DNA of 64,000 nucleotides, taken from contig NZ_JAHBYG010000010.1 in NCBI RefSeq assembly GCF_019636075.1, positions 1 through 64,000 of the forward strand, in the 5' to 3' direction. Position 1 is the stretch's first letter. Each line of letters begins with the position of its first letter. This DNA is from Ferrovibrio sp. (GTDB lineage Bacteria > Pseudomonadota > Alphaproteobacteria > Ferrovibrionales > Ferrovibrionaceae). Of the stretch, positions 1-64,000 are shown in pieces. The notes beneath the pieces were generated by a model. That model ran no database searches. It was not told the DNA's origin and worked only from the letters and a program-made list of their open reading frames with translations. The translations under genes and the position numbers were made by a program.

Positions 1-1
1 G

Positions 2-67
2 GCTCAAATGGTGAAAGGACTCTACCGATCCCTGGATGAGACTTCGGGCTCAGGTCACATCAGATAG
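2..67 (+). CDS. possible 3' end of a gene that starts before the window
   Basis: One frame is open from the window edge for 21 codons and ends at TAG (65-67), encoding a tail that ends ...GSGHIR. It lies just upstream of the relaxase gene, where mobilisation elements often carry a small accessory gene. The piece is too short to identify and could be chance. Confidence 0.2.
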   Translation, partial: AQMVKGLYRSLDETSGSGHIR

Positions 68-135
68 ACAAGGCGGCTTTACGCTGACAATCTGCCATTT
101 TTTGTTTTTTCTAACTATCCGCATATAAACTATGC

Positions 136-1842
136 ATGCGCTACATCGATATATCACCACAAGCAAACGGCCTCGCCAAAAACAAAGGCCATTCCGCAGT
201 TGCCAAGCACGCCTATATCACGCGATCTGGCAGATACGCTAAACAGCATGACCCTGTTCTTGCCTTTGGCAGCTTGGGCATGCCGGATTTTGCTGCGTCC
301 CGTGCTGGTGCCTATTGGTCTTCTGTGGACAAATTCGAGCGAAAAAACGCAACACTCGCTATGGAATACGTATTCCCGCTGCCCGCAGTTCTGGACAAGA
401 CAAATCTCGTCAAGATCGCCTGTGAATGGGCTGGCGCCATGTCCAGATTCCACGCACCAGCCGAACTTCCAGTCACCTGGGCGCTGCACGCAGGCAACGG
501 CACAAACCCACATGTCCATCTTATGATCAGCGAAAGAAAAATGGACGAGCGGAGCCGCCTACTGCCGCGAGATAAAATTTTCAAAAGATATGATCGCAAA
601 GCTCCGGAACGCGGCGGAGCGGAAAAAGGACAAAAGCTTTTCTTGAATCTCGAATATATCAAATCGCTCTATGTCGACTTCCTGAATCGGATCATGTTGC
701 GCGCCGGCATTGCGATCGAGTTCGTGTTTGGCAGCCTTGCCAATCTGCGGAAAATGGCATTGCGAAAAGCAAATGACGCCTTGCGCCGAAATGACGAAGT
801 CGCTGCCATGGATACATACTGGTGGTTTATAAAAACCAATCGCCCTGTTACCACGCATATGGGTCGAGCATCCGCCAAAGGTCAAACGGAAGCGGCTAAA
901 AGACGCCGCAAAAAGGTCGAGGCTGAGTGCTTGGCCCGCGATCTTTTTCTTGAGGAAGCCGGTTGGTTATTGGAGGGCTATTGCCGAGAGGCAGACTTGC
1001 CGATTCCAACCGAAGCGGCCGAATATGCAATTGCATGGAGGCAGAGGCCGAACTTCAAGGAATATGACTCAACCAAGAATTCCAAGACGATTAGTCAAAA
1101 TGTCGAATTGATGCCTCGAGTAGATTTAAAGTCGACCATGGCAAATAGCTCTCACCCCGAAACGAATTCCCAAAATGAGCCCGGTATGCGTACGGCCGGA
1201 ACAGAGGATCACAAACGTCCATCATTCCACCCAGCCGTCGGGAAAGAAAATCAGATCAAGGAAAAGTCCGCGCCCACCGGTCGCTTCACCATCGATAAGG
1301 GATTAGCGCATCTCGACCGTGGTCGACCGACTGTGTTCAAATCGAACCTATGGAAGAAAATATATGGTGTAGAGGCAAGCGATACGCTCGCCGCATCTAT
1401 CAAATACGTGAATACCGATAGTCTTACATTCCTGACGTGGTCCAACGCGCTTATCAGAGACTTTGGCAATGAGATTCGGACTAACAAGATAGACGACCAG
1501 TCGATCATTTTATTGGTCGAGCAAGCGCTCACAAAAGGTTGGACGCATGTCGAGCTTCGAGGTGGGACACCTACGCTACAGGCAGCCTTAAAAGAATCTG
1601 GAATACAGGTCGTAGCGATCACCACAAATCACATGCCGGATAGGGCAAAACCCGAATCTGCAATCGACGCAGCCGAAACGCGAGAATTGGGCGCCGCGGG
1701 TAGCCCCGTTAGCAGCAGCCAGAAAATTGCTGAATCAAACTTTGATAGACGATTGGATAGCGAAACTCACGGGGTCTTGGAAATTCCACAAGAAGCTTCC
1801 GATCAAGAACCAGAATATGGGCAATCCTTCAAACCGAGATGA
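136..1842 (+). CDS. MobA/MobL-family relaxase with LPD7-like C-terminal domain
   Basis: Probable conjugative relaxase (568 aa) that would nick at an origin of transfer and pilot the single strand into a recipient. The N-terminal part has the relaxase layout: Tyr27 in KHAYITR is a candidate nicking tyrosine, and His118, His126 and His128 (NPHVHLMISER) form the metal-binding three-histidine pattern. Residues 230-260 are strongly basic, and 330-400 is a low-complexity linker. Roughly residues 400-525 (including LVEQALTKGW and QAALKESGIQV) resemble the LPD7 domain found at the C-termini of mobilisation proteins. The ATG at 136 gives the full N-terminal motif, although no clear ribosome site precedes it. 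No other transfer genes are in the window, so mobilisation would need a helper. Confidence 0.85.
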   Translation: MRYIDISPQANGLAKNKGHSAVAKHAYITRSGRYAKQHDPVLAFGSLGMPDFAASRAGAYWSSVDKFERKNATLAMEYVFPLPAVLDKTNLVKIACEWAGAMSRFHAPAELPVTWALHAGNGTNPHVHLMISERKMDERSRLLPRDKIFKRYDRKAPERGGAEKGQKLFLNLEYIKSLYVDFLNRIMLRAGIAIEFVFGSLANLRKMALRKANDALRRNDEVAAMDTYWWFIKTNRPVTTHMGRASAKGQTEAAKRRRKKVEAECLARDLFLEEAGWLLEGYCREADLPIPTEAAEYAIAWRQRPNFKEYDSTKNSKTISQNVELMPRVDLKSTMANSSHPETNSQNEPGMRTAGTEDHKRPSFHPAVGKENQIKEKSAPTGRFTIDKGLAHLDRGRPTVFKSNLWKKIYGVEASDTLAASIKYVNTDSLTFLTWSNALIRDFGNEIRTNKIDDQSIILLVEQALTKGWTHVELRGGTPTLQAALKESGIQVVAITTNHMPDRAKPESAIDAAETRELGAAGSPVSSSQKIAESNFDRRLDSETHGVLEIPQEASDQEPEYGQSFKPR

Positions 1843-2449
1843 GACGTTGGAACTGCCTGGTTGTAATTTTAGTTTAGCTTTGGGTGTTCCTTTATAGAGC
1901 CGCGAAACCCGACTAGGCTCGAGAGGCTTTCAGGCAACCCAATTTACTAAATTCGATTGTAGTTTTCAAATCACTCGGCCTGCGACTACTGCATGAAGAT
2001 TTTTGCAGTAACGGCATCGGCCATATTTCTGGGTTAGTTCGAGCATTTCGGTCGTCTGGCGTGATTCATTGCCTCGCTGCCCTTGGGACACTGGTGGCGC
2101 GGCGCTGGTAGCCCCCCAACGATGAGAAGAGCTTACCGGTTTCCAGTGGCAGCCTCTGCAAGGAGCAGCTTTACTCCGGTTCAGATTCGCGACCTATTGG
2201 CGCAATCAGGCATATCTTGGTCTGGCTCCTTAAGGCAACTGAACTGGAAACACTTCAGCGCCCCGAACACCTTGCTCTGGGTGGTAACTTCCCAAAAGGC
2301 CCGCTTGCTGACATTGCAATACGATTCTGGTCGCGACGAAATGGTGAACTGCTATCACCAACTCGGATCAAGTTTTATGAAAAGTCCCAGACAAAAGTCC
2401 CAGACAGCGAATTCTATATTCTACAAAATCGGATAAGTTATTGAAAAAA
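1843..2449. other. gene-free stretch between relaxase and tRNA-Arg
   Basis: I recognise no gene in these 607 bases. Two short overlapping open frames (about 2083-2436 and 2217-2444, plus strand) match no family I know and lack convincing ribosome sites. The stretch ends with a 13-bp tandem repeat and an AT-rich run against the tRNA 3' end. It is probably the non-coding edge of the mobile element. Confidence 0.5.
2380..2405. repeat. tandem 13-bp direct repeat near the tRNA junction
   Basis: The 13-mer AAAAGTCCCAGAC occurs twice without a gap (2380-2392 and 2393-2405), 45 bases from the tRNA 3' end. Short direct repeats at element edges can be recombinase arm sites, but this one may also be simple slippage. 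Confidence 0.7.
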
Positions 2450-2526
2450 TGGCGCGCTCGAAGAGATTCGAACTCCTGACCCCCAGATTCGTAGTCTGGT
2501 GCTCTATCCAGCTGAGCTACGAGCGC
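2450..2526 (-). tRNA. tRNA-Arg (anticodon ACG), CCA encoded
   Basis: Read on the minus strand, a 7-bp acceptor stem GCGCTCG/CGAGCGC, a D arm (GCTCAGCTGGATAGAGC), an anticodon stem CCAGA/TCTGG with loop CTACGAA (anticodon ACG), a T arm with GTTCGAATC, discriminator G and an encoded CCA give a full 77-nt tRNA. The 3' end points left, toward the relaxase-bearing DNA. Confidence 0.97.
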
Positions 2527-2898
2527 GCAACGCGGCGTACCGCGACGGGGGCGGACCCTACTCAATTCACCCCAGTCATGCAAGCGTCTGGCCCGAACTC
2601 TTCCACTTCACTATCGCATGTTCGGCTCGGGCCCGCATGCACAGCCCCAACATGCTGCACAAGTGACGGTTTTTGCTGGCAGAAGGTGCTTGCCGGGGGG
2701 GGGCTTGCCCTCTCTATACTCGCCAGCGACGGACCGGGTTTCCTGGCGCTTGTCGATGGAGTCTGCGGCACCCTGCCGACAGAGCCCGCAGCAAGCGATG
2801 GAAACCGGCACGGGGGCCTGTCTTTCGCATTCGGCTTATTGTTGAAAAGCGCGGATAGCCAGGAAAAGCTGGGGAATTCGGTAGCTACCGAAGAAGAA
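2527..2898. other. gene-free stretch between tRNA-Arg and the lipoprotein gene
   Basis: These 372 bases hold the start region of the tRNA (minus strand) and the leader of the lipoprotein gene (plus strand). A TATACT at 2715-2720 could be a -10 element, but no well-placed -35 is seen. A run of eight or more G lies just upstream of it. The plus-strand frame stays open through this region and through the tRNA, but that reading is not expected to be translated. Confidence 0.4.
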
Positions 2899-4278
2899 AT
2901 GAAACGGCGCGGCATGGCACATATGGTTGCTTCTCAGGCTGTCGGCGATATTCGCCAGGTCCCGAACGGAAGCTCGGGCGAACGCTCGGGCCATATCCCG
3001 GCTGTTACCCGCAGCCCGGCTGATTCGCTGGCGCGCCGGCGACAATCGGGGCGGCAATCGGCTTTGCTGAAATCGGTTTCCATGCTGGGCCTGCTCGCCC
3101 TGCTCGGCGGCTGCTCCTATGTGAGCGACGAATTGTGGCCGACCCTGACCGGCGAAGATCCCACCGGCAAGCCCACCATGGTATCGCAGATCGCCCCGCC
3201 CTCTGCGGCCGAGGGCAATCCGCAGCCGACCCTGAGCCCGCCCCAGGCCCAACAGCCGGCTTTCGCCCAGGCTGCCCCGCTGTTCGGCGGCAACAATTTC
3301 CAGCCGGTGGGTGTCACCCCCGGCCAGCCCACCGGCACTTTCGTGGGCCAGAAGGTGCAGCAGATGCGCGCCGAACTGGGCCAGTTGCAGAATGCCGTGG
3401 TGCAGCGTGCCCAGCAGGTGCAGGCGATCCGCAATTCCGCCACCCAGAATTCGCAGCGCTATCACGGCACCGTGGCGGCGATTAACACCCGCCTGCAGAT
3501 GGGCACCACTCCGGGCAACCCGATTCTGGTCAGCCAGTGGAACCAGGCCCAGGCCGATATCGACCGCATGGCCAGCGATCTGGCCGCGATGAACAGCCTG
3601 GGCAACGAAGTGGCCGCCGATTCCGCCATGGCCACCTACCTGCTGCAATCCACCAAGTCGACCTACTCGATCTCGGGCGCCATCGACGAGGATCACCGCC
3701 AGCTTGCCGTGCTGGAAGATGAAACCTCCAAGACTGTCGTGCAGATCGACCGCCTGTTGGGCGAGCTTTCCGAGGATGTGGCCCGCCAGACCGCCTATGT
3801 GGGCACCGAGCGCGGCAACCTGACCACGCTTTCCACCGCCATCAAGACCGGCGAAGCCCTCGGCCCCGCCCTCGGCACCCGCGCCTTCACGGCCGCCACC
3901 ATGGGCGCCAATGCCGCCGTCAATGCAGGCGGGCAGCAACTGGCTTATGCCGGCGCCGGCGCGCCCGCCAATGATGGCCGAGCCCCGCTGGTGGTGATCC
4001 GTTTCGACCGCGCCGACGTGCCCTATCAGCAGGCGCTGTATAATGCCGTGTCGCAGGCCCTGCAGCGCCGCCCGCAGGCGCAGTTCGATGTGGTGGCCGT
4101 GGCCGCCGGTCAGGGCAACGCCGCCCAGGTTGCCAGCAACCAGAACCAGGCCCGCCGCAATGCCGACCGCGTGGTGCGCAGCCTGGCCGAGATGGGCCTG
4201 CCGGCCAGCCGCGTGACGGTGACCAACACCGCCAACCCGCAGAACCCGGCCAACGAGGTACATGTTCTGGTGCGCTAA
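2899..4278 (+). CDS. lipoprotein with OmpA-like C-terminal domain
   Basis: A 459-aa envelope protein. A hydrophobic stretch MLGLLALLGGC forms a lipobox, placing the lipidated Cys at residue 72, unusually far from the chosen ATG. The start could therefore be later, with the signal sequence beginning nearer residue 45-62. After a Pro/Gln-rich linker (80-150) comes a helical, probably coiled region (about 155-310). The last 100 residues (IRFDRADVPYQQAL, ARRNADRVVRSLAEMGLPASRV, EVHVLVR) have the pattern of the OmpA/MotB fold. That suggests an outer-membrane or peptidoglycan-associated role, but the diagnostic peptidoglycan-binding residues are not obvious. ATG 2899 is preceded by a purine-rich AGAAGA. 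The gene stands alone and ends at a strong terminator. Confidence 0.7.
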   Translation: MKRRGMAHMVASQAVGDIRQVPNGSSGERSGHIPAVTRSPADSLARRRQSGRQSALLKSVSMLGLLALLGGCSYVSDELWPTLTGEDPTGKPTMVSQIAPPSAAEGNPQPTLSPPQAQQPAFAQAAPLFGGNNFQPVGVTPGQPTGTFVGQKVQQMRAELGQLQNAVVQRAQQVQAIRNSATQNSQRYHGTVAAINTRLQMGTTPGNPILVSQWNQAQADIDRMASDLAAMNSLGNEVAADSAMATYLLQSTKSTYSISGAIDEDHRQLAVLEDETSKTVVQIDRLLGELSEDVARQTAYVGTERGNLTTLSTAIKTGEALGPALGTRAFTAATMGANAAVNAGGQQLAYAGAGAPANDGRAPLVVIRFDRADVPYQQALYNAVSQALQRRPQAQFDVVAVAAGQGNAAQVASNQNQARRNADRVVRSLAEMGLPASRVTVTNTANPQNPANEVHVLVR

Positions 4279-4361
4279 GCGCCGGAATTGAAGATGAAGA
4301 TTCGGCGGGTGCGTTAAGCGCCGTATCCGTATCCATCCCGGGTTAAATTCCTGGTGAATAA

Positions 4362-4397
4362 AAAAAACCCCGCCGAAGCAATTCGGTGGGGTTTTTT
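4362..4397. terminator. bidirectional rho-independent terminator
   Basis: A ten-pair stem (CCCCGCCGAA/TTCGGTGGGG, one G-T pair) with loop GCAA is preceded by eight A and followed by six T. It can stop transcription from the lipoprotein gene on the plus strand and from the convergent binding-protein gene on the minus strand. Confidence 0.9.
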
Positions 4398-4440
4398 CTT
4401 TGGGGTGGTTTTTCTTTGGGGCTGGTTTTTCTTTAGCTGG
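4387..4440. repeat. short tandem repeat, about 17-bp unit, three copies
   Basis: Units close to TGGTTTTTCTTTGGGGC follow each other at about 4387-4405, 4406-4422 and 4423-4440. The first unit overlaps the 3' arm and T-run of the terminator, so the array looks like a slipped copy of the terminator's downstream arm. Confidence 0.6.
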
Positions 4441-4456
4441 GATTTTTTAGCCGGAA

Positions 4457-4480
4457 CCGGCGCCCCTCACGAGGCGCCGG
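4457..4480. other. perfect 8-bp inverted repeat downstream of the binding-protein gene
   Basis: CCGGCGCC and GGCGCCGG flank an 8-base loop. On the minus strand this hairpin lies just after the stop codon at 4503 but is not followed by T residues. It is more likely a 3' mRNA-stabilising hairpin than a terminator. Confidence 0.55.
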
Positions 4481-4502
4481 CCCGGATTGATCGTGGAATG
4501 GC

Positions 4503-5996
4503 TTACTGCCAGCTCAGGGCCGCCAGGTCGTTCACGAAGATCGGGGCATTCACCCACAAACCCTTCAGGCCGGCCTTGGCAACCGTGATGCGCGGCAGGT
4601 TGTAGAGGAACACATTCACCGAATCCTCGGCGATCTGGCGCTGCATGTCCTGCAGGGCCTTGGTGCGCACGGCCGGGTCGAGCGTGGAATTGGCGGTGTT
4701 GATGAAGCCCTGGGTCGCAGCGCTGTCATACTGCCAATAATAGTTCGGCTCGGCATACTTCACGTAATCGTTCGGCTCTACATGGCTGATGATGGTGAGG
4801 TCGTAGTTGAAGTTCTTGAACACCACATCCAGCCATTGCGCCCATTCCAGATTCTCGATCTTGGCGGTGATGCCAACATCGGCCAGCATGGCGGCCACCA
4901 ACTCGCCGCTACGGCGGGCATAGGCCGGCGGCGGCAGCTTCAAGGTCAGCTCGATCTTCTCGGCGCCGGCTTCCTTCAGCAGGGCCTTGGCCTTGGCCAC
5001 GTCGTAGGGATACTTGCCGGTCAGATCCACATAGGCCGGATCATGCGGCGGGAAATGGCTGCCGATCGGCTTGCCATAACCGAAATTCACGCCCTCGATG
5101 ATCGCCTTGCGGTCGATGGCATGAGCCAGCGCGCGGCGCACCCGCACGTCGCTCAGGTAAGGGCGTTTGTTGTTGGTGGAGACCATCGTCTCACCCTCGG
5201 TGGAACCCACCGTCACGGTGAAGCGCTTGTCCTTCTCGAATTGCGGCACATTCTCGCCGGTCAGGCCGATCGGCACGCCGTCCACATCGCCGGCCAGCAG
5301 GGCAGCCACCATGGCGGCCGGGTCGGAGATGAAGCGGAAGGTGACGCTCTTGAGCTTCACATCACTGCCCGGCGCGGCTTCGAGCATGACGGAATCGCCC
5401 TTCACCCATTTGCCGAACTTGTAGGGGCCGGTGCCCACCGGGTTGGTGGCGTTGGTGGCACGGCTTTCCGGCCCGGTGATCACGGCGGTGTTTTCGCCAA
5501 GGCTGAACAGGAAGGTCGGATCGGCCTTCTTCAGTTTCAGCTTCACCGTGGCGGCATCGGGGGTTTCGATGCTGGCGATGTTGGTAAACACCGCCTTGCG
5601 CTTGTTGGTGCTCTTCTCGCCGGCATAGGTTTCGAACGAGCTCTTCACATCGGCGGAATCGAAATCCGTGCCGTCATGGAACTTCACGCCGGTCTTCAGC
5701 TTGAAGGTGAACTCGGTCTGGTCCGGCGAGATGGTCCAGCTGGTGGCCAGCAGCGGCGCAACCTGGCCATTCTCGAGAATCCGGATCAAACCCTGGAAGA
5801 TGTTGATATGGGTGATTTCGCCGATCGCGGCGGCCGGCGCCACGGTGGGATCGAGGCCCGGCGGCTCCAGCACCATGGCCAGAACGGCGGCATCCTTGCG
5901 CGCCTGCGCGGCGGCCTGGTCGGCCCCGAAAGCCTGGGGAAGAGCCAGCGCGCCAATCAGCAGCGCACCGGTACCAAGCTGTTTCCAATTGAACAT
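4503..5996 (-). CDS. peptide-type ABC transporter substrate-binding protein (SBP family 5), orphan
   Basis: A periplasmic solute-binding protein of the DppA/OppA type (497 aa). A signal peptide (about residues 1-24, cut near AFGADQAAA) is followed by the family's landmarks: LEPPGLDP, a WTISPDQTEFTFKLKTGVKFHDG block, GTGPYKFGKW and VRRALAHAIDRKAI. It therefore probably binds a small peptide or similar amide compound for import. The ATG at 5996 has a textbook AGGAGG seven bases upstream. No permease or ATPase gene accompanies it. It is the last gene of a minus-strand run with a P1-family peptidase directly upstream, which hints at peptide substrates. Confidence 0.9.
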   Translation of the reverse strand: MFNWKQLGTGALLIGALALPQAFGADQAAAQARKDAAVLAMVLEPPGLDPTVAPAAAIGEITHINIFQGLIRILENGQVAPLLATSWTISPDQTEFTFKLKTGVKFHDGTDFDSADVKSSFETYAGEKSTNKRKAVFTNIASIETPDAATVKLKLKKADPTFLFSLGENTAVITGPESRATNATNPVGTGPYKFGKWVKGDSVMLEAAPGSDVKLKSVTFRFISDPAAMVAALLAGDVDGVPIGLTGENVPQFEKDKRFTVTVGSTEGETMVSTNNKRPYLSDVRVRRALAHAIDRKAIIEGVNFGYGKPIGSHFPPHDPAYVDLTGKYPYDVAKAKALLKEAGAEKIELTLKLPPPAYARRSGELVAAMLADVGITAKIENLEWAQWLDVVFKNFNYDLTIISHVEPNDYVKYAEPNYYWQYDSAATQGFINTANSTLDPAVRTKALQDMQRQIAEDSVNVFLYNLPRITVAKAGLKGLWVNAPIFVNDLAALSWQ

Positions 5997-6026
5997 AGAT
6001 TGCCTCCTGTTAAAACCCGCTTGTAT

Positions 6027-7073
6027 TTATTCAAGCGCTACTTTGCGGGCCGTGTCCAGCGCTCCGAGCGGTTCGGCCTGCCAGACCGCGCGCCCTACCG
6101 CCCGGGCAACGCAATCGGCGGCAATCGATCCGACCCGGGCAATCAGCAGCGGCAGCAGGCTACCGCCTGGCCCAACCTGTTCGGCCTGCCCCGATATCTG
6201 ATCCGGCCAATTGGCCGTCGCCAGCGAAAACAGCGTATCGCCATCGAACGGCGTATGAACCGGGCGGATCGACCGTGCCAGGCCATCATGGGCCATGGTG
6301 GCGACATGGCGCAGCGCCGCCTTATCCAAGGCGGCATTGGTGGCCACCACGCCGATGCAGGTATGGCCGCCGATCCGCGCTTCCTTGGGCAGGCTGGCCG
6401 GCACCTCGCGCGGCGGCGGGGCCGGCAGATTGCCGAACTCGCCGGCCTGTTCGAACGGCGCGGCCCAGAACCCCTTATTGCCCGGGGTCAGCACGCTGCC
6501 CACCGGATTGGCGGCCACCAGGGCTGCCACGATCAGGCCGTCATCCTCCACCCAGGATGCGCTGCCCACCCCGCCCTTCAGCTTGCCGGCCATCGCACCA
6601 TAGCCGGCGCCGGCATTGCCAAGCGCCACGGCATCGGCCGATGCCGCATCGCAGGCCGCCATGGCCAGCCGCCGATAGGGCGTTTCCCCATACTCCCCGG
6701 CAAGCCAATGCTTGTCGCCGCCATTCATCAGATCGAACAGGATCGCCGATGGCACGATGGGCACATTGATCGTATGCACCGCCAGGCCGCGGCCATGGCG
6801 GGCCAGCCATTGCACCACGCCGGATGCCGCATCCAGGCCATACACCGAGCCCCCGGCCAGGCAGATCGCATCGATCGCCGGCACCATGGCTTCGGGCCGC
6901 AGCAATTCGGTCTCCCGCGTGCCGGGGCCGCCGCCGCGCACATCCACGCTGGCCACCGCCCGCATCTGCGGCAGGATCACGCTCACCCCGGTACGCGCCG
7001 CCGCATCCTCGGCCTGGCCGACCAGCAGGCCGGCAATATCGGTCAGAGAATTCTTCGGGCCCGGACCTGCCAT
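6027..7073 (-). CDS. P1 family (S58, DmpA-like) aminopeptidase
   Basis: A 348-aa member of the DmpA/NylC N-terminal-nucleophile hydrolases, which cleave themselves and then hydrolyse amino-terminal amides or peptides. Glycine-rich motifs (LAGGSVYGLDAASGV, GNAGAGYGAM, KGGVGSAS) and the self-cleavage region GGHTCIGVVATNAAL are present. The likely nucleophile is Thr238. The residue before it is His, where the family more often has Asn or Gly. There is no signal peptide, so it acts in the cytoplasm. Its ATG lies three bases after the stop of the methyltransferase gene, and a peptide-binding protein follows 30 bases on, so the genes are probably co-transcribed. The substrate cannot be read from sequence. 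Confidence 0.88.
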   Translation of the reverse strand: MAGPGPKNSLTDIAGLLVGQAEDAAARTGVSVILPQMRAVASVDVRGGGPGTRETELLRPEAMVPAIDAICLAGGSVYGLDAASGVVQWLARHGRGLAVHTINVPIVPSAILFDLMNGGDKHWLAGEYGETPYRRLAMAACDAASADAVALGNAGAGYGAMAGKLKGGVGSASWVEDDGLIVAALVAANPVGSVLTPGNKGFWAAPFEQAGEFGNLPAPPPREVPASLPKEARIGGHTCIGVVATNAALDKAALRHVATMAHDGLARSIRPVHTPFDGDTLFSLATANWPDQISGQAEQVGPGGSLLPLLIARVGSIAADCVARAVGRAVWQAEPLGALDTARKVALE

Positions 7074-7076
7074 GGC

Positions 7077-7568
7077 TCAACTCATCATTTGGTAGAGAAA
7101 ATAGCGTTGTTTGGGGATATCCACCGGCGGCTCGCGCCGCTGCAGCGCGGGATTTTCCAAAGCCTGATCCGACAGCACGATGGCACCCGGCATGGCCAAC
7201 CGGGGCAACAGATCGGATATCCAGCCAAGCTGCTCGCGGTTGGCCTCGGTGTCGCCCAGGCCGGCATCGTAATGCAGCAACACGGCTTCATGCGGGTGCG
7301 CCTGGGCAAAGGCCGGCAGGCTTTCGGAAAATTCGCCCAGCACCAGCCAATCGGCCGGCGGCTTGGAGGCCGGATGGGCATTGTCGGCACGATCGAAGGC
7401 ATAGATCGGACGATTGGGCAGTTTTTCGCGCAGATGATCGAAGGTGCGGCCATTGCCCAAGCCGATTTCCAGCACCAGGCCGGGCTTAGAGGCGATTTCG
7501 CCTGTCGCCCAATCCAGCACCGCGCGCTGCGCCATCATCCGGCGGATGAAGCTGTCCAGGCGACTCAC
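7077..7568 (-). CDS. small class I SAM-dependent methyltransferase (GTG start)
   Basis: A 163-aa protein with the SAM-binding motif I (LVLEIGLGNGRTFDHL) and an acidic residue at the end of the next strand (YAFDRADN). It belongs to the Rossmann-type methyltransferases; the substrate is unknown. The frame is open further upstream, but the better start is GTG at 7568-7566, which overlaps the TGA of the upstream cyclic-nucleotide-binding gene as GTGA and implies translational coupling. An upstream extension would read antisense-like residues shared with the neighbouring gene. It is followed three bases later by the P1 peptidase gene. Confidence 0.75.
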   Translation of the reverse strand: MSRLDSFIRRMMAQRAVLDWATGEIASKPGLVLEIGLGNGRTFDHLREKLPNRPIYAFDRADNAHPASKPPADWLVLGEFSESLPAFAQAHPHEAVLLHYDAGLGDTEANREQLGWISDLLPRLAMPGAIVLSDQALENPALQRREPPVDIPKQRYFLYQMMS

Positions 7569-8026
7569 GTCTTGCCGTTCTGCTTGGCGGTAGCACTGCG
7601 CAGATCGGCCGTGGTGCGCTCCAGGCGCTGGGCCAACACGCGCATGATCTCGATGGCGATCTGCGGAAAATCGGTGATCAGCCGGAAAAACAGATCCTTG
7701 GTGATACGCAGCGTAACAAGTTCCGACACCGCCTTCACCGTGGCGGTGCGCGGCACGTCGCAAAGAATGGCGATCTCGCCCACGAAATCATTCTGCTTGA
7801 GCCGCGCCACGGTGAGCGGCCCGGATGGTGTATCCACCAACACATCGGCCTCGCCGCCGAAAATCACATAGGCCGCGTCGCCCGGATCGCCCTGGTGAAA
7901 CACCGTGTCGCCGGGCTTGTAGGTGATGCGCTGGCTGGTGAAGGCAAGCAGTTTCAGTTTCGCCGGCTCGATCTTGGCGAAAAGCGGGATGCGGCGGAGC
8001 AGTTCCACCTCTTCGTTAATGCTCAT
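7565..8026 (-). CDS. stand-alone cyclic nucleotide-binding domain protein
   Basis: A 153-aa protein made of one Crp-type nucleotide-binding beta barrel: an N-terminal helix with PLFAKIEPAKLKLLA, then VFHQGDPGDAAYVIFGGEADV, and the phosphate-binding cassette FVGEIAILCDVPRTATV. There is no DNA-binding domain, so it is not a Crp/Fnr transcription factor. Such single-domain proteins sense cNMP and act on a partner. It sits 72 bases downstream of the degenerate ABC protein gene on the same strand and is translationally coupled to a methyltransferase, so the ABC protein is a plausible partner. Confidence 0.88.
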   Translation of the reverse strand: MSINEEVELLRRIPLFAKIEPAKLKLLAFTSQRITYKPGDTVFHQGDPGDAAYVIFGGEADVLVDTPSGPLTVARLKQNDFVGEIAILCDVPRTATVKAVSELVTLRITKDLFFRLITDFPQIAIEIMRVLAQRLERTTADLRSATAKQNGKT

Positions 8027-8098
8027 GGCAAAAATCCTCTCAACGCATTCGAACCGGTAGTATCCGGCGAACCATAACTATCAGGCCGGGCGGCCTCC

Positions 8099-10750
8099 TC
8101 ACCCCTGCAACATTTTCTTGAACGCCTCGTTGCTGGCAGCCAGATCGGCATAACGACCATTGCCAACCACGCGGCCATCGGCAATCACCACAACAATATC
8201 GAAACCCTCGGCTTCGCTGACACGCTGCAGCGACCAGACCAAACCTGCCTGCTTGCGCTGTTCCAGCAAGGCCTGCAATACGGCGGCATGGCTGCGGGGG
8301 TCCAGCGATGCCGTGCTTTCCGACAGCATCACCCAATCCGGCTGCTTCAGCAATGCCCGGGCGATGGCAAGCTTCTGGCGCTGGCCTGAATTCAACCGCG
8401 CACCGGAGATGCCCACATCGAAATTGAAGCCCACTTCGATGATCGGATCGCGCAACTGCAATTGCTTGATCACATCGGCCATCACCGCGCCGATCTTCTC
8501 TTGCGCTTGCGCCTGGCCATAGGCCACCCGGCCGAACAGGATGTTGTCGACAATGCTGGCCGAGGCATTGAAATGCTCGGGATCGAAGAAGGCAATGGAG
8601 CCGCGGCGGTCTTCCGGCAGAGTCTGGGAAAATATCTTGCGGGCCTGCAGGATGGCGGCGCGGTCATTCTCGTCGATCTGCCCCAGGCGATGCCGGGTGA
8701 GGATCAACTTGAACGGCAGGGTCATCAGGCGCGCACGGTCGGCATCGGCCAGTTGGCCCAGATTGTCGGGCTTGGCGCGCGCCAGCAACTCCTTGTAATC
8801 GGGCAGATCGTCAGACGAGATGAAGCTGAATTGCTGGAAGAATTCATGGTCCGGCGGCAGATCGGCGAACAACTCCACCATCGTGCTGGCCACTTCATAG
8901 CCGATGCGCAGGAAGCGGTCGCGCAGCCCCACCTGCTCCAGCACCCCCAGCGTGAACGGATCGCTGGCCAGATTGTCCACATCGAAAATCAATTCGCGCG
9001 CGGTGCCGAACAACAGGTTCTCCGCCACCGTGGCATTGGTGTTGTAGCGTTCGGGATCCCAGCCTTCCACCAGATCGGCGATATCGCCATCGGCCAGCCG
9101 CGAGCGGAAGGCGCGACGGGCCTGCAGCACCCGGTCGGCCAATTCGCCGCGCTGCTTGGGATTGATGGTGCCGCGCATGCCGAACTGGAACACATCCTCG
9201 TCGAAAGCCGCGATGCGCAGCGCAGCTATAGCCGCGCGGCCCAGATCCTCGGGCTTGTCCACGCCGGCGGCTTTGTAATCGGTCCAGTCGGCGTCGACAT
9301 CGTAGAGAATATTGCCCGAGGCCTTCAACTCCACCAATTCGCGTTCGAAATGCTTGCGCTGGCGCTCGTTCATCTGGCGCTCATGCACCGGGCGATAACG
9401 CAGGCCGAGAAAGAGATTGTCGCCCAGGGTGGCGTTGAAGATATGCGCCGCCGAGCCGACATAGGCCAGCCGGCGGCCGGTCACGGTTTCGGGCAATTCG
9501 CTCAGCAGGCGGCCGTTGATCGAGACCTTGCCGCGCGTGGGCATCTGCAACCGCGCCAGCACCTGCAGAAAATCCTCGCGTCCAGACCCGCCCACCACGG
9601 CCACGCGCGCCGGCCAGGGTATGGTGAGCGACAGATTGTCGAGCACCGCATTGCCCTGGTCGTCGTTCAGGGTGAGGCTGCTGACGTTGATCGGGCCGTT
9701 CAACGGCACCGGCTCGGCCGGCTCCAGCAATTGGTCTTCCGGCGGCGGCATGCCTTCCGGTTCGAAATTGCTCACCACCTGCTCGTATTTCTGCTTCACA
9801 TCCTCGCGGGTCTGATAATGGTTGAGCAATTCCTTCCACGGCGCGGCCATTTCCTTGTGAGCATTCACGGCGGCGATCACCGTACCCACATCCATCTGGC
9901 CTTTGATCACCAGATAGCCGCCGATCGAGTAGAAGAAAAACGGCCCAAGCTGCTGGATGAAATTGTTGACGAACTTGATCACGAACTTGCGCTGGAAAAT
10001 CTCCACGCGAATCCAATAGCTGATGCCCAGCCGCTTGGCGAAATCGGCCAGCATGCGGTTGGAGCCATCATGGGTGTGCAACTCCACCACGCCGGTCACG
10101 GTCTCGCCGATGCGGTCCGACAGCCGACGCTGATTCTTGATACGCTCCTTGCCCAGCGCGCGCACCCGGCGCTGCAGCTTCGGCACGATGTAGAACTGAA
10201 TCGGATAAAGCGCCACGGCTGCCATGGCCATGACCGGATTCTGGATCACCAGAAAGCCGAAAATCACCAGCAGCATGCCGCCCTGGAAGATCGGCAGCGC
10301 GAAGCTTTCGCCGATGAAGCCGCCCACCGGTTCCACCTCGGCAATCACCATCGGAATGATTTCGCCCTGGCTGGTCTTGCGGAAAGTCGGCAGCGGAAAG
10401 CGCAGCACCTGGGCATACAGGTCATAACGCAGGCGGCGCAGCATGCGTTCGCCGGCAATGCCCTGAAATACGTTGATGGCGTATTTGAAGGCCTGCTGCA
10501 CCAGAACCAGCAGCAGAAAGCCGAAACAGAGAACAAGCAGGTAATCCACCTTGTCGAGGTGGAGCACGCCAAGGCCCCACAGATCCACCGGATAGGTAAC
10601 GTGCTTGCCGCCGATGCCCTCGTTGATGATCGTCTTGGGCATCGACAAATAGTAGTAGTAGGGTCCGAAGGACGCTACGGATAGCAGGGTGATGATGATC
10701 TGCTGCCGCAGACTGAAGCGTATGATGAATTTGTAGAGATTTTTTTCCAC
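8099..10750 (-). CDS. ABC exporter-like protein with eroded ATPase and three repeated NATxxxNLxFG segments
   Basis: 883 aa with a GTG start at 10750. Residues 1-320 form a six-helix exporter-type membrane domain. From about 350 comes a nucleotide-binding domain stretched to about 530 residues instead of about 230. Every catalytic motif is altered: Walker A is GGSGREDF (387-394, Lys replaced), the Q-loop Gln is gone (YVGSAAHIF), the signature is LNSGQ (786-790), Walker B is WVMLSES (Asp replaced by Ser) and the switch His is Gln842. The segment after the Q-loop occurs three times: NATLGDNLFLG (439-449), NATVAENLLFG (572-582) and NASASIVDNILFG (728-740). The membrane half is intact, so it is not a simple pseudogene. 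It heads the minus-strand run with the cNMP-binding protein and diverges from the glycosyltransferase operon, so a role in envelope glycan export or its control is possible. Confidence 0.85.
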   Translation of the reverse strand: MEKNLYKFIIRFSLRQQIIITLLSVASFGPYYYYLSMPKTIINEGIGGKHVTYPVDLWGLGVLHLDKVDYLLVLCFGFLLLVLVQQAFKYAINVFQGIAGERMLRRLRYDLYAQVLRFPLPTFRKTSQGEIIPMVIAEVEPVGGFIGESFALPIFQGGMLLVIFGFLVIQNPVMAMAAVALYPIQFYIVPKLQRRVRALGKERIKNQRRLSDRIGETVTGVVELHTHDGSNRMLADFAKRLGISYWIRVEIFQRKFVIKFVNNFIQQLGPFFFYSIGGYLVIKGQMDVGTVIAAVNAHKEMAAPWKELLNHYQTREDVKQKYEQVVSNFEPEGMPPPEDQLLEPAEPVPLNGPINVSSLTLNDDQGNAVLDNLSLTIPWPARVAVVGGSGREDFLQVLARLQMPTRGKVSINGRLLSELPETVTGRRLAYVGSAAHIFNATLGDNLFLGLRYRPVHERQMNERQRKHFERELVELKASGNILYDVDADWTDYKAAGVDKPEDLGRAAIAALRIAAFDEDVFQFGMRGTINPKQRGELADRVLQARRAFRSRLADGDIADLVEGWDPERYNTNATVAENLLFGTARELIFDVDNLASDPFTLGVLEQVGLRDRFLRIGYEVASTMVELFADLPPDHEFFQQFSFISSDDLPDYKELLARAKPDNLGQLADADRARLMTLPFKLILTRHRLGQIDENDRAAILQARKIFSQTLPEDRRGSIAFFDPEHFNASASIVDNILFGRVAYGQAQAQEKIGAVMADVIKQLQLRDPIIEVGFNFDVGISGARLNSGQRQKLAIARALLKQPDWVMLSESTASLDPRSHAAVLQALLEQRKQAGLVWSLQRVSEAEGFDIVVVIADGRVVGNGRYADLAASNEAFKKMLQG

Positions 10751-10944
10751 GACAGGCCCCCACCACTGCGGTCAGTCTATACCAGCCCCCCGAGGCGCGC
10801 CAACCGCCACCCAGGCCCCTCATCCTGAAGTATGAGGCGGCTTTCCCTAGATATGCGAACAGACGGGGAATAAGGTCTTTCTAAACCCTTTTCCCCACCC
10901 GCCCCGGCATGCCATAGTTTGCCCCTGGAACCTGGGGGCCCCGT

Positions 10945-12186
10945 ATGGTGACACGCAGCGACGGCACGCGTGTGCTGATCTACAGCCACGACACATTCGG
11001 ACTTGGACATCTGCGTCGTTGCCGCACGCTGGCGCATGCCCTGGTGGAGAATAATCCCGATATGTCGGTGATGATTCTTTCCGGGTCGCCGATCATCGGC
11101 AGTTTCGATTTTCGCAGCCGGGTGGATTTCGTCCGCGTGCCGGGCGTGATCAAGCTGCGCGACGGCCAATACACCTCGCTCAACCTGCCGATCCATATCG
11201 AAGAAACTCTCAAGTTGCGGGCCGAAATCATCCAGCACACCGCCCGGGTGTACGACCCCGACATCTTTATTGTCGACAAGGAGCCGCTGGGCCTGCGCGG
11301 CGAGGCGCTGGATACCATGCGCATGCTGAAGGCACGCGGCACCCGCCTGGTGCTGGGCCTGCGCGATGTGATGGACGAGCCGAAGGCGCTGGAACCGGAA
11401 TGGCGCCGCAAAAACGTGATGCCGGCCCTGCGCAACCTCTACGACCAAATCTGGGTGTATGGCCTGCCGCAATTCTGCGATCCGCTGGAAGGCATCGAAC
11501 TGCCCGAGAAGGTGAAGCGCAAGATCGTCTATACCGGCTATCTGCCGCGCACCTCCGACGAACCGCCGCCCGAGCATCAATTGCCCGAGATCGTGCAGCG
11601 TCCCTTCCTGCTGGTCACCCCCGGCGGCGGTGGCGATGGCGAAGGCCTGATCGAATGGGTGCTGCGCGCCTATGAAAGCAACGAAATGCTGCCCTACCCG
11701 GCGCTGCTGGTGCTGGGTCCGTTCATGCAGCGCGAGCGGCGCCGCGAATTCCTCTCCCGCGTGGCCAAGCTGCCGCGGGTGGAGGCGATCACCTTCGATG
11801 CCCATATGGAGCATATCGTGAAGAATGCCGTGGGCGTGATTGCCATGGGCGGCTACAACACCTTCTGCGAAATCCTGTCGTTGAACAAACGCGCCATCAT
11901 CGTGCCGCGCAAAAAGCCCCGCATGGAGCAGTTCATCCGCGCCTCCCGCGCGCAGGAACTCGGCCTCACACGCATGCTGGAAGACGACGAGACCTACGAT
12001 CCCGCCGTGATGGCCGCCGCGATCCGCGCCCTGCCGCGCCAGCGCCTGCCGTCTGAAGTGGTGATTCCCGGCCTGCTGGAAGGCCTGGAGAATGTCGATC
12101 GCCTGGTCAAGCCGTGGCTGCGACCGGTCAAAACCGAGGAAACCACCACCGAAGCTTCGGGCCAGGTGATCGAGTTCCGCGCATAA
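10945..12186 (+). CDS. MurG/GT28-like glycosyltransferase
   Basis: A 413-aa GT-B fold protein. Its N-terminus VLIYSHDTFGLGHLRRCRTLA carries the glycine/His loop typical of MurG-type enzymes. The C-terminal half has VTPGGGGDGEGLIEW and the nucleotide-sugar loop region GVIAMGGYNTFCEIL...RAIIVPRKKPRMEQ, as in GT28. It would transfer a sugar from an NDP donor in the cytoplasm. It opens the plus-strand glycan cluster; the ATG at 10945 follows a G-rich stretch that can serve as ribosome site. The gene at 15178 encodes a second protein of the same type. Confidence 0.82.
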   Translation: MVTRSDGTRVLIYSHDTFGLGHLRRCRTLAHALVENNPDMSVMILSGSPIIGSFDFRSRVDFVRVPGVIKLRDGQYTSLNLPIHIEETLKLRAEIIQHTARVYDPDIFIVDKEPLGLRGEALDTMRMLKARGTRLVLGLRDVMDEPKALEPEWRRKNVMPALRNLYDQIWVYGLPQFCDPLEGIELPEKVKRKIVYTGYLPRTSDEPPPEHQLPEIVQRPFLLVTPGGGGDGEGLIEWVLRAYESNEMLPYPALLVLGPFMQRERRREFLSRVAKLPRVEAITFDAHMEHIVKNAVGVIAMGGYNTFCEILSLNKRAIIVPRKKPRMEQFIRASRAQELGLTRMLEDDETYDPAVMAAAIRALPRQRLPSEVVIPGLLEGLENVDRLVKPWLRPVKTEETTTEASGQVIEFRA

Positions 12187-12190
12187 CAAG

Positions 12191-13441
12191 ATGAGTGTAT
12201 CCGATGCGCCGGCGGTGGCGCCCGCAGTGGCTTTTGTTCTGAAAGGCTATCCGCGCCTGTCTGAAACCTTCATCGCCCAGGAAATCGAGGCGTTGGAGCG
12301 GCGCGGCCTGGATATCCTGATCGTCAGCCTGCGCCACCCTACCGACAAGAAACGCCATCCGGTGCATGACCGCATCCAGGCCAATCTGCTGTATCTGCCG
12401 GAATATCTGTATCAGGAACCGCTGCGCGTGCTGCGCGGCTGGTGGCGGGCCCGCAAGCTGCCCGGCTTTGGCGAAACGCTGAAACTGTGGTGGCGCGACA
12501 TGTTGCGCGACCCCACGCCCAATCGCGGCCGCAGGCTTGGCCAGGCCCTGGTGCTGGCCGCCGAGCTACCGGCGAAATACCGCCATCTGCATGCGCATTT
12601 CGTGCATACGCCAGGTTCGGTCGCGCGCTATGCCGCGCATCTGCTGGGCCTGCCCTGGACCGCCTCCGCCCATGCCCGCGACCTGTGGATCACGCCGGAT
12701 TGGGAAAAGACGGAAAAATTCAACGATTGCCGCTGGGCCGTCACCTGCAATGCCCATAACGTGGCCCATCTGAACCAACTCGGCGTGGGCAATAAGGTGA
12801 CCCTGGTTTATCACGGCATCGATCTGGATCGTTTTCCGCCCGGTACGGAGCGGCCGCCGCGCGATGGCGCCGATCCAGCCGATCCGGTGCGCCTGCTTTC
12901 GGTCGGCCGCGCCGTCGAAAAGAAAGGCTACGACATCCTGCTGCAAGCCCTGGCCGACCTGCCCGCCGATCTGCATTGGCATTTCGAGCATATCGGCGGC
13001 GGGCCGAAGCTGCCGCAATTGCAGCAGCAAGCCAGCCAGCTCGGTATCGCCGGCCGCATCGCCTGGCGCGGCGCGCAGGCTCAGGCTGCTGTGATCGAAG
13101 CCTGCCGCAATGCCGATCTTTTCGTGCTGGCCAGCCGCAAGGACAAGGATGGCGACATGGATGGCCTGCCCAATGTGCTGATGGAAGCCCAGAGCCAGGG
13201 CCTGGCCTGCCTGTCCACGGCCTTTTCCGCCATCCCCGAATTGATCCGCGATGGCGAAACCGGCCTGCTGGTACCGCCCGATGATGCGCCGGCGTTGAGC
13301 GCGGCTCTTGCCAGACTGATCGCCGATCCAACCCTGCGCCAGCGCCTGGGGACAGCCGGCGAACAGCGCGTCCGCGGCCATTTTTCCATGCGGGCCGGCA
13401 TCGACGAACTGGCCCGCCGCTTCGGTTTGCAGGCCGCCTGA
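12191..13441 (+). CDS. GT4-family glycosyltransferase
   Basis: A 416-aa GT-B enzyme close to the WcaL/AmsK type of exopolysaccharide glycosyltransferases. The N-terminal motif VLKGYPRLSETFIAQEIEALE is characteristic. The C-terminal donor domain has LLSVGRAVEKKGYDILLQAL, LFVLASRKD, GLPNVLMEAQSQGLACLST and IPELIRDGETGLLVPPDD, including the paired-Glu E-x7-E region. It starts four bases after the preceding stop and so belongs to the same operon. It probably adds one residue of an envelope or secreted glycan; acceptor and sugar are unknown. Confidence 0.88.
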   Translation: MSVSDAPAVAPAVAFVLKGYPRLSETFIAQEIEALERRGLDILIVSLRHPTDKKRHPVHDRIQANLLYLPEYLYQEPLRVLRGWWRARKLPGFGETLKLWWRDMLRDPTPNRGRRLGQALVLAAELPAKYRHLHAHFVHTPGSVARYAAHLLGLPWTASAHARDLWITPDWEKTEKFNDCRWAVTCNAHNVAHLNQLGVGNKVTLVYHGIDLDRFPPGTERPPRDGADPADPVRLLSVGRAVEKKGYDILLQALADLPADLHWHFEHIGGGPKLPQLQQQASQLGIAGRIAWRGAQAQAAVIEACRNADLFVLASRKDKDGDMDGLPNVLMEAQSQGLACLSTAFSAIPELIRDGETGLLVPPDDAPALSAALARLIADPTLRQRLGTAGEQRVRGHFSMRAGIDELARRFGLQAA

Positions 13442-13457
13442 TGCCTCGGATCCCGTC

Positions 13458-14597
13458 ATGAGAATTGGCTTTTACGCACCGCTTAAGCCGCCCGACCATC
13501 CCTCGCCATCCGGCGACCGGCGCATGGCGCGGCTGCTGATCGCCGCGCTGAGCGGCATGGGGCATGACGTGCAGGTGATTTCCGATCTGCGCAGCTATAA
13601 CAGCGATGGCAATACTGCGCGCGAAACCTCGATCGCCGCCGCCGCGCGCGACGAGGTACAGCGCCTCACCGGCGTTTTCAGTGGGCCGCCGCCACGCCTG
13701 CCGGATTTGCTGTTCACCTATCATGTCTATCACAAGGCCGCCGACTATATCGGCCCGGCGCTGAAGCATCGCTTCAACATTCCCTATGTTATCGCCGAGC
13801 CTTCGGTGGCGCCCAAACGCGCCAATGGACCCTGGGCGAAAGGCTATGCCCAGGCCGCGCTGGCGATCCGCTCGGCCGATGCGCTGCTCTGCCTCACCAC
13901 GCTGGACCGCGCCTGCGTGATCGATCTGGCCGGCGCAGACAAGGTGATTGCCCTGCCGCCTTTCCTGGAAGCCGCGCCCTATGCCCGGGTGCAGCGCCAT
14001 CGCGCCGAATTGCGCCCGGTCTGGGCCGCGCAATACCGCTTGCCGGCCGACGAACCCTGGCTGCTGGCGGTGGGCATGATGCGGCAAGGCGACAAGCTGG
14101 CCTCGTTCCGCGCCCTGGCCGAGATGCTGAAACAGGCGCAAGATATTCCCTGGCGGCTGATCGTCGCCGGCGATGGCCCGGCGCGCGAAGAGGTGGAAGC
14201 CGTGATGGCGCCGCTGGGCGGCCGGGTCTGCTTCACCGGGTTGCTGGCCGCCGAGCAACTGGCCGGTGCCTATACGGTGAGCGACCTCTATGTATGGCCC
14301 GCCGTGAACGAGGCCTATGGCATGGCCCTGCTGGAAGCCCAGGCCTGCGGCCTGCCGGTGTTGGCCGCGCAAACCCGTGGCGTGCCCGATATCGTGCGGC
14401 AGAACGAGACCGGGCTGCTCACCCCGGAAGGCGACATGGCCGCCATGGCCGATGGCCTGCGCAGCCTGCTGGCTGATCTTCCGGCCCTGGGCCGCATGCG
14501 CGACGCCGCACTGGCGAAAGTTTCCGCCGAGCATGACCTGGCCGCCGCGCAACGCAATCTGACGCAGGTTTTCCGCAATCTGGGGCTGCCGGCATGA
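13458..14597 (+). CDS. GT4-family glycosyltransferase
   Basis: A 379-aa GT-B enzyme. The N-terminus MRIGFYAPLKPPDHPSPSGD is the acceptor-side loop seen in many GT4 proteins. The donor domain reads WLLAVGMMRQGDKLASFRALAEML, RLIVAGDGPAREEV, DLYVWPAVNEAYGMALLEAQACGLPV and GVPDIVRQNETGLLTPEGD. It is the second GT4 enzyme of the cluster. Its stop overlaps the start of the histidine phosphatase gene by four bases (ATGA), indicating coupled translation. Confidence 0.88.
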   Translation: MRIGFYAPLKPPDHPSPSGDRRMARLLIAALSGMGHDVQVISDLRSYNSDGNTARETSIAAAARDEVQRLTGVFSGPPPRLPDLLFTYHVYHKAADYIGPALKHRFNIPYVIAEPSVAPKRANGPWAKGYAQAALAIRSADALLCLTTLDRACVIDLAGADKVIALPPFLEAAPYARVQRHRAELRPVWAAQYRLPADEPWLLAVGMMRQGDKLASFRALAEMLKQAQDIPWRLIVAGDGPAREEVEAVMAPLGGRVCFTGLLAAEQLAGAYTVSDLYVWPAVNEAYGMALLEAQACGLPVLAAQTRGVPDIVRQNETGLLTPEGDMAAMADGLRSLLADLPALGRMRDAALAKVSAEHDLAAAQRNLTQVFRNLGLPA

Positions 14598-15181
14598 CCC
14601 AGCTTGCCTTGCTGCGCCATACCCGCACCGCCTGGAATATCGATGGCCGGCTGCAAGGCCGCACGGATATTCCGGCATTGGAGGAGTCCCTGGCCGGCCT
14701 GCGCAAACTGGCCGTGCCGCAGCCCTATGCCGGCTGGCCATGGCGCAGCAGCCCGCTCTTGCGCACCCGTCAAACCGCAGAGGCCCTTGGCCTGGCAGCC
14801 CAGCCCGAGCCGGCCTTGATCGAAACCTCCTGGGGCGATTACGAAGGCCTGACCATCGCGCAGTTGCAAGCCCGCTATGGCGAGGATTTCGCCGCCAACG
14901 AGGCGCGTGGGCTGGACCTGCTGCCGCCCAATGGCGAAAGCCCGCGCCAGGTGCAGGCCCGCTTGCTGCCCTGGCTGGCCGAACTGGCGCAAACCGGCGT
15001 GGATACCGGCGCGGTAACCCATAAAGGCGTGATCCGTGCCATCATGGCGCTGGCCTATGACTGGCCGATGCTGGGCAAACCACCGGTGAAGCTGGATTGG
15101 AAGGCGCTGCATGTCTTCCGCCTGGACGCCGATGGCACGCCGCGCCCGTTGCTGATGAATGTAACCCTGGTGCCACGATGA
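14594..15181 (+). CDS. histidine phosphatase family protein
   Basis: A 195-aa member of the phosphoglycerate-mutase-like superfamily. The catalytic RH motif is LLRHTRTAWN, with the phospho-accepting His9; RTRQTAEAL and GAVTHKGVIRAIM supply the conserved Arg and the second His. These enzymes dephosphorylate small molecules. Within a glycan gene cluster the substrate may be a sugar phosphate or a polyprenyl-type intermediate, but this is inference. It overlaps both neighbours by ATGA. Confidence 0.88.
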   Translation: MTQLALLRHTRTAWNIDGRLQGRTDIPALEESLAGLRKLAVPQPYAGWPWRSSPLLRTRQTAEALGLAAQPEPALIETSWGDYEGLTIAQLQARYGEDFAANEARGLDLLPPNGESPRQVQARLLPWLAELAQTGVDTGAVTHKGVIRAIMALAYDWPMLGKPPVKLDWKALHVFRLDADGTPRPLLMNVTLVPR

Positions 15182-16341
15182 ACCGCGTGTTGATTTATGT
15201 GCAGCATCTGCTGGGCGTGGGGCATCTGCACCGCACGGCGGCGATTGCGCGCGCCCTGGTGCGCGATGGGTTCGAAACCATGCTGGTTTCCGGCGGTTAT
15301 CCCGATACCACATTGGACCGGCTGGACGGCATCCAGTTCCGGCAATTGCCGCCGGCGCGGGCCGCCGATGCCAGCTTCCGCATCATCCTGGATGCACATG
15401 GCAATCAGGTTGACGAGGCATGGTGGCAAAGCCGCCGCGCCGCCCTGTTCGCCCTGTCCGATGGTTTCAAGCCCGATGCGGTGCTGACCGAACTCTTCCC
15501 GTTCGCGCGCCGCCCGATGCGCCATGAATTGCTGCCATGGCTGGCCCATCTGCATGAGATGCAGCCGCGTCCGCTGATCTATTCCTCGGTGCGCGACATC
15601 CTGGTGGATCGCCCCAAGCCGCAACGCGACCTGGATGCGCTGAACTGGCTGCGCAGCTATTACGATGGCGCCTTCGTGCATGGCGATCCCACGCTGATCC
15701 CGTTCGAGCGCACCTTCCCGCTGGCCACAACGGTGCAGGATCTGCTGATCTATACCGGCTATATCGTGGAGCATGCGCCGGCCAGGGCCACATCCGATGG
15801 CCGCGACGAAGTGCTGGTCTCGGCCGGCGGTGGCGCGGTGGGGTTGCCGCTGTTTCATGCCGCGATTGCCGCCCGGCCGCTGAGCCAGGCCAAGGATGCC
15901 ACCTGGCGCCTGCTGGTCAGCCCGATGGAAGCGCCCGATGCGGTGGCCGAACTCAAGGCGCGCAGCCCTGCCGGCGTGATCGTGGATCAGGCGCGGCCGG
16001 ATTTTCCCGCCATGTTGCAGCATTGCCGCCTCAGCATCAGCAAGGCCGGCTATAATACCGTGATGGAAACCCTGCATGCCCGCGCCCGCGCCGTGATCGT
16101 GCCGTTTGCCGGCGGCGACGAAACCGAACAGGCCCTGCGTGCCGAATTGCTGGCCGCGCGCGGCGCCATGGCCTATCTGCGCGAAAGCGAGCTTACGCCG
16201 CAAAGCCTGGCCGCAGCCATCGACCGCGCATTGGCGGCACCCAAGCCGCAGGATAGCCATGTGGATCTGGATGGCGCCGCCCATACCGCGCGGCTGCTGC
16301 GTGAAAAACTCGCGCTGCGCAAAAATCCGATCGCCCGATGA
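15178..16341 (+). CDS. MurG/GT28-like glycosyltransferase, second copy
   Basis: A 387-aa GT-B protein with the start MNRVLIYVQHLLGVGHLHRTAAIA, matching the glycine/His loop of the gene at 10945. Its C-terminal half has EVLVSAGGGAVGLPLF and LSISKAGYNTVMETLHARARAVIVPFAG, the donor-binding loop of GT28 enzymes. The frame is open upstream, but ATG 15178 gives the exact N-terminal motif and an ATGA overlap with the phosphatase. It also overlaps the deacetylase gene downstream by four bases. The two GT28-like proteins are clearly of one type but not near-identical, so they may act on successive sugars. Confidence 0.85.
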   Translation: MNRVLIYVQHLLGVGHLHRTAAIARALVRDGFETMLVSGGYPDTTLDRLDGIQFRQLPPARAADASFRIILDAHGNQVDEAWWQSRRAALFALSDGFKPDAVLTELFPFARRPMRHELLPWLAHLHEMQPRPLIYSSVRDILVDRPKPQRDLDALNWLRSYYDGAFVHGDPTLIPFERTFPLATTVQDLLIYTGYIVEHAPARATSDGRDEVLVSAGGGAVGLPLFHAAIAARPLSQAKDATWRLLVSPMEAPDAVAELKARSPAGVIVDQARPDFPAMLQHCRLSISKAGYNTVMETLHARARAVIVPFAGGDETEQALRAELLAARGAMAYLRESELTPQSLAAAIDRALAAPKPQDSHVDLDGAAHTARLLREKLALRKNPIAR

Positions 16342-17102
16342 GCTGGGATGCACTCAGCCGGCTGCTGGATGAGCGCGCCGCGGCCAAACGCCGGGCGCTG
16401 TTCTGGTGGCGCGACGACGATGCCGCAACCCCCACGCCTGACTTGCAGCGCCTGCTCGATCTGCGCCGCGCATATGCTTTGCCGCTGGCGCTGGCGGTGA
16501 TCCCGAATCAAGCCTCCGCCGAATTGGCCGGTCTGCTGCAGTCGGAACCGGATGTTGCCGTGCTGCAGCATGGCTTTGCCCATATCAATCACGGCGCCGC
16601 CGGCGAAAAGAAATCCGAATTCCCCACCAGCCGCCCGGCCAGCGATTGCCTGGCCGATCTGCGCCATGGCCGCGAAATCCTGCGCGGCCTGTTCGGTCCG
16701 CGCCTGCGGCCGGTGCTGGTGCCGCCTTGGAATCGCATCGCGCCGGCTCTGCTGCCGCATCTGCCGCGGCTGGGGTTGCATGGCCTGTCCACCTTCAAGG
16801 CCCGGGAGGATTCCTGGGCGGCTCCGGGGCTGATGCAGGTGAATACCCATCTCGATCCGGTGAATTGGAAGGCAGATGCAGGCTTTATCGGCCTGCAAGG
16901 CGCGCTCGACACGGTTTTGCTGCACCTGCGTAATGACAGCGACGAACCGCTCGGCCTGCTCACCCATCATGCCCGCCATGATGCGGAAACCTGGGATTTC
17001 ATTGCGGTATTCCTGGCCAAGACAGGCAGCCATCCCGGCGCTTTGTGGCTGGATGTGGATTCGGCCTTCGGCGCAGGGCCGCAATCCGGCCAACGGGCCT
17101 GA
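16338..17102 (+). CDS. polysaccharide deacetylase-like protein
   Basis: A 254-aa protein of the NodB/carbohydrate esterase 4-like fold. WRDDDAA (Asp26-Asp28) corresponds to the catalytic and metal Asp motif. LQHGFAHINH supplies metal-binding His78 and His82, VPPWNRI is the third conserved block and LLTHHARHD is the C-terminal His motif. No signal peptide is evident, so it may act on a lipid-linked or cytoplasmic intermediate rather than on exported polymer. It closes the glycan cluster and overlaps the GT28-like gene by ATGA. Confidence 0.85.
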   Translation: MSWDALSRLLDERAAAKRRALFWWRDDDAATPTPDLQRLLDLRRAYALPLALAVIPNQASAELAGLLQSEPDVAVLQHGFAHINHGAAGEKKSEFPTSRPASDCLADLRHGREILRGLFGPRLRPVLVPPWNRIAPALLPHLPRLGLHGLSTFKAREDSWAAPGLMQVNTHLDPVNWKADAGFIGLQGALDTVLLHLRNDSDEPLGLLTHHARHDAETWDFIAVFLAKTGSHPGALWLDVDSAFGAGPQSGQRA

Positions 17103-17105
17103 CGC

Positions 17106-17615
17106 ATGGTTGTCATAAGCCGCATGTATTACCCCATGGCGCGATTGTGGCCGGATCTGCTGCGGGCTGGCCTTGGGGTGCTGTTTTGCCTGGCTCTGAT
17201 GTTGTTTACTGCTCCGGTTTCTGTCATTTTTACAATACTTTGCGGGGTAAGCCTGATCTTCCTCTGGCTCGCCCTGCATACGGTGTTGCGGCTACAGACA
17301 AAGTTCGAGCTGGATACCGAGGGGGTTAGCCGCCAAGGTGCCGGTTGGTTCGGGGGCCGCTTGCGCCGTCTGAACTGGGATGGATTGCGTGGCATGACGC
17401 TGCGTTACTACTCCACCCGGCGCGACGGTTCGCAAGGCTGGATGACGATTACGATGCAGGGCGACGGGGGAACATTGCGCGCCGATAGCGACCTAGAGGA
17501 TTTCACCCTGCTGGTGGAACAGGCCCTGGCGGCTGCCGCGCGCCTGAACCTGACATTGGACGACCGTAGTTTGAGCAACGCCAGCCGCCTTCTGGGCCGG
17601 GATATTTCACGATGA
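17106..17615 (+). CDS. small membrane protein with two N-terminal helices, unknown function
   Basis: A 169-aa protein I do not recognise. Residues about 15-60 form two hydrophobic helices. The remainder (TKFELDTEGVSRQG... LRRLNWDGLRGMTLRYY...) looks like a small beta-rich cytosolic domain, similar in feel to bacterial PH-type domains of membrane proteins. It starts three bases after the deacetylase stop and its own stop overlaps the ABC ATPase start by ATGA. It therefore bridges the glycan cluster and the importer genes. An internal ATG at 17124 is an alternative start. Confidence 0.7.
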   Translation: MVVISRMYYPMARLWPDLLRAGLGVLFCLALMLFTAPVSVIFTILCGVSLIFLWLALHTVLRLQTKFELDTEGVSRQGAGWFGGRLRRLNWDGLRGMTLRYYSTRRDGSQGWMTITMQGDGGTLRADSDLEDFTLLVEQALAAAARLNLTLDDRSLSNASRLLGRDISR

Positions 17616-19507
17616 GCGATATGTCGCAGCCGGTGATCGAGGTCAACGACCTGAAAGTGCAGTTCCGCGTGGCGGAGGGCACGATCAAGGCCGTGGATGG
17701 CGTGAGTTTCCGCGTGCCGCGCGGCAAGACCGTGTCGCTGGTCGGCGAAAGCGGCTCGGGCAAATCGGTGGTAAGCCAGGCCATCATGGGCATCCTGCCG
17801 CGTTCAGCCGAGATTGCCGGCGGCGAAATCCTGTTCCGCGATCCTGCCCTGCCCGACAGCATGATCGACATCGCCAAGCTGAAGCGCGGCGGGCCGGAAA
17901 TGCGCAAGCTGCAAGGCGGCCGCATTTCGATCATCTTCCAGGAACCGATGACCAGCCTCAGCCCGCTGCACACCATCGGCAACCAGATCGTCGAGGCGCT
18001 GCGGCTGCACCGCAATGCCAGCCAGGCCGAAGGCGAGGAATTGTCCACCGAGATGCTGCGCCTGGTGGGCTTCCCCGATCCCAAGCGCGCGCTGAACACC
18101 TACGCCTTCGAATTGTCGGGCGGCCTGCGCCAGCGCGCCATGATCGCCATGGCGCTGGTCTGCCGGCCCGCCTTGCTGATCGCCGACGAACCCACAACGG
18201 CGCTGGACGTGACCATCCAGGCGCAGATCCTCAAGCTGATCAAGGATCTGCAATCCGAGTTGGACATGGCCGTGCTGATGATCACCCACGACCTTGGCGT
18301 TGTGGCCAACATGGCCGACGAGATCGTGGTGATGTATCACGGCCGGGTGATGGAGCGTGGCTCGCTGGAAGACATCTTCCGCCATCCCGAGCATCCCTAC
18401 CTGAAAGCCCTGCTGAATGCCGTGCCGCGCTTCGACATGAAGCCCGGCGAGCGCCTGGTGCCGATCCGCGAAATCAAGGCGGAAGTGGGCGGCCTGCTGA
18501 AGCGCGGCGCCCAGACCATCACCGAAACCGGCGTGCCGCTGCTGGAAGTGAAGCATCTGACCAAGCGCTTCAGCATCCGCAAGAGCGGCCTGTTCGCCGC
18601 GAAATCCGCCTCGTCCGCCCTGGCGGTGGATGATGTGAGCTTCGATGTGCTGCGCGGCGAATGCTTAGGGCTGGTGGGCGAAAGCGGTTGCGGCAAGACC
18701 ACCACCAGCAAAATGATCATGCGCGCCGTAACGCCCGACGAAGGCAGCATCAAGTATCACGACGGCACCAAACAGGCGGACGTTCTGAAACTGGACGGCG
18801 CGGACCTGTTCGATTACCGCCGCAAAGTGCAGTTCATCTTCCAGGATCCGTTCTCCTCGCTCAATCCGCGCATGACGGTGTTCGATATCGTCTCCGAGCC
18901 GCTGGTGATCCACAAGATCGGCGACGAAGCCGAGCGGTTCGAGCGCGTGAAGGAATTGATGACCCTGGTGGGTCTGGATGTGCGCCATCTGCGGCGCTAT
19001 CCGCACAGTTTCTCAGGCGGCCAACGCCAGCGTATCGGCATTGCCCGCGCGCTTGCCCTGCAGCCCGACCTGCTGATCTGCGACGAGCCGGTTTCCGCCC
19101 TCGATGTTTCGATCCAGGCGCAGGTGCTCAACCTGTTGAAGGATCTGAAAAAGGAACTCGGCCTCACCTACCTGTTCATCTCGCATAACCTGGCCGTGGT
19201 GGATTACATCGCAGACCGCATCGCCGTGATGTGCGCCGGCCGGCTGGTGGAACTGGCGCCGCGCGAATTGCTGTTCAAGCAGCCGGTGCATCCCTACACC
19301 AAGGCCCTGCTGGCCGCCGTGCCCAAACCCGATCCGTCCTGCCGCCTCGATCTGCGGCTGCTGATGGAAGGCAAGGCATCCAATCCGGCGCTCTGGGCCG
19401 CCCCTTTCACTATCGACGGCACAACCCGCCCCGCGTTGATCGACCTCGGCAACGGGCATTTTGTTCGCGCATCCGCCGAAGCCGATGCACGGGAGCTTGT
19501 GGCATGA
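17612..19507 (+). CDS. dual-ATPase subunit of a peptide-type ABC importer (DppD-DppF fusion)
   Basis: A 631-aa protein with two complete oligopeptide-type ATPase domains in one chain, like YejF. The first (about 8-290) has Walker [10 protein letters not shown], signature LSGGLRQR and Walker [13 protein letters not shown]. The second (about 310-600) has [17 protein letters not shown] and [12 protein letters not shown], each with a switch His (ITHDLG, ISHNLA). Both sites look active. It powers the permeases encoded at 21424 and 22460. Translation is coupled to the membrane protein before it and the binding protein after it by ATGA overlaps. Confidence 0.93.
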
Positions 19508-21408
19508 AAGCTTTTTCCTTTTCCTCTATTTCCTGCGCGCTGATCGGCCTGATCGTTCTGGCATCGCACCCCGTTCAAGCGCAATACAAGGAAAGCAATA
19601 GCCTTACCGCAGATGTTGCGGCCGGCAAATTGCCGGCGGTGGACAAGCGCCTGCCCGCCGTGCCGCTGAAGATGAATCTCACCGGCGCCTACAAGCCGGG
19701 TCAGCAGGGCGGCGAAATCCGCATGCTGATCCCGCGTGCCCGCGATGTGCGCATTCTCAACACGCTGGGCTATGCCCGCCTGGTGGTTTACAACGACAAA
19801 TACGAATTCGTGCCCGATATCGTGGAAAGCTTCACGGTTGAGGATGAGAAGGTGTTCACCTTCAAGCTGCGCAAGGGCCATAAATGGTCCGATGGCGCGC
19901 CCTTCACGTCCGATGATTTCCGTTATTACTGGGAGGATGTGGCCAACAACAAGGAAATCAGCCCGTCCGGCCCGCCGATCGATCTCTATGCCGATGGCGA
20001 ATTGGCCAAGGCGGAGTTTCCCGATGAACTGACCGTGCGCTATAGCTGGAGCAAGCGCAATCCCAACTTCCTGCCGCGCATTGCCGGCACCGCCGCCTTC
20101 AACCTATATCGCCCGGCGCATTACCTGAAGCAGTTCCACGCCCGCTACACCGATGCCGCCACGCTGGCGCAACTGGCCGCCAAGGAGCGCCGCGCCAACT
20201 GGGCCTCGCTGCACAACAAGCTGGACAACATGATCGAGACCGACAATCCCGATCTGCCCACCCTGGATCCCTGGATGATCCAGACCCGGCCGCCGGCCAT
20301 CCGCTTCGTGGCAGTGCGCAATCCTTATTTCCATCGCGTGGACCAGAATGGCGTGCAATTGCCCTATCTCGACCGCGTGCTGATGTCGCAGGCCGATGGC
20401 AAGCTGATTCCGGCCAAGACCGGCGCCGGCGAGGCCGACCTGCAATTCCGCGTCATCACCTTCAGCAACTTCACCTTCCTGAAGGAAAACGAAAAGCGCG
20501 CCGGCTATCGCACCCTGCTGTGGAAGACCGCCAAGGGTTCGCATCTGGCGCTGTTCCCCAACATGAATGCCAACGATCCGGTCTGGCGCAAATTGCTGCG
20601 CGAAGCACGGTTCCGCCAGGCCCTGTCGCTGGCCATCGACCGCGAGGCCGTGAATCAGTCGCTGTTCTACGGTCTTGCGCTGGCATCCAACAACACCGTG
20701 CTGCCGGAAAGCCCGTTGTTCAAGCCGGAATACCAGACCAAGGATGCGCAATTCGATCTTGCCCGCGCCAACAAGATTCTGGACGAACTGGGCCTGAACA
20801 AGCGCAATTCCGATGGCGTGCGTCTGCTGCCCGATGGCCGCCCGCTGGAAATCATCATCGAAACCGCCGGCGAAAGCAGCGAGCAGGTGGACGTGCTGGA
20901 ACTGATCGCCGAAACCTGGATCAAGGCCGGCGTGAAGCTGTTCCCCAAGCCGAGCCAGCGCGACGTGCTGCGCAACCGCATCTTCGCCGGCGAGGCGCTG
21001 ATGAGCGTGTGGACCGGACTGGAGAATGGCGTGCCGATCGCCAATACCAGCCCGATCGAACTGGCCCCCACTTCGCAATACCAGTTGCAATGGCCGAAAT
21101 GGGGCCAGTTCTACGAGACCAAGGGCCAGATGGGCGAAACGCCCGACGAACCCGAAGCCAAGGAATTGCTAGCGCTCTACGATCAATGGGTGAACACCGG
21201 CGACATCGCCAAGCGCGAACAGATCTGGCATCGCATGCTGAGCATCCATGCCGACCGCATGTACAGCATCGGTGTGATTTCCGGCGTGTTCCAGCCCATC
21301 GTGGTGAACCAGAAGCTGGTGAACGTGCCCGATGAAGGCATTTACAACTGGGATCCGGGCGCACTGGTTGGTATGTACCGGCCGGAAACCTTCTGGATGA
21401 AGCAGTAA
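19504..21408 (+). CDS. peptide-type ABC substrate-binding protein, long form
   Basis: A 634-aa periplasmic SBP family 5 protein, longer than DppA and nearer the YejA size class. It has a signal peptide ([27 protein letters not shown]), then GGEIRMLIPRARDVRILNTLGYARLVVYN, FTFKLRKGHKWSDGAPFTSDDF and FRQALSLAIDREAV. The frame is open far upstream inside the ATPase gene; ATG 19504 is chosen because the signal peptide starts there and it overlaps the previous stop by ATGA. It probably delivers a large peptide or glycopeptide-like solute to the permeases downstream. Confidence 0.9.
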   Translation: MKAFSFSSISCALIGLIVLASHPVQAQYKESNSLTADVAAGKLPAVDKRLPAVPLKMNLTGAYKPGQQGGEIRMLIPRARDVRILNTLGYARLVVYNDKYEFVPDIVESFTVEDEKVFTFKLRKGHKWSDGAPFTSDDFRYYWEDVANNKEISPSGPPIDLYADGELAKAEFPDELTVRYSWSKRNPNFLPRIAGTAAFNLYRPAHYLKQFHARYTDAATLAQLAAKERRANWASLHNKLDNMIETDNPDLPTLDPWMIQTRPPAIRFVAVRNPYFHRVDQNGVQLPYLDRVLMSQADGKLIPAKTGAGEADLQFRVITFSNFTFLKENEKRAGYRTLLWKTAKGSHLALFPNMNANDPVWRKLLREARFRQALSLAIDREAVNQSLFYGLALASNNTVLPESPLFKPEYQTKDAQFDLARANKILDELGLNKRNSDGVRLLPDGRPLEIIIETAGESSEQVDVLELIAETWIKAGVKLFPKPSQRDVLRNRIFAGEALMSVWTGLENGVPIANTSPIELAPTSQYQLQWPKWGQFYETKGQMGETPDEPEAKELLALYDQWVNTGDIAKREQIWHRMLSIHADRMYSIGVISGVFQPIVVNQKLVNVPDEGIYNWDPGALVGMYRPETFWMKQ

Positions 21409-21423
21409 GGCGGTCTATCCCCG

Positions 21424-22449
21424 ATGTTGATGTATCTCGCCCGTCGTTTGCTGTTGATGATCCCGACGCTGTTGGTGATCAGCCTGTTGATCTTCTTGAT
21501 CATCAAGCTGCCGCCAGGCGACTTTCTCAGCAATCAGATCGCTGAATTACGGGCCCAGGGCGAAACCGCAGCACTTGAGCGCGCGGAATATTTGCGTACG
21601 CAATATGCGCTGGATCGCAGCGTGCTTGAGCAATACGCGATCTGGATGGGCTTCATCCCGGGCCCGAACGGTTTCGCTGGGTTGCTGCAAGGCGATTGGG
21701 GCTGGTCGTTCGAATATAACCGCCCGGTGGGTGAGTTGATCGGCGACCGCCTGGCAATGACCGCTGTGATCAACTTCTTCACCATCCTGTTCGTCTATCT
21801 GGTCTCCTTCCCGATCGGCGTCTATTCCGCCACGCGACAATATAGCTGGGGCGATTACGGCTTCACCCTGCTGGGCTATCTGGGCCTGGCCACGCCGAAC
21901 TTCCTGCTGGCGCTGGTGATGCTGTATTACGCCAATGTGTGGTTCGGCATGAGTGTCGGCGGCTTGGTGGACGAACACCTGATCGACGCGCCCTGGAATT
22001 GGGAGAAGATCAAATCGCTGCTGGCCCATATGGTGGTGCCGGTGGTGGTGATCGGCACCTCGGGTACGGCGGCGATGATCCGCCGTCTGCGTGCCAACCT
22101 GCTGGATGAATTGCAGAAGCAATATGTCACCACCGCGCGCGCCAAGGGCGTGCCGCCGTTGCGGCTGCTGGTGAAATACCCGATCCGCATGGCGCTCAAT
22201 CCCTTCATATCGGATATCGGCAACCTGCTGCCCTCCATCGTTTCCGGCTCGGTGATCGTATCGGTGGTGATGAGCCTGCCCACAGCCGGCCCGATGCTAT
22301 TGGGCGCATTGCAATCGCTGGATCAGTATCTGGCCGGCTCTTTCCTGATGTTCCTGGCCCTGCTCACCGTCATGGGCATGCTGGTTTCCGACATTCTGCT
22401 TGCCGTGCTGGATCCGCGCATCCGGCTTACCGGCGGCGCGGCGAAGTAG
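21424..22449 (+). CDS. ABC importer permease, DppB/YejB type
   Basis: A 341-aa inner-membrane protein with the DppB layout: an N-terminal helix [33 protein letters not shown], a periplasmic loop, then five more helices. The EAA-type coupling loop is in the segment [28 protein letters not shown]. It pairs with the DppC-type protein encoded next. It starts 15 bases after the binding protein gene with a weak ribosome site. Confidence 0.93.
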
Positions 22450-22459
22450 GGTTTACACA

Positions 22460-23629
22460 ATGAGCGACGCCGCCAAGGATAACCGCCTCACCCATTGGGT
22501 CAGCAAGGAACCCTTCGACCCCTATTCGGTCGAAACCCTCTCGCCCGAGCAGGAGCGCTATTACCGCGCTTCGCAATGGCAGATGATGTGGTGGAAGTTC
22601 AAACGCCACCGGCTGGGCGTGTGGAGCGCCGCCATCCTGCTGCTGATCTATTTCTCGGCGCTGATCTCGGAATTCATCGCGCCTTATGGCGTGGGCACGC
22701 GCAACCCGCGCGCCATCTATGCGCCGCCCACGGCGATCCACCTCTTCCATGAAGGCGAATTCGTCGGCCCCTTCGTTTATGGCCAGCGTTTCCAGCTCAA
22801 TACCCGCACGCTGAAACGCGAATATACCGAGGATACGCGGCAGGTGCAGAAGCTGCGCTTCTTCTGCCGGGGCGACCAGTATGATTTCTGGGGCATGGTG
22901 CCGATGGCGTTCCATTTCGTCTGCCCGGCCCAAGGCGGCAATTTCTACCTGTTCGGCACCGACAGGCTGGGGCGCGACATCTTTTCACGCATCGTATATG
23001 GCACGCGCATATCGCTCACCGTGGGCCTGATCGGTATCGCCATCAGCTTCATCATCGGGATCGTGCTGGGCGGCATATCGGGCTATTACGGCGGCTGGAT
23101 CGACAATGTGATCCAGCGCCTGATCGAACTGATCCGCAGCCTGCCGGAATTGCCGTTGTGGATGGCGCTGTCGGCGGCCCTGCCGGTCACCTGGTCGCCG
23201 ATCCTGGTCTATTTCGGCATCACAATCATTCTCGGCCTGCTGGATTGGCCGGGCCTGGCACGCGCCGTGCGATCCAAGCTGCTCTCCCTGCGCGAAGAGG
23301 ATTTCTGCACGGCGGCGCAGCTGATGGGCGCCAGCCCCAGCCGCGTGATCGGCCGGCATCTGATGCCCAGCTTCATGAGCCATCTGATCGCCTCGGCCAC
23401 GTTGTCGATACCCTCGATGATCCTGGGCGAAACCGCGCTGTCTTTCCTTGGCCTGGGTTTGCGTCCCCCCATCGTCAGTTGGGGCGTGCTGTTGAACGAG
23501 GCACAAAACATCAATGTGGTTGCGCTGTATCCCTGGCTGATGGCCCCGGCGATTCCTGTGGTGGTGGTGGTTCTGGCATTCAACTTCTTCGGCGATGGCC
23601 TGCGCGATGCGGCCGACCCGTATAAATGA
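22460..23629 (+). CDS. ABC importer permease, DppC/YejE type
   Basis: A 389-aa inner-membrane protein. A first helix (about residues 55-72) is followed by an unusually long periplasmic insert (about 75-175), then the standard DppC core: [27 protein letters not shown], the coupling segment [21 protein letters not shown] and the tail [17 protein letters not shown]. The start ATG 22460 follows the previous stop by 10 bases; longer readings would overlap the permease gene. It is the last gene of the plus-strand operon. No terminator is visible before the convergent gene. Confidence 0.92.
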
Positions 23630-23645
23630 GTTCCGCTAGCGCCGG

Positions 23646-24494
23646 CTAAAGCTTGCGCAACCAGATACTTGCCGGCAAAGCCTCGGCCGAGGCCGGCAAG
23701 CGCCCCACCGGGCCGGCCTGCACGCTGGCCGCCATGCGCGTAGCAGCATAATGGCTGGCGAAAATCGGCTGCCAGCCTGCCATCAGCATCGCCGGCAGAA
23801 GCTGCTGCTCGTTATAGCCGCGCCACAGCCAATGCCTGGGATAATCATCGGGCAGGAAGATATCGTGGATATGCAGCAGCACACCGGCCGGCAAGCGCGG
23901 CAGCACGCGGCTGAACAGAAAATCCACATCACTGCCCGGCATCAGGATATGGCTTGAATCGATGAACAGCACATCGCCGGCCGCAAGCGCGGCATAGATC
24001 GCCGGATCGGCGGTCTGCGCGATGCCGGGCCGGAAATCCACCGGCAGCCCGCGCAAGGAGGCGCGCGGCTGCGGATCGATGCAGGTGATGTTGCAAGAAA
24101 ACCCGCCATCTTGCGCGGCACGGGCCAGAAAGCGCGTGGAATGGCCAGAGCCCACTTCCACGATACGCGACGGCCGCGCATCGCGGATGATCGCATAGCA
24201 GGCTGCTGCATCCAAAGTGGGAAACCAGCTCTGATCGAAACGCGGCGCCGGCGGCGGGCCGGAAAACGCCTTCAATGCCGCTTCATAGGCGGCAATGCGT
24301 TGCAGCACCGCAGTGAATTGCGGCTCGGCGGAGCGCAACACGGCTTCGATCTCGGCATAAACCGGCTGACTGTCTGCTATGCTGGCGGCATAGCGATAGG
24401 GAATGAAAAAGCCGCGCTTGCTACCCAGCAGGGTTTGCAGGCCAAGCCGGAAGCGGCGCATTTTTGCGCGCCAGGTTTCTGTCTGCTGTGCCAT
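23646..24494 (-). CDS. class I SAM-dependent methyltransferase
   Basis: A 282-aa protein with a Rossmann SAM motif RIVEVGSGHSTRFLA, an acidic strand end ITCIDPQPR, LFIDSSHI and HIHDIFLPDDYP. The latter motifs resemble the Methyltransf_24/cephalosporin-hydroxylase-like group that acts on sugars or small molecules. The acceptor is unknown. Its ATG overlaps the TGA of the upstream MBL-hydrolase gene by one base (TGATG), so the two are translated together. Confidence 0.85.
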   Translation of the reverse strand: MAQQTETWRAKMRRFRLGLQTLLGSKRGFFIPYRYAASIADSQPVYAEIEAVLRSAEPQFTAVLQRIAAYEAALKAFSGPPPAPRFDQSWFPTLDAAACYAIIRDARPSRIVEVGSGHSTRFLARAAQDGGFSCNITCIDPQPRASLRGLPVDFRPGIAQTADPAIYAALAAGDVLFIDSSHILMPGSDVDFLFSRVLPRLPAGVLLHIHDIFLPDDYPRHWLWRGYNEQQLLPAMLMAGWQPIFASHYAATRMAASVQAGPVGRLPASAEALPASIWLRKL

Positions 24495-25324
24495 CAGGGC
24501 TGCAAAATCATGCCTTCGCGCGCCACCACCGAGGCGGGCCGCGCTTCCTGCACCCGTTGCGCGATGCGATCCATCTCGTCGTCGTTATGCTCGGGATCGT
24601 GATGGAACACCACATAGGTGCCCACATTGGCGGCATCGCACAAGGCCACGCCGGCGGCCCAGGTGGAATGGCCCCAGCCCTTGCGGGTCGGATATTGCTC
24701 AGGCGTGTACATCGAGTCATACACCACGATATCGGCATCGCGCACGAAATCCACCAAGGCCGGATCGGGTCCGCCGGGCGGATGCTCGGTATCGGTAAGA
24801 TAGCAGATAGACTTGCCGCGATAATCCACGCGATAGCCGGTGGCAAGATCGGGATGGCTCAAAGCCACGCTGCGCACCGCCACGCCCGGATAGGGATGCT
24901 GCACCTCGCCCTGCCGGAAATCGTGATAGCTCATCCTGGCCTGAAAGATTTCCAGCGGCACCGGAAATAGCGGCGAGGTCATCATGGTTTTCAGCACGCC
25001 CTTGATGCCCATGCTATCGGTTACATGGGCGGCATGCACACGGAAGGTGTTGCGCGGATCGAAGAACGGGCAGAAATGCGGCAAGCCGCAAACATGGTCG
25101 TAATGCGTATGGGTGAGATAGATATCTACATCCAACGGCGCCTGCTTCTGCAGCAGATTGCCCAGCCCGCGTATGCCTGTGCCGCCATCGAACAGCAGCA
25201 CATGGTCGCCGCAGCGTATTTCCAGGCAGGAGGTATTGCCGCCATAGCGCTGCACTTCGGGCGACCCTACGGCCAGCGAGCCGCGCACGCCCCAGAAACG
25301 GACATAGAAATCCTCAATCGCCAT
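24494..25324 (-). CDS. MBL-fold metallo-hydrolase
   Basis: A 276-aa beta-lactamase-fold hydrolase. FWGVRGSL at the N-terminus and the metal motif THTHYDH (His72, His74, Asp76, His77) are clear. Later ligands lie in ALSHPDLATGYRVDY, CYLTDTEH and FHHDPEHND. The FWGVRGS-type start is typical of phosphodiesterase-like members related to RNase Z and class II cyclic-nucleotide phosphodiesterases. A cyclic-nucleotide or phosphodiester substrate is therefore possible but not proven. It is cytoplasmic and co-translated with the methyltransferase at 23646. Confidence 0.87.
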   Translation of the reverse strand: MAIEDFYVRFWGVRGSLAVGSPEVQRYGGNTSCLEIRCGDHVLLFDGGTGIRGLGNLLQKQAPLDVDIYLTHTHYDHVCGLPHFCPFFDPRNTFRVHAAHVTDSMGIKGVLKTMMTSPLFPVPLEIFQARMSYHDFRQGEVQHPYPGVAVRSVALSHPDLATGYRVDYRGKSICYLTDTEHPPGGPDPALVDFVRDADIVVYDSMYTPEQYPTRKGWGHSTWAAGVALCDAANVGTYVVFHHDPEHNDDEMDRIAQRVQEARPASVVAREGMILQP

Positions 25325-25410
25325 GGCGCCGCTCCGGCATCGATGCTTGCGCCGCTGCAGCGACTATGCCGAAATGCCCGGCAGCAGAATCCACCAGGGC
25401 CATGTCCGCC

Positions 25411-26169
25411 ATGTCAGCCACAGCTTTTACATTCGAAAAATCCGCCGACCGTGCTGTGATCACCTTGAACCGGCCGGAAAAGCATAATGCGCTCGATATC
25501 ACCGATCTGGACGCGCTGGATGCTGCGCTGATCGAACTGGCCGCCGATCCACGGATGCGGTTGCTGATCCTGCGTGCCAATGGCAAGAGCTTCTGCTCCG
25601 GCGTGGATCTCGGCTCGGTGGCCAACCATGATTGGCGCGACAATCCGCTGGAGCGCACCGCCGATCGGCTGGAAGCGTTGCCCTGCCCCACGCTGTGCAT
25701 GCTGCAGGGCGGCGTGTATGGCGGCGGCACGGATCTGGCGCTGGCCTGCGATTTTCGTATCGGTGCCGAAGGCATCCGCTGCTTCATCCCGCCGGCCAAG
25801 CTGGGCATCCAATACCATCCGCATGGCTTGCGGCGCGCAGCCAGCCGGCTGGGGCTGGGCCCGGCAAAGCGATTGTTTCTCGCCGCCGAAACCTTCGATG
25901 CCGCCGAGATGCTGCGCACGCATTTCATCGACTGGCTGGTGCCGGCCGCCGAACTGGAGCCGCGCAGCCAAGCGCTGGCCGACACGATCTGCGGGCTGGC
26001 GCCGCTGGCCCTGCGTGGCATGAAGCAGAGCTTCAACGAGATCGCGCGGGATGGCTTCGACGAACGCGCGGCGCGCGACAGGGGCGCCGCCAGCTTCTCC
26101 ACCGAGGATTTCCAGGAAGGCCGCCGCGCCATGGCCGAACGCCGCCCGCCCCGTTTCCAGGGGCGGTGA
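25411..26169 (+). CDS. crotonase-fold (enoyl-CoA hydratase/isomerase family) protein lacking the usual catalytic glutamates
   Basis: A 252-aa protein with crotonase signatures: FEKSADRAVITLNRPEKHNALD, RANGKSFCSGVDLGS (oxyanion hole) and GGVYGGGTDLALACDFRIG. In true hydratases the motif is GGGxELA and a second Glu sits in the next strand; here the first is Asp (GTDLA) and the second position is in FIPPAKLGI, with no Glu. It may therefore catalyse another crotonase-type reaction on a CoA ester. ATG 25411 is chosen because it gives the family's usual N-terminus; ATG 25402 and 25366 are in frame upstream. It is divergent from the MBL gene and has no partner genes. Confidence 0.8.
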   Translation: MSATAFTFEKSADRAVITLNRPEKHNALDITDLDALDAALIELAADPRMRLLILRANGKSFCSGVDLGSVANHDWRDNPLERTADRLEALPCPTLCMLQGGVYGGGTDLALACDFRIGAEGIRCFIPPAKLGIQYHPHGLRRAASRLGLGPAKRLFLAAETFDAAEMLRTHFIDWLVPAAELEPRSQALADTICGLAPLALRGMKQSFNEIARDGFDERAARDRGAASFSTEDFQEGRRAMAERRPPRFQGR

Positions 26170-26200
26170 TCAGCCCGGAAGCCATGCAGGGCGGCATCCA

Positions 26201-26893
26201 TCACGGCGCCAGTCGATAGCCGCCGGGCTCGGTCAGCAGCAATTTGGCTTCGGCCGGATTGCGCTCGATCTTCTGCCGCAGGCGATAGACATGGGTTTCC
26301 AGCGTATGGGTGGAAACCTCGGCGTTATAGCCCCACACTTCGGTGAGCAGCATGTCGCGCGCCACGGCCTTGTGGCCGGCGCGCAGCAGATATTTCAGGA
26401 TGGCGGTTTCCTTCTCGGTCAACCGTACCTTCTTGCCCGCCTTCTCGTTATCGAGCAGCATCTTGTTGGCCGGGCGGAAACTATACGGCCCGATGGTGAA
26501 AGTGGCATCCTCGCTCTGCTCGAATTGGCGCAACTGCGCCCGCACGCGCGCGATCAGCACACCCATCTTGAACGGCTTGGCGATATAATCATTGGCGCCG
26601 GCTTCCAGGCCCTGGATGGTGTCGGCATCGGTATCGGCCGCCGTCAGCATGATCACCGGGGTGCGGATATTCAGCCGGCGCAGCTGCTTGCAGGCCTCGC
26701 GGCCATCCATGTCAGGCAGCCCCACATCCAGCAGCACCACATCGAACAATTCACGCTGCAACAGGGCGATGGCGGCAGTGGCATCATTCACGCAAACGGT
26801 CGCAAATTCCCGCGTGGCCTCAAGCTGCTCGGCCAGCAAGGATTGCAGGGTGCGGTCGTCATCGACCAGCAGAACCCGTTTTTGTCCACTCAT
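26201..26893 (-). CDS. OmpR/PhoB-family response regulator, orphan
   Basis: A 230-aa two-component regulator. The receiver domain (1-118) has the acidic pair DDD at 11-13, the phospho-acceptor Asp56 (VVLLDVGLPDMDG), Thr in MLTAAD and Lys in AKPFK. The C-terminal winged helix (about 130-228) has LTEKETAILKYLLRAGHKAVARDMLLTEVWGY and the recognition helix THTLETHVYRLRQKIE. No histidine kinase is adjacent, so its partner lies elsewhere. It follows the alpha/beta hydrolase gene by two bases on the same strand. Confidence 0.95.
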   Translation of the reverse strand: MSGQKRVLLVDDDRTLQSLLAEQLEATREFATVCVNDATAAIALLQRELFDVVLLDVGLPDMDGREACKQLRRLNIRTPVIMLTAADTDADTIQGLEAGANDYIAKPFKMGVLIARVRAQLRQFEQSEDATFTIGPYSFRPANKMLLDNEKAGKKVRLTEKETAILKYLLRAGHKAVARDMLLTEVWGYNAEVSTHTLETHVYRLRQKIERNPAEAKLLLTEPGGYRLAP

Positions 26894-26895
26894 GC

Positions 26896-27783
26896 CTACT
26901 CATCTCCCGATTGCTCGATCAGGCGCAGCATCGCGCCACGCAGGCCATCCGGCGGCGAGCCCTCGGCCCGCCCAAGTCCGTCCAGTATATCGAAATGATG
27001 CCGGTGTGGCTCTGTGATGGCCATCACCTCCCCGCCCGCGGCGTGATAAGCCTGGGCAAATACCGATTGTTGTTCGTGGAATGCATCGGTTTCCCGCTCG
27101 CCCACGGCCAGAGCCATGGGCACCAAAGGCCTGGGGGCAAAAGGCAAACGCAGCAAGGGGCTGTTCCGCTCGGCCTCGGGTTGATCCATCCTCAACCCAT
27201 CATTGAGGTAGCATTGCTGGATCGGCCGCAGATCGAACAGCCCCGAAATCGCCAATCCGCCGCGCAACAGATTTTGCGGCGCAGCAGGCGCCAGGGCCCG
27301 CCAGTCGGCCAATGCCGCATCGGCCACCAGATGGCCACCGGCGGAATGCCCCATGGCATAAATCCGGCCGGGATCGGCGCCCAGTTCGGCGGCATTGCGC
27401 CAGAGCCAGAGCAAGGCACGGCGGTTGGCTGCCGCGATGCGATCCATCCGCACGGCAGGCGCCAGCGGATAATTGATCACCGCCACATTGGCCCGATGGC
27501 CGGCAGCTTCGGATGCGAAGCCCATCGCCGCGAAGGAAAAATCCGCCTTGTCCATGGCCTGCCAATAGCCGCCATGGATGAACACGATCAGCGGCCGGCC
27601 GGGCTGCGGCACGGAAAAGAAATCCAGGGTTTCCAGTGGATGCCCGCCATAGGCCAGATCGGCGCGATGCGGCAGCGCCGCGCGGGCGGCATCGCTCATC
27701 CGCCGCCAGCGGGCGAAGTCATCCAGATGCCCCAGCACCGCCTGGCGCAAGTTGTATTGCTTGTCCAGCGCGGCCCGATCCAT
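26896..27783 (-). CDS. alpha/beta hydrolase, kynurenine-formamidase-like
   Basis: A 295-aa hydrolase. The oxyanion motif HGGYWQ (70-75) and the nucleophile motif GHSAGGHL (Ser147) are typical of the esterase group that includes arylformamidases; PHRHHFDIL near the C-terminus supplies the catalytic His. Arylformamidase would hydrolyse N-formylkynurenine, but no other kynurenine-pathway gene is near, so a general esterase role is equally possible. It has no signal peptide. It lies between greA and the response regulator gene on the same strand with tiny gaps. Confidence 0.82.
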   Translation of the reverse strand: MDRAALDKQYNLRQAVLGHLDDFARWRRMSDAARAALPHRADLAYGGHPLETLDFFSVPQPGRPLIVFIHGGYWQAMDKADFSFAAMGFASEAAGHRANVAVINYPLAPAVRMDRIAAANRRALLWLWRNAAELGADPGRIYAMGHSAGGHLVADAALADWRALAPAAPQNLLRGGLAISGLFDLRPIQQCYLNDGLRMDQPEAERNSPLLRLPFAPRPLVPMALAVGERETDAFHEQQSVFAQAYHAAGGEVMAITEPHRHHFDILDGLGRAEGSPPDGLRGAMLRLIEQSGDE

Positions 27784-27792
27784 GGGCTATCC

Positions 27793-28266
27793 CTATTTAT
27801 AGACGACGGAAACGATCTCGTAGGCCTTGGAGCCGCCCGGGGCTGCCACTTCGACGGCATCGCCTTCCGACTTGCCCACCAAAGCGCGGGCCAGCGGCGC
27901 GGTGATGGAAAGCAGGCCGGATTTGATATCGGCCTCGTCCACACCCACGATCTGATAGGTATTCTCTTCGCCGCTATCCTCGTCGGCCAGCACCACGGTG
28001 GCGCCGAAACGCACGGTCTTGCCGGTCATCTTGCTGGTATCGATCACATCGGCGCGGGAAATCTTGTCTTCCAGCTCCATCACCCGGCCTTCGATAAAGC
28101 CCTGGCGCTCCTTGGCGGCATGGTATTCGGCATTCTCCGACAGATCGCCATGCTCGCGCGCTTCCGAGATCGCCCGGATCACGGCCGGCCGTTCGACGGA
28201 CTTCAAATGCTTCAGTTCCGCCTCCAGGCGCTGATAGCCGTTGGCGGTCATCGGGATCTTCTGCAT
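27793..28266 (-). CDS. greA: transcription elongation factor GreA
   Basis: A 157-aa protein of exactly the family length. The N-terminal coiled coil carries the acidic tip [19 protein letters not shown], and the C-terminal FKBP-like domain has [20 protein letters not shown]. GreA stimulates cleavage of backtracked transcripts by RNA polymerase. The ATG at 28266 has an AAGGGGAG ribosome site. It follows carB by 19 bases on the same strand, an order often seen in alphaproteobacteria. Confidence 0.98.
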
Positions 28267-28285
28267 GGCACTCCCCTTACAAACT

Positions 28286-31200
28286 TTAAAAATAAGCCTG
28301 CAAGGGGGCTACTGCAAGGCTTCCCGCCCGCAATGCCTCGATGGCCCGCACCGCCGCTTTTGCCCCGGCCACGGTGGTAAAATAGGGAATTTTGTTCATC
28401 AGGGCGGTCCGGCGCAGATCGAAGCTATCGCGGATCGAGGCAGCACCTTCCGATGTGTTGAACACCAGCTGGATTTCGCCGTTCTTCATCGAGTCCACGA
28501 TATGCGGGCGGCCTTCCATCACCTTGTTCACCGAACGCGCCGGGATGCCATGTTCGCTGAAGAACCGCGCCGTGCCGCTGGTGGCCACGATTTCCAGGCC
28601 CATTTCCGTCAGGCGGCGGGCGGCTTCCACCAGCGCCGGCTTATCGCCATCGCGCACCGAGATGAATACCGCACCCTTCACCGGCAGGATGGTGCCGGCG
28701 GCCAGCTGTGCCTTGGCGAAAGCCATGCCGAAATCGCGGTCGATGCCCATCACCTCGCCGGTCGATTTCATTTCCGGCCCCAGGATGATGTCCACGCCGG
28801 GGAACCGCGCGAAGGGGAACACCGCCTCCTTCACCGCCACATGATCATGCCGCTTGGCAACCAGGCCGAAGCTGGCCAGTTTCTCACCGGCCATCACACG
28901 GGAAGCGATCTTGGCCAACGGCGCGCCGATGGCCTTGGCAACGAAGGGCACTGTGCGCGAGGCGCGCGGATTCACCTCGAGGATGAAGATCACGCCATCC
29001 TTCACAGCGTATTGCACATTCATCAGGCCGACCACGCCCAGCGCACGAGCCAGCGCACGGGTCTGCACTTCGATCTCGGCGATGATATCCGGCCCCAGGC
29101 TGTAGGGCGGCAAGGCGCAGGCGCTGTCGCCGGAATGGATGCCGGCTTCCTCGATATGCTCCATCACGCCGGCCACGAACTGCGTTTCCGCATCGGCCAG
29201 GCAATCCACGTCCACCTCGATGGCATCCGACAGATAGCCGTCGATCAGCACCGGCGAGGTGCCGGAGACGCGCACCGCTTCGGTCATGTAGCGTTCGAGC
29301 TGGGCATTGCTGCGCACGATCTCCATGGCGCGGCCACCCAGCACATAGCTGGGGCGGATCACCACCGGATAGCCGATACGCGCCACCACTTCGCGGGCCT
29401 CGGCTTCCGAACGCGCAATGCCGTTTTCCGGCTGGCGCAGTTTCAGCTTGGCCAGCAATTGCTGGAACCGCTCGCGGTCTTCGGCCAGGTCGATGGCATC
29501 CGGCGAGGTGCCGAGGATCGGCACATTGGCGGCTTCCAGACCGGCGGCGAGTTTCAGCGGCGTCTGGCCGCCGAATTGCACGATCACGCCATGCAGCGTG
29601 CCGTTGGATTGCTCCACGCGCACGATTTCCAGCACGTCCTCAACCGTCAGCGGCTCGAAATACAGCCGGTCCGACGTGTCGTAATCGGTCGACACGGTTT
29701 CCGGGTTGCAATTGACCATGATGGTCTCGAAGCCGGCCTCTTTCAGCGCATAGGCGGCATGCACGCAGCAATAATCGAATTCGATGCCCTGGCCGATACG
29801 GTTCGGCCCGCCGCCCAGGATGATCACCTTCTTGCGATCCGTCGGCCGCGATTCGCATTCAGCCTCGCCGGCTTCGTAGCTGGAATACATATAGGGCGTC
29901 TGGCTTTCGAACTCGGCCGCGCAGGTATCCACGCGCTTGAAGCTGGGCACCACACCCAAAGCGCGGCGCTTGGCCGCCACATCGGCTTCCTTAGCGGCCG
30001 TCAATTCAGCCAGCCGCGCATCGGAAAAGCCCATGCGTTTCAGCGCCAGCAGGCCGGCGGCATCCTTGGGCAGGCCATTCTTGCGCACGCCCTGCTCGGT
30101 GCGCACGATCTCTTCGATCTGGGCCAGGAACCACGGATCGTATTTGCAGGCGGCATTGATTTCGGCCAGCGTGAGGCCTTGGCGGAAGGCCTGCGCAATC
30201 ACCAGCAGCCGATCCGGCGTCGGCTTGGCCAGCGCCGCGATGATCACATCCTTGTCGTTCTCTTCCACATTGGGGATCGCCACTTCGTTGAGGCCGGTCA
30301 AACCGGTCTCCATCGAACGCAGGGCCTTCTGCAAACTCTCCTGGAAGCAACGCCCCATCGACATCGCCTCGCCCACGGATTTCATGGACGTATTCAGCAA
30401 CCGGTCGGTGCCAGGGAATTTCTCAAACGTGAAGCGCGGCATCTTGGTGACGACGTAATCAATCGTCGGCTCAAACGATGCCGGGGTCACGCCGGTGATG
30501 TCGTTCATCAACTCATCCAGCGTGTAGCCCACTGCCAGTTTCGCCGCCACCTTGGCGATCGGGAAACCGGTGGCCTTGGAGGCCAGGGCGGACGAGCGCG
30601 ACACGCGCGGATTCATCTCGATCACCACCATGCGGCCGGTAGCGGGATCGACGGCGAATTGCACGTTGGAACCGCCGGTCTCCACGCCGATCTCGCGCAA
30701 CACCGCCATCGAGGCGTCGCGCATGATCTGGTATTCCTTGTCGGTGAGGGTGAGCGCGGGCGCCACCGTCACGCTGTCGCCGGTATGCACGCCCATCGGA
30801 TCGATATTTTCGATCGAGCAGATGATGATGCAATTGTCCTTGCGGTCGCGGACAACCTCCATCTCGTATTCTTTCCAGCCGAGCACCGATTCCTCGATCA
30901 GCACTTCGGTGGTGGGCGAGGCATCCAGGCCGCGCAGCACGATCTCGTCGAATTCATCGCGCGTATAAGCAATGCCGCCGCCGGTGCCGGCCAGCGTGAA
31001 GCTGGGGCGGATCACCGAAGGCAGGCCGGTTTCGGCCAGCACGGCGCGGGCTTCTTCCAGGGTATGCGCGGTGCCGGATTTCGGCATGTCCAGGCCGATG
31101 CGGTTCATCGCCTGGCGGAACAGCTCGCGGTCTTCCGCCATGGCGATGGCATCGCGGCTGGCGCCGATCAGCTTCACGCCCAGCTTTTCCAGCACGCCCA

Positions 31201-31513
31201 TTTCGGCCAGCTTCATCGCGGTGTTCAGCGCGGTCTGGCCGCCCATGGTGGGCAGCAGTGCGTCGGGCCGCTCCTTCTCGATGATCTTGGCCACGATTTC
31301 GGGCGTGATCGGCTCGATATAGGTGGCATCCGCCAGGCCGGGATCGGTCATGATCGTGGCCGGGTTGGAGTTGATCAGGATGACGCGATAGCCCTCTTCC
31401 CGCAAAGCCTTGCAGGCCTGGGTGCCGGAATAGTCGAACTCGCAGGCCTGGCCGATCACGATAGGACCGGCGCCGATGATGAGGATGCTTTTTATGTCAG
31501 TGCGCTTTGGCAT
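28286..31513 (-). CDS. carB: carbamoyl-phosphate synthase large subunit
   Basis: 1075 aa, full family length. Two homologous ATP-grasp halves are visible: [28 protein letters not shown] at the start and [22 protein letters not shown] in the second half, each followed by metal-binding ExNPR motifs ([36 protein letters not shown]). A C-terminal MGS-like allosteric domain (about 940-1075) follows. It makes carbamoyl phosphate for arginine and pyrimidine synthesis, with ammonia delivered by CarA, encoded eight bases upstream on the same strand. Nothing looks unusual. Confidence 0.99.
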
Positions 31514-31521
31514 GGCAGACC

Positions 31522-32688
31522 TTATTTCGCCTTTTCCATCAAGCCCACGAAGCGCTCGAAGAGGTAATGGCTATCCTGCGGGCCGGGCGAGGCCTCGGGG
31601 TGATATTGCACGGAGAAGACCGGCTTGTCGGTGAGCTTCAGGCCCTCGTTGGAGCCGTCGAACAGCGACACATGGGTGCGCACCACATTGGCCGGCAGAG
31701 TTTCCTCAACCACACAGAAACCGTGATTCTGACTGGTGATTTCCACCTTGCCGGTTTCCAGATCTTTCACCGGATGATTGGCGCCGCGATGGCCGCGTTC
31801 CATCTTGGCGGTCTTGCCGCCCAAAGCCAGCGCCAGCATCTGATGGCCCAGGCAGATGCCGAAAACCGGCTTGCCGCTCTCCACCAGCGCCTTGATGGTA
31901 GGCACGGCATACACGCCAGTGGCCGCCGGATCGCCGGGGCCGTTTGAGAGGAACACGCCGTCAGGCTTGTGACGCAGCACGTCTTCGGCCGAGGCATTGC
32001 CGGGCAGCACGGTGACTTTACAGCCGGCCGAGGCCAGGCAACGCAGGATGTTGCGCTTGATGCCGAAATCCAGCGCCACCACATGGAAGCGCGGCGCGCT
32101 CTGCACGCCGTAGCCTTGTCCCAGCGCCCAGCGCGTCTGGTCCCACTGATAGGTCTGGCGGCAACTCACCTCGATGGCGAGGTCCATACCTTCCAGGCCC
32201 GGCCAGGCCTTGGCCTTGGCGACCAGCGCATCGATATCGAAATTGCCATCGGCGCTATGGGCGATCACGCCATTGGGCGCGCCCAGATCGCGGATGCGCC
32301 GGGTCAGCGCGCGGGTGTCGATGCCGGAAATGCCCACCAGGTTGCGCGCCTTCAGCCAGCCATCGAGATGATGCTCGGCGCGGAAATTCGACGGATCGGT
32401 GATCGGTGCGCGCAGGATCAGGCCACGCGCGGCGATGCCGGTGGTTTCGATATCCTCGGCATTGGCGCCCACATTGCCGATATGCGGAAAAGTGAAGGTG
32501 ATGATCTGCCCGGCATAGGAGGGATCGGTGAGGATTTCCTGATAGCCGGTCATCGAGGTGTTGAAGCAGATTTCGCCCACCGCATCGCCTTCGGCGCCCA
32601 GGCCCTGGCCGCGAAATACACTGCCATCGGCCAGCACTACGATTCCCGTTGGCCCGAGGGCTGCGGGTTGGGGCTTCGATGCGGACAT
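31522..32688 (-). CDS. carA: carbamoyl-phosphate synthase small subunit
   Basis: A 388-aa glutamine amidotransferase subunit. The N-terminal domain starts [20 protein letters not shown], and the class I amidotransferase domain has the nucleophile Cys in GICLGHQM and the His/Glu of [11 protein letters not shown]. It hydrolyses glutamine and channels ammonia to CarB. The frame is open upstream to 32835, but ATG 32688 is chosen because it gives the family's usual N-terminus and has a GGAG about ten bases upstream. It is divergent from yqeY and probably transcribed together with carB and greA. Confidence 0.97.
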
Positions 32689-32906
32689 GATCCGGTACTC
32701 CAGGCTTCGGGCCGCAGCTTGGCAATGGGGCCGTTTGGCGGCTCCGAGGCAAGCATTCCCACTGCTGTGGGCAGACCCTGGGTGTGCGTGTGCGGCCAAG
32801 GCAGCGAAGATGCCCGGCGACCGGGGCCGGACCATAACAAATCCGGCCTGCCAGTCAAGCCCAGTATTTTTATGAAATTCTTTTTTGGATCAATGGGTTA
32901 AAGTTT

Positions 32907-32935
32907 TTGCGTGAAATCATCGCTTCGGTTATGCT
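32907..32935 (+). promoter_or_regulatory. sigma-70-type promoter for yqeY
   Basis: TTGCGT (32907-32912) and TATGCT (32930-32935) are separated by exactly 17 bases and lie 37 bases upstream of the yqeY start. It would also serve dnaG and possibly rpoD. The match is by eye only. Confidence 0.6.
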
Positions 32936-32971
32936 GCGCCCTTTCCGCAAATCGATTCCCGGAGTACCGCG

Positions 32972-33430
32972 ATGCTGCGCGACAGCCTGAGCCAGGCTTT
33001 GAAAGATGCCATGAAAGCCAAGGACAGCCGGCGTACTGCCACGCTGCGTCTGATCCTGGCCGCCCTGAAAGACCGCGATATCGCGGCCCGCACCGATGGC
33101 GCCGACCGCACCGGCATTCCGGACGATCAGATCCTGTCCATGCTGCAAACCATGGTGCGCCAGCGCCGGGAATCCATCACCATGTACGAACAGGGCGGCC
33201 GTGCCGACTTGGTGGAGCAGGAAAAGGACGAAATCGCCATCATCGAGGGTTTCCTGCCCAAGCAGATGGAAGAAGCCGAGATCAAGGCCGCGGCTGAAGC
33301 CGCCGTGGCCGAAATCGGCGCCCAAGGTATTAAAGACATGGGCAAGGTGATGGGCGCGCTGAAAGGCAAATATGCCGGCCAGATGGATTTCGGCAAAGCC
33401 TCGGCTATCCTGAAGGCCCTGCTGAGCTGA
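32972..33430 (+). CDS. yqeY: GatB/YqeY domain protein
   Basis: A 152-aa protein of the YqeY family. MLRDSLSQALKDAMKAKDSRRTATLRLILAALKDRDI is the conserved N-terminal helix pair and DMGKVMGALKGKYAGQMDFGKAS the C-terminal helical domain shared with the tail of GatB. The molecular role is unclear; association with tRNA or tRNA-dependent amidation has been inferred from the domain. The ATG has a CCGGAG ribosome site. Its position before dnaG and rpoD, divergent from carA, is a common alphaproteobacterial arrangement. Confidence 0.95.
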   Translation: MLRDSLSQALKDAMKAKDSRRTATLRLILAALKDRDIAARTDGADRTGIPDDQILSMLQTMVRQRRESITMYEQGGRADLVEQEKDEIAIIEGFLPKQMEEAEIKAAAEAAVAEIGAQGIKDMGKVMGALKGKYAGQMDFGKASAILKALLS

Positions 33431-33469
33431 GGCTGCCCGTCCAACGACCGGCATCCGGAGTAGTCTGAC

Positions 33470-35359
33470 ATGGCGTTTCCGGATTCATTCCTGGAGGAAT
33501 TGCGCAACCGCGTGCCGCTATCGGGCGTGGTGGGCCGCTCCGTGCGCCTGACCCGACGCGGCCGGGAGTTTTCCGGCCTCTGCCCGTTCCATAACGAAAA
33601 GTCGCCCTCTTTCACGGTCAACGACGACAAGGGCTTTTTCCACTGCTTCGGCTGCGGCGCCCATGGCGATGTGATCGGTTTCGTGATGCGCCATAACGGC
33701 CTGCCCTTCCCCGATGCGGTGGAGCAGCTGGCCGCCGAAGCCGGGCTGCAAGTGCCGCAATCCAGCCCGCAGGATCGTGAACGCGCCGAACAGGCCGCCT
33801 CGCTCGGCAGCGCTTTGGAGGCGGCTGCCGAATGGTATCGCGCGCAACTGAATGCCCAGGCCGGCCGCGAGGGCAAGGCCTATCTGGAACGGCGCGGCCT
33901 GAAGCCGGAAACCATCGAACGCTTCCGCTTGGGCTTCGCGCCCAACAGCCGCACCGGCCTGTTGGAAGCCATGCGCGCGCGCAAGATTCCCGATGCCCTG
34001 CTGGTGGAAGCCGGCATGGTGATAAAATCGGATGACGGCGAGTTGTTCGACCGCTTCCGCAATCGTGTGATGTTTCCCATCGCCGACCGGCGCGGCCGGG
34101 TGATCGCCTTCGGCGGCCGGGCGATGGACCCGAACGCGCCGGCGAAATACCTCAACTCGCCGGAAACCGCCGTGTTCCACAAAGGCCATACGCTGTACAA
34201 CCTCGCCATGGCGCGCGAGGCCGCCCACGCCGCCGGCACGGTGCTGGTGGTGGAAGGCTATATGGATGTGATCGCGCTGGCCCAGGCCGGGTTTGAATAT
34301 GCCGTGGCACCGCTGGGCACAGCGCTGACCGAAGAACAGATCGCCCTGCTCTGGCGCATGGCCGCCGAGCCGGTGCTGTGCTTCGATGGCGACAAGGCCG
34401 GCATGAAGGCCGCGCTCCGCGCCGTGGACCGCGCCCTGCCGCTGCTGGAACCCGGCAAATCGCTGCGCTTCGCCCTGCTGCCCGGCGGGCAAGACCCCGA
34501 CGACCTGATCAAGGCTCAGGGCCGCGACGCCATGGAGGCTGTGCTGGCCGCCGCCCTGCCCATGGCGGAAATGCTCTGGCGCAAGGAAACCGAGGGCCAG
34601 CCCATCGACACGCCCGAGCGCCGCGCCGCCCTGCAAGCCCAGCTCTATGATCAGGCCGGCCGGATCAAGAATACCATCGTGCAGCAGCATTACCGCGACC
34701 ACTTGCGCGAGCGCCTGCGCGGTTTGTTCAACCCCGGCCGCCAGGGCCCCGGTCGCAACGGTCCGGGTAAATTCGGCTCCGGGCCCGGCGGACGGGGCGG
34801 TCCCCGCCCCGGGGGCTTTTCCGCCAATCCCTGGGCGCCAGGGGGCAAATTCGGCCGGCCTTTGGGCGATACCAGCCCGATTCCGCAGGAATCCTCGGAT
34901 CGCCGCGAAAAAGCCCTGCTTTTGGGGTTTCTGCTGCATCCCTGGCTGGCTGAGGACCATAGCGACAGCTTCGCCGGGTTGACATTTCGCAATGCTGCGC
35001 TTGACAGCCTCAAGAGCCGGATTCTAGAAGAAACCTCCCGCCATCCGGGTCTTGACGGCGAGGCCCTGGTTGCCCATTTGAAGGGACAGGGTCTGCAGGC
35101 CCAACTCGAGCTTCTGGATGGCGAGACGGGACGGTTGGTGGAACCCTTCACCCGCGCCGACAGCCCGAGAGATAAAGTCGAGAGAGGCTGGATTCAAGCC
35201 GTGCAGCGCTACCGGTTATCCGAACTGGAACAGGAACTGGCGGTGGCACAGGCCGAACTCGCCGATAATATGAGCCCCGAAGCCTGGGGGCGGTTTTCCG
35301 CCCTGCAGGCCGAGTTGGGCAGTGTCCGGAGCCAGGTATCGGCCTCCGACGAGCTTTGA
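33470..35359 (+). CDS. dnaG: DNA primase
   Basis: 629 aa. The N-terminal CHC2 zinc site is Cys38, His41, Cys59 and Cys62 (LCPFHNEKSPSF...FHCFGCGAHGD). The TOPRIM catalytic core follows (VLVVEGYMDVIALAQAGF with the acidic Glu, and CFDGDKAGMKAA with the Asp pair). A Gly/Pro-rich linker of about 40 residues (about 420-460) separates it from the helicase-interacting C-terminal domain. It makes RNA primers for replication. It sits 39 bases after yqeY and 112 bases before rpoD, the macromolecular-synthesis arrangement. Confidence 0.98.
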   Translation: MAFPDSFLEELRNRVPLSGVVGRSVRLTRRGREFSGLCPFHNEKSPSFTVNDDKGFFHCFGCGAHGDVIGFVMRHNGLPFPDAVEQLAAEAGLQVPQSSPQDRERAEQAASLGSALEAAAEWYRAQLNAQAGREGKAYLERRGLKPETIERFRLGFAPNSRTGLLEAMRARKIPDALLVEAGMVIKSDDGELFDRFRNRVMFPIADRRGRVIAFGGRAMDPNAPAKYLNSPETAVFHKGHTLYNLAMAREAAHAAGTVLVVEGYMDVIALAQAGFEYAVAPLGTALTEEQIALLWRMAAEPVLCFDGDKAGMKAALRAVDRALPLLEPGKSLRFALLPGGQDPDDLIKAQGRDAMEAVLAAALPMAEMLWRKETEGQPIDTPERRAALQAQLYDQAGRIKNTIVQQHYRDHLRERLRGLFNPGRQGPGRNGPGKFGSGPGGRGGPRPGGFSANPWAPGGKFGRPLGDTSPIPQESSDRREKALLLGFLLHPWLAEDHSDSFAGLTFRNAALDSLKSRILEETSRHPGLDGEALVAHLKGQGLQAQLELLDGETGRLVEPFTRADSPRDKVERGWIQAVQRYRLSELEQELAVAQAELADNMSPEAWGRFSALQAELGSVRSQVSASDEL

Positions 35360-35471
35360 GCGCTCAGGTTGACGACCGTTCCACCCGGAACGGCTCAGCC
35401 TGCGTCGCTTTTGTGTGTTTTTCCAGGCCTGTTAGGGTGTTGCCCGACAGGCTGACGAGTCAGGAACCGGC

Positions 35472-37577
<2,106 letters not shown>

Positions 37578-37614
37578 GGGGGAAGGGCCCGCGCCCTCCC
37601 CTCTCCGGCTATCC

Positions 37615-37691
37615 GGGCCTGTAGCTCAATTGGTTAGAGCCGGCCGCTCATAACGGTCTGGTTGGGGGTTCAAGTCCCTCCGGGCCCACCA
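37615..37691 (+). tRNA. tRNA with CAT anticodon, probably tRNA-Ile2 (lysidine type)
   Basis: A complete 77-nt tRNA with encoded CCA: acceptor GGGCCTG/CGGGCCC (one T-G pair), D arm, anticodon stem GGCCG/CGGTC with loop CTCATAA, T arm GGGGGTTCAAGTCCCTC and discriminator A. The anticodon CAT fits elongator tRNA-Met or the tRNA-Ile whose C34 is changed to lysidine. The GGGCCTG acceptor resembles tRNA-Ile, so Ile2 is preferred. It lies 37 bases after rpoD; its 3' end faces the catabolic island. Confidence 0.93.
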
Positions 37692-37815
37692 TTTTCCCCT
37701 TATGTTGAAATTGTCGGCATTCATCGGACAAGCTGCGTTTCAGGCCAATCGTTGCGAAATCTGGGCGCTTATTTGACAAAGGCGACCAGCCAACGTCTAA
37801 GAGGGCTGTTTCCGC

Positions 37816-38670
37816 TTAACCGAACTCTCCGACAGTCACTCCGACGGTATCGGTTTCCCAAGAAATCAGTGTCCCGCGGAATTTTTCGTCGCCCCCTGCT
37901 CGCGTAAGCGAGGTGATGTACATTGTCTTCATGTCCTGTCCGCCAAAGCAGGGCATTGTCGGCGCCGCCATCGGCAATTCTATTGCCTCAGTCAACACGC
38001 CGTCTGGCGAGAATTTGTTGAGGTGGCCTGAGGTTATTCCGGCACTCCAGTAGTTGCCGTCGATATCGACAGCGGCACCATCTGGAAGGCCAACCTCTTC
38101 GCTGGGCGTTGCAATCGTCCGCATCCCTGAAATGCGACCGCTCACCCTGTCAAAGTCATAGGCCCTGATATCCGGGGCCCTGGAATCGGCGTGATACATA
38201 ACCTTGCCATCCGGGCTCCAGGCCAATCCGTTCGATGCCCGCATGCCCTCGACAACGCGTGTGCATTCACCGCTCGGCGTTACACGATAAAGCCCACCAG
38301 TCGGAGCGCGCGGAACAGCATCGTGCATGCTGCCTACCCAGAAGCAGCCATCAGGGCCAACTTTGCCATCATTCAGACGGTTCATACTGAGATCGGGCTC
38401 CGGATGTACCAGAAACTCAAGCTTCTCTGAGGCCGGATCAAACAGATGGACCCCGGTTCTAAGAGCAACAACCAGTCGGCCACCTTTCGCTAAGCCGACG
38501 CTGCCCACATCTGCAGGCATCCGAAAAGTCTGGACATCGCCAGTCGCTGGATCGAGCAGATGAATGGATGGCGCCAGGATATCGACAAACCAGAGGCGGT
38601 TGCGCGCAACGTCCCAAACCGGGCTTTCGCCCAGGTTCAATTCAAATGAGATACACTTTTTGAAGTCCAT
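37816..38670 (-). CDS. SMP-30/gluconolactonase family protein
   Basis: A 284-aa six-bladed propeller lactonase. The metal ligands of this family are recognisable: Glu15 (LGESPVWD), Asn147 (RASNGLAWS) and Asp197 (LPDGAAVD), with substrate-side Asn100-Asp101 (NRLNDGKVGPDG). It would open a sugar-acid lactone. The ATG at 38670 has an AGGGACGAG ribosome site; the 17-codon upstream extension was rejected. It is divergent from the aldolase gene, and an AT-rich palindrome-like site lies between the two starts. Confidence 0.9.
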   Translation of the reverse strand: MDFKKCISFELNLGESPVWDVARNRLWFVDILAPSIHLLDPATGDVQTFRMPADVGSVGLAKGGRLVVALRTGVHLFDPASEKLEFLVHPEPDLSMNRLNDGKVGPDGCFWVGSMHDAVPRAPTGGLYRVTPSGECTRVVEGMRASNGLAWSPDGKVMYHADSRAPDIRAYDFDRVSGRISGMRTIATPSEEVGLPDGAAVDIDGNYWSAGITSGHLNKFSPDGVLTEAIELPMAAPTMPCFGGQDMKTMYITSLTRAGGDEKFRGTLISWETDTVGVTVGEFG

Positions 38671-38736
38671 CGCTCGTCCCTGGGGCCCGGCTATAACTGC
38701 GGCTTCGCAGCCGGTCTGCACCGCATTGCGTAATTT

Positions 38737-38757
38737 GATATATCATATACTATATAG
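38737..38757. promoter_or_regulatory. AT-rich site A, candidate GntR operator
   Basis: GATATATCATATACTATATAG lies between the divergent lactonase and aldolase genes. It shares CATATACTATA with site B (40079, opposite strand) and ATATCATATA with site C (41290). AT-rich semi-palindromes of this kind are typical operators for FCD-type GntR regulators, and one such gene lies 1.4 kb away. Confidence 0.5.
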
Positions 38758-38783
38758 ATTGGATTTAACACAAGGTTCTGACC

Positions 38784-39548
38784 ATGCGGAATACTCTGAA
38801 GATGCGCCTTCAGGCGCGAAGCGCCTGCGTAAACGGCTGGCTCTCTATACCGGCGGCATACTCTGCAGAAGTGATGGCTCGGTGTGCGTGGCACAGCATT
38901 ACCGTCGATCTGCAGCATGGCGTGCAGGACTACGCAAGCATGGTTCACTGCTTCCAGGCAATGTCGGCTTTCCCCGTCACGCCGCTGGTTCGCGTTCCCT
39001 CGAACGAGCCCGGCATCATCGGCAAAGCGCTGGACGCCGGGGCCTGGGGCGTCATCTGCCCGCTCGTGAATACGGCCGAAGAAGCCAAAGCCCTTGCGAA
39101 TGCCTGCCTGTATCCGCCGGTCGGACGCAGGTCAAATGGCCCGAACCGCGCAAGCAGCTATGGCGGCGATAAGCTATACCAGGATATTGCAAACGATGAG
39201 GTACTGGTGCTTCCAATGATTGAGACGGCGGAAGCCGTCTCAAATCTCGAAGCAATTCTCGATGTTCCGGGCGTCAGCGGCGTCTATGTCGGGCCGAGCG
39301 ATCTCGGCTTTGCGATGGGGCTTCGTCCCATCTTTGACCGCGAAGAGCCGATGATTCTAGACATCTATGCGACGGTTACCAAAGAAGCCAGTCGCCGCGG
39401 AAAGTTCGCCGGCATCCATACGATCAACCCGCTCTATGCCAATAGAATGATCGATATGGGCTTCAATTTCGTCACCGTCGGAAGCGATGCTTCCTTGATG
39501 ATGAAGGCAGCAAAAGAAGCTCTGGCCGCGCTACACCTGCGGGATTAA
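38784..39548 (+). CDS. HpcH/HpaI-family aldolase
   Basis: A 254-aa class II pyruvate aldolase of the KDR-aldolase/HpaI type. Conserved parts are VDLQHG (His45), RVPSNEPGIIGKALDAGAWGVICPLVN, the metal Glu147 (MIETAEA) and the substrate loop YVGPSDLGFAMG (Asp173). It would split a 2-keto-3-deoxy acid to pyruvate plus an aldehyde. Next to a lactonase this suggests a sugar-acid-like branch, but the rest of a sugar pathway is missing. It starts 27 bases after site A. Confidence 0.9.
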   Translation: MRNTLKMRLQARSACVNGWLSIPAAYSAEVMARCAWHSITVDLQHGVQDYASMVHCFQAMSAFPVTPLVRVPSNEPGIIGKALDAGAWGVICPLVNTAEEAKALANACLYPPVGRRSNGPNRASSYGGDKLYQDIANDEVLVLPMIETAEAVSNLEAILDVPGVSGVYVGPSDLGFAMGLRPIFDREEPMILDIYATVTKEASRRGKFAGIHTINPLYANRMIDMGFNFVTVGSDASLMMKAAKEALAALHLRD

Positions 39549-39569
39549 GCAAAAACTGAAGAAAGCTGT

Positions 39570-40037
39570 ATGGAAATGTCGCCCTCTGAAAACCTGATAG
39601 CGCTGGGCCTTGTTCTGCCTCCGCCGCGCAAGCCGGTCGCCAATTTCGTGCCCTCGGCCCAGTCCGGCAGCCTGCTTTTCCTGTCCGGGCAAGGTCCGGT
39701 TATGGCCGACGGAAAGTCCTTTACCGGCAAAGTCGGCGCGGATGTCAGCACGGAAGAAGCCTACGAACATGCGAAACTGTGCACCCTCAATCTGCTGGCG
39801 CTTGCCCATGATGCCTTGGGCTCGCTTGATTCGATCGGGCGCATCGTGAAGGTGCTGGGTTTCGTGAATGCGGCGCCGGACTTCGGCGACCACCCCCGGG
39901 TCATAAATGGCTGCTCTGACCTGCTCATAGCCATATTCGGCCCAGAGCGCGGCGCTCATGCCAGATCCGCAATTGGCGCAGGCTCGCTTCCCCGTCAGAT
40001 TTCAGTGGAAATCGAAATGGTCGTGGAGGTCCGATGA
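39570..40037 (+). CDS. RidA family (YjgF-like) protein
   Basis: A 155-aa RidA-type protein. LVLPPPRKPVANFVPSAQSGSLLFLSGQGP and the C-terminal block HARSAIGAGSLPRQISVEIEMVVEV, with the conserved Arg of ARS, are diagnostic of the LPP/RidA2-like group. RidA proteins hydrolyse reactive enamines and imines made by PLP enzymes and amino acid oxidases. This fits the DSD1-type PLP enzyme further along the island. It follows the aldolase by 21 bases. Confidence 0.9.
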   Translation: MEMSPSENLIALGLVLPPPRKPVANFVPSAQSGSLLFLSGQGPVMADGKSFTGKVGADVSTEEAYEHAKLCTLNLLALAHDALGSLDSIGRIVKVLGFVNAAPDFGDHPRVINGCSDLLIAIFGPERGAHARSAIGAGSLPRQISVEIEMVVEVR

Positions 40038-40078
40038 CATACCAGGTTGCCAGCCAACCGGCTTCCTGTTCAAACTCA

Positions 40079-40098
40079 ATATCTTATAGTATATGCCA
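40079..40098. promoter_or_regulatory. AT-rich site B, candidate GntR operator upstream of the regulator gene
   Basis: AATATCTTATAGTATATGCC; its reverse complement contains CATATACTATA, also present in site A. It is 52 bases before the GntR gene start, consistent with autoregulation. Confidence 0.45.
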
Positions 40099-40150
40099 AA
40101 TCTTACCTTCCCTTGTCGTGGGACGTTGACCTGTAAACGACCATAGAGCC

Positions 40151-40900
40151 ATGCCAGCAGAGACTGATACCCTCAATCCAGAGCAATATCCCGATGAAGC
40201 GATCGGGTTGAACCGGGACAGCCTTTCTGATCGGATTTATTCTCGTCTGCGTGTGTCGCTTCTAACCGGTCTATATGCCCCAGGTACGCGGCTCAGCATT
40301 CGCAAGCTTGCGGACATGTATCACACGTCGCCGACGCCGGTCCGAGAAGCTATTTTCCAGCTCGTGCGCGAAGGCGCACTAGAGCTGAAGCTCGGGTACC
40401 AACCGCGCGTCCCTGAACTCTCGATTGCCCAATACATCAACATCCGAGAGACTCGCGCCCCGCTGGAAAGACTTGCGGCCGAATTGAGTACCGTAAATAT
40501 CACCGATGATGAAATACAGAAGCTGCGCGAATTTCATCAGGCGTTCATGGATTGCGAAAGTGCCGAAAAGTGGAAAGCGGCTCTGGTCGCCAATCAGGAG
40601 TTTCATTTCACAATCTATCGGGCGTCCCGTAACGAAATTCTGGTGCGCTGCATAGAGAATCTTTGGCTGCTGGCTGGCCCAATCATCAGCTACCAGTATC
40701 CGCATATCCGCCAGGCAGCCGCGGAAATGCACCCGCATTTACTGGTTATCGATGCGCTTTCTCGCCGATCACCGGCTGAAGCGGGGGAGTTGGTGGTTCA
40801 AGACTTGCGCGAAGGTTCCTACCGCATCATCGAGCAGATGAAAGCTGATGCCGTCGGCGAACCTAAGAAGAAAACGCGTAAAGCCCGCTCTCCGGCCTGA
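40151..40900 (+). CDS. GntR-family transcriptional regulator, FCD subfamily
   Basis: 249 aa. The N-terminal winged helix (about 22-90) has SLSDRIYSRLRVSLLTGLYAPGTRLSIRKLADMYHTSPTPVREAIFQLVREGAL. The C-terminal helical FCD domain (about 95-235) has ETRAPLERLAAEL and metal-type His/Asp positions such as NQEFHFTIYRAS and HLLVIDAL. These regulators are usually repressors released by an acid metabolite of the pathway. It sits in the middle of the island, and similar AT-rich sites lie upstream of the lactonase/aldolase, of itself, and of the importer operon, so it is probably the local regulator. Confidence 0.93.
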   Translation: MPAETDTLNPEQYPDEAIGLNRDSLSDRIYSRLRVSLLTGLYAPGTRLSIRKLADMYHTSPTPVREAIFQLVREGALELKLGYQPRVPELSIAQYINIRETRAPLERLAAELSTVNITDDEIQKLREFHQAFMDCESAEKWKAALVANQEFHFTIYRASRNEILVRCIENLWLLAGPIISYQYPHIRQAAAEMHPHLLVIDALSRRSPAEAGELVVQDLREGSYRIIEQMKADAVGEPKKKTRKARSPA

Positions 40901-41332
40901 TTGGGCGCTGCGCTTCCACCAGCAAGGCGCGCTGCAGAGAATCGCCGCCGACAATACAACGCCGATCTAGCGCCAATCTAGCGCCGCTACTGCAGGTGCT
41001 TTGAGTTCGATCAACCGCAATCATCAGTGATGCGGGCGCGCTGACAGGATGTGTATTGCAGCTTATGCGCACGCTATGATATCGGCGCGCGTCATTTCCC
41101 GGCCCCCCCGCCTAGACCAGCATGGATGCGGCTGCATAACATTCATGCTAACGCCAATCCATCAACGGCCAATTCGGAATGCCGACAAATCGCGCCAGCC
41201 GACGCGATTGTCCTGAAGGAGTCGTTTTGCCAGCAGTCCGGCGAAGTCATTCAACTGAAACCAAAGAATCCAGTTGCAATGCATTTTTGAAATATCATAT
41301 ATTGTTTTGGACAATTAGGGGGCGTGTAGACG
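40901..41332. other. gene-free stretch before the importer-amidase operon
   Basis: These 432 bases contain no convincing gene; a 79-codon open frame at 41051 has no family resemblance and no ribosome site. Near the left end an 11-bp motif AATCTAGCGCC-like is partly repeated (about 40964-40984). The last 45 bases before the operon are AT-rich and contain site C. It probably holds the promoter and leader of the operon. Confidence 0.5.
41290..41308. promoter_or_regulatory. AT-rich site C, candidate GntR operator of the importer-amidase operon
   Basis: AAATATCATATATTGTTTT lies 25 bases before the first start codon of the operon and shares ATATCATATA with site A. An AGGGGG at about 41317 downstream is the likely ribosome site for the TTG start. 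Confidence 0.45.
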
Positions 41333-42274
41333 TTGCTTAAGATCGTAGCAAAACGAGTCATGACGACCGTTCCGGTCATGTTTCTCGTGACCCTTTTGGT
41401 ATTCAGTCTCCTGTACCTGTCGCCCGGCGATCCCGCCGTGCTGTTCGCAGGCGACCAGGCGACTCCTGAGCAAATTGCCCAGATCCGCAGCCGCATGGGG
41501 CTCGATCAGCCCTTCCATATCCAATTTGGCACATGGCTCTGGAACCTCGCCCATGGCGATCTCGGTGTTTCCCTGGTCTCGAACGTGCCAGTCACCAACC
41601 TCATTGCCCAACGCCTGGAGCCCACGCTTTCCCTGACCATCCTCACTCTCCTGTGGTCCGTAAGTGTGGCCGTGCCTTTGGCAGTCCTTGCGGCCGCCAA
41701 GCGTGGTTCGGCTGTTGATCGCATCGTGATGCTATTGGGCGTGGCCGGCTTCTCGGTCCCGGTATTCGTTTTCGCCTACTGCTCCAGCTACATCCTTGCC
41801 ATCGAGCTGCAATGGTTGCCCATCCAGGGCTACACCCCGCTTTCCAAGGGTATCTGGCCCTGGCTCCGCAGCCTGATTCTGCCTGCCTTCGCCCTGGGCA
41901 CTGGCTACGTCGCGCTGATTTCCCGCATCGGCCGTGCGGCGCTCGTCGAAATCCTGCAGCAGGACTATATCCGCACCGCAAAAGCCAAAGGCGCAAACGC
42001 CCAGCGCGTGCTGTTCCGCCATGCCCTGAAGAACGCTGCCGTACCGATGGTCACCATTGTTGGCCTGGGTGTCGGCCTGCTCATTGGCGGCGCTGTTGTC
42101 ACGGAGTCGGTATTTGCCATTCCCGGCATCGGCCGCCTGACCGCTGACGCCATTCTGCGCCGCGACTATCCGGTCATCCAGGGGGTCGTGTTGCTGTTTT
42201 CACTATCCTACATGGTGATCAACCTCGTGATTGATCTCATCTACCCGTTCTTCGATCCGAGGATTAAATATTGA
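41333..42274 (+). CDS. ABC importer permease, DppB type (TTG start)
   Basis: A 313-aa inner-membrane protein with the classical DppB start LKIVAKRVMTTVPVMFLVTLLVFSLLYLSPGDPA and the coupling loop QDYIRTAKAKGANAQRVLFRHALKNA. The family N-terminus is reached only from the TTG at 41333, which has an AGGGGG about 11 bases upstream. It forms the channel with the permease encoded next. It opens the operon that ends with the amidase-like and PLP genes. Confidence 0.93.
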   Translation: MLKIVAKRVMTTVPVMFLVTLLVFSLLYLSPGDPAVLFAGDQATPEQIAQIRSRMGLDQPFHIQFGTWLWNLAHGDLGVSLVSNVPVTNLIAQRLEPTLSLTILTLLWSVSVAVPLAVLAAAKRGSAVDRIVMLLGVAGFSVPVFVFAYCSSYILAIELQWLPIQGYTPLSKGIWPWLRSLILPAFALGTGYVALISRIGRAALVEILQQDYIRTAKAKGANAQRVLFRHALKNAAVPMVTIVGLGVGLLIGGAVVTESVFAIPGIGRLTADAILRRDYPVIQGVVLLFSLSYMVINLVIDLIYPFFDPRIKY

Positions 42275-43185
42275 CAGAACATACGCCTCGCTTCCTCGAA
42301 ACCCCGGCGGTCGCAACGCCTCTCCCGGATATCCTGGAAGAGCGGACGCCTCGTCCCGGCTTGCTAGGGGTGATTCAGCGCAATCTGTCGGTCAGCATTG
42401 GGCTGGCCGGAATTGCAATCATCCTGTTCATCGGCATCTGCGCCCCATGGCTTGGAACTGTGGATCCGCTGGCAATCAACCCGGCGCTACGCACCCGTCC
42501 GCCATCGGCTGAGCACTTCTTTGGTACGGACGCTCTTGGCCGTGACCTGTGGTCTCGTGTTCTCTATGGAACCCGCGTTTCGCTGACGGTCGGCTTTTCG
42601 GTTGCGGCTCTCGCCACCGGCATCGGCGTCCTGTTGGGTGTGATGGCTGGCTACATCCGGGCCTCTGAGGGCGTCATCATGAGAGCGATGGACGCCGTCA
42701 TGTCGATCCCGTCAATCCTGTTGGCAATCGCGTTGGTGGCATTGATTCGGCCATCGGTTTCAAACGTCATTTTCGCCATTACGGTCGCCGAAATCCCGCG
42801 TGTGGCTCGCCTAGTGCGTTCGGTGGTGATTTCGCTCCGCGAACTGGCTTGGGTAGAAGCCGGTGTCGTCTCCGGCTCCAAATCCACACAAATCATCCTC
42901 CGCCACATTCTGCCAAACGCAGCAGCGCCCATCATCGTGCAAGCCACCTATATCTGCGCCAGCGCCATGATCATTGAAGCAACGCTTTCCTTCATCGGCG
43001 CCGGCACGCCCGCCTCCATTCCGTCATGGGGCAACATCATGGCTGAAGGCCGGTCGCTTTGGCAGGTCAAACCGCTCATTGTGTTGATTCCCGCTGCCTT
43101 TCTGTCGGCAACCGTACTCGCAGTAAATGTCGTTGGCGACGGCCTTCGTGATGCCTTGGACAGCCGTTTGGTCAAGGACATCTGA
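42271..43185 (+). CDS. ABC importer permease, DppC type (TTG start, TTGA overlap)
   Basis: A 304-aa inner-membrane protein with the DppC landmarks EHFFGTDALGRDLWSRVLYGTRVSLTVG, the coupling segment VEAGVVSGSKSTQIILRHILPNA, and EATLSFIGAGTPASIPSWG. The start TTG overlaps the previous TGA as TTGA, so translation is coupled. The first 40 residues are a soluble Pro-rich N-terminus. Confidence 0.93.
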   Translation: MTEHTPRFLETPAVATPLPDILEERTPRPGLLGVIQRNLSVSIGLAGIAIILFIGICAPWLGTVDPLAINPALRTRPPSAEHFFGTDALGRDLWSRVLYGTRVSLTVGFSVAALATGIGVLLGVMAGYIRASEGVIMRAMDAVMSIPSILLAIALVALIRPSVSNVIFAITVAEIPRVARLVRSVVISLRELAWVEAGVVSGSKSTQIILRHILPNAAAPIIVQATYICASAMIIEATLSFIGAGTPASIPSWGNIMAEGRSLWQVKPLIVLIPAAFLSATVLAVNVVGDGLRDALDSRLVKDI

Positions 43186-43187
43186 TC

Positions 43188-44168
43188 ATGGCTCTGCTTG
43201 AAGTCGAGAACCTGCAAACACATTTCCGCACCAGCCGGGGCGTGAACCGGGCTGTGAACGGCGTCTCTTTTCACGTCGAGGCTGGAGAAACCCTGGCCAT
43301 CGTCGGAGAATCCGGCTGCGGCAAATCCGTTACCTCCATGTCGATTATGCGCCTGCTTCCGCAAGGTATGGCGAAAAGCGCTGGCCGCATCACCTTTGAT
43401 GGCCGTGATCTTCTCGGTCTCACCGAGCGGGAAATGGAACAGGTTCGCGGTAACGAAATCGGTATGATTTTCCAGGAGCCGATGACCAGCCTGAACCCTG
43501 TGCTTACAGTTGGCTTCCAGATTCAGGAAACCATCGCTCTGCATCAGCATGTTTCCAGAGCTGAGCAGAAGCGCCGTGCGCTGGAAATGCTCGATCTCGT
43601 CGGCATTCCAGACCCTACACGCAGGCTCCAGGAATACCCCCATCAACTATCAGGGGGCATGCGCCAGCGCATCATGATAGCGCTGGCCCTGGCATGCAGG
43701 CCTAAGCTACTGATCGCCGACGAGCCGACAACTGCACTCGACGTGACCATCCAGGCGCAAATCCTCGACCTGTTGCGTCAGATCCAGCGCGAGCAGGGAA
43801 CTGCAATCATTCTGATTACGCACGATTTGGGCGTGGTCGCTGAATCGACCGACCGCGTCGCCGTCATGTATGCCGGGCGCAAGATCGAGGAGGCCAAAAC
43901 CTCCACTTTGCTCGCCAATCCACAGCATCCCTACACGCAAGGCCTTCTATCCGCCGTTCCGCGCATTGGTGCCGCCCAACGCGGTCGTCTGGCGGAAATA
44001 CCCGGCCTGGTGCCTGATTTACGGAAAAAACTTCAGGGCTGCGCATTCGCCAACCGCTGCACCTATGCAGGTGATGTCTGCCGGACCCTCGAGCCTGCCC
44101 TGACCGAGAAGGCTTCCGGCCATTGGGCAGCCTGTCACCTCTCAGAAATAGCGAGGGTGCAGACATGA
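43188..44168 (+). CDS. ABC importer ATPase, DppD type
   Basis: 326 aa. Walker [10 protein letters not shown], signature LSGGMRQR, Walker [13 protein letters not shown] and switch ITHDLG are all intact. The C-terminal oligopeptide-transporter extension has the Cys cluster [15 protein letters not shown] that is usual in this family. It starts two bases after the permease stop and overlaps the second ATPase gene by ATGA. Confidence 0.95.
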
Positions 44169-45160
44169 CCGATGCCCCGCTTTTGAGCGTTCGCCGCCTG
44201 GCGAAACACTATGACCTTGGCGGCGGTCTGCTCGGCTGGGGCAAGCGCTCCGTCAAGGCCGTGCAGGATGTCAGCTTCGACATTGCCCGCGGGGAAACGC
44301 TTTCTCTGGTCGGTGAGTCGGGTTGCGGCAAATCGACTGTCGGCAAAGCCATTGCGGGCCTTCACCCCGCAACAGAGGGCGAAATTCTGCTCAATGGCAA
44401 ACCCATCGACAGCCCTGAGTACAAGATCGGTCAATTGTGGCATCGCAAGGTCCAGGTGGTGTTCCAAGACCCGTATTCCAGCCTCGATCCGAGGATGCGG
44501 GTGCTCGACATCATCGGCGAACCACTGCGCAATTTTGGGATAACCAAGACCAGGCAGGAGCTTGATGCACAGGTCGCCCGTCTGATTGACCTGGTCCGCC
44601 TGCCCAAGGACTCGGCAGACCGTTTCCCGCACGAGTTTTCCGGCGGTCAGAGGCAACGCATCGGCATTGCGCGCGCCCTGGCGCCCAATCCAGAACTCAT
44701 CATTTGCGATGAAGCCGTCTCGGCGCTGGATGTTTCGGTCAAAGCCCAAATCGTCAATCTGCTGGCAGACTTGCGGAATGAGTTGGGTCTGGCCCTGTTG
44801 TTCATCAGCCACGACCTCGCAATCGTCGACCATATAACAGATCGCGTCGCCGTCATGTATCTGGGGCGCATCGTCGAGATTGGAACACGAAGCGAGCTGT
44901 TCGATACGCCGCAGCATCCCTACACGCGCGCGCTGCTGTCAGCGGTTCCCATGGTTGATCCCACTGCGAGGCGGGAACGCACCATCCTGACGGGCGAGTT
45001 GCCGTCTCCGTTCAATCCTCCTTCCGGCTGCACATTCCGAACACGCTGCCCGTTGGCGGCTGACCGCTGTGTCCAGGAAATTCCGCTCCTGCAGACCATC
45101 AGCGGAAATCAACAGGCCGCATGCCATCTATTGCCCGTGGCTCAGGCCACCGACGCTTAA
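44165..45160 (+). CDS. ABC importer ATPase, DppF type
   Basis: 331 aa. Walker [10 protein letters not shown], signature FSGGQRQR, Walker B LIICDEAVSALD and switch ISHDLA are intact; the C-terminal Cys motif is GCTFRTRCPLAADRC. It pairs with the DppD-type ATPase. ATG 44165 is chosen for the ATGA overlap and family N-terminus; an in-frame ATG at 44123 lies inside the previous gene. Confidence 0.95.
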   Translation: MTDAPLLSVRRLAKHYDLGGGLLGWGKRSVKAVQDVSFDIARGETLSLVGESGCGKSTVGKAIAGLHPATEGEILLNGKPIDSPEYKIGQLWHRKVQVVFQDPYSSLDPRMRVLDIIGEPLRNFGITKTRQELDAQVARLIDLVRLPKDSADRFPHEFSGGQRQRIGIARALAPNPELIICDEAVSALDVSVKAQIVNLLADLRNELGLALLFISHDLAIVDHITDRVAVMYLGRIVEIGTRSELFDTPQHPYTRALLSAVPMVDPTARRERTILTGELPSPFNPPSGCTFRTRCPLAADRCVQEIPLLQTISGNQQAACHLLPVAQATDA

Positions 45161-45186
45161 ACGTTCAACAAAAAGGGAGAGTTAGG

Positions 45187-46779
45187 ATGTACATCAAGCG
45201 TAGAGATTTCCTGGTCGGCGGAACCGCCGCTGTCGGCGCCATGATGGTGTCCGGTGTGAGCATCAAGGCCAACGCACAGGGTGCCAAAGTCCTGAAATTC
45301 GTGCCGCAGGCCGACCTTGCCGTACTTGACCCGCACGGCACACCCGCCTACGTCACCCGTAATCACGCCATGCTGGTCTACGACACCTTGTACGGTGTCG
45401 ACAGCAAGAACATACCAAAGCCGCAGATGGTGAAATCCGGCGAAGCCTCTGCAGACGGCCGGACCTGGACTCTTGTTCTCCGTGACGGTCTGAAGTTCCA
45501 CGACGGCAGCCCCGTCCGGGGTGCTGACGTGGTCGCCAGCCTGAAGCGCTGGATGACCAAGGATGGCTTTGCCGCCGCCCTGGCTGCCGTGTTGACTGAA
45601 TTGTCGGCGCCCGACGACAAAACCATCGTCTTCAAGCTGTCCAAGCCCTTCCCCATCCTCCCGGATCTGCTGGGGAAGATGGCGTCCTTCTCGACTGGCA
45701 TCATGCCGGAGCGGTTGGCAAAGACCGACCCGAATACCCCGGTTGCCGAAATCATCGGCTCTGGCCCGTACCGCTATGCCATGGATAAACGGATTCCTGG
45801 CTCGCTGAACGTCTATGAGAAGTTCGCAGATTATGTGCCGCGTTCTGAGCCTGCCGACAATCTGGCGGGTGGCAAGATTGCCCATTTCGACCGCATCGAA
45901 TGGCATACCATTCCTGACCCGGCGACCGCTGCCGCCGCCCTTCAGGCCGGTGAGGTTGACTGGTGGGAGGCGCCGACCCCGGACCTGCTGCCCATCTTCA
46001 AGGGCAAAGACGTCAAGGTCGGGATCAAGGATACCAGCGGCAATATTGGCCTGCTACGTATGAACTTCCTGCAGGCACCGTTCAACAACCGCGCCATCCG
46101 GGAGATCGTTCTCAAGGCTGTCGACCAGACCAACTACATGCTGGCGGCCATGGGTGAGGACAAATCCCGCTGGTCCGTTCCCCAGGGTTTCTTCCATCCG
46201 AAATCCGCGCTGGCCAGCGATAACGGGCTCTCTACTTTCACCGCGAAGAAGGATTACGAAGCTCTCAAGAAGGAGCTCCGTGCCGCAGGGTATAACGGCG
46301 AGAAGATTGTGCTCATGTCGACGGCGGATTTCCCGGTTATCGGGGCGTTCGGCGAAGTGGCAGCCGATATGCTGCGTAAAATTGGCATGAACGTCGACCA
46401 TCAGGTCCAGGATTGGGCAACCATCTCGGCGCGCATGAAAAACAAAGGCGACGCCGCTTCTGGTGGCTATCACATCTTTGCCAATTTCGTTGCCGGTGCT
46501 GGTACCTTCAACACCGCCGCCCACACCTACCTACGTTCCGGCGCTTCGGCGTTCGACGGCTGGCCGAACATTCCGGAAATCGAGCAGCTCCGCGCCGCCT
46601 GGCTGGAAGCGACCTCGGTCGAAGAACAGCACAAGATTGGCGTGAAGCTGCAGGAAATCTGCCTGAAGGAAGTGCCCTTCATTCCGTTGGGTCTCTTCTA
46701 CTTCCCGACGGCATATCGGAGCAATCTGGAAGGTATCGTCGATACCTTCCCCGTGTTCTGGAACGTTCGTCGCACTTAA
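45187..46779 (+). CDS. peptide-type ABC substrate-binding protein with Tat signal
   Basis: A 530-aa SBP family 5 protein. The N-terminus MYIKRRDFLVGGTAAVGAMMV carries a twin-arginine export motif, so it is folded before export. Later landmarks include FVPQADLAVLDPHGTP, LRDGLKFHDGSPVRGADV, IGSGPYRYAMDK and IREIVLKAVDQTNYMLA. ATG 45187 has a GGGAGAGTTAGG ribosome region; the frame is open upstream but not plausible. Its ligand is probably the amide- or peptide-like substrate of the enzymes encoded next. Confidence 0.93.
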   Translation: MYIKRRDFLVGGTAAVGAMMVSGVSIKANAQGAKVLKFVPQADLAVLDPHGTPAYVTRNHAMLVYDTLYGVDSKNIPKPQMVKSGEASADGRTWTLVLRDGLKFHDGSPVRGADVVASLKRWMTKDGFAAALAAVLTELSAPDDKTIVFKLSKPFPILPDLLGKMASFSTGIMPERLAKTDPNTPVAEIIGSGPYRYAMDKRIPGSLNVYEKFADYVPRSEPADNLAGGKIAHFDRIEWHTIPDPATAAAALQAGEVDWWEAPTPDLLPIFKGKDVKVGIKDTSGNIGLLRMNFLQAPFNNRAIREIVLKAVDQTNYMLAAMGEDKSRWSVPQGFFHPKSALASDNGLSTFTAKKDYEALKKELRAAGYNGEKIVLMSTADFPVIGAFGEVAADMLRKIGMNVDHQVQDWATISARMKNKGDAASGGYHIFANFVAGAGTFNTAAHTYLRSGASAFDGWPNIPEIEQLRAAWLEATSVEEQHKIGVKLQEICLKEVPFIPLGLFYFPTAYRSNLEGIVDTFPVFWNVRRT

Positions 46780-46785
46780 TCGGCA

Positions 46786-46815
46786 GGCCGGTCCGGGGGA
46801 TACTCCGGACCGGCC
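46786..46815. other. perfect 11-bp stem-loop between binding protein and amidase genes
   Basis: GGCCGGTCCGG and CCGGACCGGCC flank the loop GGGATACT. No T-run follows, so it is unlikely to be a full terminator. It lies seven bases after the binding-protein stop, the usual place for a hairpin that protects the abundant binding-protein mRNA and lowers downstream expression. Confidence 0.8.
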
Positions 46816-46833
46816 ATCCCGGAGACGTTAGTC

Positions 46834-47172
46834 ATGTTGAGAACCAGTCAAGATACCGCGCATTTTGAGATCGATCCCACCAGGCTCGATCTTGCCCGTG
46901 AATTCCGTCATGCGCCGAAGGGCCCGCACAGCCCCGAGCTGCGACGCGTCATTCATCGTATGCGTTGGTCCGGCGCTGGCGGTCGTTGGTGTGTGGTTAC
47001 GGTTGAGCCCGGCGTCCGGTGGATGCTTGCACGGCTCCCGGACGAGCGCTTTGGTGAAATCCGGACTTACCCCGAGACAACATTTACTTCGCTGAACGAT
47101 GCCGAATGGCATGTCTTTCGCATTCGTTGGGAAGCCCTGACAGGGAATGCCCTGCCAGTCGAGATGGACTAG
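46834..47172 (+). CDS. N,N-dimethylformamidase-like small (alpha) subunit
   Basis: A 112-aa protein rich in Arg, His and Trp (LRRVIHRMRWSGAGGRWCVVTVEPGVRWMLARLP). It has no recognisable catalytic motif of its own. I call it a DMFase alpha-type subunit mainly from context: it lies directly before a DMFase-beta-like gene, as in known DMFase operons, and has the size class and short-strand pattern expected. The ATG at 46834 is preceded by GGAGACG. A helper or structural role in the enzyme is inference. Confidence 0.6.
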   Translation: MLRTSQDTAHFEIDPTRLDLAREFRHAPKGPHSPELRRVIHRMRWSGAGGRWCVVTVEPGVRWMLARLPDERFGEIRTYPETTFTSLNDAEWHVFRIRWEALTGNALPVEMD

Positions 47173-47176
47173 TCAC

Positions 47177-49417
47177 ATGAAAGACTCCACGAAAGTTATC
47201 GGCTATGCATCGCCCTGGTCCGTGGCGCCTGGCGAAGACGTACAGTTCCATCTGTCCAGCGAAGTCCTGAAAAGTGCCTCTGCACGCATTGTCAGAATTC
47301 GGTGTGCCGACGCGGACCCGCGTGGACCTGGCATCAAGGTCTACCATCAGCCATCACCGCTCGATGGGGAAATTCCACTCGCCTCATATCCTATACATAC
47401 CGGAAGTTTCGGTGAAATCCCGGACGCCAAGCTTCTCACGGGTTTGCAAGATTTCAGCATCGGCGCCTGGATCTGGCCGACCATTCTGACAGGCGGCGAT
47501 CAGGTGGTGTTTGCACGCAAGGATGCAGCCACGGGCAAAGGATGGCGCCTCTTCATCAATTCTGACGGCTGTCTCTCTTTCGCTGTCTCGGACGAAGCAG
47601 GCAGTTCGACAATTACCGCATCGCAACCGGTTCTGATCCGGGAATGGCTGTTTGTGCATGCCAGCTTCTCCGCCACGGAAGGCACCATCACGCTGTCCGC
47701 CGAAAGCCTGGAACGCGATGGAGGCCGGGCTCAGCATGTCAGTCTTTCAGCGCGTTCAACCGTCTCGCCTGTGCTGAACACCGCCACTCCGCTCACCTTC
47801 GCGGCGGAACTCACAGGAAAATCAGCCCCATATTCCCGCACCGGCCATCACTTCAATGGCAAAATTGACCGCCCTCGACTGTATGGACAGGCGCTAAACG
47901 GCGCAGAGATGCGTTCAATCGTAGATGCCGTCGCGCCGGACTTAAGCGACCCGAGCCTGATCGGTGCCTGGGATTTCAGCCGGGATATCTCCAGCGACCT
48001 GATTTCAGACCGTTCTAAGAATGGCTTGCATGGTAGCGTGCGGCGGACGCCAATGCGCGCTGCCACCGGCGCGAACTGGACCGGCACGCGCACTAACTGG
48101 ACGGCTGCGCCGGAGGAATATGGCGCAATCCATTTCCATGACGACGACATTGATGATGCGGCATGGCCTGAAGCGCAGAGCTGGAAAGTGCCGGATGGCA
48201 TCCGTTCAGGCTTCTACACGCTGGAACTGACCGCCGACCATGATGGCGTCAAGACCGAAAGCCATATCCCGTTCTTTGTCCGCCCTCCGCGTGGTGAGAA
48301 GACCGCAGACATCCTGGTCATTGCTCCCACGGCGACCTACATCTCCTACGCCAACAATCACTCCCGAATTGACCAGATTCATTTCGAAGTGATGGCTGAC
48401 GGTTTGATCGTGCTGTCGCAGGACGATGTCTATGCCCATAAGCATCGCGAGCTTGGTGCATCGTTCTACGACACACACAAGGATTATAGCGGTGTTTGCT
48501 ATTCCTCCGCGCGCCGACCGATTCTCAACCAGCGGCCCGGCGGATACACCTTCAACTACGTGAACGATACGCATCTTCTCGACTGGCTTGAGGAAGAAGG
48601 CTTTGCTTATGACGTGATCACGGACGAGGATCTGGACCGCGGAGGTGCCGATCTGCTGAAGCCATATCGCGTCGTCCTGACCATGACGCACCCGGAATAC
48701 ACCTCGAAGAACATGCTGGACGGATTGCAAACCTACCAGGCCAGCGGTGGCCGCCACATGTATCTCGGCGGGAATGGCTTCTACTGGCGGATTGCCTTCC
48801 ACCCCACGATTTCCGGCCTCATCGAGATGCGACGCGGCATCACTGGCTTGCGCAGCTGGGAAGCCGAAGCCGGCGAAGAATGCCTGTCTTTCACCGGCGA
48901 ACCCAGCGGCCTGTGGCGTTCATCCGGACGCGCTCCGCAGCGCCTGACGGGTGTCGGGTTCTCGGCGCAAGTCTTCGACCGTGGCGCCTCTTACCGGCGA
49001 TTGCCAGACAGCTATCTCCCTCGGGCAGCATTCGTGATGAACGGGCTGGCCGAAGACGAAGTGATTGGAAATTTCGGCCTGCGGGCGGGCGGTGCCGCCG
49101 CACTTGAAATTGACCGCGCCGACCGGGATTTGGGCACTGCACCGCAAGCCATGATTCTGGCGACCGCCGACAACACTGGCGCGGGCGGCATTCCGGCCCC
49201 CGAGGAACTGCCCGTGCTGTATCGCGGCTTTTCCGGCGAGGAAAGCAACATCTCGCGGGCGGATATCGTCTTGACTCCAACGGCAGACGGCGGCGCTGTG
49301 TTTTCGGTCGGATCGATCGCCTGGTGCTGCGCCCTATCCCATAAGGGATACGACAACAACGTCGCGCGGATTACCAAGAACGTGCTGTCACGCTTCCTTG
49401 ACCCGGCTCCGATTTGA
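47177..49417 (+). CDS. N,N-dimethylformamidase-like large (beta) subunit with LamG-like domain
   Basis: A 746-aa protein in the range of DMFase large subunits. An N-terminal beta domain (VIGYASPWSVAPGEDVQFHLSS) is followed by a LamG/concanavalin-type domain (about 85-270, LQDFSIGAWIWPT, GKIDRPRLYG, LIGAWDFS). The C-terminal catalytic domain (about 375-746) has VIAPTATYISYANN, ASFYDTHKDY, HPEYTS and MYLGGNGFYWRI. DMFases use an iron site of two Tyr and one Glu; by position Tyr388, Tyr431 and Glu507, with His505, are the candidates. It would hydrolyse a formamide or other small amide. ATG 47177 lies four bases after the alpha-subunit stop. The true substrate is unknown. Confidence 0.82.
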   Translation: MKDSTKVIGYASPWSVAPGEDVQFHLSSEVLKSASARIVRIRCADADPRGPGIKVYHQPSPLDGEIPLASYPIHTGSFGEIPDAKLLTGLQDFSIGAWIWPTILTGGDQVVFARKDAATGKGWRLFINSDGCLSFAVSDEAGSSTITASQPVLIREWLFVHASFSATEGTITLSAESLERDGGRAQHVSLSARSTVSPVLNTATPLTFAAELTGKSAPYSRTGHHFNGKIDRPRLYGQALNGAEMRSIVDAVAPDLSDPSLIGAWDFSRDISSDLISDRSKNGLHGSVRRTPMRAATGANWTGTRTNWTAAPEEYGAIHFHDDDIDDAAWPEAQSWKVPDGIRSGFYTLELTADHDGVKTESHIPFFVRPPRGEKTADILVIAPTATYISYANNHSRIDQIHFEVMADGLIVLSQDDVYAHKHRELGASFYDTHKDYSGVCYSSARRPILNQRPGGYTFNYVNDTHLLDWLEEEGFAYDVITDEDLDRGGADLLKPYRVVLTMTHPEYTSKNMLDGLQTYQASGGRHMYLGGNGFYWRIAFHPTISGLIEMRRGITGLRSWEAEAGEECLSFTGEPSGLWRSSGRAPQRLTGVGFSAQVFDRGASYRRLPDSYLPRAAFVMNGLAEDEVIGNFGLRAGGAAALEIDRADRDLGTAPQAMILATADNTGAGGIPAPEELPVLYRGFSGEESNISRADIVLTPTADGGAVFSVGSIAWCCALSHKGYDNNVARITKNVLSRFLDPAPI

Positions 49418-49425
49418 GAGACGCC

Positions 49426-50742
49426 ATGACCAAGAGCAATTCAAAGGCCTTTTACAAATCACGCGACTGGGAAGCGCCGCTCACCTCGATTGAAAAAGGC
49501 GTCCCTTTGGTGGAACGCGCCGTACCGCTCGACCAGGTTGCCGCGCAAAACTGGAATCTCTTGAAGGGGGATCTGCCTCTGCCCGTGGCTGTATTGCGGG
49601 AAGAAGCATTGCGTAGCAACAGCGCCTGGATGAGAAAATTTCTGAGCCAGGCTGGGGTCGACATTGCACCCCATGGCAAAACAACCCTGGCTCCGGCACT
49701 GTTCGACTTGCAGATAGCCGATGGTGCTTGGGCCATCACCGTTTCCACCTCCCAGCACTTCACCGTGGCTGTCCAGGCTGGCTTCACTCGCATTTTCATG
49801 GCCAACCAGTTGGTCGGCGCCGGAAGCATTCGGGATGTCTTGATGGGTCTCAAGACAAAACCGAACATCGAATTCTTCTGCCTAGTAGACAACAAGTCGA
49901 ACGTTGCCGCCCTCGCCGCTGCTATTCGTGACATCGGGCTTTCCCGCCCCCTGAATGTTTTAGTGGAGTTGGGCTACCAAGGCGGCAGGACTGGCAGCAG
50001 GACCGTTGAAGAAGCCGTCGAGGTTGCACGGGCAGTTGCGGAAAACGCAGATGCCCTTTGCCTGGCTGGTATCGAAGGCTTTGAAGGTCTGCTCAGGAAT
50101 GACGGCACTCCCGAGGTGATTGCCCAAATCGAGGCATTGCTCTCAGGCATGGGGCGCTTGGCTGAACTGGTTGATACCGAGAACTTGTATGGCCGGCCGG
50201 AGGTACTTCTGTCCGCGGGCGGTTCGTCCTACTTCGACCTGGTTGCCACGGCGCTTAAAAAAGTTCGCCTGACCCGTCCAACCCGGGTGATTATCCGTTC
50301 CGGATGCTACATCACCCATGATTCCCACATGTATGTGCGTGCGCGCGATGCTTTGGCCCGCCGCGACCCCGGCGTTGCTGCCATTGGCGAGTTGCAGCCC
50401 GCGCTTGAGGTCTGGGCGGCCGTGCAGTCGAGGTCGGAGCCTGCAAAAGCCATCATCTCCATGGGCAAGCGCGACGTGTCCTATGACGACCCGCCGATCG
50501 CCCTCAAATGGTTCCGGCCTGGTGTCCACAAAACACCGCAGCCGGCCCCGGAAGGTCTTGCTGTCGAAAAACTGAATGACCAGCACTGCCATCTGCGCAT
50601 TCCTAATGATTCACCGCTTCAGGTTGGCGACCTGCTGGGGTTTGGCATTTCCCATCCATGCCTGACATTCGACAAGTGGCGCATCCTCCATCTCGTCGAT
50701 AGCGCCTATCAGGTGACGGACACAATCAGAACCTACTTCTGA
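49426..50742 (+). CDS. DSD1/alanine-racemase-fold PLP enzyme (amino acid deaminase or D-threonine aldolase-like)
   Basis: A 438-aa fold-type III PLP protein. The PLP lysine is Lys85 in APHGKTTLAPALF; other landmarks are TVSTSQHF, VLVELGYQGGRTGSR, IEGFEGLL and SAGGSSYFDLV. In eukaryotic-type D-serine dehydratases and D-threonine aldolases a metal site follows near the C-terminus; the NDQHCHLRI segment here is the candidate. It would act on a D- or beta-hydroxy amino acid released by the upstream amidase. ATG 49426 is preferred over TTG 49414, which would overlap the previous stop. Confidence 0.85.
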   Translation: MTKSNSKAFYKSRDWEAPLTSIEKGVPLVERAVPLDQVAAQNWNLLKGDLPLPVAVLREEALRSNSAWMRKFLSQAGVDIAPHGKTTLAPALFDLQIADGAWAITVSTSQHFTVAVQAGFTRIFMANQLVGAGSIRDVLMGLKTKPNIEFFCLVDNKSNVAALAAAIRDIGLSRPLNVLVELGYQGGRTGSRTVEEAVEVARAVAENADALCLAGIEGFEGLLRNDGTPEVIAQIEALLSGMGRLAELVDTENLYGRPEVLLSAGGSSYFDLVATALKKVRLTRPTRVIIRSGCYITHDSHMYVRARDALARRDPGVAAIGELQPALEVWAAVQSRSEPAKAIISMGKRDVSYDDPPIALKWFRPGVHKTPQPAPEGLAVEKLNDQHCHLRIPNDSPLQVGDLLGFGISHPCLTFDKWRILHLVDSAYQVTDTIRTYF

Positions 50743-50757
50743 GAACGGCGAAGCATC

Positions 50758-51591
50758 ATGGAAAGTAAGATGAACCAGAGCAAAGTAGTTATGATTACCG
50801 GTGCTGCAGGTGGCATCGGCGCCTCGACGGCTAAGCTGGCTGTGGCCGCGGGCTACCGCGTCGTTATCGCCGACATCGATTTGGCCAAGGGCCACGAGAC
50901 TGCAAAGCAGCTCGGGCCTCAAGCGTGGGCTGTGCAACTCGACATCACCCGGGAAAGCAGTTGGGAATCCGTCCTGAACCACGTTTGGGACAAGGAAGGC
51001 CGCATTGATGTTCTCATCAACAACGCGGGCATCGTCCACACCGGTTGGGCTCGGGACGTACCGGTTTCTGCACATCGGCAGACCATCGAGACGAACTGCC
51101 TGGGCGCCATCAATGGCATGATGAATGCTTTGCCCCGGATGAAAAAACAGGGCTTTGGCCATCTTGTAACGGTCGCCAGCATGGTAGCCTTCATTCCGTA
51201 TCCAGGTCTGGCAAGCTACGCTGCGGCCAAGCATGCGTTACGTGCTTTCCATGTGGCTTTGGCAATCGAAGAGCGCGACGGTCCTGTCAACTTCACCCTG
51301 GTCTATCCCGGGGCGACGGAAACGCCCATGCTTGAGAAGGAGGCCAATGACGATGCACTGGCTTTGGCCTTTGCTGGCAAGCCGATGATGCCTGATGACG
51401 TTGCCGCAGCTATTCTGGAGGCGCTCAAAACCCGCCCTGACGAAGTCTATCTGCCGCCGGAACGCGGCGCGGCGGTGCGGAAAATGGGCACCGACATCGA
51501 GGCATTGCGCGAACACGTCAAAGTGAATACTTCGGTTGGCTGGAAGAACCTTCAGGATCGCCGCCAAAAGATGGGGGGCAACCGCAGCTGA
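50758..51591 (+). CDS. short-chain dehydrogenase/reductase
   Basis: A 277-aa classical SDR. The cofactor motif TGAAGGIG (14-21) and the acidic Asp39/Asp41 after strand 2 (IADID) suggest NAD. NNAG (88-91) and the catalytic Ser141, Tyr154 and Lys158 (SYAAAKHAL) are intact. It would oxidise an alcohol or reduce a ketone or aldehyde from the pathway. It is the last gene of the importer-amidase operon, 15 bases after the PLP gene. Confidence 0.92.
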   Translation: MESKMNQSKVVMITGAAGGIGASTAKLAVAAGYRVVIADIDLAKGHETAKQLGPQAWAVQLDITRESSWESVLNHVWDKEGRIDVLINNAGIVHTGWARDVPVSAHRQTIETNCLGAINGMMNALPRMKKQGFGHLVTVASMVAFIPYPGLASYAAAKHALRAFHVALAIEERDGPVNFTLVYPGATETPMLEKEANDDALALAFAGKPMMPDDVAAAILEALKTRPDEVYLPPERGAAVRKMGTDIEALREHVKVNTSVGWKNLQDRRQKMGGNRS

Positions 51592-51657
51592 GTGGCGGAA
51601 GCTCTAACCGGATTGCCTGATGTCGCCAATCTTAGGCAGAACAAAATTTTCCTGTGT

Positions 51658-51732
51658 GTGAGGCCGAAATCATCTATCCGGAGTGCAAAGGCCTCACCAC
51701 GAAAATAGATACCTGCCGATTGGCCTCAATCG
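51658..51732. terminator. two inverted repeats between convergent operons
   Basis: GTGAGGCC (51658-51665) pairs perfectly with GGCCTCAC (51690-51697) across 24 bases, and CGATTG (51717-51722) pairs with CAATCG (51727-51732) across GCCT. They lie between the SDR gene (plus) and the FAD oxidase gene (minus), where both operons must end. Neither has a strong T-run, so termination is inferred from position. Confidence 0.45.
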
Positions 51733-51779
51733 TCGGTGCCACTTTTGAGGATCACCGATAAAACCGCGAGCCGTGCGGA

Positions 51780-53036
51780 TCAAGAAAAGCGGCTCAGCGA
51801 TAATGCGGAAATATCCAGGCGCGGCGCCTGCCCGGTCGCCAGGTCGCAGACCAGGGCGGCGGTGATCGCTGCCAATGTCAGACCCAGATGCTGGTGGCCG
51901 AATGCCAGGATCACGTTTCCATGGCCCGGCATCGGCCCGATCACCGGCAGATAATCCGGCAATGTCGGCCGGTCGCCGAACCAGCGCGATTGTTCCACCA
52001 ATCCGGGCAGCCCGAAAAGCTGCTCGGCATGGCGGCGCAGAATATCGGCACGCTGCCAGTTCGGCGCCTTCGCCCCAAGCTCTACCGTGCCAGCCAGCCG
52101 CAAGCCCGTTGCCATTGGCGTGGCCACGAAACCACGTTCGGCAAACAGCAGCGGAATATTCAGCGGGGCTTGATCGCTCTCAACCATCACATGATAGCCG
52201 CGCTCGCTGGTGAGCGGTACAGCCACGCCCAACGGCCGCAGCAGGCTAGCAGAAGCGTTCCCCGCCGCCAGCACGATGGTTTCTGCTCTGAGCGCGGCAT
52301 CCTGCATCTGCAGGCCGACAGCAATGCCTGATTCGATTTGAATCTGCAGCACCTGCCGCCCTTCTATTACAACGCCGCCTTCGCTTATGAAGCTGCGTTG
52401 CAGGCTTTGCAGCAATGCGAAGGGATCGGCAGTGTAGATCGCATCGGGATGAAACCGCCCGGAATGCATACCAGGCTTTAGACTGGGGCAGATTGCACGG
52501 ATATCGAGCCCGGAGAGCGTGTCGAACCGGATGTCGTATTGCTGCAACAACCGGTTTTCCTTTTCGGCAGCTTGAGCGGACTTGGCGGTTTCGAAGAGCG
52601 TGATATAGCCCTGATTCCGAAACACCCCGGACGCCGCCGCATCCTTGGCCAGATTCCACCAAGCCGGCACGGCCTCGCGTAACAGCCTTGCCAGGATGTC
52701 CGTACTTTTTCTGACTTGGCCTGGCCGCGATGCCAGTGCGAAGCGCAGCAGCCAGGGCAACAACGCGGGCAACGCGGGCAACCGCAGATGCAAGGGGCCG
52801 AGCGGATTGGCCAACATGCCCGGCGCGCTCATCAGCACATCGGGCCGCGCCAGCGGCAGAATGTGATCAACCGCGATCAAGCCGGCATTGCCATACGAGC
52901 ATCCGCGCCCGGCCTCTCCGGCATCGACCAGCGTTACCCGGCGTCCGGCACGCTGCAATGCCAGCGCACAGGCCATGCCGATGATACCGCCACCGATGAT
53001 GGCGACATCCGTGGTTTTCAAGCGATGGCCCTGCAA
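51780..53036 (-). CDS. DadA-like FAD-dependent D-amino acid oxidase/dehydrogenase
   Basis: A 418-aa flavoprotein of the DAO family. The FAD motif VAIIGGGIIGMACAL (about 11-25), TLVDAGEAGRGCSYGNAGLI and the C-terminal GDRPTLPDYLPVIGPMPGHGNVILAFGHQHLGLTLA are typical of DadA-type D-amino acid dehydrogenases. It would oxidise a D-amino acid to an imino acid and pass electrons to the respiratory chain or oxygen. Its first 19 bases overlap the end of the upstream ketimine-reductase gene, so the two are made together. It is the last gene of the minus-strand catabolic operon. Confidence 0.88.
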   Translation of the reverse strand: MQGHRLKTTDVAIIGGGIIGMACALALQRAGRRVTLVDAGEAGRGCSYGNAGLIAVDHILPLARPDVLMSAPGMLANPLGPLHLRLPALPALLPWLLRFALASRPGQVRKSTDILARLLREAVPAWWNLAKDAAASGVFRNQGYITLFETAKSAQAAEKENRLLQQYDIRFDTLSGLDIRAICPSLKPGMHSGRFHPDAIYTADPFALLQSLQRSFISEGGVVIEGRQVLQIQIESGIAVGLQMQDAALRAETIVLAAGNASASLLRPLGVAVPLTSERGYHVMVESDQAPLNIPLLFAERGFVATPMATGLRLAGTVELGAKAPNWQRADILRRHAEQLFGLPGLVEQSRWFGDRPTLPDYLPVIGPMPGHGNVILAFGHQHLGLTLAAITAALVCDLATGQAPRLDISALSLSRFS

Positions 53037-53971
53037 TCCACGGATTTTTCATAGACCAGCGAGGCTGCGGCCAGATCCTCGATCGCCACACCCACCGACT
53101 TGAAAAGCGTGATCTGACTATCGCTGGTTCGCCCCGGATGAACCCGGCGGGTGAGATCGAACAAGTCGGCGCGAATGCCGTCTGCCGACAGAACCGAGGT
53201 TTGCAGCGGCACCACGATGTCGCCGGCTTCCTTGGTGGCGCCTGCGCGCGTGTCTACGAAGATTTCGCAGCAGCGTATCGCGTCGTCATCGGTCTCGCGC
53301 ATGGACGGCGTGAAACCACCCACCAGATCGAGATGCGTGCCGGGCTTCAGCCAGGCGCCCCGCACCAGCGGCCGCGTGCTCAGCGTGGCACAGCTCACGA
53401 TATCCGCAGCGCCCACCGCTGCCTCCAGATCGGTAACGGCGCGGGCCTGTAGCCCAGCCTGGCGCATCTCTCGCGCCGCCTGCTCGGCCTTTTCCGGCGT
53501 TCTGCCCCAAACCGAGACGGATTTGATCGGACGCACAGCAGAATGCGCGAAAGCCAATTGCCTGGACAGGCGGCCGGTGCCGACGATCAAAAGCCTGCTG
53601 GCATCCTGGCGTGCCAGGTATCGCGCGGCCAACGCAGAAGCTGCCGCTGTGCGCCGCGCCGTCAATTCTCCCCCCTCAAGAATTGCCAGCGTCTCTCCGG
53701 TTTCGCCCGAAAACAGCAGATACACACCTGAAACGGCAGGCTTGCCGATTTTTGCATTGGCGGGAAACACATTCACTGCCTTCACGCCAAGATATTTATT
53801 CGGAATCCAGGCCGGCATCAGCAGATGCACAGGCGGCTCCGGCCCATCGGCCATCACATGATGGTGCCTGGTGGGCATCCTGCTGTCCTGTATGAAGGCC
53901 TGTTCGAGCACCTGGATTGTGGAAATCCAATCGAGACTCTGCCGAATTTCTGCCGCCGAAATAACCTTCAC
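53018..53971 (-). CDS. ornithine cyclodeaminase/mu-crystallin family, probable cyclic-ketimine reductase (GTG start)
   Basis: A 317-aa Rossmann protein. The conserved Lys region is YLGVKAVNVFPANAKIGKP, the NAD(P) motif is LLIVGTGRLSRQLAFAH, and the substrate loop is HLDLVGGFTPSMRETD. That LVGGFTPxMRE loop resembles pyrroline-2-carboxylate/piperideine-2-carboxylate reductases more than true ornithine cyclodeaminase. Such an enzyme would reduce the cyclic imine made by a D-amino acid oxidase to an L-imino acid. GTG 53971 is chosen for its AAGGAG ribosome site seven bases upstream. It overlaps the oxidase gene. Confidence 0.85.
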   Translation of the reverse strand: MKVISAAEIRQSLDWISTIQVLEQAFIQDSRMPTRHHHVMADGPEPPVHLLMPAWIPNKYLGVKAVNVFPANAKIGKPAVSGVYLLFSGETGETLAILEGGELTARRTAAASALAARYLARQDASRLLIVGTGRLSRQLAFAHSAVRPIKSVSVWGRTPEKAEQAAREMRQAGLQARAVTDLEAAVGAADIVSCATLSTRPLVRGAWLKPGTHLDLVGGFTPSMRETDDDAIRCCEIFVDTRAGATKEAGDIVVPLQTSVLSADGIRADLFDLTRRVHPGRTSDSQITLFKSVGVAIEDLAAASLVYEKSVDCRAIA

Positions 53972-54008
53972 GCTTTCACTCCTTACGACAGCAATGCTGC
54001 CCACACAC

Positions 54009-54986
54009 TTACGCCGCCGCGCTGCTTGAATCTTGCACGAGATGGCATTCCGCCCAGCGCTCGCCGCCGCCACGTGCCGGCGTCTGCTTGCTGCACACAG
54101 CAATCGCCGCCGGACAACGCGGATGGAAACGGCAACCGCTGGGAAGCTGCGCCGGATTGGGAACGCTTCGGCCCAGGCCGAGATCCGGGATTCCAGCGCC
54201 CGGATCAGGCGCCAACACGGAATTCAGCAAGGCCCGGGTATACGGATGCTGCGGATCGCCGAAAAGTTTATCTCTGGCAGCATATTCGACGATGCGCCCG
54301 AGATACATCACGGCAACCGAGGTGGCCATATGCTCCACCACGGCAAGGTTATGGCTCACGAATACATAGCTGAGGCCGAACTCGGCCCGCAGATCCAGCA
54401 GCAGATTGAGGATTTGCGATTGCACCGACACGTCCAGCGCCGATGTAGGCTCATCGCAAACCAGAATATCTGGGCGCAATGCCAATGCGCGGGCAATCAC
54501 CACGCGCTGGCGCTGGCCGCCCGAAAGCTGGCTCGGCGGACTGTCGATCAGACGCTGGGGCAAGCCCACCACATCCAGCAACTTCCGCGCTTTCTGGGCA
54601 CGGTCGGCTGCGGATCCCACGCCATGAATCCGCAGCGGCTGTTCGATGATCCGTCCAATCGAATGCCGGGGATTCAAGGCCGAATACGGATCCTGGAAAA
54701 CATACTGGATGCGACTGGCCACTTCGAGCCGGGGTATGCCGCTTAAAGGTTTTCCATTCAGCCGCACCTCGCCCGCACTGGGCCGGATCAACCCCATCAT
54801 GATCTTCGCCAGGGTGGTTTTGCCGCATCCCGACTCCCCCACCAGGCCCAACACTTCGCCGCGCCGCAAGCTGAGCGATACATCATCCACGGCACGCAGA
54901 AAACGGCGACGGAATAATTGTCCGCCAAGCCGGTATTCCTGGCTTACCGCTTTGATTTCAAAGATCGGCGCTTCTGATTGTGTCAT
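54009..54986 (-). CDS. ABC importer ATPase, DppF type
   Basis: 325 aa. Walker [10 protein letters not shown], signature LSGGQRQR, Walker B ILVCDEPTSALD and switch VSHNLA are intact; the C-terminal Cys motif CRFHPRCPAAIAVC is present. ATG 54986 overlaps the TGA of the DppD-type gene as ATGA. It works with the permeases encoded at 56005 and 56898. Confidence 0.95.
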   Translation of the reverse strand: MTQSEAPIFEIKAVSQEYRLGGQLFRRRFLRAVDDVSLSLRRGEVLGLVGESGCGKTTLAKIMMGLIRPSAGEVRLNGKPLSGIPRLEVASRIQYVFQDPYSALNPRHSIGRIIEQPLRIHGVGSAADRAQKARKLLDVVGLPQRLIDSPPSQLSGGQRQRVVIARALALRPDILVCDEPTSALDVSVQSQILNLLLDLRAEFGLSYVFVSHNLAVVEHMATSVAVMYLGRIVEYAARDKLFGDPQHPYTRALLNSVLAPDPGAGIPDLGLGRSVPNPAQLPSGCRFHPRCPAAIAVCSKQTPARGGGERWAECHLVQDSSSAAA

Positions 54987-56008
54987 CGCGACACCTCGTG
55001 CATGGCAGCCGAATGCATGGCACCGAACGAGTCCACCGGATGGATGCATTGATATCCCTGGCCATCGGGAAGTTGCCGCCAGTCGATTTCCGGCGCTGCG
55101 CAGCGCTCTTCGGCATATTGGCACCGCTCGCGAAATGCGCAGCCGACGAAATCTCCGATCAGGGAAGGCACTACGCCTGGGATCGAGGGCAGATGGGTCA
55201 TGTGCTTATGGCGGCCGGGAATCGGCAGGCATTCCAGCAGACCGCGCGTATAGGGATGGCTCGGCCGGTTGAAAACCTGGTGGACATCGCCCTGCTCTAC
55301 AATCTCGCCGGCATACATGATGGCAACTCGGTCCGCCATGCGCGACACCACGCCCAGATCGTGGGTGATCAAGATCAGGCCCATGCCGAATTCTTCCTGC
55401 AGATTGCGCAAAACCCGCAGCAATTCGGCCTGGATGGTCACATCCAACGCGGTGGTCGGCTCATCGGCCAGCAGCAATTGCGGGCCGCACATCAGCGCCA
55501 TGGCAATCATCATGCGCTGGCGCAGGCCGCCGGAAAGTTCATGCGGATACTGCTTCAGCCGCTCGGTGGGCGCGCTGACGCCGATCTTCTCGAACAAGAA
55601 CAAGGCCCGTTCACGCGCTTCCTTCACACTGACATTGCGGTGCTGGCGATGCACGTCGATCAATTGCTGTTCGATGGTCAAAGCTGGATTCAGCGAGGTC
55701 ATCGGCTCCTGAAAGATCATCGCCATGCGGTCTCCGCGCAGACGGTTGAACGCCCTTTCCGGCAACGACAGCATGTCGGTTCCCTGAAAGCTAAGCATAT
55801 CCGCTCTACGCAATGCCTTGCGGGGCAGCAAGCCCATCAGCGCCATGGCGGTCAGCGACTTGCCGCAACCGGACTCGCCAACCAGGCAAAGCGTTTCGCC
55901 GCGCTTGAGGCTGAAATCGATGCCGCGCACCGCATGCAGCATTCCCTTGGGCGTCGGGATATCAATCCGCAATCCCCTTACATCCAGCAGCATATCGGTC
56001 GCATTCAT
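54983..56008 (-). CDS. ABC importer ATPase, DppD type
   Basis: 341 aa. Walker [10 protein letters not shown], signature LSGGLRQR, Walker [13 protein letters not shown] and switch ITHDLG are intact, and GCAFRERCQYAEERC is the C-terminal Cys cluster. It overlaps both neighbouring genes by a few bases, so the two ATPases and the permease are translated as a chain. Confidence 0.95.
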   Translation of the reverse strand: MNATDMLLDVRGLRIDIPTPKGMLHAVRGIDFSLKRGETLCLVGESGCGKSLTAMALMGLLPRKALRRADMLSFQGTDMLSLPERAFNRLRGDRMAMIFQEPMTSLNPALTIEQQLIDVHRQHRNVSVKEARERALFLFEKIGVSAPTERLKQYPHELSGGLRQRMMIAMALMCGPQLLLADEPTTALDVTIQAELLRVLRNLQEEFGMGLILITHDLGVVSRMADRVAIMYAGEIVEQGDVHQVFNRPSHPYTRGLLECLPIPGRHKHMTHLPSIPGVVPSLIGDFVGCAFRERCQYAEERCAAPEIDWRQLPDGQGYQCIHPVDSFGAMHSAAMHEVSR

Positions 56009-56901
56009 CGGTTACGGCCCTCTGGCGCTGTGATATCGCGCAAGCCGTCACCCGTCATGTTGGTGGCCAGCACAAGCACAAACAGGAAAGTGCCTGGAAT
56101 CGTGATCAACCATGGATCGAAGAAAACATCGGCCCGGCCCTCCGCGATCATCAGGCCCCAGGATGGTGTAGGCGCCGGCACGCCAATGCCAAGGAATGAC
56201 AGAGCAGCCTCCAGCACGATTGCCTGGGCGATTTCCAGCGTGGCCACCACCAACAGGTTATTGACGACGTTCGGCAGTATCTCCTGCATCACAATCTGGA
56301 AATTGGAAGCGCCCTGCACCTTGGCCGCCACGATGAAATCGGCAGAGCGTATCTGCTGCGTGGTGGCGCGCATGACGATTGCAAACCGATCCCATAACAG
56401 CAGCCCCAGCACGGCTATCACGATCTGCAGAGACGATCCGACCAGCGCGACTACGGCAAGCGCCACCAGCACCACCGGAATCGCCAGGCGAGCGGTGATC
56501 AGGAAGGAGATAACCGTATCGACGCGTCCACCGAAATAGCCCGCAGTCACCCCGAGCGCGGTGCCGATCAAACAAGAGATGATCGTGACGCTAAGGCCGA
56601 CGAAGAGCGAAACCCGAGCGCCATAGAAAATACGAGACAGGTAATCCCGGCCAACCTGGTCGGTGCCGAATGGATGCTGCCAGTTGCCGCCATCCATCCA
56701 TACCGGAGGCCGCATGCGCGCCATCAAATCCTGCGCATACGGATCGTAAGGCGCCAACATCGGCGCAAGGATGGCCATCAATGCAAACACGGCCAGCACG
56801 CAGAAGCCGAGCATGAAGCCGGTATGCTGGCGCCACCGCGGCAGAATCAGGGTAACCATGGATTTGGCGCCAGCAGTGGGCATTACAGGTGCGGCGCTCA
56901 T
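56005..56901 (-). CDS. ABC importer permease, DppC type
   Basis: A 298-aa inner-membrane protein. The first helix is FMLGFCVLAVFALMAILAPML; then come HPFGTDQVGRDYLSRIFYGARVSLFVG, the coupling segment IVAAKVQGASNFQIVMQEILPN and EAALSFLGIGVPAPTPSWG. ATG 56901 overlaps the stop of the DppB-type gene by ATGA; the longer upstream frame was rejected. Confidence 0.93.
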   Translation of the reverse strand: MSAAPVMPTAGAKSMVTLILPRWRQHTGFMLGFCVLAVFALMAILAPMLAPYDPYAQDLMARMRPPVWMDGGNWQHPFGTDQVGRDYLSRIFYGARVSLFVGLSVTIISCLIGTALGVTAGYFGGRVDTVISFLITARLAIPVVLVALAVVALVGSSLQIVIAVLGLLLWDRFAIVMRATTQQIRSADFIVAAKVQGASNFQIVMQEILPNVVNNLLVVATLEIAQAIVLEAALSFLGIGVPAPTPSWGLMIAEGRADVFFDPWLITIPGTFLFVLVLATNMTGDGLRDITAPEGRNR

Positions 56902-57815
56902 GCAATCCTCATACGCGGATCGAGCCAGGCATTGACCACATCGGCCAGGAAGGTCAGCACGATGTAGAACAGCGAAAAACACAGCACCAGCGCCTGAATC
57001 ACAGGAAGATCGCTGCGCAGGATGGATTCCCAAGCCAGGCGCCCGGCTCCATGGATGGCAAAAACGCTTTCCACCACCACCGATCCGGCCAGCATATAGC
57101 CGAACTGCGCCGCAGCCAGGCTGACCACCGGGATCAACGCGTTGCGCAGGGCGTATTTCAGCAGAATCTTATGAGGCACGATGCCCATGGCGCGCGCCGT
57201 GCGGATGTAATCCGTATCCAGCACGCTGATCATGCCGGAGCGTGTCAGGCGCATGATGGCGGGGGCAGCGAAATAAGACAGCACCACCATCGGCATAATG
57301 TAATGCTTCCAGCTATCGAGGCCCGAACTCGGCAGGATCGGATACGTAACGCTGAATGCAATCACCAAAAGCAGCGCGAACCAGAAGGTCGGCATCGCCT
57401 GCCCTACCACAGCGAAAAGCAGCGCGAAGCGATCCACCTTGGTGTTGGGCCGGCAACCGGCTGCAACACCAAGAGGCACGCCAATGGCAATCGCAAGCAG
57501 AATGGCCCAGGCGCCCAGCCTCATGGTGGTGAGCATGCGTTCGACCAGAATTGCGGAAACCGGCATATCGAAATACAGGCTGCGGCCGAGATCCCCGGTG
57601 ACAAAACCGCCAAGCCACGACAGATACTGGACGATGATGGGGCGGTCGAAACCATAAGCCTGGCGGATACGGATCACATCGGCCATGCTGCCGGATTCTC
57701 CGGCCATGCGCGTTGCCGGGTCGCCGCCGGCAAACATCAGGAAGAAGGTTGCCAGCGATACAGCCAGGATGAGCAAGATTCCCGACAGCGACCGGCGCAA
57801 TATATAACGATACAT
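56898..57815 (-). CDS. ABC importer permease, DppB type
   Basis: A 305-aa inner-membrane protein with the DppB start MYRYILRRSLSGILLILAVSLATFFLMF, a periplasmic loop GDLGRSLYFDMPVSAIL and the coupling segment TDYIRTARAMGIVPHKILLKYALRNA. GAGG precedes the ATG. It is separated from the binding-protein gene by 65 bases that hold a hairpin. Confidence 0.93.
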   Translation of the reverse strand: MYRYILRRSLSGILLILAVSLATFFLMFAGGDPATRMAGESGSMADVIRIRQAYGFDRPIIVQYLSWLGGFVTGDLGRSLYFDMPVSAILVERMLTTMRLGAWAILLAIAIGVPLGVAAGCRPNTKVDRFALLFAVVGQAMPTFWFALLLVIAFSVTYPILPSSGLDSWKHYIMPMVVLSYFAAPAIMRLTRSGMISVLDTDYIRTARAMGIVPHKILLKYALRNALIPVVSLAAAQFGYMLAGSVVVESVFAIHGAGRLAWESILRSDLPVIQALVLCFSLFYIVLTFLADVVNAWLDPRMRIA

Positions 57816-57838
57816 TCTGCCTCACATGCTGCAATCGA

Positions 57839-57867
57839 CCACCGGCAGGATACCATCCCGCCGGTGG
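57839..57867. other. perfect 8-bp stem-loop between binding protein and permease genes
   Basis: CCACCGGC and GCCGGTGG flank a 13-base loop in the 65-base gap after the binding-protein gene (minus strand). There is no T-run on the minus-strand 3' side. As in the other importer operon, it probably stabilises the upstream binding-protein message. Confidence 0.75.
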
Positions 57868-57880
57868 CATTTCCGTATTT

Positions 57881-59401
57881 TTACTTCCAGGCAGCCTTGT
57901 AGAACGGCACGAACTCATCCGGATCGACATCCAGCGACAGATTACTGCTTTGCGCCGTGTTGACGCTGAACGCCCATAGCGGCAGCCAATAGGCTTGATC
58001 GGCAACCCGCTTCTGCGCCGTTTCGTAATGCTTTTTACGCACATCGCGATCCAGCGTGGTATCGGCGATTTTCACTTCCGCGATCACCTGCGGGTCTTTC
58101 ACTACGTCATCACCGGTGCCGCCGAAGAACGGGCTGGTCCCCAGGCCGGCATCGGCAATGCCGTAAGCGCCCCAGCTGGACAGATAGGTGGGCGCCTTGC
58201 CTTCGATATAATTCGTCCGCATCACGGCCGATTGCTGCTCGTTGATGCTGGCCTTGATGCCAACGGCGGTAAGATTGGCGGCAATGGCCTCCACCTGCGC
58301 GCGGGGAAAGCTGGTCGCGGTCAGCAGTTCCAGCGGAAACCCGTTGGGATAACCGGCCGCTGCGAGCAGATCCTTGGCCTTTTTCGGATCGTAGGCATAC
58401 TTAGTCACATCCTGCGAACAGGCGAACGCAATCGGGTGGCAAGCGGTGGCAATCGATGCGGCCGCACCGCCCACCAGGGCCTTGATTATGTCTTCCTTGT
58501 TCACGGCATGATTGATGGCCTGTCGCACGCGCACATCGGCTATCGGGCTATTGCCGCCATTATAGTTGGGATTCATGCCCATGAAGGCAAAGCGCAGGAT
58601 CGGCGCGCTCTTCACGGTCAGGTTCGGCCGGGCCGACAGCCGCTTGGCGGCATCATGCGGCACGCGCCAGATCCAATCCAATTGGCCATTCATCAGTTCG
58701 GCATATTGCACATTCGCTTCTGGCAGAACCTTGGCAACCATGCGCTTGATGGCCGGGCGGCCCTTCGGGCTTTCGGCATAATGCTGGTCGAAACGCTCCA
58801 GCACGAAGCGGGTGCCGGTTGTCATCTCAACCAGACGATACGGCCCGGTACCGATCGGCTTTGCCGACATGCCGGCGGAGCCAACGGCTTCGAGATGATG
58901 CTTCGGGTAGATCGGCAGCGGGCCGGCCAACATTTCCAGCGCCAGCGGGTATACCGACTTCATGCGAACCCGGACCGAATACGGGCCGGTCTTTTCCACC
59001 ACGTCGATCCAGTTCACCGTAATCTGGTAGCGGGTGTTGTATTCCTTCTTGGTCACCTGATTGAGGGTGTATTCCACGTCATCGGCGGTCAGCTCTTTGC
59101 CATCGTGGAACTTCACGCCCTTGCGGATCACGAAGTCGATCGTCTTGTCATCCACGACCGTGTAGGACTCTGCCAGCGCCGGGCGGAATTCGCCGGTCTT
59201 GAGGTCCTTCATCAGCAAGTTGTCGTAGAGCATGCGAGCCAGAATGAGGCCCGAGCGGGAGATTTCCTTATAGCCATCCAGCGTGCTGACTTCTTCTTCG
59301 AAGGCAACATTCAGAGTGTCGTCGGCCTTGCCGGCCATGGCCTGGCCAGACACGGAGGCAATGGCGATTGCCGTGGCAATGTTCAGTATCCGAAAGCGCA
59401 T
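57881..59401 (-). CDS. peptide-type ABC substrate-binding protein
   Basis: A 506-aa SBP family 5 protein with a Sec signal peptide (ILNIATAIAIASVSGQAMAGK, cut near residue 23). Landmarks are NVAFEEEVSTLDGYKE, DFVIRKGVKFHDGKELTADDV, PIGTGPYRLVEMTTG and VRQAINHAVNKEDIIKAL. It feeds the DppBCDF-type transporter encoded downstream. It follows the dipeptidase gene by 58 bases. The ligand is probably the dipeptide-like compound that the dipeptidase-type enzyme acts on. Confidence 0.93.
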   Translation of the reverse strand: MRFRILNIATAIAIASVSGQAMAGKADDTLNVAFEEEVSTLDGYKEISRSGLILARMLYDNLLMKDLKTGEFRPALAESYTVVDDKTIDFVIRKGVKFHDGKELTADDVEYTLNQVTKKEYNTRYQITVNWIDVVEKTGPYSVRVRMKSVYPLALEMLAGPLPIYPKHHLEAVGSAGMSAKPIGTGPYRLVEMTTGTRFVLERFDQHYAESPKGRPAIKRMVAKVLPEANVQYAELMNGQLDWIWRVPHDAAKRLSARPNLTVKSAPILRFAFMGMNPNYNGGNSPIADVRVRQAINHAVNKEDIIKALVGGAAASIATACHPIAFACSQDVTKYAYDPKKAKDLLAAAGYPNGFPLELLTATSFPRAQVEAIAANLTAVGIKASINEQQSAVMRTNYIEGKAPTYLSSWGAYGIADAGLGTSPFFGGTGDDVVKDPQVIAEVKIADTTLDRDVRKKHYETAQKRVADQAYWLPLWAFSVNTAQSSNLSLDVDPDEFVPFYKAAWK

Positions 59402-59459
59402 TTCTAATCCCCGTTTCTGTTAAGCGATGAGTGAGCGTTTCTTGAGGTTCGGTTCGGGC

Positions 59460-60467
59460 TTAGCTGCCCCATACGGCGCGGAATACCCGCATCCAGTTGC
59501 CGCCCAGGATTTTGCGGATATCGGCTTCGTTGAAGCCGCGCTTCACGAGGGCCGCGGTCAAGTTCGGCATCTGGTCCGGCGTGCCGATCCCTTCCGGGTA
59601 ATAGTAAGGCGGCGGCGGGTAGGCAGCGGGCGTCCAGCGGCCCGAGGCAATCGTTTCCTCGTAGAACTTCATCGCCGCATCGTCTGGCGTGTATGGCGAC
59701 TGGCCGAGGAAATAGTCGATGCCGAGCGCAACATGGTCGATGCCGACCAGATCGGCCACATAGCTGATATGGTCGATGAACTGATCCAGGGTCGGGCGTT
59801 TGTCGGCGGCCACGAAGGGCGGAAAGCCGACGATGCCGGTCAGGCCGCCGGTGGCCGCGGCGGCCTTGATCTGCTCGTCCAACACATTGCGCGGCGTGCC
59901 ATACACCGCACGCGGATTGGCATGGGAAAACACCGTGGGCGCCGAGGAAGCCTCGAAAGCATCCATCGTGGTGCGATAGCCGGTGTGCGAGCAATCCACG
60001 ATGATGCGCGCCTGGTTCATGCGAGCGATGGCCTTCAGGCCGAATTTGCTCAGGCCGGCATCGGTGCGCTCTTCGCAACCATCGCCCACGCGGTTCTTCA
60101 CATTGTAGGTCAGCTGGATCATGCCCACGCCAAGCGACTTGTAGGCATCCACCAGATCAAGGCTGTCTTCCAGCGGGTCGGTGCCCTGGAAGTGGAAGAT
60201 CACGCCAATCTTGTTGGTCCGCTTGGCCTCTTCGATATCCGCCGCGCTGCGCACCAGGATGGCATCGCCGCGTTCGCGGATATACTGCACCCAGCTGCCC
60301 AGGCCGCGCATGGTGGTGGCGGCATTCTCCCAACCGCCAACGGTGGGGGCAATCGCGGTCAACCCACCCTTCTTGTAAACATCGAGCATGTCCTTCTGGT
60401 GCAACAGCGGACAAACCGGGTCGATGATGATGGCGTCTGCATGCAGAGACTGAGCGTCGACTGGCAT
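59460..60467 (-). CDS. membrane-dipeptidase (renal dipeptidase) family protein with altered metal ligands
   Basis: A 335-aa TIM-barrel protein of the peptidase M19 family. His161 (DCSHTG), His182 (FSHANPRAV) and Asp251 (LGIDYF) match the family. The N-terminal HxD metal motif is replaced (IDPVCPLL, 15-22) and the bridging Glu is Gln94 (FHFQGTDPLED). It should therefore bind metal differently, probably one ion rather than two, or use Cys19. There is no signal peptide, so it acts on imported substrate in the cytoplasm. ATG 60467 has an AGGGGAA ribosome site. It is the first gene of the minus-strand operon. Confidence 0.87.
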   Translation of the reverse strand: MPVDAQSLHADAIIIDPVCPLLHQKDMLDVYKKGGLTAIAPTVGGWENAATTMRGLGSWVQYIRERGDAILVRSAADIEEAKRTNKIGVIFHFQGTDPLEDSLDLVDAYKSLGVGMIQLTYNVKNRVGDGCEERTDAGLSKFGLKAIARMNQARIIVDCSHTGYRTTMDAFEASSAPTVFSHANPRAVYGTPRNVLDEQIKAAAATGGLTGIVGFPPFVAADKRPTLDQFIDHISYVADLVGIDHVALGIDYFLGQSPYTPDDAAMKFYEETIASGRWTPAAYPPPPYYYPEGIGTPDQMPNLTAALVKRGFNEADIRKILGGNWMRVFRAVWGS

Positions 60468-60873
60468 TCTGGTTGGTTCCCCTCATTGGCGGGATAAGCC
60501 CCGCGGCGAATAAACAGCGATTACGGGCGTAACCGGTTCGTGCCGGCATAGTTATCATTACGACAAAAATTTTCCAATACGAAAATTAATATCAAAATTG
60601 GGAATATTTTAGGCGGCTTTTTTAATAGTCCGCCCGTTTGTTGGGCTATCCAAAAAATCCCCGCCTGTCAAAAAATATTATTTAAAACATAATGTTATTT
60701 AAAATTCGGAGAAAAAAATCGCAAACCGATGGTTAAACCGGCATCAGTTTCGACTGCCTTGAAAAAATTTCGAATCCGATATCTAGTGAGGCGGAGGACG
60801 CTAGGCGGACCGCCGATTCTTCTTTTAGGGGCGGTGACGAGAACTCAAAGGCCGCCGGGCAGACATATCTCGC
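60468..60873. promoter_or_regulatory. AT-rich divergent control region between the dipeptidase operon and its XRE-cupin regulator
   Basis: Between the two divergent starts lies a markedly AT-rich core (about 60560-60720). It contains AATTTTC-CAATAC-GAAAATT (60568-60587), AAAAT-TGGGAAT-ATTTT (60594-60610), a direct repeat TTATTTAAAA at 60678-60687 and 60695-60704 (17 bases apart), and AACAT-A-ATGTT between them. These are candidate operators for the regulator encoded at 60874. The rest holds no gene. Confidence 0.6.
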
Positions 60874-61563
60874 ATGAATCAACTCCCTCGCACGAAACTG
60901 GTGAAATCGGCCGACGCCTCCCCTAATACGGGAGTTCAGCCGGTGCAGGGCAGTCATGTCGATCTCGGATCGAGGGTTCGCGGCATCCGGCAATCCAAGC
61001 GCATGACGCTGAAGGATGTCGCCAACCGCTCCGGCCTGGCCGTGGCCACGCTTTCCAAGGTGGAGAATAACCGGCTCTCGCCAACCTACGAAAACATCAT
61101 CCGGCTGGCGCGCGGCCTGGATGTGGATATCGCGGTGCTGTTCTCCGACCAGCCGCAGCTTTCGCCCCATGGCCGGCGTTCCATCACACGGCTTGGCCAG
61201 GGCAAGGTTTTCGAAACCGAGACCTATAATTACGAGATGCTCTGCACCGATGTGGTCGGCAAGCGCATCATCCCCCTGAAGGCACGCATCAAGCAGCGGG
61301 AATGGAAGGATTTCAGCCCGCTGATCAAGCATGAGGGCGAAGAGGTCATATATGTCCTCACCGGCCGCATCAGGCTGATCACCGAATTCTACGAAGAGGT
61401 GATCCTGGAGCCCGGCGATTGCGTGTATTTCGACAGCACAATGGGCCATGTCTGCCTGGCCCATGGGCTGGAAGACGCCGAAGTGTTTTGGGTCTGCTCG
61501 AGCTCCGATGCCATCAACGTGGTTGAAAACAGCCACGAATCCGCCCGCCCGCGCAGCAAGTAG
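60874..61563 (+). CDS. XRE-family regulator with C-terminal cupin domain
   Basis: 229 aa. The helix-turn-helix (about 30-90) reads VRGIRQSKRMTLKDVANRSGLAVATLSKVENNRLSPTYENIIRLARGL; the cupin (about 145-215) has HEGEEVIYVLTGRIRLI and LEPGDCVYFDSTMGHVCLA. Regulators of this build sense a small ligand, often an amino acid or amine, in the cupin barrel. It is divergent from the dipeptidase operon and is therefore its likely regulator. Confidence 0.93.
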   Translation: MNQLPRTKLVKSADASPNTGVQPVQGSHVDLGSRVRGIRQSKRMTLKDVANRSGLAVATLSKVENNRLSPTYENIIRLARGLDVDIAVLFSDQPQLSPHGRRSITRLGQGKVFETETYNYEMLCTDVVGKRIIPLKARIKQREWKDFSPLIKHEGEEVIYVLTGRIRLITEFYEEVILEPGDCVYFDSTMGHVCLAHGLEDAEVFWVCSSSDAINVVENSHESARPRSK

Positions 61564-61705
61564 GGCCTAACCGGCCCTATACTGGTGACGGATCAGGTAT
61601 AACGGCCATCACATTCCTGGCGCTTAAGGCCCCTCGCCGACTTGGCCGGATCGGGCGTATACTGCCCTCGCCTCCGCCTCAAGCGCGCCCTCAGGAAGCC
61701 GTCCG

Positions 61706-62596
61706 ATGACCGATCCCGGCCCCGCCTCATCCCATACCGGGCATGACCACAGTCTGCCGCGCAAGCTGACCACCATCTTCTGCGCCGATGTGCAGGGCTA
61801 CAGCGCCCTGGTGGAGGCCGACGAGGTGGCCACCGTGGGCCGCCTGAAGCTTTATCGTGCCGACCTGATCGCCGAGATCGAGCAGCATCATGGCCGTGTG
61901 GTGAATACCTGGGGCGATGGCCTGCTGGCCGATTTCCCCTCCCCGGTTGAAGCGGTATTCGCGGCCGTGGCGGCGCAGCGCCGCATCAATCAGCGCAATG
62001 CCGCCTTGCGTACAGAACAACCCGCCGCGCCGCTGATGTTGTTCCGCATCGGCATCAATCTGGGCGATGTGATGGTGGACGGCACCGACCTCTATGGCGA
62101 CGGCGTGAACATCGCCGCGCGCCTGGAATCCCTGGCCGAGCCGGGTGGCGTGTGCATCTCTGGCGCGGTGTTCGAGCAGGTGCGCAAGAAGCTGGATTTC
62201 GGCTTCGATTTCATCGGCTCGCGCGAAATCAAGAATATCGCCGAGCCGGTGCCGGCCTATCGCATCATGGTGGAAGGCAGCGCGCCGGCCAAAGCCAGCC
62301 AGCCGCCTGTTACGCCCCAGCCGGAACCCGCAAGCGGCCGGCCCGCCCAGGCCGGTGAAGCTGCCCAAACTGGTGAAGCCACCCAGGCCGACGAAGCCAC
62401 CCGGATTCGCAAATGGCGGCAGATGGCCTGGCGCTTTGCCGTGCTGGGGCTGTTTCTGCTGCTGATCAATCTGGCCACCAGCCCGCGCAGCCTTTGGGTT
62501 TTCTGGCCGCTGCTGGGCTTTTGCCTGCTGCTGATGATGCGCTACCCGATGGGTGTGCATCCCCGTGTGATGTGGCCGCTTTGGCGCCGGGATTGA
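61706..62596 (+). CDS. class III adenylate/guanylate cyclase with C-terminal membrane anchor
   Basis: 296 aa. The catalytic domain (about 20-190) has the metal-binding Asp28 (FCADVQGYSAL) and Asp71 (NTWGDGLLADF), plus GINLGDVMVDGTDLYGDGVNIAARLE and the usual C-terminal PVPAYRI. A Pro/Ala/Thr-rich linker (195-235) leads to two membrane helices (about 243-280). It would make cAMP or cGMP at the inner membrane. ATG 61706 has an AGGAAG ribosome site. A cNMP-binding protein is encoded elsewhere in this window (7565-8026). Confidence 0.9.
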   Translation: MTDPGPASSHTGHDHSLPRKLTTIFCADVQGYSALVEADEVATVGRLKLYRADLIAEIEQHHGRVVNTWGDGLLADFPSPVEAVFAAVAAQRRINQRNAALRTEQPAAPLMLFRIGINLGDVMVDGTDLYGDGVNIAARLESLAEPGGVCISGAVFEQVRKKLDFGFDFIGSREIKNIAEPVPAYRIMVEGSAPAKASQPPVTPQPEPASGRPAQAGEAAQTGEATQADEATRIRKWRQMAWRFAVLGLFLLLINLATSPRSLWVFWPLLGFCLLLMMRYPMGVHPRVMWPLWRRD

Positions 62597-62603
62597 GCCG
62601 GCC

Positions 62604-62999
62604 TCAGCGCAGCAGACGGCCGCCCAGCAGAACCAGCACACTGAGCAGCAGAAACGCCGCACCGATCGCGCCGGCATATGCCGCATAGCGCAGATAGGTT
62701 TCGCGCAGCACCGCGCTGATAACCCGCTGCGCCGCTTCGGCGGCCACCGGCAGCTTGCGATCCAGCAGGATCCACACTTCGGTATGCCGGAACGAACGCT
62801 TGAGTGCGGTTTGCGCCTTCAGCAGCAGCACGCAGCAAACCAGCAGGCTGAGCAGCCCGCCGGCACGCATGGCCTGCTGCGGCTCGGATATCAAGCCGAT
62901 CATCACGCACCAGATCGCCAGGGCCGCGAAAAAGCAGCCGCGCCCGATGGAAAGAACCGCCAGTCGCCTTACACGCTGATCGAACGGTTCCGGCTCCAT
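62604..62999 (-). CDS. small membrane protein, about four helices, unknown function
   Basis: A 131-aa protein with hydrophobic stretches near residues 18-38, 47-65 and 103-127 and a polar middle (LKRSFRHTEVWILLDRKLP). I do not recognise a family. It ends eight bases from the convergent cyclase gene and lies 15 bases after the next small membrane gene on the same strand, so it probably belongs to the symporter-linked run. Confidence 0.65.
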   Translation of the reverse strand: MEPEPFDQRVRRLAVLSIGRGCFFAALAIWCVMIGLISEPQQAMRAGGLLSLLVCCVLLLKAQTALKRSFRHTEVWILLDRKLPVAAEAAQRVISAVLRETYLRYAAYAGAIGAAFLLLSVLVLLGGRLLR

Positions 63000-63014
63000 C
63001 GCGCTCCTGTCGGA

Positions 63015-63314
63015 TCAGACCAGGCCAGGCGCCGTGATCAGCAGCGCAGCCCCCAGCCAGATCATCATCGAGGTAGCGTCACTGCCTTCGCGGCCGGTGA
63101 TGCGCTCGAACAATGCCGCCGGCACGCCAGACAGCAGCAACGTGGCCAGCGAAACGATCAGCGAAGTGCCGTAGAGAATTGCTTCAGGCGTTTTCGGTGC
63201 GAATTCCGGCAGCCAGACCGGCGACCAGATGAAGACCAGCGGCAACACCGGCGACACGAAACCATTCAGCAGGGTTACCGCCATCACGGCAACGAAAAGG
63301 GTCTGCGGGTTCAT
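63015..63314 (-). CDS. small membrane protein, about three helices, unknown function
   Basis: A 99-aa hydrophobic protein: helices near 5-30, 48-68 and 80-98, with a short loop ERITGREGSD. It is not recognised. Its start is one base from the stop of the next gene upstream (63316), so the pair is almost certainly co-translated. Confidence 0.65.
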   Translation of the reverse strand: MNPQTLFVAVMAVTLLNGFVSPVLPLVFIWSPVWLPEFAPKTPEAILYGTSLIVSLATLLLSGVPAALFERITGREGSDATSMMIWLGAALLITAPGLV

Positions 63315-63315
63315 C

Positions 63316-63636
63316 TCAGCTCACTCCCAGGCCGGGCGCCATGCCGTAATTGGCAAACACCACATGGGCCACGTAGCGCAGCATGAAAGCCCATAAGGCC
63401 AGCACCAGCGGCAGGAATTTCGGCGGCAGGATCAGCGGCGTGATGAAGGCAATCGCCTGCAGCGGCCATTCGGTCAACAGCCGGAAAAAGCGGAAGATGT
63501 AGTTCGGGCTGTCTGGCGGCAGAAAGGCGCTCATCATGAAGCGGCCAACGGCGGTCCAGCCGATCATCGCCAGAATATAGGCAACGGCCCAATAGGGCAG
63601 AAAGCTCCAGAAGAAGTCGGGCTGAGTTTGGGCCAT
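63316..63636 (-). CDS. small membrane protein, about three helices, unknown function
   Basis: A 106-aa hydrophobic protein (FFWSFLPYWAVAYILAMIGWTAVGRFMM, WPLQAIAFITPLILPPKFLPLVLALWAFML). It is not recognised. With the following 99-aa protein it forms a tightly packed pair downstream of a sodium symporter gene, but a strong hairpin lies between, so co-expression with the symporter may be limited. Confidence 0.68.
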   Translation of the reverse strand: MAQTQPDFFWSFLPYWAVAYILAMIGWTAVGRFMMSAFLPPDSPNYIFRFFRLLTEWPLQAIAFITPLILPPKFLPLVLALWAFMLRYVAHVVFANYGMAPGLGVS

Positions 63637-63672
63637 GTACGCTCGGCTGAAAGGGGATGGAACACAAAGAAA

Positions 63673-63701
63673 CGGCGGGGATCAGTATACGATCCCCGCC
63701 G
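63673..63701. terminator. strong 11-bp hairpin, probable terminator of the symporter gene
   Basis: CGGCGGGGATC and GATCCCCGCCG flank loop AGTATAC. On the minus strand the stem is followed by TTTCTTTGTGTT, giving a fair terminator after the symporter; on the plus strand CTCTTTTC follows. It separates the symporter from the small membrane protein genes. Confidence 0.75.
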
Positions 63702-63704
63702 CTC

Positions 63705-63736
63705 TTTTCAAATCATCGCAGTTTTCAAATCACCGC
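63705..63736. repeat. 15-bp direct repeat, two copies
   Basis: TTTTCAAATCATCGC (63705-63719) and TTTTCAAATCACCGC (63722-63736) differ at one base and are 17 bases apart, next to the terminator hairpin. A second, imperfect hairpin CGCCCAG/CTGGGCG follows at 63734-63771. Confidence 0.6.
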
Positions 63737-63780
63737 CCAGACGCTGCCGGTTGCCCGATCCGGCCTGGGCGATTCTTTGA

Positions 63781-64000
63781 TCAATGCGAGATGGCATCCT
63801 CGGTACGGGCCAGCTTCACATCGCCAGCCGGTACGCGGATGGAGTCGATGAAGTCCTGCATCTCCTTGGAGGGAGCAGCCGTCATCAGACTGACCACGTA
63901 GGTGACGATGAACGCCGCCGGGATACCGAACAACCCGCAGGAGATGTTGCGCACGCCGAACCAGAGCGGAGCACCATAGAACTGCGTGGTGATCAGGTAG
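63781..64000 (-). CDS. sodium:solute symporter, acetate/ActP type, C-terminal part
   Basis: The last 72 codons of a gene that begins beyond the window. The translated end includes FGAPL-like turn residues, FGVRNISCGLFGIP, FIVTYVVSLMTAAPSKEMQ and DFIDSIRVPAGD, a tail characteristic of cation-acetate (ActP) and related monocarboxylate symporters. The stop is TGA at 63783-63781. The protein would take up acetate or another short carboxylate with sodium; the exact substrate cannot be told from the tail. Confidence 0.82.
   Translation of the reverse strand, partial: YLITTQFYGAPLWFGVRNISCGLFGIPAAFIVTYVVSLMTAAPSKEMQDFIDSIRVPAGDVKLARTEDAISH

Follow-up and report, generated by a model that had tools for sequence, protein, structure and literature searches.

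A gene in a 64,000-nucleotide stretch of the Ferrovibrio sp. genome (hereafter the window) encodes an ABC-exporter-like protein whose ATPase motifs are extensively altered, whose NBD contains the unit running from the Q-loop to the signature helix three times, and whose gene is directly followed downstream by one for a cyclic-nucleotide-binding (cNMP) protein. The reading that we favour, at a probability of roughly one half, is that this protein is a gate or flippase of exporter fold, impaired as an ATPase and controlled by a cyclic nucleotide, which would serve the polysaccharide of its gene cluster. As part of the same explanation, and with no more assurance than an even bet, we regard its relatives as an ancient and conserved family of ATPase-degenerate exporter-fold proteins. 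The observation itself is real and does not reflect local decay. Genes of this kind are annotated, or would be annotated, as 'ABC transporter ATP-binding protein' (they are in several records), and a working ATP pump would then be assumed. If confirmed, the favoured reading would provide a bacterial, genetically tractable ABC exporter turned second-messenger-controlled gate, and a function for an uncharacterised part of the Sinorhizobium meliloti PPP cluster; about a third of the sampled Alphaproteobacteria genomes and model rhizobia carry this gene.

Exporter fold, ATPase motifs and the repeated helical subdomain

The gene and the features of its product are as follows.

8099-10750, minus strand: ABC-exporter-like protein gene, 883 aa, GTG start
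9761-10750, minus strand: exporter-type transmembrane half (PF00664, E 2e-22; predicted helices; dN/dS), residues 1-330
9569-9592, minus strand: degenerate Walker A GGSGREDF, residues 387-394, Lys to Arg and Ser/Thr to Glu
9065-9481, minus strand: repeat unit A, residues 424-562, with Q-loop strand, post-Q-loop segment 1, helices and ARxxF helix
9404-9436, minus strand: post-Q-loop segment 1, residues 439-449, Asn445 in 132/132 relatives
8597-9085, minus strand: repeat unit B, residues 556-718, an extra degenerate copy with N-x-NAT..ENLLFG
9005-9037, minus strand: post-Q-loop segment 2, residues 572-582, Asn578 in 132/132
8333-8617, minus strand: repeat unit C, residues 712-806, a helical subdomain of canonical type with the signature helix
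8531-8569, minus strand: post-Q-loop segment 3, residues 728-740, Asn736 and Gly740 each in 132/132
8381-8395, minus strand: degenerate signature LNSGQ, residues 786-790
8315-8335, minus strand: Walker B WVMLSES, residues 806-812, Asp to Ser, catalytic-position Glu retained
8225-8227, minus strand: switch His replaced by Gln842 (SLQRV)

Pfam places ABC_membrane at residues 70-294 of the protein and ABC_tran (PF00005, E 3e-11) in two separate stretches, and the matches to PF00664 and PF00005, together with structural matches at Z about 30, identify it as a member of the ABC exporter fold. The top NCBIfam match is MsbA, with 169.8 bits against a curated cut-off of 602 (TIGR02203), and an assignment as the MsbA lipid A flippase was rejected on account of a score so far under the cut-off.

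The initial annotation described every ATPase motif of this protein as eroded, and the motif strings on which it relied are all present at their positions in the 8099-10750 ORF. Five motifs are indeed altered; Walker A has no Lys and is two residues shorter than the GxxGxGK of the relatives, the Q-loop reads YVGSAAH at residue 430 and lacks Gln, and the signature, Walker B and switch positions are changed as listed above. The word 'every' goes too far, however, because the catalytic-position Glu (residue 811) and the D-loop Asp (residue 817) are retained and Walker B differs only by the change of Asp to Ser. When six canonical features were scored, namely Walker A GK[ST], the Q-loop Gln, the SGG of the LSGGQ signature, the Walker B Asp, the catalytic Glu and the switch His, the window protein was found to hold just the catalytic Glu.

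Judged from the alignment, the altered ATPase is a trait of the family as a whole. A complete set of the six features is found in 0/132 aligned full-length relatives, the maximum being four of six. The Walker A Lys position is occupied by K in 79 and by R in 43 of the 132 (122/132 together), and the residue following it is D or E in 96/132 and S or T in 15/132. The Walker B Asp position holds N in 73/132, S in 30/132 and D in 18/132, while the catalytic-position Glu is present in 81/132 and the switch His in 38/132. The A-loop aromatic has been replaced by T, S or V in most relatives, and I or V stands in place of the X-loop Glu. Walker A is unrecognisable in Rhodobacterales-type members, and in the window protein and its close Ferrovibrio relatives the Lys, the Q-loop Gln, the switch His and the A-loop aromatic are all absent together. 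The frequent retention of a Walker A Lys or Arg and of the catalytic-position Glu means that ATP binding or slow hydrolysis may be possible, as may residual or unorthodox ATP use by the family.

A NAT block reported at residues 439, 572 and 728 was the second feature on which the initial annotation remarked. The three segments are present, but the repeated element is larger and comprises the whole unit from the Q-loop to the signature helix; where a canonical exporter NBD has a single such unit, the window protein has three. One invariant Asn in each of the three post-Q-loop segments is retained throughout the 132 relatives, across which conservation is higher in segments 2 and 3 than in segment 1. 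When family profiles of the units were compared with hhalign, B and C aligned with a score of 74 (E 6e-13; best of 60 column shuffles 19), A and B with 43 (E 1e-6; best of 60 shuffles 21) and A and C with 36 (E 5e-6; best of 60 shuffles 16), and a chance origin of the three NAT segments was ruled out by these shuffles. A profile of nine canonical exporter NBDs served as the reference for the identity of the copies. Copy C matches it over 87 columns that run from Q-loop to signature (E 1e-18) and is for this reason taken to be the canonical helical subdomain, whereas copy A matches in the Q-loop strand (E 4e-9) and copy B over 33 columns (E 5e-4).

Structure prediction, which the initial annotation had proposed, returned an exporter fold with repeated secondary structure. 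The AlphaFold model (mean pLDDT 86, pTM 0.80) consists of a normal exporter half and about 260 extra residues, and a pattern of strand, helix, strand, helices and long helix occurs in it three times, with the long helices 535-552 and 694-710 (ARxxF) predicted in the position of the signature helix 788-801. Without the extra units the NBD core superimposes on the ComA NBD with Z 30.7 and an rmsd of 1.9 Å over 238/240 residues; the whole model matches TM287/288, Sav1866 and PCAT1 at Z about 30, and SUR chains are also among its structural matches. The 262 extra residues modelled alone (mean pLDDT 88) gave no Foldseek match at E<0.001, and the best matches at a second look were ABC exporters at a weak Z of 5.0-5.3. 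We rejected the insert as a known separate domain, with nothing in Foldseek and exporter matches too weak for use alone.

Distribution, selection and gene neighbourhood

A profile of 84 relatives (E<=1e-150) detected the family in 96/289 sampled alphaproteobacterial genomes, and a scan of 84,980 species yielded at least 367 relatives, some of them on contigs labelled beta- or gammaproteobacterial. In a phylum-wide draw 27/27 positives came from a single class, the Alphaproteobacteria, and the family is therefore mainly alphaproteobacterial. Relatives also reside on rhizobial megaplasmids; a search for a phage homologue found none. The full-length relatives are colinear, free of internal stops and 70-80% identical within the genus and 40-60% beyond it, the protein of one Ferrovibrio genome being 80% identical. 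Within-genus dN/dS (Nei-Gojobori), another of the proposed checks, is 0.05-0.22 for the whole gene and at most 0.35 in any region, indicative of purifying selection, and is lowest in the membrane half in most pairs. Full-length homologues share the three segments, and none of the 132 aligned has the canonical ATPase set. Either an intact Walker A together with a single NAT segment in close homologues, or signs of decay, had been named as grounds for seeing here only a local pseudogene; both were looked for and neither was found.

The surroundings of the gene contain the following features.

7077-7763, minus strand: class I SAM methyltransferase (PF12692; Pfam, 80-locus comparison), often next in the cluster
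7565-8026, minus strand: cyclic-nucleotide-binding (Crp-type) protein, 153 aa, its phosphate-binding cassette GEIA..PRTA intact
10945-12186, plus strand: GT28-type glycosyltransferase, divergent from the ABC gene, matching the S. meliloti gene that is smb21265 by gene order
12191-13441, plus strand: GT4 glycosyltransferase a
13458-14597, plus strand: GT4 glycosyltransferase b
14594-15181, plus strand: histidine phosphatase
15097-16341, plus strand: second GT28-type glycosyltransferase
16338-17102, plus strand: polysaccharide-deacetylase-like protein, 36-39% to deacetylases annotated in rhizobia and Azospirillum
17106-17615: 169-residue protein with no Pfam or NCBIfam match, at 47/80 loci
17612-19507, plus strand: fused OppDF-type double ATPase, both Walker A motifs intact
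19231-21408, plus strand: family 5 solute-binding protein, its true start probably downstream of that of the listed ORF
21424-23629, plus strand: OppB and OppC type permeases
24494-25324, minus strand: MBL-fold hydrolase, 43% to its MBL counterpart in the rhizobial cluster

The listed start of the methyltransferase overlaps the cNMP gene, and its true start probably lies nearer 7560. Most of the cluster genes (the glycosyltransferases, the phosphatase, the deacetylase-like protein and the Opp-type set) recur at most of 80 loci compared, and the glycan cluster is absent in the clades L141-L145, L147 and L148. A search of the 10 kb around each of the 80 loci found no other exporter-type ABC gene. 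Further downstream, at 4503-7073 of the window, lie genes for a family 5 solute-binding protein and an S58 peptidase, linked to the ABC gene at just 4/80 and 1/80 loci, respectively, and on account of this rarity probably not part of the system.

A cNMP homologue occurs at 70/80 loci, at 67 of which it lies a short way downstream of the ABC gene and on its strand, and the cNMP domain is fused to the ABC protein itself in 13 sampled members. The fusion is C-terminal in L066, L073, L081, L083 and L084 and is found again in L141-L144, L149, L150, L152 and L153; on the tree, the fused or separate state has changed at least three times. The predicted ligand residues are well kept among the cNMP proteins (G 73/73, E 70/73, R 73/73, T/S 72/73), with a degenerate site in Rhodobacterales-type members; the PRT motif of the cNMP protein is of the Thr type. 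The features by which we would define a cNMP-partnered pseudo-ABC family, a triplicated unit with invariant Asn and an adjacent or fused cNMP protein with its ligand residues, are both found here. The genome of the window has 13 class III cyclase matches. An ORF at 61628-62593 of the window, far from the ABC gene, is 43% identical to a cyclase of the Mesorhizobium cluster. L081 and L083 carry a degenerate GGDEF-like stretch after the fused cNMP domain.

The same gene set is present on rhizobial megaplasmids, with adenylate/guanylate cyclase genes inside it, and spans about 824-846 kb of S. meliloti pSymB. There the cNMP gene is followed by an FkbM gene and then by SM_b21272, which is of the LacI family (PMC11387232); from this position, gene order would place the ABC gene at about SMb21269 and its cNMP neighbour at about SMb21270, both inside smb21252-smb21271. 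Nine genes within smb21252-smb21271 are reported to be needed for an uncharacterised surface polysaccharide, PPP, and Tn insertions in smb21252-smb21271, like insertions in the adenylate cyclase gene cyaA, sensitise S. meliloti to phazolicin (PMC10128002). The window locus shares gene set and order with this cluster, including the ABC and cNMP genes, and on sequence comparison its neighbourhood matches it, the equivalence of the tags being deduced from gene order. The likeness has its limit in that both the structure of PPP and what the ABC protein does are uncharacterised (PMC10128002); the cluster is of importance for the tolerance of antimicrobial peptides and probably for symbiosis (PMC10128002). 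The S. meliloti homologue (L184 around 18000, pSymB about 842128) is split into two frames in the 1021 record and is in one piece in the 2011 record, which may be either a sequencing difference or a real change.

Candidate functions and known systems

In ordinary exporters the helical subdomain docks onto the membrane half. We read the conservation of the three copies as selection that maintains a triplicated docking module while the catalytic set has been released. In our proposal the canonical catalytic set would have disappeared from the NBD, which would have acquired two further copies of the helical subdomain, and the ABC protein would work with the adjacent or fused cNMP protein. Binding of cAMP or cGMP to this partner would shift the domain with its three modules against the coupling helices, and this shift would open, close or bias the membrane half, allowing the passage or flipping of a surface-polysaccharide intermediate from the neighbouring glycosyltransferases without full ATPase cycles. 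We infer that the partner binds and controls the ABC protein, that ATP hydrolysis is not sustained and that the substrate is a polysaccharide; the cNMP protein could also act elsewhere than on the ABC protein. More tentatively, and with the odds against it, the family as a whole may have turned an exporter fold without ATP-driven transport into a cyclic-nucleotide-gated polysaccharide conduit or flippase, in which the triplicated NBD helical subdomain is the gating linkage. The initial annotation had envisaged a regulated channel, a flippase partner or a scaffold rather than a pump. This fits the family-wide ATPase degeneracy, the purifying selection and the constant cNMP partner, but a 'flippase partner' of another half-transporter sits poorly with the lack of a second exporter-type ABC gene around the 80 loci.

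The main rival, somewhat unlikely in our estimation, is a non-transporting membrane scaffold or sensor that holds the glycosyltransferases or the Opp-type transporter and relays the cNMP signal with no passage of substrate. ATPase degeneracy across the family, the constancy of the cNMP partner and a sister family that retains the membrane half alone (see below) are all consistent with it. On the other hand, the membrane half is the most constrained part of the protein and has a normal exporter fold in the model, and we noticed no further gene for an exporter or flippase among the conserved ones, so that a scaffold would leave the polysaccharide without a local exit.

A working ATPase of unorthodox chemistry, a conventional exporter in which the acid after the Walker A Lys replaces the Walker B Asp as a ligand for Mg, is less probable again. 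An acid at this K+1 position coincides with N or S at the Walker B position in 80/132 relatives (Fisher p 0.001 among the rows with an acid or S/T), and the retained Lys or Arg and catalytic-position Glu also speak for it. However, among nine independent supported contrasts on the tree about 2 agree and 0.2 disagree, which is not significant; the naive p value of the Walker A to Walker B 'charge swap' is lost once phylogeny is accounted for, and we rejected the swap as a result and keep it as a suggestion. The joint absence of the Lys, the Q-loop Gln, the switch His and the A-loop aromatic in the Ferrovibrio proteins and the unrecognisable Walker A of the Rhodobacterales-type members also argue against such chemistry.

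It is very unlikely that the protein is the degenerate half of a heterodimeric exporter akin to TM287/288 or TmrAB, with the gene for its canonical half at another place in the genome. Heterodimers commonly have degenerate sites (PMC7756269) and other exporters are present in the genome, yet in 80 neighbourhoods no linked canonical half was found, whereas the cNMP gene is constantly linked, and the Walker A/B side is degenerate as well as the signature side. A local pseudogene or decaying gene, suggested by the eroded-looking motifs of a single sequence, is ruled out for practical purposes by full-length open frames in all close relatives, the low dN/dS and the invariant positions in 132 relatives.

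CFTR and SUR have an exporter fold and use a degenerate site in gating, one as a channel and the other as a channel regulator. The window family has no sequence family match to them; they retain one canonical site and are not partnered with a cNMP protein in this way. Together with BcsA, Alg44 and PelD, c-di-GMP controls polysaccharide export after translation, and the idea of messenger-controlled export is common to these systems and our proposal, although the messenger, the receptor domain and the membrane protein each differ. The type IV (ABCB-like) exporters MsbA, Sav1866, PCAT1/ComA and TM287/288 share the membrane half and the NBD core fold (Z about 30); unlike them, the window family lacks the canonical ATPase set in every relative, scores far under any family cut-off and has about 260 extra residues, that is two more helical-subdomain copies, as well as a cNMP partner.

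Degenerate ABC sites paired with a canonical site are well known (PMC7756269). The degenerate-site exporters TAP, TmrAB, TM287/288, BSEP, ABCG5/G8 and Pdr5 (NBS1) carry substitutions at the same motifs, ABCG5/G8 including the change of Lys to Arg (PMC7756269), but they pair the degenerate site with a canonical one, whereas the window family has no linked canonical partner. The initial annotation held that a protein with all five motifs changed belonged to no family it could name. We found no description of the family in the literature searched on degenerate NBDs, cNMP and glycosyltransferases, but a fully changed site is not in itself unique; in fungal Pdr5 all motifs of NBS1 are changed while the second site is canonical (PMC7756269). 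What is apparently new, in a bacterial exporter that seems to be homodimeric, is the loss across a whole family, along with the threefold helical subdomain and the constancy of the cNMP partner; we found none of these described in the literature searched.

Divergent and membrane-half-only relatives

The proteins of one sister family, about 320-400 aa long, have the membrane half but no NBD (L174, minus strand, 6865-8325, genome G010; L175-L180). This sister family occurs in 9/142 alphaproteobacterial genomes, all nine of which also carry the full-length protein, and suggests that the exporter fold is viable without an NBD. Plasmids of the Roseobacter group encode further membrane-half-only relatives (L187, 8773-10077, 434 aa; L188, 8773-10011, 412 aa), which lie in a copper cluster after genes for a copper oxidase and plastocyanin. 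L141-L144 (G170, G039) form a divergent clade in which one genome can have as many as three paralogues, Walker A is unrecognisable, the fused cNMP domain has a changed phosphate-binding cassette and the glycan cluster is absent. The long N-terminal extension of L151 is probably an ORF artefact.
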